Positions 1 through 30,904 of a stretch of DNA of 30,904 nucleotides are shown here, in pieces. This DNA is from a virus. Within the stretch, counting starts at the first letter, position 1, and every line of letters begins with the position of its first letter. Below the pieces are notes generated by a model, which was given only the letters and a program-made list of their open reading frames with translations, had not been told where the DNA came from and did no database searches. The stretch covers positions 1-30,904 of the IMG/VR virus record IMGVR_UViG_3300046007_008787; one strand, given 5' to 3'. Made by a program: the position numbers and the translations under genes.

Positions 1-1
1 T

Positions 2-535
2 ATTCGTGAGGCTATCTCTGAACGTGCCAGTCACCTGACAGGTAATCAGAATGTTGAGCTATGGCGGTTTGCTGGTGACAGCAACTGCGTTGAGCAGGCT
101 CGTGCCGAGCAACTGTCTCTGCTAGCAGACATTAATCAGCTGGAAGACATTCTGTTCACACTAAGGCTCAGTGTGGGGCAAGCCAACACTGCAAATGGCA
201 TCAACAGCGTGCTCACTGAGAAGGCAGTTGCACAAGCACGAGTGGCTAGGCTTCAGCGGCTGCTTCGCAACCCTCCGGCAGTTTCAGCTGGTCAGCTTGC
301 TGAGCAGGTCAAGCATGTGCAAGCCAACAACGAAAAGAACGCATATCACAGTCGCGATGAAATTGCAGTGAACTTGTTTACCGAACAGGATCTGCAAGGG
401 TTCCGTGAACAAATGGTACACAGTCGCCGCCGCCTTAACGAGCTCAGCGACATGCTAGTTGCAGCCAACGTCAAAAGCACTGTGGTGATTGCCCACAGTG
501 ATTGGCAGTTGCTGGAACAGCTGGATATTGTCTAA
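2..535 (+). CDS. 3' end of an unknown gene (partial)
   Basis: The frame is open from the first bases of the window to TAA at 533-535, giving 177 visible residues, so the true start lies outside. A GTG at 173 could start a shorter product, but the uninterrupted upstream frame has the same composition (many Glu, Gln, Ala, Leu and Arg), so I read it as one longer gene. The visible part looks almost entirely alpha-helical, with heptad-like Leu/Ala spacing that would fit a coiled coil, and it ends in a short hydrophobic stretch. I see no catalytic motif and do not recognise the family. The stop codon lies inside a strong RNA hairpin (529-554). Confidence 0.7.
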   Translation: MREAISERASHLTGNQNVELWRFAGDSNCVEQARAEQLSLLADINQLEDILFTLRLSVGQANTANGINSVLTEKAVAQARVARLQRLLRNPPAVSAGQLAEQVKHVQANNEKNAYHSRDEIAVNLFTEQDLQGFREQMVHSRRRLNELSDMLVAANVKSTVVIAHSDWQLLEQLDIV

Positions 536-554
536 AAGCGCGAGCTTTTAGACA
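529..554 (+). other. 11-bp hairpin with GCGA tetraloop over the stop codon
   Basis: Bases 529-539 pair perfectly with 544-554 around the GNRA loop GCGA (540-543). The stop codon of the preceding gene lies in the 5' arm. No U-run follows on the plus strand, so this is not a textbook intrinsic terminator. It could be an mRNA 3'-end stabiliser, a weak terminator or a protein-binding site. The following 212 bases, up to the next gene at 767, hold no ORF I can support and only weak promoter-like AT-rich stretches. Confidence 0.6.
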
Positions 555-766
555 TACAGTGGTGGGAAACGTTGTTTAGCAGATCATTTTGATATATCCG
601 GTTGCCCCTCTTGTTCAGTCTTTTCTTGTCACTTATCGTGATATTGTAGATTGTTGGACTGATAATAATAGGGTTGTCGCTTGTGTATTGAAGATTGCAA
701 GTTGTTACTTGTTATTAGATCATGCTTGCAAGTTTCCCACTTTCTGTCTTTTTTGGAGGCAAAACC

Positions 767-1594
767 ATGCAGTTTTGTTTGGTAAGTGATATTCATCAGG
801 ACTTTGGCATTTGGGATTGGGAAGTTTTCCAAGACATTCCCAGCGACATGGTCATGGTTGTTGCTGGTGATATTGACAACGACATTCGTGCTACCAGTCG
901 CTGGATTGCTGAATGTCATAAACGTTTTCCCAAACTGATTTGGGTGGCGGGAAATCATGATTTCTATAACACGGGATTCCATAGCACACGCTTGTGGGAT
1001 CGTGAACTGGAAACTCAGTTTCCTTATCCTCGCACAACACAGGAAATAGCAGAACACTATCGCCGTTGGAGCCTGTCACTGGGTGCGCATTTCCTCGACA
1101 AGAACACTGTGACTTTGGATGGCATGACATTTGTCGGGGCTACAGGATGGCATGATTTTCAAGCTGGCGTGCCTTACAGCAAGCAGCAACAGGTGGCAGC
1201 TTATCTGGAAAACATGAGTGATGCCCGTTACATACCTTGGGACAAAACTGACAAAGCCCGAGAGGTGGAAATGTCGGCCTTGGGTGATGCAATTTACATT
1301 GAAAATCAGCTTGCTGCTGCCCGGGAACCTGTTGTAGTTGTTACGCATCATGTACCGCACGCTCTTTTGCTAAGGCAACAGCCGCAAAATCCACTTTGGA
1401 CTCAGCTCAACGGCAGCTTTGCCAACACTCGCATGCAGGAAATCAACAAAGATCGCGTGCGGGCGTGGTGTTTTGGACACACGCATGATCGTCAGGATCA
1501 AGTTATTGACGGATGCAGATATATCAACAACGCCCGTGGCTATCCCCGTGAAAACAACAACTGGCGGCCTGAGATTATAACATTGGATAAGTAA
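767..1594 (+). CDS. Calcineurin-like metallophosphoesterase
   Basis: This 275-residue protein has the full set of metallophosphoesterase motifs in order: D8-x-H10, G34-D35, G-N63-H64-D65, T193-H194-H195 and G237-H238-T239-H240. These residues bind two metal ions in this superfamily, which hydrolyses phosphomonoesters or phosphodiesters. The substrate cannot be told from sequence; phage members include nucleotide and nucleic-acid phosphatases. I chose ATG 767 over an upstream in-frame start at 722 because GGAGG lies 7-8 bases before it and the first strand of the fold (CLVSDIH) follows at once. There is no signal peptide, so it should be cytoplasmic. The next gene starts 3 bases after the stop, which suggests co-transcription. 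Confidence 0.9.
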   Translation: MQFCLVSDIHQDFGIWDWEVFQDIPSDMVMVVAGDIDNDIRATSRWIAECHKRFPKLIWVAGNHDFYNTGFHSTRLWDRELETQFPYPRTTQEIAEHYRRWSLSLGAHFLDKNTVTLDGMTFVGATGWHDFQAGVPYSKQQQVAAYLENMSDARYIPWDKTDKAREVEMSALGDAIYIENQLAAAREPVVVVTHHVPHALLLRQQPQNPLWTQLNGSFANTRMQEINKDRVRAWCFGHTHDRQDQVIDGCRYINNARGYPRENNNWRPEIITLDK

Positions 1595-1597
1595 GGT

Positions 1598-2332
1598 ATG
1601 TTTAACAAACTTCTAGACTGGCAAGTGCCGTATGCTTTAACCAGTGCAGAATGGCGAGCATGGCATGCCGAGCAGCGTGCCCAGCGTCCTATTGCCTACT
1701 GGTTTTGTGAAACACTACCTGACATGCTAGCACCTGTAAAACAGCGGTTCACAGGCATGCCCTACAACCTGCGCATGCGCTGGATCAATCGTTACGATGT
1801 TATTCGCACAGGGCTTCCTCGAACTTACCACGATGGCGACACTCGCATGCTGCATGGCATGTTTGCCATTTTGGTTGATTTTGTGGAAATTGAAAAAGCC
1901 CACATGCAATATGTGTTTAGCGAAAATACTGATCCTAGACCTTGGTATGCTCGCCGCCCGTTTAGATTTTTCAGCCACAGGGTTCCCGAAGCCGGGTTGG
2001 AATATCTCAAATGGGAAATGAGCCTCGATGAGCATGTTGATGAAGCTTATGTGAACATCAGCCAAGCGCAGGCAGCTCGTGAAATTTACGACCTTTACAT
2101 ATGGTGGACACAAGAACGTCCCCTACGTGTGGAGCCCTATGCAGCTAGCGGATGGAACGATTACTATCGAGAAAACTACGAGAACAAGCAACGCGATCCA
2201 TTAGATGAACACGACAGCGAACAGGCTGACATTGCCCTGAAACGGTTGCATGATATTGAAATGCAATACGATCAACAGGATCAGGACTACCTGATCAGGT
2301 TGGTAAAAGTTCGCAAACATCTTTGGACCTAA
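1598..2332 (+). CDS. Conserved hypothetical phage protein
   Basis: This is a 244-residue protein starting 3 bases after the phosphoesterase stop, with TAAGG as a close ribosome site. It is rich in Trp, Tyr, Arg and His and looks mainly helical. Two segments stand out: MRWINRYDVIRTGLP near residue 60, followed by a helix with many acidic residues, and IYDLYIWWTQERP near residue 165. Large-phage hypothetical proteins with a similar WW-T-x-RP segment come to mind, but I know of no assigned function. There is no membrane segment, nucleotide-binding loop or metal motif. Position suggests a shared transcript with the phosphoesterase. The C-terminal 50 residues are highly charged and probably form a helix. 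Confidence 0.75.
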   Translation: MFNKLLDWQVPYALTSAEWRAWHAEQRAQRPIAYWFCETLPDMLAPVKQRFTGMPYNLRMRWINRYDVIRTGLPRTYHDGDTRMLHGMFAILVDFVEIEKAHMQYVFSENTDPRPWYARRPFRFFSHRVPEAGLEYLKWEMSLDEHVDEAYVNISQAQAAREIYDLYIWWTQERPLRVEPYAASGWNDYYRENYENKQRDPLDEHDSEQADIALKRLHDIEMQYDQQDQDYLIRLVKVRKHLWT

Positions 2333-2359
2333 CAGCTGGTCCTACCGGCAAAATCAAGC

Positions 2360-2387
2360 TTGCAAAATTGCATTTGGCAGTTATAAT
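2360..2387 (+). promoter_or_regulatory. Sigma70-like promoter
   Basis: TTGCAA (2360-2365) and a perfect TATAAT (2382-2387) are 16 bases apart. They lie in the 89-base gap between the 1598 gene and the kinase gene. Transcription would start near 2394, about 28 bases before ATG 2422, with GAGGTG in the leader. This probably drives the cassette of four enzyme genes from 2422 to 4927. Confidence 0.6.
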
Positions 2388-2421
2388 GCAAATGTAAGTC
2401 TTTGGCATATGAGGTGATTTC

Positions 2422-2922
2422 ATGCCCACTCTTTGGATGTTGGTTGGTGTTCCTGCAAGTGGCAAAACCACTTGGTTGCGTGACAGTGATATCGATTGGA
2501 ATCGCACCACCCTGCTCAGCACCGATAACATTATCGAACGCGAAGCTGCTGCATTGGGAAAAACCTACAACGACGTGTTTAAGAAAGTCATCAAGCAAGC
2601 TACTAGGGAAATGAATCAGCGTTTGCAGCAGGCTATTGCTGACAATCGCGATATTGTCTGGGACCAAACCAATCTCACGCCTGACAGTCGTAAAAGCAAG
2701 TTGGAGAAAATTCCTTCAACCTACAGCAAGGTTGCTGTTTACTTTCCAGTGCCTAATACCCGGGAATGGCAACGTAGGCTGAACAGCCGTCCTGGCAAAA
2801 TCATTCCACAACACGTCCTAGTGTCCATGGGCCAGGGCTTTACCATGCCCAGCCAAGCCGAAGGCTTTGACAAAATCATTGATGGAACTCAACTGCATGC
2901 AACTGACATCAATCGTAATTGA
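2422..2922 (+). CDS. P-loop kinase, polynucleotide-kinase-like (AAA_33 type)
   Basis: This 166-residue protein opens with a Walker A loop, G9-V-P-A-S-G-K15-T16, directly after the first beta strand. That layout is typical of the kinase domain of T4 polynucleotide kinase and relatives. STDNIIE near residue 34 fits the position of the substrate-binding Asp after strand 2, and VWDQTNLTPDSRKSKL near residue 78 fits the conserved D-x-T-N-x-x-x-x-x-R element of this family. These enzymes move the ATP gamma-phosphate to a nucleic-acid 5' end or a small molecule; the acceptor here is unknown. No phosphatase domain is fused, unlike T4 PseT. GAGGTG before the ATG supports the start. The 3' end overlaps the next gene by about 26 bases. 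Confidence 0.85.
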   Translation: MPTLWMLVGVPASGKTTWLRDSDIDWNRTTLLSTDNIIEREAAALGKTYNDVFKKVIKQATREMNQRLQQAIADNRDIVWDQTNLTPDSRKSKLEKIPSTYSKVAVYFPVPNTREWQRRLNSRPGKIIPQHVLVSMGQGFTMPSQAEGFDKIIDGTQLHATDINRN

Positions 2923-3460
2923 TGATTTCTACAACAATCCTGACTCGGTTCGGAACTTTGCACTGAGTCAGGATTTTTCTGTAACTGGTAACTTTCCCGG
3001 GCGCCGCACTCGTAGCTTTTGGACAGAAGACGTCAAACAAGCTATTGAATACTGGATGCCCTGGGCTGGCAAAATCAATAATACATTTGGAGCCGAACAG
3101 GGTGAAGGTTACTGCGGGTCTTTTCAGATTGCCACAAGCCAAGACCGAACTTGGATTCACAGCGACGGTTTGAAAAGTTGGGCTGCGGTGTGTTACCTAA
3201 CACCTGATGCGCCTTGTTCAGCTGGCACAGGTCTTTATCGCTGGCGTGAAACTGGCGCCTGCAGCGACGTGGATTTCAGCAATCAATATGACGGCTATGA
3301 CATGACCAAATGGGACCTAGTGGACAAGATTGGCAATCGATATAATCGCTTGATTATCTATCGCGGCGATTTGTATCATGCCAGCTTGGATTACTTTGGT
3401 AATAACTTGCATAACGGGCGTTTGTTTCAAACTTTTTTCTTTTGCACGGAAAACTTCTAA
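2897..3460 (+). CDS. 2-oxoglutarate/Fe(II) oxygenase-like protein
   Basis: The 187-residue protein shows the metal triad of the cupin-like 2OG-Fe(II) oxygenases: H88-x-D90 in WIHSDG and H161 in GDLYHASLDYFG. R175 in GRLFQTFFF fits the 2-oxoglutarate-binding Arg. Such proteins are common in T4-like phages of aquatic bacteria and hydroxylate proteins, nucleobases or small molecules. The substrate cannot be read here. I prefer ATG 2897 because VIDDFYNNPDSVR directly follows, which is how this family usually begins; in-frame TTG 2867 and ATG 2882 are alternatives. It overlaps the kinase gene upstream and is followed after 5 bases by the glycosyltransferase gene, so the three are surely co-transcribed. 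Confidence 0.8.
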   Translation: MQLTSIVIDDFYNNPDSVRNFALSQDFSVTGNFPGRRTRSFWTEDVKQAIEYWMPWAGKINNTFGAEQGEGYCGSFQIATSQDRTWIHSDGLKSWAAVCYLTPDAPCSAGTGLYRWRETGACSDVDFSNQYDGYDMTKWDLVDKIGNRYNRLIIYRGDLYHASLDYFGNNLHNGRLFQTFFFCTENF

Positions 3461-3465
3461 AAGGC

Positions 3466-4224
3466 ATGACTTACAAAATCTGCCAAGTGGTGTTTAGCAC
3501 CAATCGCTTGGAATATCTTGCTAAAACTTTAAAAAGTCAAAAGCTGCTGGATAGTCAAGGCTGTCAAGTAACCAAAATCCTGTTTGATGATTTTCCACAA
3601 GGCAGGTGCAACGATACTATCACAGCCTTGGCCAAAAGTCATGGTTATCAAATCAAACTACATGAACAAAATCAAGGCATAACAGGCACTTGGCAACATC
3701 TTTTTGACATTGTCAAGCAGGGTGATTTTGATTACATTTGGCATCAAGAAGATGATGCTGAAATTTTGCATGATGTGAAGTTTCAAGATCTCATTGAGAT
3801 CTTGCAGACAAATCCTCAGCTCAGTCAAGTACAACTGAAACGCAACAACTGGTATGCTCATGAAACTCAGCCTGTAACAGCCCTGCCACAAGATACAGTT
3901 TTTAAAAACTATCGAATTGAGCCAGGCAATCCTTATTTTTGGATGATGGCAAGTTTTTATTCCGCTGGGATTGCCCGTGAATATGATCATGTCAAACATC
4001 AAGGCTATCCCAGCGAAGCTACAGTTGCCAACTTCATGCTGAACAAAAATAACAGCCAAACTGGATTGCTTAAGACACACAGCGGTGGCATTATGGTCAA
4101 CCATTTTGGTGAATATAGTCGTGGGCAGAGAGTGAAACCCGGTGAACCGGGATGGGAAAGTTTCCAATATATTGATCCTCGTTTAGATTATAACAGCCGC
4201 ACCGGAGCTCGTTGGCAGGGCTAG
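3466..4224 (+). CDS. GT-A-like glycosyltransferase
   Basis: This 252-residue protein begins with a strand and loop (QVVFSTNRLEYLAKTL) typical of family-2-like GT-A transferases. It carries an acidic metal/nucleotide-sugar motif, E95-D96-D97, in WHQEDDAEIL, at the place where GT-A enzymes have their DxD. NQGITGTWQHLFD near residue 69 resembles the segment N-x-G-x-x-x-x-x-N before that motif. The later part, with MVNHFGEYSRGQR, is less typical. It would transfer a sugar from a nucleotide-sugar donor; the acceptor could be DNA, protein or glycan. ATG 3466, with AAGG just before it, is preferred over TTG 3442, which would overlap the oxygenase gene. Confidence 0.75.
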   Translation: MTYKICQVVFSTNRLEYLAKTLKSQKLLDSQGCQVTKILFDDFPQGRCNDTITALAKSHGYQIKLHEQNQGITGTWQHLFDIVKQGDFDYIWHQEDDAEILHDVKFQDLIEILQTNPQLSQVQLKRNNWYAHETQPVTALPQDTVFKNYRIEPGNPYFWMMASFYSAGIAREYDHVKHQGYPSEATVANFMLNKNNSQTGLLKTHSGGIMVNHFGEYSRGQRVKPGEPGWESFQYIDPRLDYNSRTGARWQG

Positions 4225-4237
4225 CAATAAATATTGC

Positions 4238-4927
4238 ATGAGCTCCAAACTTAACGCCCTAACAAACTTTCACAAAGAACTTAATCCCGAGCTTTGGAAA
4301 AACAATCAACTTGATCGTGAAGTGCGATACAAGCTGTTGCAAATTGCTCAGGCGTTTATCCAATACATCAACATTGATGATCTTGATCTTGAAGACATTA
4401 CCATAAGTGGTAGTAATTGCAGTTTCAACTACACTCCTCAAAGTGATATTGATTTACACTTGGTAGTAGACAGTTCCAGTCGCTGTTGGCCGCATTTACA
4501 AGAACTTTACATGGCCAAAAAAAGTCTATTCAACGACAATCACGATATAACCATTCAAGGACAGCCTGTGGAAGTTTATGTGCAGGACAGTCAACAGCCA
4601 CACTTTAGCAATGGTATTTTCAGTGTATTGAACAACAAATGGATCAAAAAACCCCAAGCTATTTCAGCTAAGATTGACCGCACAAATGTCCTAGACAAAT
4701 ACCGTGATGTAAAACGCCAACTGCAAAAAGTTATTAAAAATGGCGATCAAGATGAAATGCAAAAAATGCAGGAAAAACTGCGTGTCATGCGCAAGCAGGG
4801 TTTGGAAAAGCATGGCGAGTTTGGAACTGAAAACTTGGTTTTCAAACTACTACGTAGAGACGGCAGCATGGATCGCTTGTGGAAAAAGCTACAGCGCACC
4901 GTGGATCAAAAGTTAAGTCTTAATTAG
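4238..4927 (+). CDS. Pol-beta-superfamily nucleotidyltransferase
   Basis: The 229-residue protein has the superfamily signature G58-S-N followed by YTPQSD70-I-D72-L-H, where the Gly-Ser and two Asp residues hold the nucleotide and two metal ions. A helical region full of Lys, Gln and Met follows (about residues 140-200). The C-terminal segment is basic. Members add nucleotides to RNA, proteins or small molecules, and the target here is unknown. T4-like phages of aquatic bacteria often carry such a gene. No clear Shine-Dalgarno precedes ATG 4238, which lies 13 bases after the glycosyltransferase stop, so translational coupling is likely. Confidence 0.85.
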   Translation: MSSKLNALTNFHKELNPELWKNNQLDREVRYKLLQIAQAFIQYINIDDLDLEDITISGSNCSFNYTPQSDIDLHLVVDSSSRCWPHLQELYMAKKSLFNDNHDITIQGQPVEVYVQDSQQPHFSNGIFSVLNNKWIKKPQAISAKIDRTNVLDKYRDVKRQLQKVIKNGDQDEMQKMQEKLRVMRKQGLEKHGEFGTENLVFKLLRRDGSMDRLWKKLQRTVDQKLSLN

Positions 4928-4953
4928 ACAGTGAACCTTGTGAGATTTATAAT
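4924..4953 (+). promoter_or_regulatory. Sigma70-like promoter next to a start codon
   Basis: TTAGAC (4924-4929) and a perfect TATAAT (4948-4953) are 18 bases apart, at the end of the nucleotidyltransferase gene. The next ATG (4959) begins only 6 bases after the -10 box, so transcription would start almost at that ATG. Either the small membrane protein is made from a leaderless mRNA, or the promoter serves the HNH gene at 5162. Confidence 0.5.
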
Positions 4954-4958
4954 CTAAA

Positions 4959-5147
4959 ATGAAACTATGGTTGTGGATGGCCTTTTGTTTTGGCACTAGC
5001 TTTATATCTGCAGGATTATGCGGACAGTGGTGCTTTGATGTTCACAACGATAGTCTCATGAGTTTTGCTACATTCCATGTGGTGTTTTGGACACTTGTTG
5101 TGTTGTTTTATTGGGCAACTTGTTTTATAATGCCCAAGAACTCCTAG
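4959..5147 (+). CDS. Small two-helix membrane protein
   Basis: This 62-residue ORF is strongly hydrophobic. A first membrane segment spans about residues 3-20 (MAFCFGTSFISAGLC), then a short polar part with CFDVHNDS, then a second segment at about residues 36-56 (FHVVFWTLVVLFYWA). It ends in PKNS. It could be a holin-like or host-membrane protein, but two helices alone do not show this. No ribosome site is visible before ATG 4959. ATG 4977 is a possible later start and would leave most of the first helix. Function unknown. Confidence 0.6.
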   Translation: MKLWLWMAFCFGTSFISAGLCGQWCFDVHNDSLMSFATFHVVFWTLVVLFYWATCFIMPKNS

Positions 5148-5161
5148 ATTAACGAACAGTC

Positions 5162-5713
5162 ATGGCACATACTCTGATCTTGAATCAGGATTTCACGCCT
5201 TTAAGCGTGATTCCTTTAAGCACACGTAACTGGCAAGATGCCATGCGTTCGTGGTTTGGTGACGAAACTCGTCCCGTGGAGTTTTACCAAGACTGGAGAA
5301 TACACAGCACTAGGCAAAGCTGGCCAGTTCCCAGTGTCATGGCATGCAACAAATACATTCGCAAGAAACCCGGAGTTAGATACAGTCGCAGCAACTTGCT
5401 CATGCGTGATCGACACCAGTGCCAGTATTGCGGATGTGCATTGGATTTGCAGTCAGTTACAGTGGACCATGTTTTACCACGTGTAAAAGGCGGTATCACA
5501 CGATGGGAAAACGTCGTCAGTGCGTGCGGACATTGCAACAGTGTCAAAGGGCATAAAACCCATTTAAAGCCACGTGTAAGACCCATAAAACCCGACTACT
5601 TTCAACTAGTTGCTATTGCCTGCCAGCGGCCTATTACTATTCCACATAGAAGCTGGATACCTTATTTGCCTTGGTCCCCGGATTTAATCACTGTAAAAGA
5701 AACTTACACGTAA
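5162..5713 (+). CDS. HNH endonuclease (McrA-like family)
   Basis: The 183-residue protein has a zinc-binding pair C87-x-x-C90 (CQYCG), then the ββα-metal core with D102-H103 (VDHVLPRVKGG), N117 (WENVV), and C122-x-x-C125-N126 (CGHCNSVKG). The N-terminal half (LILNQDFTPLSVI) and the segment PVPSV match the layout of the common bacterial HNH family usually annotated as McrA-like, rather than a phage homing enzyme. It would cut or nick DNA with a metal-activated His; the target is unknown. No good ribosome site lies before ATG 5162. There is no intron or split gene nearby to suggest homing. Confidence 0.88.
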   Translation: MAHTLILNQDFTPLSVIPLSTRNWQDAMRSWFGDETRPVEFYQDWRIHSTRQSWPVPSVMACNKYIRKKPGVRYSRSNLLMRDRHQCQYCGCALDLQSVTVDHVLPRVKGGITRWENVVSACGHCNSVKGHKTHLKPRVRPIKPDYFQLVAIACQRPITIPHRSWIPYLPWSPDLITVKETYT

Positions 5714-5770
5714 TAGAGATTAGACTTTGGCTTGTGTTGTCTGTTAAACTCCCGAGAAAAGGATGTTAGC

Positions 5771-5968
5771 ATGGACAACACAGGCGATAATCAACCTATT
5801 ATTACTTTGCCTGACTTGCAGGAAATATGTGATATAATCAAGCTGGCAAGTGAGCGCGGCGCTTTTCGCGTGGGTGAATACAGCCAAGTTGGTGCTTGTT
5901 TTGACAAGTTGCAAAGTTTCTTAACTCAAGCACATCTCATTACAAATCAAGGAGAAACAAATGTTTGA
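5771..5968 (+). CDS. Small conserved hypothetical protein
   Basis: The 65-residue acidic protein contains ITLPDLQEICDIIKLASERG followed by AFRVGEYSQVGACFDKLQSFL. This pattern of a linker-strand-helix-helix recurs in small proteins of T4-like aquatic phages that have no known role. I chose ATG 5771 because AAAAGGA lies about 9 bases upstream; the in-frame ATG at 5732 would add residues from the promoter-like spacer. Its stop overlaps the next start by 8 bases, so the pair is translated together. It may be a partner of the downstream protein. Confidence 0.7.
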   Translation: MDNTGDNQPIITLPDLQEICDIIKLASERGAFRVGEYSQVGACFDKLQSFLTQAHLITNQGETNV

Positions 5969-6614
5969 AGGCATGTTACGCCATGTGGGCGTAATTAACA
6001 ATACAGGTAAAAATGTTGCTGTGGTATTCATGACTTTACCTGACGATGATCAAAACTGCTTGGTGGTGGACATGGATGCACTTCCAGAAATCTTCCAACA
6101 AAGTGTGAAAAAGATTATCGAAAGCAACGAAGCACAGCAAACAGAAAACCTAGGCGATATTTTGGGACGCAGAATGAGTCCTGATGGTAGTAATAGCACA
6201 GTGTTGGTAAAGTTGCACCAAGCAGGTCGTTTGCAAAAGCTGCCAGTGGAGTTGATTAGTCTAGTGCCGCGCCGCGGAGTCACTTGGCCACTACGTGATG
6301 TGTTGGCTGCCATGAAAGCAAGCCAAAATCCAAAAGTTATTGATACAGATTTGGATCCTGATCAAGCAGAGATTGCACAAGAAGAACTTGTGAAGTTCAA
6401 TGCATTTGCCAACAACATTGAAGCCACTGCAAGTGAAGGCACTATGTCCCAAGCACAAGATTTGATACGCATGGCTGAAATGCTGGAAGCTGATGCAGCA
6501 CAACGCCGTTCACGAGCTTATCAACTTGCCCCGGAACTGGCGCCTAAAAACAAAGCCAAAAGTAAAAACCCTGGATTACCCACAGCGCCGCCTGCTGTTG
6601 CAGTGGAACAATAA
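5961..6614 (+). CDS. Conserved hypothetical protein
   Basis: The 217-residue protein has a clear ribosome site (AAGGAG 7 bases before ATG 5961, inside the previous gene). The N-terminal half looks like mixed strands (RHVGVINNTGKNVAVVFMTLP). A segment around residues 50-95 is polar, followed by LPVELISLVPRRGVTWPLRDVL, then a long helical part rich in Glu, Gln and Met. It ends in a Lys/Pro/Ala-rich tail (KNKAKSKNPG) that is probably disordered. I recognise no enzyme motif. Its place next to the 65-aa gene and before a strong terminator makes it the last gene of the plus-strand block. Function unknown. Confidence 0.75.
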   Translation: MFEGMLRHVGVINNTGKNVAVVFMTLPDDDQNCLVVDMDALPEIFQQSVKKIIESNEAQQTENLGDILGRRMSPDGSNSTVLVKLHQAGRLQKLPVELISLVPRRGVTWPLRDVLAAMKASQNPKVIDTDLDPDQAEIAQEELVKFNAFANNIEATASEGTMSQAQDLIRMAEMLEADAAQRRSRAYQLAPELAPKNKAKSKNPGLPTAPPAVAVEQ

Positions 6615-6640
6615 AAAAGCCGAGCGCAAGCTCGGCTTTT
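6615..6640. terminator. Bidirectional intrinsic terminator, GCAA loop
   Basis: AAAAGCCGAGC (6615-6625) pairs perfectly with GCTCGGCTTTT (6630-6640) around the tetraloop GCAA. On the plus strand it ends in four U and starts right after the TAA of the 217-aa gene. On the minus strand it ends in six U (6618-6613) just past the stop of thyX. It therefore stops transcription from both of the converging genes. Confidence 0.9.
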
Positions 6641-6644
6641 CCAC

Positions 6645-7562
6645 CTAAAGCCTAAAATCTAAAGTTCGTAAAAACTCTAATAGCTCTTTGGCACTGATGC
6701 CATAATGACTGCAAAGAGTTTTTTCATCACCATGAAATGCAATCATGGCACGCAATGCAGATTTGGCACTGACTTCGTCAAGATTGCTCTGTGCAACAAT
6801 ATCACGTAGCAGTTGTGTCTCACCTTGACTGAGCTTGCGGCTGCTTTGAACATAGTCTTGGAAAGCCTGATAGGCGATCGGGCAACGTTGCTGGACAAAC
6901 TGTCCAATAGCTTGACCATATTGTTGTATTTCCCACTGAGCATGAGCATCATCGCGCAACATCACATAATGTAGGAGGTTCTTTAAATCAATCTTCCAAT
7001 ACATTTCTGTATAGTTACTAACTGGCAATACCAATCTAGCTAGTTCACGGCTGAGTGATTGACCACCACTTAGCTCACGCGGCTCAAGAAGTGTTTTGTA
7101 AAGTCTGAGACTTTCAGCTTGATGACGTTGCATTTGTTCCCAAATGTCAGTTTGATCAAAACTCACAAGTGGATCAGCACTGCCTTGTTTGTTGATGTGA
7201 TCTTGACCTTGCAAACGATGCTTCTCGGGAAGATAAAACTCACTGCTCATCTCACTGTATCTACCGCTGTATTCATTTACACTGGCAGTGCGGTGCCTAA
7301 TATGTTGTCGGGCAACAAATATGGGCATTTTGATATGAAACAAAAACTCAACCATTTCAAAAGGTGAGGTATGAGAATTTTTCATGAGATAGCGAATTAA
7401 TCCAGTGTCTTCTCTTACTGTTTTTGTTCCAGTTCCGTAACTTACGCGAGCTGCACGGGCAATAAGAGCATCATCACCCATGACGTCTACCAAGCCCACA
7501 AATCCTGAATCTAATACAGGAATGTAGTTGGCATCATTTAAGATTGCAGATTGTAATGTCAT
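6645..7562 (-). CDS. thyX: Flavin-dependent thymidylate synthase ThyX
   Basis: The 305-residue protein carries the ThyX signature R89-H90-R91-(x7)-S99 (RHRTASVNEYS), which binds FAD and dUMP, and the conserved segment SHTSPFEMVEF at about residues 63-73. ThyX methylates dUMP to dTMP using methylenetetrahydrofolate, with reduced FAD as hydride source (EC 2.1.1.148). SRELARLVLPVSNYTEMYW near residue 170 matches the later conserved block. The protein is longer than the usual 210-250 residues of many bacterial forms, by a C-terminal extension of roughly 60 residues with helical character. AAGG lies before ATG 7562. It has its own promoter and palindrome and ends at a strong terminator, so it is a separate unit from the late genes. 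Confidence 0.96.
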   Translation of the reverse strand: MTLQSAILNDANYIPVLDSGFVGLVDVMGDDALIARAARVSYGTGTKTVREDTGLIRYLMKNSHTSPFEMVEFLFHIKMPIFVARQHIRHRTASVNEYSGRYSEMSSEFYLPEKHRLQGQDHINKQGSADPLVSFDQTDIWEQMQRHQAESLRLYKTLLEPRELSGGQSLSRELARLVLPVSNYTEMYWKIDLKNLLHYVMLRDDAHAQWEIQQYGQAIGQFVQQRCPIAYQAFQDYVQSSRKLSQGETQLLRDIVAQSNLDEVSAKSALRAMIAFHGDEKTLCSHYGISAKELLEFLRTLDFRL

Positions 7563-7567
7563 AAACT

Positions 7568-7601
7568 ACCTTGAGGTTATTGTTTAATAATAACTCAAGG
7601 T
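7568..7601. repeat. Palindrome over the thyX promoter and leader
   Basis: ACCTTGAG-G-TTATT (7568-7581) and AATAACTCAAGGT (7589-7601) form a 13-bp inverted repeat with one bulged base and a 7-base centre. It covers the thyX -10 box and expected start site and reaches the ribosome site. As DNA it could be an operator. In read-through RNA from upstream it would hide the AAGG. No U-run follows, so it is not a terminator. Confidence 0.6.
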
Positions 7602-7615
7602 TAGCTGACAGTCAA
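7587..7615 (-). promoter_or_regulatory. Sigma70-like promoter of thyX
   Basis: Reading the minus strand, TTGACT (7615-7610) and TATTAT (7592-7587) are exactly 17 bases apart, a near-consensus vegetative promoter. The -35 box overlaps the stop of the preceding gene. Transcription would start near 7580, about 18 bases before the thyX ATG. Confidence 0.65.
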
Positions 7616-7911
7616 CTTGTTTTGCTTAGGTCGTTTTCAATATTCTTGACAAGTGCGTTGGCCCAGCGGCTGACATCGCGCTTCATTCTAGTGAAATCCA
7701 AGTTGACTTTACAGTAAACCATTATGGTGTCGTCAGCTGGCTTTTTGTTTTCACTGCGCCAAAGATCAATAAAATCTTTGCCGCTTATTTTGTAAGTATT
7801 ACCAGATTTAGTTGTAACGAAAGCATCAACAATGTATTTGGCGGGTGGTTGATCTATCATGACAACATTATCAAAAATGGTGTCCCAAACGGAGTTGTTT
7901 TCTTTAGCCAC
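7612..7911 (-). CDS. Small hypothetical protein, late-promoted
   Basis: This 99-residue protein starts at GTG 7911, with GGAGG 5 bases upstream. The GTG at 7923 has no ribosome site. The sequence has a short helix, then strands (YIVDAFVTTKSGNTYKISG), a helix with FIDLWRSENKK, further strands (IMVYCKVNLDF), and a C-terminal helix. It resembles small unassigned proteins of T4-like phages but has no known motif. A T4-type late promoter lies about 30 bases upstream, suggesting a late or virion role. The -35 box of thyX overlaps its stop. Confidence 0.7.
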   Translation of the reverse strand: MAKENNSVWDTIFDNVVMIDQPPAKYIVDAFVTTKSGNTYKISGKDFIDLWRSENKKPADDTIMVYCKVNLDFTRMKRDVSRWANALVKNIENDLSKTS

Positions 7912-7941
7912 GTCACCCTCCACAGATTCAATTGTCGCAGT

Positions 7942-7949
7942 GTATTTAT
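7942..7949 (-). promoter_or_regulatory. T4-type late promoter TATAAATA
   Basis: The minus strand reads TATAAATA, the exact T4 late promoter octamer, 30 bases before GTG 7911. In T4, this box is read by host core polymerase with gp55 and gp33 and the gp45 clamp. Position and exactness make it convincing. It overlaps the small space before the end of the preceding gene at 7956. Confidence 0.7.
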
Positions 7950-7955
7950 AGCGGT

Positions 7956-8171
7956 TTACCTTAAGGTGCTAAATGCCACCAGCCTGGTTGCTGCTACATT
8001 TACCTGTTCACCAGGATCAGCTGCTATTTGCAGTTCATACTGAAACTCACCTGTGCCTGCCGGACCTAAAATAGTAGCAGCTTGATTTCCATTAACTGTG
8101 ATGTTGCTTACTGTAGCAACCACATTTGTTGTTAATGGTGTATATTGTCGAATTCTAAGATATAGCGCCAT
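7956..8171 (-). CDS. Small beta-rich hypothetical protein
   Basis: The 71-residue protein starts at ATG 8171 with GAGGT 6 bases upstream. It looks beta-rich: YLRIRQYTPL, VVATVSNITVNG, then GTGEFQYELQIAADPGEQVNVAATRLVA. The pattern suits a small virion or fibre-associated domain, but I do not recognise a family. It is the last gene of the run of fibre genes and lies 23 bases after the preceding stop, which suggests co-transcription. Confidence 0.65.
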   Translation of the reverse strand: MALYLRIRQYTPLTTNVVATVSNITVNGNQAATILGPAGTGEFQYELQIAADPGEQVNVAATRLVAFSTLR

Positions 8172-8194
8172 GGTTTACCTCAAAGTTTTGATTA

Positions 8195-8677
8195 TTATAC
8201 ATTGGTTGATACCCCTCCTCCGCCCTGGTTGCCACCCTCTTGACCTGGAGTGTAAAAATCTTGCCCGCTGGTGCCTGTGCCACTTGGAGGTGTTACACTG
8301 CCGCCACCTACAACAAGATTTGGGCTGAACAAGTTTGAACTAAAGCTGACAAAGTGGCTTGTAGTTGCAGTTGCAACTATGTTAACCGTGCCAATAGTTG
8401 TCCAATTCCAACTACCACTACCAGTGAAGTTAACTAGTTCGATAAAATCAGCTGAGCTTTGTAGCGTTACTGGCAATGTGGGATAGCTAGGCGCAGTGAA
8501 AAGATTGGGCTCATATGTGTATCTAGGAACTACTACATTTATATTACCACCGGGACTATTGGCAATAGTCACTTCAACCCAAGTTATATTGGGATTGAAC
8601 TTACCTGTGGGGTTGCTAGCAGTAGTTTCTTGAACTACACCATTGCCGGAACCAGAAAGACGTGCCCATTTGCTCAT
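8195..8677 (-). CDS. Putative fibre-associated virion protein
   Basis: The 160-residue protein begins one base after the stop of the Gly-rich fibre gene. Its opening (KWARLSGSGNGVVQE, then NPTGKFNPNITWVEV) matches a common small phage tail-module pattern in which a protein starts with a short strand and a conserved PTGxFxPxxxWVxV segment. A Ser/Thr/Asn-rich beta part follows, and the C-terminus is Gly-rich (GQEGGNQGGGG). The tight coupling suggests a fibre assembly factor or accessory fibre protein. Function is inferred from place and composition only. Confidence 0.65.
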   Translation of the reverse strand: MSKWARLSGSGNGVVQETTASNPTGKFNPNITWVEVTIANSPGGNINVVVPRYTYEPNLFTAPSYPTLPVTLQSSADFIELVNFTGSGSWNWTTIGTVNIVATATTSHFVSFSSNLFSPNLVVGGGSVTPPSGTGTSGQDFYTPGQEGGNQGGGGVSTNV

Positions 8678-8678
8678 G

Positions 8679-10142
8679 TTAATACTCCACCACTACCAAA
8701 CCGTTTGCCCCGGTGCCGCCATAGCCATCATTTACACCGCCACTGCCACCGCCTCCAGGACTACTACCATTATGGCCACTACCTGCAGGAGCGCCACCAC
8801 CACCTTGGGCTCCTGTGCCACCTGCTCCACCAAGACCGCTAAAGCCCACACAAAATCCACCATGCCCAGTCCCACCAAATATTACCAGTGCATTGCCATA
8901 TCCGCGACCACCTACACCACCAACACTGCTTTCACCTAATAAAGTTCCAAAGCCGCCAACACCACCTGTAGCACTAACGTATGCGCCAAAACTACTGCTA
9001 CCGCCACTGCCACCGTTGTTTGTGCTGGCACTAACACTGCTGTTTCCGCCGCCCACGCCGCCTACACCCACAGTTATTGTTATTGAACTACCTGGAGTAA
9101 CGGAAACTATTTGTTCAGCGTAGCCACCTCCACCGCCGCCGCCGCTTGCACCTTGCTCGTGGTTACCACCTCCACCGCCGCCAGCACCCCATACGCGAGC
9201 CTTTACATGGCTCACATTCAAGGGCACATTCCAAGTGGTTGATGCAGAAATAACATTGGCGCTTGTAAACGTAGCGTATCGTTGCACACTGCCATCAGCA
9301 AATACCAAAGCAGCTTGAGGATTGTTTAGCTTTACATTGCCTTGGCTGTTGATAGTCACAGCAGCATTGTTGGTATTAGTTACAAAATTAATATCAGTTA
9401 TTACATTTGCTGAACGATTTACTTCCAGCCATGTACGAGCATTGGTATTTGTATCATCAGTAATATACTCAACTAAACTGTTGGTGTCTGCTGCGCGCCA
9501 CCACCATTTTTGATTTAACGGTGCTGATGTAACTTGATATCCCTGATAAACTGCATTTGTTCCTTGGCTGGTTATCAAACTACCAAAACTTGCTGAGTTA
9601 GCAACTGTAAGGTATCTGCCCACTGTGGCATCTTGATACACATAGGCATCTGCTGTGTGTAGTTGTGATAACTGATATGCAGCACTTCCCACTGAATATA
9701 CTTGATTAGCATACGGAATGTTGTTTTGAGTGCTGGTCCAATATTCATAACCCGGAGGACCAATCCAACGCCATGCTCCGTTGGCATATATGTTTAACTG
9801 AGGGGGATTGTGACTTGTATCCCACCACAAACTACCGTCTACTGGATTAGCTGGTTGCAGTCCTGTAATAGGAATGCTGCTGCCACTTATCCACTGAATG
9901 CCATTGTAAATCTTTAACAAGCTGCTGCCAGTATCCCACCATAACTGTCCCTCAACTGGAACATCCGGGGGTGTGGAACGTGCAAAATGCTGCATGAGCC
10001 AAAGTAGATCTTGGTTTATAGCTGTGCCATAGCTTTGATAACCACGACCAGGAAGCTCCAAGCTACTGCTAGTGGTATTTAGATAGTTGTCGGGAATAGT
10101 TACAAACTGTGTTCCGTCGTAGTTTGAGATATTTAAAACCAT
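8679..10142 (-). CDS. Tail fibre protein with Gly-rich tip
   Basis: The 487-residue protein has an N-terminal part (about residues 1-130) clearly related to the next fibre gene: shared SSLELPGRGYQ, LLWLMQHFAR and two copies of a G-x-LWWDT...LxIYNGxxW module. The middle part is Ser/Asn/Thr-rich fibre-like. From about residue 315 to the end it is a Gly-rich domain with many GGG runs, beginning RVWGAGGGGGG and ending GLVVVEY. That is the usual form of glycine-rich phage adhesin tips, which may pack as polyglycine-II helices and make host contact. AAGGAT lies before ATG 10142, and the gene follows the paralogue after 10 bases. Confidence 0.85.
   Translation of the reverse strand: MVLNISNYDGTQFVTIPDNYLNTTSSSLELPGRGYQSYGTAINQDLLWLMQHFARSTPPDVPVEGQLWWDTGSSLLKIYNGIQWISGSSIPITGLQPANPVDGSLWWDTSHNPPQLNIYANGAWRWIGPPGYEYWTSTQNNIPYANQVYSVGSAAYQLSQLHTADAYVYQDATVGRYLTVANSASFGSLITSQGTNAVYQGYQVTSAPLNQKWWWRAADTNSLVEYITDDTNTNARTWLEVNRSANVITDINFVTNTNNAAVTINSQGNVKLNNPQAALVFADGSVQRYATFTSANVISASTTWNVPLNVSHVKARVWGAGGGGGGNHEQGASGGGGGGGYAEQIVSVTPGSSITITVGVGGVGGGNSSVSASTNNGGSGGSSSFGAYVSATGGVGGFGTLLGESSVGGVGGRGYGNALVIFGGTGHGGFCVGFSGLGGAGGTGAQGGGGAPAGSGHNGSSPGGGGSGGVNDGYGGTGANGLVVVEY
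8690..9195 (-). repeat. GGN-repeat tract coding the Gly-rich fibre tip
   Basis: This stretch of the fibre gene is dominated by GGN codons on the minus strand, including runs such as four CGG units near 9128-9140. The low-complexity DNA favours slippage or unequal recombination and may let the adhesin tip vary. Confidence 0.6.
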
Positions 10143-10152
10143 TAGTTTATCC

Positions 10153-11565
10153 TTAATACCCCACTGCTGTCCAACTATACCCCAAAGATCCTGCTACCCA
10201 ACTACTGCCTGACCATTTAACACCCCAAATGTCAAACGCCGCTGTGGTGCGATTGTTTGTGCCATATATAGTAGGACCGTAAGCAGGACCGGGCAACCAT
10301 CCAGCTGCCGCAGCTTCTGTTACTGTTACAGTGTAGTTAGTTGTTGTAAATGCAGTAGGTAACGTAACTGTTTGGTTAACTGTACCTGGAGTTGTGCCAA
10401 TTCCCCATTGAATAATAATCCCACTTGGTAGTTTTTGGTAGCCTGATGCGGATTTTTGACTTGTGCCAGCTGTATCTTGGCTGGTTCCGTCCTGAAATAC
10501 CAAATGTCCACTGGGTATGCTGACATTTCCCTGCGCATCAGCACTGAGTGCAGCAGTTTGGTTGTCTGTATATATTGTTACGTTGTTTACTGTGTTAGCA
10601 GTCCTCAACACTTGTAACCAATATGTTGCACTGTTGTTGGCATCATTAGCTAGGAACTCAGTTAATGAACCGTTGGTTTCCACCCCGCGCCCATACATTC
10701 TGTTATTAGCTGATGCTGAATCATTTCTCAGATACTGATAAACAGGTCCGTTATATTGATTGAAAGTTGCTGCACCAAATCGCGAAATACCATCAACGTC
10801 CAAGTTAAAACCACCAGCAGGTGATTTACCAACACCCAGTTGGCTAGCTGCTACTGTGACTCCGTTTAGCAAACTGGTCCCTGACACTGTTAAAGCAGCA
10901 GCAATCAAGTTTCCTTGCACAAGTAAGTTGCTTGATGCTGTGATATTCACAGCCGATAAACTTGAGGCAACTGTGACCACATTGGCTGTGACAGTTTGCA
11001 AGTTGCTGGTTCCAGTGGCTAGTAAACCACCAGTGTTTGTTTGATTGGCAGTTACAACACCCGTAGCATCAAGATTTACTGTGTAAACCGTGCTAAATCT
11101 ATTCGTAGCATTGCCCAGCATGCGCACATTGTTGCTGTCGGGGGCATTGTTTTTTGTTGACAACCAAGCTGCGGTTTTTTCCACAGGCGCCACCACAGTC
11201 CAGGACAGGGCATTCCAAACGCTTAATACAAGATTGGTTGTATCCCACCAAAATGTGCCCACAACTGGATTAGCAGGTGCGTTGCCAGCAGCAACAATGC
11301 TACCACTTGCAATCCACCCTGTGCCACTATACATCTTGAGTATATTGCCAGTTGTATCCAACCAAATTTGACCTTTGATGGCATGATCTGGTGCAGCGTC
11401 TCTAGCAAAATGCTGCATGATCCAAACAAGATTATCTAAAACATGACTGCCATAGTTTTGGTAGCCAGTTCCAGGTAATTCCAAAGTGCTGCTAGTAGTG
11501 TCAATGCTTTTATCGGGAATGGTAGCTAAAACATTTCCATTGAAGTTTTTAATTTGCGTTGCCAT
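10153..11565 (-). CDS. Tail fibre protein
   Basis: The 470-residue protein shares its first about 130 residues with the downstream Gly-rich fibre: SSTLELPGTGYQ, LVWIMQHFARD, then GQIWLDT...LKMYSGTGW and VGTFWWDT...LSVWNALSW, two copies of one module. The middle is a Thr/Asn/Ala/Val-rich shaft. The last about 95 residues (from YQKLPSGIIIQWG to SLGYSWTAVGY) have the layout of the Gp53-like tail-fibre C-terminal domain, likely a receptor-binding tip. The pair of paralogues implies a common attachment end with different tips. AGGATC lies upstream of ATG 11565, 20 bases after the preceding stop. Confidence 0.87.
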   Translation of the reverse strand: MATQIKNFNGNVLATIPDKSIDTTSSTLELPGTGYQNYGSHVLDNLVWIMQHFARDAAPDHAIKGQIWLDTTGNILKMYSGTGWIASGSIVAAGNAPANPVVGTFWWDTTNLVLSVWNALSWTVVAPVEKTAAWLSTKNNAPDSNNVRMLGNATNRFSTVYTVNLDATGVVTANQTNTGGLLATGTSNLQTVTANVVTVASSLSAVNITASSNLLVQGNLIAAALTVSGTSLLNGVTVAASQLGVGKSPAGGFNLDVDGISRFGAATFNQYNGPVYQYLRNDSASANNRMYGRGVETNGSLTEFLANDANNSATYWLQVLRTANTVNNVTIYTDNQTAALSADAQGNVSIPSGHLVFQDGTSQDTAGTSQKSASGYQKLPSGIIIQWGIGTTPGTVNQTVTLPTAFTTTNYTVTVTEAAAAGWLPGPAYGPTIYGTNNRTTAAFDIWGVKWSGSSWVAGSLGYSWTAVGY

Positions 11566-11585
11566 GTGTTGTACTTGATCCTATC

Positions 11586-12176
11586 TTATGCCATTTGCAA
11601 GCGCAGTGTATAGACGATTTCAATTTGTCTGTTAAGACTTTTTTGTATGGGGCTGAATACAGCATGTGTCATCAACAAGCCAGTATTGGGACCGCTTTCA
11701 CTGTAAGCACGCAAGCCCAGTTCATTAAACACAAAGTCTGTTGTAAAGTCATTTGTGGTATCAAATGCATCTTGTCCGGCAGGTTCACCTAAGTCCAAGG
11801 TGCAAGTGACAACAACATCGCTGTAATATGTGCCGGTAACGTGAGCAACGGCTGTGAGATTTTTGCTGGGATCAAGATCCAAGCTGCTTTTGTTGTTTAC
11901 TACTTTATACCAAGTTTGATTATATAAACTGGCACTTTGGCCCACAATGTTGGGCGGTTTATAACTGATAACACCAGTGCCGCTAACAGTTGCGCCGCCG
12001 TTGCCAAATACCATTTCCTGTATCCAGCCACGGCTTTCATTAGCCAGGGTATTTGCCAAACTCAAACTGAAGTTTTCCCAATTGATGGCATTGTGCGTGT
12101 CTGCTAAAACATCACCAGTTAGACAATCTTTAATTAAAACGTGACCAGTCACACTGGGCGAGATATTTTCATTCAT
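11586..12176 (-). CDS. Putative virion structural protein
   Basis: The 196-residue protein sits between the giant tail gene and the fibres. It is beta-rich, with GHVLIKDCLTGDVL near the start, a segment with GGATVSGTGVISYKPP around residue 60, and a C-terminal part ending in IVYTLRLQMA. The central FNELGLRAYSE segment resembles a recurring element in phage tail proteins of this size. There is no membrane segment or enzymatic motif. Location suggests a baseplate or fibre-attachment component. The 7-base gap to the preceding gene indicates coupling. Confidence 0.7.
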   Translation of the reverse strand: MNENISPSVTGHVLIKDCLTGDVLADTHNAINWENFSLSLANTLANESRGWIQEMVFGNGGATVSGTGVISYKPPNIVGQSASLYNQTWYKVVNNKSSLDLDPSKNLTAVAHVTGTYYSDVVVTCTLDLGEPAGQDAFDTTNDFTTDFVFNELGLRAYSESGPNTGLLMTHAVFSPIQKSLNRQIEIVYTLRLQMA

Positions 12177-12183
12177 TGCTGGG

Positions 12184-12342
12184 TTAACCTGGAATTTTTG
12201 CTATTTGTTTTTGAGTTTCAGGATCACGTATAACGATACTACCATACACCCACAGGGGGCAGGTCTCATCACTGGATTTATTGCTATCATTATTTAATTC
12301 CATGATGTTATTTAGTGTGATTTCAGGCTGTTGGTTTGGCAT
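12184..12342 (-). CDS. Small conserved hypothetical protein
   Basis: I place the start at ATG 12342, four bases after the stop of the giant gene, giving 52 residues. ATG 12399 and ATG 12378 are in frame and would overlap the giant gene. AGGAG lies 13 bases upstream of 12342, which is longer than usual and leaves the start open. The protein has PEITLNNIMEL, then a polar linker with Asn/Ser/Asp, then CPLWVYGSIVIRDPETQ. The last part looks like a short beta hairpin. The family is not recognised. It may be a small baseplate accessory protein. Confidence 0.55.
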   Translation of the reverse strand: MPNQQPEITLNNIMELNNDSNKSSDETCPLWVYGSIVIRDPETQKQIAKIPG

Positions 12343-12346
12343 GTTG

Positions 12347-15300
12347 TTATAAACTCTCCTGTTGTCCGCGTCCGTCATATACTGCTGTGCCTTGAGCATG
12401 ACTGATTTGTGTTGCTATTGCATCTTGTAGCAAGGTTGTAAATCTAACATTGAAGCTGCCCAACACAGGTGCAACATTGAATACAACATTACTGCCTACA
12501 ACAGTGTAATCTTGTCCTGCTGCTTGTATATTGCCGTTGTTCCAAACACTGAGTCGGGTTGTGCCATTGCTCAGGGCAAATGTATTTGCAACTCCTGTGC
12601 CATTTGCAAACGAACTTTGGTAAGTCTGTCTTGGCAAACCACTTGTAGCACGATAGTTTCTCCAAATATTACGTAGTATTGCGCGATTGGGATAAGTGAT
12701 AGTTGGTGTGTAATCTATTTGCCACCATGCTATTAACTCATCTTGAATCCAAACATACCCGGGTTGAGGACCTTGAGGCATGGTAAGCACTGTGTAATCT
12801 GCAATGTCTAGGTAATCACTTGTTGCGTAAACTGTTTGCAACACTGTTGTGGCGGTGGCGAGATTTTTAGTTATTTCCACACCTGCGTTTACCAACACTC
12901 GTGTTGTGGATTCCGTTTGATCTTGCAAGCCCTGCGCATAGTAAACAGCTACAGGATTTCCTGGATTACTTGAGAACACCAAGGTGTTTCCAGAAATCAC
13001 AAAGTCATTGCCAGTTACTGCCAGTTGTCCAGCATGGTAAACTTGCAGAGATTCAATATTCAGAGGTGTTTGCGCCAAATGATATGTGTTACCTGTGCTT
13101 GTAAACTGTTCTAACTGCCAGTTGTAACTGGGATCTTGAGTCCAAGTTAACACACGCAAGGTATCTGAGTTATTGATAAATCCTGCACTGTTGCCTTGTC
13201 CAGTTGTGCTCCAGGGCAGTGCAGGATTGTTCAATATAACTAGATCATTGCCTTGTATTTTCCAATCATAACCATAACTGTCATTTACATAAACTATTTC
13301 AATAACATCATTTATGTTCAAGGTAGATGTTATCGTTACAGTGTTAGTTGCACTGTCTACACTATATTCACCTTCAGGTTCCAATTGCCTTTGTTGTTGA
13401 TACACAGCAAAATAATCAGTAAACACCGGATCAACATAAGGTATAGTAAGTGCATATGTTTGGATTGCAGTGTTAGTAATGGCAATAACCTGCCGGGGCG
13501 GAGCCGGCATCACACGCTGGGAAGTCAAGTTAAACACTTGCACACTTGCATAAGGGCTTCTGCTAGCCCCGGGAGGTCTGTCAAGTGTATAAGATGTGCT
13601 AGCTGTTATAGGAATATCTTGTTGATGGGGTTGACTCCAATAAGCTGTTTGAAAAACATCAACAACCACTTGTGCTCCAGTAGCAGGAGTTGGTGTCAAA
13701 ACCACATTGGTTCCAGATACTGTAATGTTTGCAGAGGGATAGGTATTGCCATCCACTGTGGCTCTAACCCAGCTGGCGCTGCCAATAGCCACAGTAGTAG
13801 CAAAACTGTTAGAAATACCATCAGCTATTGTGATACCATGATGTTGTCGTGTATCAAAAAGCACATTAAAGCTTGCAAGATTGCCAACATGAGGAGTATT
13901 CTCTCTGTCAGTGTCTTTAACAGGCAGTGAAGGTTTCACCAGCCAAATGCCGGGGTTGGATATTGATACGTTTGCTACACCCCACATGTTGCTTGTGTCA
14001 ATAGTTGCATTGACGCCCAGGCCATTTGTGGTCCATGTAGTGGCTGGTGGAATACTGGTATAATATCCCGGGGTTACAAACTCTACCTCAAGAACATTAC
14101 CTTGCACAGTTGTATTGGTAACTTGCCATATTGCAGGAGCTGGAGTGGAAACATCATGCCAAATCAAATCACCAACTACATAGTTGTTTCCAGAGTTTTG
14201 TATTTGAGTATTTTGTGCTGCTACTGCTGTAACTGTGAGACGGCAATCAATATTGGGATCAATCTCTTGTAGATAGATTATGTTGCCGGAAAAATATCCT
14301 GATCCAGGATTATCAATCTTTACACTGCGAGTAGTGATTCCAGCACCTGTTCCCCCAAAACTCCATGTAACAAGTTGTTCGTTTGCAACTGGAGGATTGA
14401 CAAAAACAAAATTACCAGTTGCATAGTTGACGAAAAAGTCCTGTTCCACAGTCAACAAGTTACCAGCTTGCCAAGCAATGACCGATGAGTTGTTAATGGG
14501 AACTACGCCCAAGTTGTAATGAACTACAGCACTGTTTGTTGTGTAAATCTTGTTGGCAACAGTAAATCCATCCTGCTGTTGCTGGAATATATTAAACTTT
14601 TGACTTTCTGGTATTCTAACCACAGCTAGTTCGGGAGGACGATTGTCATTTACATCTGGCTGTAGGAAGTTGTATCCGTCGTAAACAGTGTCATATTCAC
14701 CAAGTGGTGCTGCATTAAATGTTTGTCCATGGAACAACACATATACTTTGTTGGTTGTAGGTGCAGTGAGTTCCAAATGTCTGCCGCCCCATTGTGGAAG
14801 CACACTTGCACCTGTTCCTGTTACACCAGTATAGGGCTTGGGTATTAACGCAACAGGAGTTAGTGGGCAAATGTCCCATGCTCCAGGGTCAACTACAGTT
14901 AAAGTTAAAATCCCACCTGTGCCATTTACTGTGGCAACTTCCAGTTCTGCAGGAACAAGATTTGTTCCTCCAGTCACCCACAATCTATTACCCACAGCAT
15001 AACCCAAGCCAGGATCAACTGGTTGCGCTTGAGTGACCCAGTTGGGTATTATCCAATCTTGACCATATACACCTATTGCACTGTCAATCCACACTACAGT
15101 CTGACTGGGACTTTGTGGAATATAACTCAAGTTAAAACTGCTGCTACCGCCAGCTTCAGGAGTGAATATATCGTATTCAGGTATTTCACCACCGCTGATG
15201 ATTACATCAAGATAATCATAAATGCTGTCGCTGTTGCTGTCCCAACCTGTGTAATGATTCCAAGGAGTTGAGTTCCAACCTTCACCCCAGTTCAAGGGCA

Positions 15301-18300
15301 GTGAGTCCAGTATTAGTCCCTTGTATTGTGCTTGTAGGAGTTCTTTTATGTCGCTAATAGGCGGCATTTGTGGTTGAGGCTGATAGCTATTGCGTATGCG
15401 AGCCGCCGCCCCCCAGTTTTCACCGTCTTCTGTTTTAGAGAATCCAGTTATATCTTCCCAAACATAGTCCCAACCATAAGCTTCACTGCTAACACGATCA
15501 AAATACACCCGGATATTTGGTTGTCTTATTAAATGTCTTGAAGCTTGATACTGGTATTGAGCCAACCAATCTTTATATCGAGTTGAGTTGGCCATGTAAG
15601 CAGCTTGTTGAGCGTTGTTTTCATCTAATATTTCAGTTGTGCCGTTGGCCAACAGATAGGGCGGTTTATCAAAGTCTGTTACACGGAACGATGCTGAATC
15701 AAGCAAAGTTCTGCTGTTGATAAACTCACGTATTTTGGCAGTGTAGGGTTTGATTTCATTTACATAAGCCAACAAACTGTTGACTTCATCTTGTTGATAC
15801 AACACACTGGTGCTCAAGGGCACACCAAACCCACGCAAAGTCACATAGCGTGTTTTAGTCAACCAATCCACAAACACCTGTTCACTTAGCACATAGTTCA
15901 ACATGCTGGTAAACAACGTGTTTTGTTGTAAAACATCAAATACAACGTCCAACAAGCCCTGAATGATTTGTTGAAAGCAAGGTGCAGGTGATGCATCAAA
16001 TAATGTGCTATCAAAAGCAGCTTGGTCCCAACACCAGTTGTTCAAGCTGTTGTCGTAAACACTGGGCAAGATTTCAATGCTGCCATCTTGTTGTGCAACA
16101 AGAGTCCACTGTTGGTCCAGCCAGGCATACCATTGCCATTTGCCAGTTCCATCATTAAGCACTTTAACTATTTCCACAGTAGTGCCATCAATAACATCTA
16201 GATCGCGTATCAAGGGCACAGTTTGTGATATTGTGCTTGTGGCAAGGTAACCTTGGGCATACCAGTTAACATATTGCCAGTAAAGCTCAGTGTTCCAAGC
16301 TTGCAACTGCAACAAATTCCAAATGTTGTCACCTTGCCATTGATAAATTGCCCAGGGCGTTGCTGTGACTAAAACTCGTGCGCCCAAATACAAATCAGGT
16401 ATTAATAGGTCTCTATCTGCAATAGTGGGCACAACAAAGTCATACTGGCTGCTGTCAGGCACGGGTTCTTGTGAGAAAAAGTAGTTGCGCCAAGTTGTCT
16501 TGTTGGGATCGGTTACAAGAGGGTCATCCAAGTTTGCTATGAGAGCGTTGGCTACAGTGACAAAGTTAGCGCCTGCTGCTATGGGATCCTGAAACCATGT
16601 TTGACGGGGGCGAACTAAGTTACCCAAGCGTTGTGGTGCAGCAAGTCTGTAATCAGGAACATCGTTGCCTAAACCGTCAAAACCCAGCAAGCTATCAATG
16701 CAACGTTGCCAAAACTGTTGAGGAATTACACTGCGACTGTCACCGGGTCTAAACAACTGCCATTGACTGTGAACAGTGGGATCTTCACTGGCGTCCTGCC
16801 AAGCAACTTGCAGTATTTTTGCACTGCCAGCCAGCTTATTACGCACATTGGCTACTAGCAAGTTGGTGCTATCGATAGCAGCCCACCAGGGAATTTGTTG
16901 ATTGCCAGTGTTGGTTATAACATTGCTGATTTCCTGTGTGGTCAGTCGGCGCCAAGCCGCAGCAGGTTGCATGGTGCTGTTTTTCACCCAGAAATAATAC
17001 CATATTTGTGCTCGTCCCACACTGGTATAGATTGTTTGCTCACACCAACTAGGTGCGCTGGGGTTATATACTTCACCGCTGGGTATAAAAGTCACGCCTT
17101 CCAAAGTAACTGGTTGTCCTGCGGCTGCTAAACTTGCCCAGTCTGTGGGCAGAACTGGACTGCGAATCCATTCATAAACTGATACTTCCGAGCCAGGAGC
17201 CAGTTGGCCCCAATGCTGTATGCGATATTTCAAATCACCTTGATGATAATCCACATAACGCACACTGCCCAAGTCCCACCAAGTTTCACCCACATGCTCA
17301 TCAGCCCAAGCTTGATCATCCTGCAAGTCAATTTCATCATTTATGCTTTTGTTGTATTGAGCAGGATCGTTTTCACGCTTGTAAACAAGTTCTTGTTCAG
17401 CCAAGCTGGGTATTTGACCTTGAATGGGATCAAAGTATTGCAACACAGTGCTGGGTTGATTATAAGCACTGGTAAACAGCACACAACTTTGCATGAGTTG
17501 GCTGTCCACCATGAGTGTTTGGTTACGTATGGGCAACCATGTGGTGCCAATGCGTGCATATACAGTCCAAGCACCGGTTATTTGATCGCCTTGGTCCACA
17601 AACACACGCAGCCCTTGTGGCAGGGGTTCTGTTGTGGCAAATGCATCGCGCTGAGCAACGTTGGTAAATCTTATGGGGTAGTATTTCAAGATTTTACCAC
17701 CTTGCCCGTTTTCAAAAGTGCTTATATCTATTTGAAAACTTTGTGCAGAGACATCAACAGCACTGACAGTGAATGTGCCAGTCAAGGCAGCTACGTTTTG
17801 AACACATGTCAACACAATGATATCGTTGTCGGCAAGTGTAAGGCTTTGGTTTACAAACACAGTTGTGGGGCTGGCAGTTGTTTGACTGCTAAGTGTTCGA
17901 TTAATTGTCAAACCAGTGTCTAGCAGCGCCCAAACTGTCCAACTGCCAGATGCTGTGCTGAACTGCCAAACTGTGTCGTTTACTGCAACGGGGCGCGTGC
18001 TGCCGAGTTTGTCGTCCCAAAGTGCCACAAGCTCAGTTTGGTCAAAAACTTGCCAAGATGTTTCACCCAGTTGCACGTAACCTGCTGTGGGAACATCAGT
18101 AGCTGGCTGGGGTTGATAACTGTCTCGTAGAGGAAAACGGTTGGTCACATAACTTGTGGGAGGAGTTACAATACGACTGTCACCGGGTGTAATACTCAAT
18201 ACATCATCACTGGGAATATCGGCATCAACACTACTGAACAAGTTGATCCATTGTATGGTGTTGGTTACATCTTGTGGATTTAAATAAAACTCCACTAGGT

Positions 18301-21300
18301 TGTTGACCGCTACACCACCAAACTGTCCCAAACGCAGGGCAAATTCTTCAAAGTAATCAAATGTGCTATCTTGAGGAATCAATCCAGTGTTTCGCAGTAT
18401 AGCGCCCAAGCTGTTGAATGTGCCTTTTTGTCGGATGTATCCTTGGAAAAACTCAAACTCTGTGGCATCTTCCAACAGCAAATCACGTAGATAATCGCGT
18501 TGTTGGTAACTAAACTGATGTTTAGCCATGCGATTCAAAACAGGATTGGTTACTACACTTTGACTGTTAATTGACTCTTGTTGTGCTGTTGTTCCATTTA
18601 TTTTCACAGTATAGGGTTTAGCTTGATCAATGTTGAAAAACCTGGTGAAATCCTTGGCTGTTTTATCAAAGTTGCTGGTTAAAGCCCAGGTGTTACCAGC
18701 TTGCGGAACAAGAAAATACCCCGGCGCATCCAAACGTCCAGTCCAATTTCGTGTTCTATGCGTGTAAACCTTTACTCGTGGTTGATATTGGTAAAATAAA
18801 GGTTGATAAACTATGTCGTTGAACTGTGTGACATTGTCTAAAATCATCACATGTTCCAGTGTGTTGACAAACAACCGTGCTCCAAAAATAGTATCAGTGT
18901 TTATGGGGCGAATGGTTATTTCTGTATCTTCACGTAGCGTTTCCAAGTTGCGTTCAACTATGGGTGTGCCTGTTTTATTAAGTATGGGATAAACACCACT
19001 AATAGTGCCGGGAACAAACTGTATTTGTCCTGTTAGACGTCGTAGTGTAACTTGATTACTGCCGGGACTCAAAGCAATAAAGTTGTTGTTGCCCCAAGAT
19101 CCCTGGCACCAATAAACAAACTCTCTGGCACTATATTGCCAATCAACTATGCGTCCGTTGTCATCGTTTACTCTATCAAAAACCCAACCCTGGGCAGTCA
19201 ACCAACGTCCAAACCCTGTTACTAGGTCTACAACTTGCTGAGGAGTTTCAAGCACTGTTCCATAAAGCACAGTTTCTGTTGTATCCAAGCCCTGTTGCCA
19301 AAATGTCACTCGCAAGTTACCGAGAGTTTCCACTTGTCGACGCCCAGCAACGTTAGGAGGAATAACAGTGAAGGCACTGCTGTTGTTGTCATAACCAAAT
19401 ACTTTGTAGCCACCAGTTACTTTCTGTACAACAACGCCACTGTAAAAATATTCACCTATACTACCGCTTCTATACAAGTAGACATTGCGATTTTCAGCAG
19501 GCACAATACGACTGCTGAAGTTCACTTGACCAAAACTATCAACTAACACTCGCAGTGTGTCACTTTGCACATAACCAGCGAACTTGTGGGCAAGATTGAC
19601 GTCTGTGCCTCGTATTACGTTGCCAAGGTAGTTGGTTACATCTTGTCCTTTGCTGACCAAGTATTCACTGAACCAATGCTGTAATCCGCAGCTACCAAAA
19701 TAAGTGGTTGTTTGATATTCACTTAAACTTGCAGGTAGGTTCAGCAAGCTGGGATTTTCTCTATGTGCTAGGAACTCTCCGCTGCTTTTTCTTGTTTGTG
19801 TGTCTGTATAAACAAACTGCGGCCAGGGAGTATCTGCAAACAGAGTTTCTGTTCGTGCAACATCCCAGTTGATATCAACAAACTCAGCGGGTTTTGTCAA
19901 ATATCCTGTAAATGCCTGAGTAAATGTGCGACTTTGACTTTTTCTCCATGCTTGTTCAACTGGAGCACCGTCACCAAAATCCCATTCACTTGCCGCTGCT
20001 TGTGTGCTGGGCAAATATTGAACTATACCAGCTGCAAGCGGAGGCAAAAGCTCACCTTGAGTGCCAACAGGGATACACTGCAACAGTCCCGGACGTGCCC
20101 ATGCAGGCCAATAGCCAGCAGTGCTACCTTGACGTATCAATCCCTCACTTAGATCCTGCCATAATTTGGTGTTGCCGTTTGTGTAAGGTAATACACCATA
20201 TTCTTCAGTCCACCATGTGGGTTGTTGACTAAAGCCCAACATTTCCCAGGGGCGAATGTCAGGACGATCAGTATCGTAAAACAATTGATAGATACCACGC
20301 CAATAACCTGGCACAGGTTGACCATTTAGATCAGGGACTGTGCGATAGTTAAAGCTAAACTGGTCGTTCAAATCAAAACTTGTGTTTGCTGACACATTAA
20401 CTTGGTTTGCAACAGCCCAGCGTTCAAACATGGGACGTTGTATTTGGATTATTTCAGCGCGGGTGTAATCACTTGTGCGCCATTTACCGGGCAGGCGAGT
20501 GGTAATGTTGTATGTAACTTGATTGTCAGGATTACTGTATTTTGGCAGCAGGTTATTGTAAAGGTTGAGTTCAAACTGCAACCAAGCTGCTGCTATTCCT
20601 GAACTTAACAATGCAGGATTGCTAGTTGCAGTTGCGCCTGTTGTAATCTCAGCTAAGGGCAATCCATCACTGTCAATCATGGTTATTTCCGCACCATCGT
20701 GTGTTTGGATTACCAAGGGATTGTTTGGCTGTGTTGTATCAACAAACACGCGAGGATAATATGCACCTGCGAGTCCCAATCGAGTGCCAGTTGCAGGTAT
20801 CCAAGTGCTGGTTGTTGCCTGCTGTGAACAATATGCACCAGCTGGTTGAGTTAAATCATACCCACTGTTGGCCCAGGGACTTCGAGCAGTTTTACCCAAG
20901 TTTACTTGACGCAGGGCATCTTGCACCCAAACTTGCGGATTTTGATTTAGATTGTAGCCTTGATTTGCGCTGAGATTGAATAGGGAATTGATAAAACGGC
21001 TGTAAAAAGTTTGATATTGTTTGTCAGCCCAAGTAATCACCAATTGTGGATCAGTATAGCCTGTAATACTGTTAATATCTGTTTGCGGAGTAGAGTTTAA
21101 TACCCCTAGTTTGAGCATGGGTGCGTTGTGTTGTAAAATATAAGTGCCCAGGCTGGGATTTCTGGCAGTATCGCGCCAGTTATTAAATCCCAAACTATCA
21201 CCAGTAAAACCAGTTTGATTAGCTATCATGCTGGACAAATGTTCTAGGTATTCACCACGGCTTACAGCACTTATATCTTGGTTGTTGGGATTTCTAGCTA

Positions 21301-23236
21301 GGTTCCAGGGTGTCTGCCAAACACCTTGTTGTGTTGTGGGCACTTGGTTGTTGCTCCAAACGCTGATAAAATATCTATCCTGCTCTTGAGCATTATTGAC
21401 CAAGACAACACTGGTGTTCTCGACATTATAATCAGTGTTTTGCAACAACTGTGAGAGAACACCTTGACGATTTCTAATGACATTTACACTGGGGACATCG
21501 TTTGCCTCATTAGCAGGTATTTCCACGCCTGTGGGCATGAGCAGGGCATTGTTGGGATAAGCTAAACCTGAAAATACTTTGTTTTGCTCGCCTACACCCA
21601 AAAGTGTTCCTTGATCCATGACGTATTGCAAATCAAGATACTGTCGGCTGTCACTTTGAGCTTGATACCATCCGTTGGCATATTGTTCCGGGACAAAATC
21701 ATCAGCAGCTATGCGGGAATATTTCCAGCCCCCAATCGCTGTGGCAATGTTGTCAAGCAAATATGTCCACGTGTCAGTTTGTTGATGGTTTTCAAATATC
21801 CAATCACCAAACTCATTTAGTTCCACACTTATACCCAAATAAGCATCTGTTGTGCGGAAGTCGCTTGTTTGATAACTGAACAACAAGCTGCCTGTAAATG
21901 TGCTACCGGGGTATGCACCTAGATCATTTAAGGCAATGCCGGAACCATCATAAAGCATCCAAAGTGGACGACTACCAGTCGATACACTTTGTCCCAATTG
22001 CCAAGACGCACCTGTATAGTGCCATGTCTCAATAGCACCTGTTGTTTCTATCAATAAAACTTGATCACCCAGTTGTGCTAGTGTGCTGCTGTCCGAGGGT
22101 GAGCGCGGTTGTGCGGTTAACACACATTGTCCAATAGTGGATAAACCACTTACTTGGTATATTCTGTTGTTTACATGAGAATCCTGATCATTTATAACCA
22201 AGATTAAATCACCATCTTGCAAAGATCGACCATTTATTGCGGGATTGGCAAGCCCTGTGTAAGTTGCAATAAAGTTGGGATCACTGCTTGTGAAGTTAAT
22301 ATAACCACGGCTGGTTGTGCCTTGGTTCCCTAACTCCAAGTTGCGTAGATATTGCAAAATAGGCCGTTGCGGAGGCAGGGCAAAAGTTTCAGTTAGGCTG
22401 TTTTGTGGATTTTCCACAGCCAGTGTTTGGCTGACATTCAAGACATCTAAATGGAACCATCTGTTGGCTAAACTATAACTGTTGCCGTTTAAGGTTCCAC
22501 GTTCTTGCACATGATATATTGGCCCTTGATCCACAAACACTCGCAAACCATTTGTGACATCACTTGCCCAATCGTCGTTCACTAGTAGGATTTTTTCACC
22601 AACATTGCAAACTATCCAGTCCTGGTTGTTGTATTCAGGACGACTGTCAGCTAGGAATCTTATTTTCAATCCTGTTGTAAAAATAATAGAACCTGTTTGT
22701 GATGTTCCATTGCTGCCATCAGCGTTGGCTATTGCATAACTGCCAGTGTAAGTGTAACTTGACTGCCCGCGAATATTTTGATAAAAGTCAGTTACATCAA
22801 GCAAATCAATACGTCGAGGACCTTGTGGAACCCAGCGATATTGATTCCAGTTTAAAAACAAGTCGATGTCTACTGGAGGACTCCAGCTATAGTAGCGATT
22901 GTTAAACAAACGCTCGGGAGTTGAAGTTATTGCACCTTGCAACCGCAGTTTGTTTAACAAGTCATCATAAAACAAAATGTTTTGCACTGCACCATTTTGT
23001 GGATCACGACTGACCACAGTGGGTGAAAGTTGATATTTTTCTCTATCGCTAGTGGGCTCGGGAACATAAAAATCTGTAACAGGATTGTAATAGACTGGAT
23101 GACTGCCCACATACCCAGCTAGAAACTCACTGTTTTCTGGTTGGAACAAATGGTCCACAGTGGCATTGAAAAACTTCGTTAATGCTGCTGTTTGATTAAC
23201 TTGAGGAAGTAACTCTACTATTTTGCGATTAGCCAT
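12347..23236 (-). CDS. Giant tail/baseplate structural protein (3629 aa)
   Basis: One uninterrupted 10.9-kb frame starts at ATG 23236, overlapping the gp6 stop by 8 bases. The N-terminus (about residues 1-230) includes FFNATVDHLFQPENSEFLAG, YVGSHPVYYNPVTDFYVPEP and FYDDLLNKLRLQGA, which fits the very large virion proteins that follow gp6 in some aquatic T4-like phages. GLRVFVDQG occurs at about residues 229 and 1873, with a related GARVLV segment near 2285, so part of the protein is built from repeats. From about 2730, GxGYxxGN/D-type modules recur, and from about 2918 to the end there are about five degenerate beta modules with a pattern such as GNDFVISGNTLVFSSNPG. It is rich in Gln, Trp, Tyr and Asn. 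It has no signal peptide or catalytic motif. By position it may replace or extend the gp7/gp8 wedge parts. Confidence 0.9.
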   Translation of the reverse strand: MANRKIVELLPQVNQTAALTKFFNATVDHLFQPENSEFLAGYVGSHPVYYNPVTDFYVPEPTSDREKYQLSPTVVSRDPQNGAVQNILFYDDLLNKLRLQGAITSTPERLFNNRYYSWSPPVDIDLFLNWNQYRWVPQGPRRIDLLDVTDFYQNIRGQSSYTYTGSYAIANADGSNGTSQTGSIIFTTGLKIRFLADSRPEYNNQDWIVCNVGEKILLVNDDWASDVTNGLRVFVDQGPIYHVQERGTLNGNSYSLANRWFHLDVLNVSQTLAVENPQNSLTETFALPPQRPILQYLRNLELGNQGTTSRGYINFTSSDPNFIATYTGLANPAINGRSLQDGDLILVINDQDSHVNNRIYQVSGLSTIGQCVLTAQPRSPSDSSTLAQLGDQVLLIETTGAIETWHYTGASWQLGQSVSTGSRPLWMLYDGSGIALNDLGAYPGSTFTGSLLFSYQTSDFRTTDAYLGISVELNEFGDWIFENHQQTDTWTYLLDNIATAIGGWKYSRIAADDFVPEQYANGWYQAQSDSRQYLDLQYVMDQGTLLGVGEQNKVFSGLAYPNNALLMPTGVEIPANEANDVPSVNVIRNRQGVLSQLLQNTDYNVENTSVVLVNNAQEQDRYFISVWSNNQVPTTQQGVWQTPWNLARNPNNQDISAVSRGEYLEHLSSMIANQTGFTGDSLGFNNWRDTARNPSLGTYILQHNAPMLKLGVLNSTPQTDINSITGYTDPQLVITWADKQYQTFYSRFINSLFNLSANQGYNLNQNPQVWVQDALRQVNLGKTARSPWANSGYDLTQPAGAYCSQQATTSTWIPATGTRLGLAGAYYPRVFVDTTQPNNPLVIQTHDGAEITMIDSDGLPLAEITTGATATSNPALLSSGIAAAWLQFELNLYNNLLPKYSNPDNQVTYNITTRLPGKWRTSDYTRAEIIQIQRPMFERWAVANQVNVSANTSFDLNDQFSFNYRTVPDLNGQPVPGYWRGIYQLFYDTDRPDIRPWEMLGFSQQPTWWTEEYGVLPYTNGNTKLWQDLSEGLIRQGSTAGYWPAWARPGLLQCIPVGTQGELLPPLAAGIVQYLPSTQAAASEWDFGDGAPVEQAWRKSQSRTFTQAFTGYLTKPAEFVDINWDVARTETLFADTPWPQFVYTDTQTRKSSGEFLAHRENPSLLNLPASLSEYQTTTYFGSCGLQHWFSEYLVSKGQDVTNYLGNVIRGTDVNLAHKFAGYVQSDTLRVLVDSFGQVNFSSRIVPAENRNVYLYRSGSIGEYFYSGVVVQKVTGGYKVFGYDNNSSAFTVIPPNVAGRRQVETLGNLRVTFWQQGLDTTETVLYGTVLETPQQVVDLVTGFGRWLTAQGWVFDRVNDDNGRIVDWQYSAREFVYWCQGSWGNNNFIALSPGSNQVTLRRLTGQIQFVPGTISGVYPILNKTGTPIVERNLETLREDTEITIRPINTDTIFGARLFVNTLEHVMILDNVTQFNDIVYQPLFYQYQPRVKVYTHRTRNWTGRLDAPGYFLVPQAGNTWALTSNFDKTAKDFTRFFNIDQAKPYTVKINGTTAQQESINSQSVVTNPVLNRMAKHQFSYQQRDYLRDLLLEDATEFEFFQGYIRQKGTFNSLGAILRNTGLIPQDSTFDYFEEFALRLGQFGGVAVNNLVEFYLNPQDVTNTIQWINLFSSVDADIPSDDVLSITPGDSRIVTPPTSYVTNRFPLRDSYQPQPATDVPTAGYVQLGETSWQVFDQTELVALWDDKLGSTRPVAVNDTVWQFSTASGSWTVWALLDTGLTINRTLSSQTTASPTTVFVNQSLTLADNDIIVLTCVQNVAALTGTFTVSAVDVSAQSFQIDISTFENGQGGKILKYYPIRFTNVAQRDAFATTEPLPQGLRVFVDQGDQITGAWTVYARIGTTWLPIRNQTLMVDSQLMQSCVLFTSAYNQPSTVLQYFDPIQGQIPSLAEQELVYKRENDPAQYNKSINDEIDLQDDQAWADEHVGETWWDLGSVRYVDYHQGDLKYRIQHWGQLAPGSEVSVYEWIRSPVLPTDWASLAAAGQPVTLEGVTFIPSGEVYNPSAPSWCEQTIYTSVGRAQIWYYFWVKNSTMQPAAAWRRLTTQEISNVITNTGNQQIPWWAAIDSTNLLVANVRNKLAGSAKILQVAWQDASEDPTVHSQWQLFRPGDSRSVIPQQFWQRCIDSLLGFDGLGNDVPDYRLAAPQRLGNLVRPRQTWFQDPIAAGANFVTVANALIANLDDPLVTDPNKTTWRNYFFSQEPVPDSSQYDFVVPTIADRDLLIPDLYLGARVLVTATPWAIYQWQGDNIWNLLQLQAWNTELYWQYVNWYAQGYLATSTISQTVPLIRDLDVIDGTTVEIVKVLNDGTGKWQWYAWLDQQWTLVAQQDGSIEILPSVYDNSLNNWCWDQAAFDSTLFDASPAPCFQQIIQGLLDVVFDVLQQNTLFTSMLNYVLSEQVFVDWLTKTRYVTLRGFGVPLSTSVLYQQDEVNSLLAYVNEIKPYTAKIREFINSRTLLDSASFRVTDFDKPPYLLANGTTEILDENNAQQAAYMANSTRYKDWLAQYQYQASRHLIRQPNIRVYFDRVSSEAYGWDYVWEDITGFSKTEDGENWGAAARIRNSYQPQPQMPPISDIKELLQAQYKGLILDSLPLNWGEGWNSTPWNHYTGWDSNSDSIYDYLDVIISGGEIPEYDIFTPEAGGSSSFNLSYIPQSPSQTVVWIDSAIGVYGQDWIIPNWVTQAQPVDPGLGYAVGNRLWVTGGTNLVPAELEVATVNGTGGILTLTVVDPGAWDICPLTPVALIPKPYTGVTGTGASVLPQWGGRHLELTAPTTNKVYVLFHGQTFNAAPLGEYDTVYDGYNFLQPDVNDNRPPELAVVRIPESQKFNIFQQQQDGFTVANKIYTTNSAVVHYNLGVVPINNSSVIAWQAGNLLTVEQDFFVNYATGNFVFVNPPVANEQLVTWSFGGTGAGITTRSVKIDNPGSGYFSGNIIYLQEIDPNIDCRLTVTAVAAQNTQIQNSGNNYVVGDLIWHDVSTPAPAIWQVTNTTVQGNVLEVEFVTPGYYTSIPPATTWTTNGLGVNATIDTSNMWGVANVSISNPGIWLVKPSLPVKDTDRENTPHVGNLASFNVLFDTRQHHGITIADGISNSFATTVAIGSASWVRATVDGNTYPSANITVSGTNVVLTPTPATGAQVVVDVFQTAYWSQPHQQDIPITASTSYTLDRPPGASRSPYASVQVFNLTSQRVMPAPPRQVIAITNTAIQTYALTIPYVDPVFTDYFAVYQQQRQLEPEGEYSVDSATNTVTITSTLNINDVIEIVYVNDSYGYDWKIQGNDLVILNNPALPWSTTGQGNSAGFINNSDTLRVLTWTQDPSYNWQLEQFTSTGNTYHLAQTPLNIESLQVYHAGQLAVTGNDFVISGNTLVFSSNPGNPVAVYYAQGLQDQTESTTRVLVNAGVEITKNLATATTVLQTVYATSDYLDIADYTVLTMPQGPQPGYVWIQDELIAWWQIDYTPTITYPNRAILRNIWRNYRATSGLPRQTYQSSFANGTGVANTFALSNGTTRLSVWNNGNIQAAGQDYTVVGSNVVFNVAPVLGSFNVRFTTLLQDAIATQISHAQGTAVYDGRGQQESL

Positions 23237-26200
23237 GTGTTATACCCAGTGTTGCGTTGGTGAAGTCTTGTACAATATCTACGTTAGTTACTCTAGCACT
23301 GCTAATGAATATTTCATCAGGTTGGCATTTGATTTCAAACAAATCGCCAAACTGTGCTTGAGTATTTAAAGGAGTTATAACCACGCTGGCTATAACCGGT
23401 GCTAATCTTATATGTATGTAAGCAGCAAGTTCGGTAAAGAAAAAGCTTTGTCCAAAGTCCCAGTTAATCAAACTAAAGTATTCGTTAATACTTCCTATAA
23501 CAAGACTTTTAATTTCATTGTCAGTTACTGTGGTGCCCGATGCTTTGATGACTTTGAAACGCACTTGTAGTTCTTGAGGAGCTTGATTTCCAAATATTAC
23601 TTTATATTTCACTGGATGCCATATTATTTGGTCGGTCATGGTTTTAAATGCTTCCAAGCCTGAAAAAACACTGCGCAGTTGTTCACTAGTAGGCGCTTGT
23701 GGTTCAGCACTGGCTGGAGCATTTGTTGCTATCCAGTTTCTCAAATCTGTATCGTATGTGCTTGTAAGCACATATATGTCAACAATATTCATTATAGCTG
23801 GATCAATACGTTGCTCGTTGGGAGCATAATGATCATAAATCCATTTTAAACCACGGCGGCCTATTTTCATTTTCCAGCTATTGGTCACAAGCAGCAACTC
23901 GCCGCTGGGACCCCGGCGTATCCACTGATAAAATTGTCCAGTTGTCATCACATATGCAACTTCACCTTGACTCCAAAGGGGATCACTTGCAGGTGGCAGT
24001 TGATTGGCATATGTATAAATGCGGCTTGTGGGAATAACACGTGGCTGCCAATATTCGTAACCATCACTTGTGGGAACTAAAGTCCAAAATATCATACGCT
24101 GTGCGATGTTTTCTGGGTCTACAATTATATCATATTGGTTGGGATTTAGTGGCAAGCCCAGGGGATTGTTTTCACCACTTACATAGACCTTGGTGTTATC
24201 CACATAACCATCAGGATAAATGTCTTGCCCTAGTATGCGCCAAATGTAGTTGGCGCCCAAAGCTGGGGCGGGAGTTGTAGTTGTGGGATCTTGTGGGGCA
24301 GTGTTGATGTCTAATACTGTTATACTGTCTTGTTTGACATCACCGGTGTTTATGTCAATTGTTTTGTATTGAGTGTTGTATAAAAATCTAACATCTCGCA
24401 CACTTTCAAAAACATATCGCTGTGCGCGAGCTGTGAATGTCCATGTGCTGCCAGTAAACGCAGCCAACAGCAACCAACTGCTATCACGATTTGTGTTGGT
24501 AGTGTCACCGCTGTTAGATAAACTCCAAGCACCGGGATTGATATTGCCGCTGGTAATAACTTTCCATTGCGCATTTAGATAATCATATCGAATCCCAAAT
24601 TTGTTTTTTCTATCCAAAGCAGTTTGAATATCTGAGGTTTCTTGGGCATTGAACAAGGGATTCCAACTGGCAATTATTTCCGTGGGCTGGTACCCAATAG
24701 TGTTGGCTATAAGAGGTGGAGTAATGCTTATGGCTCCCTGGCCAGTGCTTAACAAGCCATTGTTGGTTCCTACACCTTGTTGGTTGACAGCAGTGACTTC
24801 ACACCATGTGTTGTTGGCATAAAATAAAGCGCCGGGAGCAACTACGTGAAACACACTGCTTACCGAAACGTTGCTACCTACAGTTTGGGCAACATTTCCT
24901 TGATACAATGCACCAGTGCTAATTTGACTGCTGCTTGTTGCAGTTTGCCAAACAGTTGTGCCTTGACTTTGCAAGTTAGCTCGCGGATAGTAATAATAAT
25001 AAAAGTCTTTGACTTCTTGAGCTACACGTTGCTGTCCTTGACTGCCAGTCAGCATGGGTTGAATGTAATTGGTTACAAGAGCTAGACTGTTTTGAGTGTT
25101 AGCCACACTGACTTCCACTTTGTTGGTGCCAGGCTCGTCATACAAGATGCCATCGGTGCTGACAAGCTTTATGTTTTGATAAGTGCCGGTGGGATCGTTT
25201 ATGTTAAGAAAGCGGCTTTGTCCACTGTATGTGCGATTTACAGCTTTGACTTTCAGTGCTTGTGTGTTAGTCAAGGGGAATACATTATAGTCTTCGCCGG
25301 TGACCATGCGGTCTTGAGTATAGTAGTTTTGGCTAGCTGCAAGTTGTATTTGTTGATTGCTGGCACGCAGTTGGCTATTTGCCACTGTTGTTTGCAAACT
25401 TGCGGATAATACCAAGTTGAATGAGTTGTTGAGGTTGTCATTGTAAGTAAATGCAAAGTTAATATTTTGCATGTCAACAGGACGTACTTGATAAGCCAAG
25501 CCATTGCTTTGGCGATATGTCACACGTATGAAGCCAGTTGGCACGCTACCAAAGTTTCCATCAGCAAATCTTATGCTAATTTGGTCTTGGCCCTGGCTGT
25601 CTCGTGTGTAAACACTGTATATATCTCGAACATTTTTGTTAAGACTGTTATAGATAACATTGAATCCATTCACACTGCTTACAGCAGTCCAATCTTTCAA
25701 CACATTGCCTTGACTGTCAACATTTTGCACCCACACATCAATATTGTTGATGCCGTTGACGTTTACATCCAGCACACGATTGGCAACAGGATAGTCCAAC
25801 TGATAATCTGTGTACCCCTGTTGTCCTTGTTTAAACATTAGGAAAAATCCAGTATTTGCACTGGTATTACCCAGTCCATCGCTGCGGTAAATCAAATACC
25901 AACTGTTTGTGGGATTGGGAGCCCGTTCGTAAAATATACCACTAGTTGATGTTGCAACACTTGTAATATCTGCAATGGAAAAGTCTGGATTGACCAGTTC
26001 AAAGTCCATGGTATTGCCAGCAGTGTTACTGGTGTAGGGAAACACACTACTACCATTGTTGTTGGTATTCATTTGGTAAAGTTCGGTGGCAATACCGTTT
26101 ACAATGCCACTTTTAACTGGATTTCCAAAATAGTTGTTGCTGTTTAAACTGCTGTTGATGACTAAGATAAACTGTTCCAACCAATCAGCATTGTTTTGAT

Positions 26201-26642
26201 CATTCCAAGTTATAGGAACATTTTTGAGATTTTGGCCTGTTGCATCATATAAGTCTTGGTTTGTAATAACTGTGGTTATTTTTAGCAAACCTTGGCTGGG
26301 CATGGCTCTTGGAGCATTATAGCTTAACATCCTGGCAAGACGTATGATACTTTCACGCCGTGTGGCAGTTTCAATAAAGTTTTCGCGTGTGTTGAGATCC
26401 ATGCGAAAAGCCAAGCTTTGTCCCAGGTATGCTAGTAGATCAATAATAGCAACAAACTCGCTGCTTTCAATCCAGTCATTGAAATCTTCAGGATAAGTCA
26501 GTCTTATGTAATCCACCATAGCTGCACGTATGGTATCAAAATCATAAGCTGCAAAATTAACTTCGGAGAATGCTTGATATATAACTCGCCAATCTTGAGC
26601 ATAAAAAAGTTGGCTTTGACGCTGTTGTTGAGTAACTGCCAT
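23229..26642 (-). CDS. gp6: Baseplate wedge protein, T4 gp6-like
   Basis: The 1137-residue protein begins like T4-type gp6: residues 50-70 (YPEDFNDWIESSEFVAIID) and 72-100 (YLGQSLAFRMDLNTRENFI onward) are the family hallmark. The last about 180 residues, with VRFKVIKASGTTVTDNEI and INWDFGQSFFFTEL, resemble the J-like baseplate region. gp6 forms the inner wedge ring of the baseplate and joins wedges to each other. T4 gp6 has about 660 residues, so this form is nearly 500 longer, mostly in the beta-rich middle. ATG 26642 has only a GAGA-like ribosome site, 11 bases after the gp25 stop. The stop overlaps the giant gene start. Confidence 0.92.
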   Translation of the reverse strand: MAVTQQQRQSQLFYAQDWRVIYQAFSEVNFAAYDFDTIRAAMVDYIRLTYPEDFNDWIESSEFVAIIDLLAYLGQSLAFRMDLNTRENFIETATRRESIIRLARMLSYNAPRAMPSQGLLKITTVITNQDLYDATGQNLKNVPITWNDQNNADWLEQFILVINSSLNSNNYFGNPVKSGIVNGIATELYQMNTNNNGSSVFPYTSNTAGNTMDFELVNPDFSIADITSVATSTSGIFYERAPNPTNSWYLIYRSDGLGNTSANTGFFLMFKQGQQGYTDYQLDYPVANRVLDVNVNGINNIDVWVQNVDSQGNVLKDWTAVSSVNGFNVIYNSLNKNVRDIYSVYTRDSQGQDQISIRFADGNFGSVPTGFIRVTYRQSNGLAYQVRPVDMQNINFAFTYNDNLNNSFNLVLSASLQTTVANSQLRASNQQIQLAASQNYYTQDRMVTGEDYNVFPLTNTQALKVKAVNRTYSGQSRFLNINDPTGTYQNIKLVSTDGILYDEPGTNKVEVSVANTQNSLALVTNYIQPMLTGSQGQQRVAQEVKDFYYYYYPRANLQSQGTTVWQTATSSSQISTGALYQGNVAQTVGSNVSVSSVFHVVAPGALFYANNTWCEVTAVNQQGVGTNNGLLSTGQGAISITPPLIANTIGYQPTEIIASWNPLFNAQETSDIQTALDRKNKFGIRYDYLNAQWKVITSGNINPGAWSLSNSGDTTNTNRDSSWLLLAAFTGSTWTFTARAQRYVFESVRDVRFLYNTQYKTIDINTGDVKQDSITVLDINTAPQDPTTTTPAPALGANYIWRILGQDIYPDGYVDNTKVYVSGENNPLGLPLNPNQYDIIVDPENIAQRMIFWTLVPTSDGYEYWQPRVIPTSRIYTYANQLPPASDPLWSQGEVAYVMTTGQFYQWIRRGPSGELLLVTNSWKMKIGRRGLKWIYDHYAPNEQRIDPAIMNIVDIYVLTSTYDTDLRNWIATNAPASAEPQAPTSEQLRSVFSGLEAFKTMTDQIIWHPVKYKVIFGNQAPQELQVRFKVIKASGTTVTDNEIKSLVIGSINEYFSLINWDFGQSFFFTELAAYIHIRLAPVIASVVITPLNTQAQFGDLFEIKCQPDEIFISSARVTNVDIVQDFTNATLGITHG

Positions 26643-26653
26643 GAGGATCTCTA

Positions 26654-27028
26654 TTAATAACTTTCTGCTGTACGACGATCAAAGTCCAAACTAAATGTCC
26701 CTATTGCGTTAAATGGAACATAAAACAAATCCATTTGTAACCTTATACCTTGATCAAACGCATTTACTGCAATACTGTTAGCTTGCACACGAGGATCACC
26801 ATCGATTACTTTTTGCACTTCATCTACTATGTTTTGACGTGTTAAATCATCAAAAGGATCATATAACATGTTCCAAATAGCACAGCCATATTCTGGCATC
26901 ATGACTCGTTCACCGGGACGGGTGTAAAAAGCATTAAGTAAATCACGTTTTACCAACTCAATGTCAGCAAACTGCTGATTTTTGACGTTGGTTTCCACTG
27001 TGCTATAGCCATAAAACAGTCTTTGCAA
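26654..27028 (-). CDS. gp25: Baseplate wedge protein, T4 gp25-like
   Basis: The 124-residue protein matches the gp25 family: YGYSTVETN at the start, LVKRDLLNAFYTRPGERVMMPEYGCAIW (residues 26-52, in parts), and the conserved D78-P79-R80 turn before VQANSIAV. gp25 is related to lysozyme-fold proteins, sits in the inner baseplate and starts sheath assembly. I set the start at TTG 27028, with AGGA about 8 bases upstream. The in-frame TTG at 27097 lies upstream of the late promoter box, so it cannot be translated from that transcript. It is the first gene of the late operon, followed by gp6 after 11 bases. Confidence 0.92.
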   Translation of the reverse strand: MQRLFYGYSTVETNVKNQQFADIELVKRDLLNAFYTRPGERVMMPEYGCAIWNMLYDPFDDLTRQNIVDEVQKVIDGDPRVQANSIAVNAFDQGIRLQMDLFYVPFNAIGTFSLDFDRRTAESY

Positions 27029-27063
27029 TGTTAATGTCCTATTGTGCTGGATGTTGTTTTTGA

Positions 27064-27071
27064 TATTTATA
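27064..27071 (-). promoter_or_regulatory. T4-type late promoter TATAAATA for gp25-gp6-giant
   Basis: The minus strand reads TATAAATA exactly, about 36 bases before the gp25 start and 20 bases after the terminator tail of the upstream gene group. Transcription would begin near 27058. This is the best candidate for driving the long tail operon. It lies inside the apparent upstream extension of gp25, which decides the start choice. Confidence 0.75.
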
Positions 27072-27092
27072 ACAGTTTCAGCCGGAGATTCA

Positions 27093-27130
27093 AGCAAAAG
27101 AAAAGTGCAGTTGGTTTCCCAACTGCACTT
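27093..27130 (-). terminator. Intrinsic terminator, 12-bp stem, GAAA loop
   Basis: On the minus strand AAGTGCAGTTGG (27130-27119) pairs perfectly with CCAACTGCACTT (27114-27103) around GAAA, followed by TTCTTTT. It is a classic Rho-independent terminator ending the three-gene group 28347-27166. It isolates the group from the gp25 late promoter directly downstream. Confidence 0.9.
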
Positions 27131-27165
27131 GCTGTTTGATACTTACTTGCCTGTTGCTACGTGCT

Positions 27166-27357
27166 TTAATCACACATCAAAAAGTCCCTACGTTGCTGAG
27201 CAGTGGTCCAATTTTGCACAAAAAAAGTTTGTTTGTGTCCGCGAGCTGACAGTCGTAGAGCTAGCAAGTCAGCCTCGTATTGGCTAAGCTTGTCTGCTAC
27301 TGCATACCTACAACCGTTGTCGTCCTGGCGGACCACCATGAAATGTTGAGTTTCCAT
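27166..27357 (-). CDS. Small hypothetical protein, SPOR-like pattern
   Basis: The 63-residue protein starts at ATG 27357, two bases after the stop of the preceding gene. The pattern HFMVVRQDDNGCRYAV, then LSQYEADLLALRLSARG, then HKQTFFVQNW is strand-helix-strand and recalls small SPOR-like βαβ domains, but the match is by feel only. No signal peptide or membrane segment is present. It is the last gene before the terminator, so it is made from the same transcript as the zinc-ribbon and HARP-like genes. Function unknown. Confidence 0.65.
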   Translation of the reverse strand: METQHFMVVRQDDNGCRYAVADKLSQYEADLLALRLSARGHKQTFFVQNWTTAQQRRDFLMCD

Positions 27358-27359
27358 GA

Positions 27360-27641
27360 TCAGTTCACATAGAGCACTTCTGTGCCCTCTTCGTCTTCGT
27401 CATGTTCCATCATCATCCACATTTGATAGAGATCAATAAACTCAGGCCAAATTGCTGTGCATTGGGGACAAATCTTGTCAGCCCAGGAATTACCTACCAC
27501 AGCCTCACAGCCTCTTACGGGGACAAGGCACTTGCCACACCACCGTCGGAGATCATCAAAAACAGCGCCATGGGGCGTGGGCATGTCGAGAAAAGCTTCT
27601 TTGAGAAGCTCACGGTCAAAACCTTCAGGAAGCGAGTGCAT
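27360..27641 (-). CDS. Small putative zinc-ribbon protein
   Basis: The 93-residue protein begins at ATG 27641, with AAGGAG 7 bases upstream inside the end of the HARP-like gene (17-base overlap). It carries C35-x-x-C38 (CGKC) and C58-x-x-C61 (CPQC), a four-Cys arrangement suited to one zinc ion, with an extra C45. The C-terminal part is strongly acidic (EHDEDEEGTE). Such proteins can bind nucleic acid or act as adapters. Place and coupling suggest that it works with the HARP-like protein and perhaps with the SNF2 ATPase. Confidence 0.7.
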   Translation of the reverse strand: MHSLPEGFDRELLKEAFLDMPTPHGAVFDDLRRWCGKCLVPVRGCEAVVGNSWADKICPQCTAIWPEFIDLYQMWMMMEHDEDEEGTEVLYVN

Positions 27642-28347
27642 CTTGGAACTCCTTGAGAATATCAGGATCAGCAATGGCAACTGTAATCATGCCATCGTCA
27701 ACAACAATGTTCTGTCCGCCGTTAAGTGCCAGCATCATGCGGCTGTCGCTGGTTTTGGTTTGTATTTTACGGACATATTCGTTAAAACGTTCTTCCACGG
27801 AAAAGCGAAACCGCTCCGCTACATCCATGATCAGCCAGATGCTGGTGGTATTGACCGGTACGGTCCACACTTTGTTTTGCGGGTCCCAGCTGGCATAAAA
27901 ACGCTTGTCGCCGTGCGAGCCACGAATGGTTTTCATAGCTGCAACCAGCTCGGGGTCATAGCGAAACTTGAAAACTGCCAGGGTGTCCTTGCTGACAAGC
28001 TCGCGGTCCGCAGGCTTGTTGTTGGGGCTAGCCTCGGGAGCAGGGGCAGCAGCAGGATCATAGGGCTGGGCCTTAAACACAGGATTAACCAGGAAAGCCT
28101 GCACCACAGCCTCGCCGCCCAACTGCCGCCGGTACTTGTTGACCAGCTTGAGTGCGCCCTGCGCTTGCTTGACAGTGTAGGCACGCCCTTGCTGGGCACG
28201 CTGAGCCAGGCTGTGCCCAAACTCTGTGTCTGCACCCGAAAAGCCCTGTGCGTCATGCTTGTGCGCACCATCGCACACACCAGCCAAGGACATGATCATG
28301 CCCTCAACGGTACGGGTTGCTGTGTGATCCACCATCCAGTGTTTCAA
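27625..28347 (-). CDS. HARP-like domain protein
   Basis: The 240-residue protein has a segment at about residues 127-167, with FKFRYDPELVAAMKTI and then WDPQNKVWTVPVN. This is the layout of the HARP/SMARCAL1-type substrate-recognition domain, which in other proteins precedes an SNF2 motor: strand, Y-D-P-E-helix, then W-D-x-x-x-K-x-W-x-V-P-V. An upstream part (LAQRAQQGRAYTVKQAQGAL, residues about 47-66) looks like the L-x-x-x-Q-a-x-A-L helix often found beside such domains. A Pro/Ala linker lies near 100-112. I chose TTG 28347 because GGAG lies 6 bases upstream; ATG 28335 lacks a site. It is divergent from the SNF2 gene and has a strong promoter. The domain call is from pattern memory. Confidence 0.65.
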   Translation of the reverse strand: MKHWMVDHTATRTVEGMIMSLAGVCDGAHKHDAQGFSGADTEFGHSLAQRAQQGRAYTVKQAQGALKLVNKYRRQLGGEAVVQAFLVNPVFKAQPYDPAAAPAPEASPNNKPADRELVSKDTLAVFKFRYDPELVAAMKTIRGSHGDKRFYASWDPQNKVWTVPVNTTSIWLIMDVAERFRFSVEERFNEYVRKIQTKTSDSRMMLALNGGQNIVVDDGMITVAIADPDILKEFQDALAS

Positions 28348-28372
28348 GGCATGCTCCTTGCTTTACCTTGCC

Positions 28373-28400
28373 ATACTAGCACGTATGACCCAGCTGTCAA
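28373..28400 (-). promoter_or_regulatory. Promoter for the HARP-like gene group
   Basis: On the minus strand a perfect TTGACA (28400-28395) is followed after 16 bases by TAGTAT (28378-28373), four of six matches to the -10 consensus. It lies about 26 bases before TTG 28347, leaving a short leader with GGAG. Confidence 0.65.
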
Positions 28401-28487
28401 CCTTTTTCCTGATTTAATTTTGATCCCCGCTAGCGTGCCCACGTAGCATATTTAACCATGAACCGCACGACAGAGCGCGGAAATCGC

Positions 28488-28550
28488 TAAGCTATTGTTT
28501 TTACAACCGTAAGTTTGCACTGTAAGCTGTTGTTTTTGCTGACCTAAGCT
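28488..28550. repeat. Spaced TAAGYT repeats in divergent region
   Basis: The intergenic region 28348-28647 holds two imperfect 28-base direct repeats (21 of 28 identical), starting at 28488 and 28523. Each has TAAGCT-N-TTGTTTTT-N-C. TAAGCT or TAAGTT recurs at 28488, 28510, 28523 and 28545, with steps of 22, 13 and 22 bases. Operators or iteron-like sites are possible. The rest of the 300-base region holds the two promoters and no ORF I support. Confidence 0.55.
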
Positions 28551-28592
28551 GGATTTCATCATGAGGCTGCTACCATGCAGGCATTTTTTTGG

Positions 28593-28620
28593 TTGACGTT
28601 TTAGGCAACCGTGCTATATA
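28593..28620 (+). promoter_or_regulatory. Promoter for the SNF2 gene
   Basis: TTGACG (28593-28598) and TATATA (28615-28620) are 16 bases apart, 28 bases before ATG 28648. This is a fair sigma70-like promoter. Transcription would start near 28627. Confidence 0.6.
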
Positions 28621-28647
28621 TGACTACAGTGCATCACGGGGCTTGAA

Positions 28648-30240
28648 ATGCTTCACGTTTCCGCTACAGTGCCCAACGCCCGCAAGGTGTATCAGCTGTG
28701 CGTCAAGCACCGCTTGCCCGTGCCGGATGCGTTGGTTAGCGTGCTTAACAGCAACACGCAGGCTTGCGATATCCCGGGCTTTAGTTTTCAGCTCAAGGAA
28801 TATCAAGCGCATGGCGTGGCTTATCTCGAACGCTGGGACGGCAACGTGCTGCTGGCTGATGAGCCCGGACTGGGCAAGACCGCGCAGGTCATGGTGTATG
28901 CTTGGCAAAACCGCCGCTTTCCCATGCTGGTGGTGCTGCCCAAGACCTTGCTCTTGAACTGGCGGCGGGAAATCACGCTCATGCTGGGCAGCCAGCTCAG
29001 CGTGCTGATTGTGGGCTTTGTGCCCAGCAAAAAGCGTCAGGCGCAGCTTAGGGCACAATGGCCGCATGTGAGTTTCAGCCGTGTACCGCAGCCGGGTTAT
29101 GATGTAACCCTTATCAACTACGACATTGTCGAGCGCAACCTGGCTGCACTGGAAGCGCAAAACTACGATTATGTTGTGGCTGATGAAAGCCACAAGATCA
29201 AAAATCCCAAAGCCCATCGCACGCAGGCTTTTTTGCGGCTGGTGACAGGACGTGAGGAAATTCCCCGGCAGCGTGGCCAGTTTCGTCCGGTGCATGATGC
29301 TGTGCCGCATGTGACGTTCTGCACGGGCACGCCCATGTTGAATCGGCCTGTTGAGCTGTGGACAACTGTGAACACGTTGGCTGGCTGGGTGCCGCAGTTT
29401 GAAAACTTTTTTAACTTTGCTTCTAAGTTCTGCAATGCCCATAAGACCCGCTGGGGCTGGGACTTTAACGGCAGCAGCAACGAAGCCGAGATCAACACGC
29501 TGTTGACTGAAACTTGCATGCTGCGTCGTCTCAAGCAGGACGTGCTCCGGGATTTGCCGCCCAAGACTTTTGTTACGGTTCCCCTGGAGTTTGATCGCGC
29601 TGAGTATGATGCTGTAGCAGCCGCTTTTGAGGGCTCGGGCGCTTGGAAGCAGGGCATGGAAACCCTGGTTCGGCATGGCGGCAATGCTGCCAAGAGCGAC
29701 GAAGCCATCGTGGCGCTGGGCAAGTGCCGTGAGATTGCTGCATATGCCAAGCTGGACAATGCCGTGGAATGGATCATGGACTTTGTCGAGCAGGGTGAAA
29801 AGCTTGTGGTGTTTGCACATCACCAGCGCATGGTTGATCAAGTTGCTGAACGTCTCGCAGCGGCTAATATCGGCGTGCGAGTGATTCGCGGCGGTGTTAG
29901 CTTGGAGCAGCGTGCCCAGGCAGCGCAGGACTTCCAAACTCGCAATGATGTGCAGGTGATTGTCTTGAACATTGCCAGTGCAGGCTTTGGCATCACGCTC
30001 ACTGCGGCGCGGGCGTGTGCGTTTCTCCAGCTGCCTTGGACCCCGGGTGATCTCATCCAAGCTGCGGATCGTGTTCACCGCATCGGGCAGCAGGACAACG
30101 TCACTGTTTACAATCTTGTTGCCGAGGGCACTGTGGAAGAGGACATAGGTGAACTGATCATGAGCAAGGCGGCTGTGAGCAATGCAGTTGTTGATGGCGG
30201 CGCCAACCGCGAGTTGGCTGATTTGAATCTGGGCCAGTAA
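28648..30240 (+). CDS. SNF2-family DNA-dependent ATPase/helicase
   Basis: The 530-residue protein has the SNF2 motor in order: Q-like QLKEYQAHG, motif I DEPGLGKT at 71-78, motif II D179-E-S-H182, motif III T226-G-T-P229, then RRLKQDVLRDLPPK, and the second lobe with NIASAGFGITL and motif VI DRVHRIGQ at 474-481. Such proteins translocate on double-stranded DNA and remodel, anneal or restart DNA structures. SMARCAL1-like annealing activity is suggested by the divergent HARP-like gene. There is no N-terminal zinc finger or HARP domain in this chain: the motor begins within the first about 45 residues. It is GC-rich and uses CTG and GCC codons more than the tail genes. A T4 UvsW-like role in recombination is an alternative. 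Confidence 0.92.
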   Translation: MLHVSATVPNARKVYQLCVKHRLPVPDALVSVLNSNTQACDIPGFSFQLKEYQAHGVAYLERWDGNVLLADEPGLGKTAQVMVYAWQNRRFPMLVVLPKTLLLNWRREITLMLGSQLSVLIVGFVPSKKRQAQLRAQWPHVSFSRVPQPGYDVTLINYDIVERNLAALEAQNYDYVVADESHKIKNPKAHRTQAFLRLVTGREEIPRQRGQFRPVHDAVPHVTFCTGTPMLNRPVELWTTVNTLAGWVPQFENFFNFASKFCNAHKTRWGWDFNGSSNEAEINTLLTETCMLRRLKQDVLRDLPPKTFVTVPLEFDRAEYDAVAAAFEGSGAWKQGMETLVRHGGNAAKSDEAIVALGKCREIAAYAKLDNAVEWIMDFVEQGEKLVVFAHHQRMVDQVAERLAAANIGVRVIRGGVSLEQRAQAAQDFQTRNDVQVIVLNIASAGFGITLTAARACAFLQLPWTPGDLIQAADRVHRIGQQDNVTVYNLVAEGTVEEDIGELIMSKAAVSNAVVDGGANRELADLNLGQ

Positions 30241-30250
30241 AGGAGGAAAA

Positions 30251-30418
30251 ATGGTCGCTTTATTTCTACTGCTGTTTGTTTGGATTCCCTTAGCTATCAG
30301 TGTCACACGAGTTTTGGGCTTGCCCATGCTGGTAGTTGCTATGCTTTGGTTGGGGTTTGTGATCTTATTTGCCCCAATCAACTACTTTTTTGGACCTTTT
30401 ATCATTATAGGACCGTAA
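30251..30418 (+). CDS. Small hydrophobic membrane protein
   Basis: The 55-residue protein starts at ATG 30251, with a perfect AGGAGG just upstream (30241-30246), 10 bases after the SNF2 stop. It is almost wholly hydrophobic: VALFLLLFVWIPLAISVTR, then LPMLVVAMLWLGFVILFA, then FFGPFIIIGP, giving two membrane helices. It ends at TAA 30416-30418, with the next start four bases on. It is too small to recognise; a phage inner-membrane protein is likely. Confidence 0.65.
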   Translation: MVALFLLLFVWIPLAISVTRVLGLPMLVVAMLWLGFVILFAPINYFFGPFIIIGP

Positions 30419-30422
30419 TGTT

Positions 30423-30904
30423 ATGAAAAACTTGTTTGGCCTTGTTGGCGTTGTTATTGCTGGCTGCATTTTTGCTGCAGAGCCCAGTTGGGCTGATGTT
30501 GCAAAACAAGCTGCTACCCGTTATGGAGGTAGTGGAAAAGAATGGGGTTATTACGAAGCACCTTGGGCATTTTTCCTTGCAACTGGTATTGGATTGTGGT
30601 TTACATACAACCTCATGATGGTTTTTCGCCCATTTGCTTACATTGCAGGTGCAATTTCAGTCTTTATGTTTGCACATGGTATTGCGATTATAGGTAATTT
30701 TTATGGCAGTAATCCTCGAGGTGATGTAAGTATTTTTACATATCAAAACCCTTATTTTATCAGCAAATATGAACATGATCGACTGTGGCGTCTAGCTTGG
30801 AAGTTCCAAGAGGATTGTCGCGGTAACAACGGTTGCACTACCAGTGTGTGGCGTGCTTTCCAAGACTGCAAATCGTTCAACAACTGCCGTGGTGTAATGG
30901 TTTT
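30423..30904 (+). CDS. Signal-peptide membrane protein (partial, runs off the edge)
   Basis: The frame from ATG 30423 is open to the window end, giving 160 residues. It begins with a clear signal peptide: MKN, a hydrophobic core LFGLVGVVIAGCIFAA, then a PSWA-D cleavage site near residue 24. Two membrane segments follow (about residues 50-70 with FFLATGIGLWF, and 77-100 with AYIAGAISVFMFAHGIAIIG). After these come a polar region and Cys residues in CRGNNGC and CKSFNNC, which could form disulfides outside the cytoplasm. An exported phage protein of this kind may act on the host envelope. It is not recognised. It follows the small membrane gene after four bases. Confidence 0.7.
   Translation, partial: MKNLFGLVGVVIAGCIFAAEPSWADVAKQAATRYGGSGKEWGYYEAPWAFFLATGIGLWFTYNLMMVFRPFAYIAGAISVFMFAHGIAIIGNFYGSNPRGDVSIFTYQNPYFISKYEHDRLWRLAWKFQEDCRGNNGCTTSVWRAFQDCKSFNNCRGVMV

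Follow-up and report, generated by a model that had tools for sequence, protein, structure and literature searches.

A divergent phage gene pair as the probable pieces of one split HARP-SNF2 enzyme

Introduction

Human and fly annealing helicases require a HARP domain adjoining the motor. RPA, for which the SMARCAL1/HARP family has a binding motif, is not known from bacteria or phages. Proteins of the SMARCAL1/HARP family (PF07443 plus SNF2) carry their HARP unit or units directly before the SNF2 motor, as at the locus described here. Vertebrate SMARCAL1/HARP has two HARPs, the number that we also propose for the ancestor of this locus, and in human HARP the second of them together with the motor forms the minimal annealing helicase (PMC4035279, available part). 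Among phage motors, UvsW of T4 performs fork regression and strand annealing (PMC3016281 and PMC3409536, available parts), although it is a single chain and not of SNF2 type, unlike the gene pair reported here. Phages also contain split enzymes, such as Aeh1 nrdA, gene 43A/43B and T4 topoisomerase, in which two reassembling polypeptides make up one enzyme and the split is associated with homing endonucleases or an intercistronic insert (PMC2988022, available part). The present case differs from these, as the two genes are separated by only 300 bp and the proposed cut lies inside a DNA-binding domain; the intervening genes of other such loci were identified in part. A literature search over titles and the beginnings of abstracts, with most subscription papers outside its coverage, returned no publication dealing with HARP proteins of phages or with a split HARP-SNF2 enzyme.

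Here, we analysed a 30,904-nucleotide stretch of viral DNA (IMG/VR record IMGVR_UViG_3300046007_008787; hereafter the window) and propose that two of its genes, A and B, probably encode two pieces of one HARP-SNF2 enzyme, in which a second HARP domain (HARP2), next to the motor, would be completed in trans and which would work as a motor for fork remodelling or annealing.

Results

The initial annotation had described two divergent genes, one for a 240-aa HARP-like protein and one for a 530-aa SNF2 motor, with a small four-Cys zinc protein coupled to the former. Both reading frames were found where they had been placed, and the zinc protein corresponds to gene Z, which shares 17 nt with the end of A. 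The features of the locus are as follows ('DGA/GF' is a label coined in this analysis):

27360..27641, minus strand: gene Z, 93 aa, two CxxC pairs
27625..28347, minus strand: gene A, 240 aa, helical DGA/GF domain, HARP1 and strand-strand-helix tail
27628..27726, minus strand: tail of A (residues 208-240), proposed as the first half of HARP2 and predicted to form strand-strand-helix
27760..28002, minus strand: HARP1 of A, residues 116-196 (hhalign, alignment, structure comparison with 4o66)
28087..28314, minus strand: DGA/GF domain of A, residues 12-87 (tblastn; helical in the predicted model)
28348..28647, no strand: divergent intergenic region, 300 bp
28400-28373, minus strand: promoter-like site for A, inside the intergenic region
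28648..30240, plus strand: gene B, 530-aa SNF2 motor
28648..28755, plus strand: head of B, residues 1-36, similar to the second half of a HARP domain (hhalign)
28780..30207, plus strand: two-lobe SNF2 motor of B, residues 45-520, with DEPGLGKT, DESH and HRIGQ motifs

Gene A starts at a TTG preceded by AAGGAG, and its relatives have an ATG at about the same residue. The likely start of Z is the ATG at 27641, also behind AAGGAG, and across loci B often starts behind a Shine-Dalgarno-like sequence. Promoter-like sites in the A-B intergenic region were no commoner than in shuffles. Three trivial explanations were discarded: chance reading frames by the conservation of A and B, an assembly artefact by the presence of the same layout on several contigs, and a read-through or frameshift fusion by the separate start of B and an A-B frame relation that varies between loci. 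A DNA-level search of the region against 50,697 phage records gave no match.

The SNF2 motor encoded by gene B is complete (Pfam SNF2 E 2.8e-27, Helicase_C 1.5e-16) and matches the phrog_62 DNA helicase profile (E 5.4e-101, profile positions 688-1140 of 1881). Gene A is judged to be real from its conservation: in 25 aligned sequences (38-98% identity to the window's A), W154, W161 and P164 never vary and K159 almost never does, and dN/dS in the folded parts is 0.05-0.33 where dS is unsaturated. The HARP-like pattern noticed initially comprises YDPELV (residues 130-135) and WDPQNKVWTVPV (residues 154-165).

Whether A is a HARP protein could be answered by way of intermediates. Pfam HARP (PF07443) gave no match on A, nor in the eight A-bearing records or relatives tested. 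The same model scored below its cut-off in 4/6 fused viral-contig proteins (best 2.8e-4) and in two of six further phage or plasmid proteins, and matched none of eight more (seven of them SNF2 helicases) at E up to 1. Profile-profile comparison did connect A to the family. HARP1 aligned over its whole length with ten fused phage and plasmid HARP units (hhalign probability 98.8, E 1.1e-16), and a profile built from 11 HARPs of phages and plasmids, with A sequences in two of its rows, found the SMARCAL1 HARP structure 4o66 (E 0.0058). The score of HARP1 built from A sequences only against the 4o66 stretch was reached by 0/200 shuffles. The top PDB match of the 11-HARP profile, dTor (E 2.1e-7), was rejected as a repeat-protein artefact in which no single stretch passes. 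A further bridge is AYP68137 of the cultured Bacillus phage vB_BcoS-136, which has two HARPs and passes Pfam HARP at 44.4 bits; its model is matched by that of A at rank 6 (probability 0.94, E 2.4e-3). The profile search suggested with the initial annotation was in this way silent for Pfam HARP itself and positive through fused HARPs and then 4o66, and A carries a HARP1 domain linked indirectly, through fused relatives and AYP68137, to Pfam HARP.

Structure comparison gave low VIA Z values for A throughout. The A model matched 4o66 with Z 3.4 (50/67 residues, 2.4 A, 24% identity) in row 43, below 42 others. At Z 4.8, the N-terminal half of XPB (2fz4, 55 residues) and the C-terminal domain of MotA (6k4y_M, 61 residues) tied for the best fold match, and Foldseek against the PDB gave no match under E 0.001. 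The N-domain of T4 UvsW resembles MotA. We considered it very unlikely that A is a double-wing DNA-binding regulator like the MotA C-terminal domain, with B an unrelated neighbour and HARP only a fold resemblance: despite the tied fold match, the sequence profiles of A reach HARP, the nine PDB matches of the 11-HARP profile include no MotA chain, fused HARP-SNF2 relatives exist, and A is tightly linked to a motor.

The motor had been described as lacking a HARP domain, and this has to be revised, as the first ~36 residues of B look like the second half of one. This partial HARP is new relative to the first description. The head of B scored 21.4 with the profile, compared with a mean of 8.6 and a maximum of 13.5 over 180 background windows; it aligns to HARP columns 43-70 of 72, and its score against the motor-adjacent HARP of the fused protein L135 was reached by 0/100 shuffles. 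At the level of sequence comparison, a HARP second half on B is well supported. The tail of A may be the corresponding first half. It is predicted to form strand-strand-helix, like the start of HARP1, and its profile score of 14.5 compares with a background maximum of 13.5. Taken alone, it was not significant against L135 (9/100 shuffles reach the score) and gave nothing against HARP1 (hhalign). Joined to the head, the tail+head profile was reached by 0/100 shuffles against L135, but only the head of B takes part in that alignment. For a related locus, L059, A and B were modelled as one read-through chain, in which tail and head show the HARP order of elements, the head contributing a strand and helices at the matching place. 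From this model, given without coordinates or inter-domain error, the order of elements could be read but strand pairing between the A tail and B head could not; its linker has pLDDT <50 and contains a stray strand. In VIA, it listed SNF2-type motors, which has no bearing on HARP2, and its motor fold matches SNF2 structures.

The site of the cut is constant in the 36 A and 33 B sequences that were retained because they span the ends of the profiles: A ends shortly past the same helix, and the likely start of B falls at the same column. The A tail has a dN/dS of 0.19-0.33 where dS is unsaturated; the B head is fast-evolving in distant pairs (0.63-0.82).

Co-occurrence of A and B in related genomes, on which the initial annotation had partly staked its reading, was borne out. 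We examined 72 loci of the B family, from the best 80 of 263 candidates, and in 64 of them A lies 5' of B at a distance of up to about 1.3 kb; in the other eight, the sequence runs out no more than 1,068 nt upstream of B. Starting from A, B was found in 29/30 cases, the exception being cut inside A. The pairs occur in a family of environmental phages, some very large, and 20 split motors form one clade (support 100/100) in a midpoint-rooted tree. Since A and B are co-directional in 48/64 linked loci and divergent in 16, the divergent layout is not essential and is most likely secondary. The Z profile was found in 43/79 loci, and Z had no match in the 50,697-record phage collection.

The fused homologues proposed as a check were also found, in viral contigs (L136, L137, L138, L130, L132 and L135) and on actinobacterial plasmids (Mycolicibacterium fortuitum and Rhodococcus). 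These relatives carry helicase annotation. Fused helicases such as L136, L137 and those of Thermus phage MN1 and the M. fortuitum plasmid share their kinds of domain with A and B, but in a single chain. L136 (its DGA assigned by eye) and the two actinobacterial plasmids have the order DGA-HARP-motor, as we propose for A plus B, whereas in Thermus and Rhodothermus phages the DGA domain follows the motor. The initial annotation had set its reading against two absences, of any profile or structural match to HARP and of co-occurrence of the genes; given the indirect HARP match, the fused homologues and the A-B linkage, neither was what we found. Measured against the SMARCAL1/HARP family, B has an SNF2 motor with intact motifs, and A has a HARP by profile-profile and structure comparison (with low Z) and none above the Pfam cut-off. 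HARP and motor are not in one chain but in separate genes in the A-B pairs found, and A further differs by its extra DGA domain and an 8-residue insert in HARP1 (..GEHKGxKFW..) compared with other aligned HARPs.

The DGA/GF domain received no name from Pfam in the proteins scanned. By tblastn, it matched plasmid SNF2 helicases (best E 2e-8) and, weakly, those of Thermus phages (E 0.06 and 0.8); the two weak matches of A in the 50,697-record collection (E limit 1) were fused Thermus helicases. The N-terminal part of the M. fortuitum protein, used as query, gave no match up to E 0.1. Two peptide patterns, run against 84,980 bacterial and archaeal genomes, gave one confirmed match, a Methanothrix MAG protein; this match covers the DGA part only, and the protein is primase-like by eye. 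The record of Agrobacterium phage Atu_ph07, searched because of a structural match to A, had no A, B or DGA match, an empty answer that shows little with this search.

Discussion

The indirect HARP identity of A, the fused relatives, the linkage and the single clade make a split HARP-SNF2 enzyme the most likely reading of A and B. The ancestor would have been a single chain, DGA domain-HARP1-HARP2-SNF2 motor, close to present related proteins, that broke once into two genes between the halves of the motor-proximal HARP2. The DGA and HARP1 parts of A would grip branched DNA, and the strand-strand-helix tail would dock on the head of B and complete HARP2 beside the motor. The assembled ATPase might then rewind or branch-migrate DNA at stalled phage forks or recombination intermediates, much as T4 UvsW or SMARCAL1. 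HARP1 (reached through intermediates), the intact motor motifs, the tight linkage and the single split-motor clade are read from sequence; the half of HARP2 on A, docking in trans, DNA structure specificity and annealing activity are what we infer. More tentatively, the halved HARP2 could be a natural split-domain switch for fork remodelling, in which the motor assembles only upon completion by the partner's tail, kept through probably two gene inversions in jumbo-size phages.

Alternatively, A could be a free-standing HARP DNA-junction protein (DGA plus HARP) linked to B through phage replication and not completing it, the tail and head being relics or independent caps. AYP68137 (HepA-related) gives this some substance. 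Like A, it is a HARP protein without a motor, and its length (245 aa) is close to that of A, although it has two whole HARPs, and its start is DGA-like by eye only (DGA profile probability 1.2%). No SNF2 match was found in the 160,590 bases of vB_BcoS-136, so a phage can carry a protein of this kind and no motor of its own; in the available part of the paper on this phage, the word HARP is absent. The A tail, moreover, has no significant sequence similarity to HARP. Against this stand the 5' position that A keeps relative to B in every one of the 64 linked loci despite inversions and gene insertions, the shared place of the cut in the sequences retained, and the constraint on the A tail, and we regard a free-standing A as unlikely. 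The host-takeover or anti-defence module suggested initially is highly improbable, for although Z is a small zinc-type protein without assigned function and the motor of B resembles the SNF2 helicases of ZorD, DpdE and DrmD, the matches of B to PADLOC defence helicases are confined to the motor that they have in common, A and Z gave no PADLOC match at E up to 1, and the fused relatives are annotated as helicases.

As a split HARP-SNF2 enzyme, the pair would place HARP-SNF2 enzymes in phages, might join the known split phage enzymes as a DNA remodeller, and draws attention to a DGA/GF domain that accompanies HARP-SNF2 enzymes. A natural SNF2 motor apparently split inside its HARP domain would also offer a direct test of the role of HARP, as the halves can be mixed, swapped or withheld.

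Linkage of genes A and B

Genes A and B lie back to back at the right end of the window with a spacing of 300 bp, and two small genes stand on the A side:

27625-28347, minus: gene A (240 aa)
28648-30240, plus: gene B, the SNF2 motor gene (530 aa)
ATG at 27641, within the end of A, minus: gene Z (93 aa, four Cys), with AAGGAG ahead of its start
27166-27357, minus: a 63-aa gene after Z, with a weak phrog_16136 match (E 0.0017)

The 63-aa gene is kept near A and Z in many relatives. The window, a virus record of 30,904 bases from IMG/VR, also carries genes for the tail and baseplate (phrog_10646, phrog_261, tail fibres); adjoining the baseplate genes is one 3,629-aa frame (12347-23236, minus) with no Pfam match over the cut-off.

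A scan with a B profile gave 263 confirmed relatives, and the best 80 of these yielded 79 loci, comprising 72 of the B family and seven distant SNF2 proteins (L130-L132 and L135-L138; L-numbers are handles for loci or contigs of relatives), six of which an automatic tally had entered under "no A". Within this best-80 set, A was found within ~1.3 kb 5' of B in 64/72 B-family loci (48 co-directional, 16 divergent), and in the 8 loci without A the contig ends at most 1,068 nt before B. When the search was started from A, B was present in 29/30 loci, the remaining locus being cut inside A. As many contigs are near copies, independent A-B cases are fewer than loci; counting distinct proteins that reach the profile ends leaves 36 for A and 33 for B. 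A and B each match once in three very large relatives (contigs of 328,603, 309,756 and 452,799 bases, which may be partial genomes). Z was found in 43 of the 79 best-80 loci and lies between A and B in several relatives; in L023, a NUDIX hydrolase gene (4848-5465, minus) separates divergent A and B, and in L059, A and B are in frame, 81 nt apart. Shortly upstream of A, L052 carries an aspartate/ornithine carbamoyltransferase-like gene (3467-4366; Pfam OTCace_N and OTCace), and L059 a frame that resembles it by eye (622-1554).

Gene A as a probable HARP protein

The case for A being a HARP protein is indirect and consistent across lines of evidence. Pfam HARP gave no match on A, on three scanned A relatives or in eight A-bearing records. 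The same family matched, below its cut-off, 4/6 fused HARP-SNF2 proteins (L137, 2.8e-4; L136, 0.0046; L138, 0.010; L132, 0.012) and 2/6 of a second set (0.02, 0.067), and 0/8 of a third. In profile-profile comparison, HARP1 (the HARP-like unit of A, residues 116-196) aligned over its whole length with ten HARP units of fused helicases, which we delimited from translations, at 98.8% probability. A profile built from 11 HARPs of phages and plasmids, including two A sequences, matched the SMARCAL1 HARP 4o66 among 177,635 PDB sequences (E 0.0058); the sole row above it was a repeat artefact. Against the printed 4o66 stretch, nine fused HARPs scored 37.6 (94.7% probability), and A-only HARP1 scored 21.3 at a probability of just 27%, a score reached by 0/200 shuffles (maximum 17.3).

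The AlphaFold2 model of A (25 alignment rows, pLDDT 79.7, pTM 0.43) matched 4o66 in row 43 (Z 3.4, 2.4 Å over 50 of 67 residues, 24% identity) and the XPB N-terminal half in row 1 (Z 4.8, 55 residues, tied with T4 MotA), although Z scores this low may come from common arrangements. In a BFVD structural search, the sixth-ranked match (E 2.4e-3, prob 0.94) was a Bacillus phage vB_BcoS-136 protein named "HepA-related protein", 245 aa long and with two HARPs (44.4 bits with Pfam HARP). No SNF2 match was found in that phage's genome (160,590 bases). By eye the HARPs are preceded by a start like A's N-terminal domain, which the profile of that domain does not confirm.

This domain, labelled DGA/GF from ..CDGA..D.QGFSGAD..FGHSLA.. 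(A residues 12-87) and helical in the predicted model, had no Pfam family over the cut-off in the proteins scanned. Its matches lie N-terminally in plasmid SNF2 helicases (best E 2e-8) and, weakly, C-terminally in Thermus phage helicases; a further match covers part of a Methanothrix MAG protein. A Bosea plasmid encodes a free-standing 310-aa DGA-domain protein (L034:3983-4915), with HARP-like stretches by eye and no Pfam match under 0.01, close to genes annotated RecQ and RuvB.

Fused relatives combine the same parts in one chain:

L136: DGA (by eye), HARP, SNF2 in a single 860-aa frame
L137, L138, L130, L132: HARP, SNF2
L135: two HARP-like units, then motor
Mycolicibacterium plasmid protein: DGA, HARP-like repeats (counted by eye), motor
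Rhodococcus plasmid protein: DGA, HARP-like repeats (counted by eye), motor
Thermus and Rhodothermus phage proteins: HARP, motor, DGA

At the N-termini of L130 and L135, a DUF6011 match lies ahead of the HARP units.

Apparent position of the cut

The cut between A and B seems to run through a HARP domain. We slid 36-column windows of the A and B families (235 windows) along a HARP profile built without A sequences. The 21 best were A's HARP1 region, followed by the B head (residues 1-36; score 21.4, HARP columns 43-70 of 72), against a background of 180 windows with mean 8.6, sd 2.1 and maximum 13.5. The A tail (residues 208-240) scored 14.5 at columns 3-13, slightly over the background maximum. 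Compared with the motor-adjacent HARP of L135, the B head's score was reached by 0/100 shuffles and the A tail's, in the expected register, by 9/100. The tail is modelled as strand-strand-helix, resembling the start of HARP1. With L059 A and B folded as a single read-through chain (pLDDT 78.6, pTM 0.62, 21 rows), the predicted tail (E219-223, E226-231, H234-245) and head (E275-280, H283-295, H302-310) would give the HARP element order minus the middle hairpin, in secondary-structure elements only; a short strand is also predicted in the linker, a stretch that carries no meaning. dN/dS was 0.19-0.33 for the A tail where dS is unsaturated, and for the B head 0.10-0.33 where the sequences compared were closer (two pairs), rising to 0.63-0.82 between distant ones.

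Origin and proposed working

In a midpoint-rooted tree of 40 motors, with long branches for L135 and L131, the 20 split motors form one side of a branch (100/100). Nearest to them are L135, then L130/L132, L131 and L136; the "fused" group of 20 includes four rows without a delimited HARP unit (L131, CcrSC, Ruegeria, Shewanella). Divergent A-B pairs turn up at two separate places among the split motors (L001/L011/L022 and L123), a pattern suggesting that an originally co-directional arrangement was inverted twice.

A and B are likely a split HARP-SNF2 enzyme, as the initial annotation proposed; the divergence it noted is incidental, and the motor it took to lack HARP retains an apparent half. 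Its suggested anti-defence role found no support. Split phage enzymes that reassemble have been described (PMC2988022). In human HARP, the smallest unit that works as an annealing helicase is reported to be the second HARP domain plus the motor; the fly protein is reported to have a single HARP domain (PMC4035279). By analogy with these, A would hold the DNA junction and supply the half that the motor-proximal HARP lacks on B, and B would be the engine. Completion of that HARP in trans is plausible, if somewhat short of an even chance. In T4, fork regression and annealing are attributed to UvsW (PMC3016281, PMC3409536). Two of three large relatives also have a match to RecA as well as a further helicase of phrog_16, so A and B need not be the sole fork remodeller.
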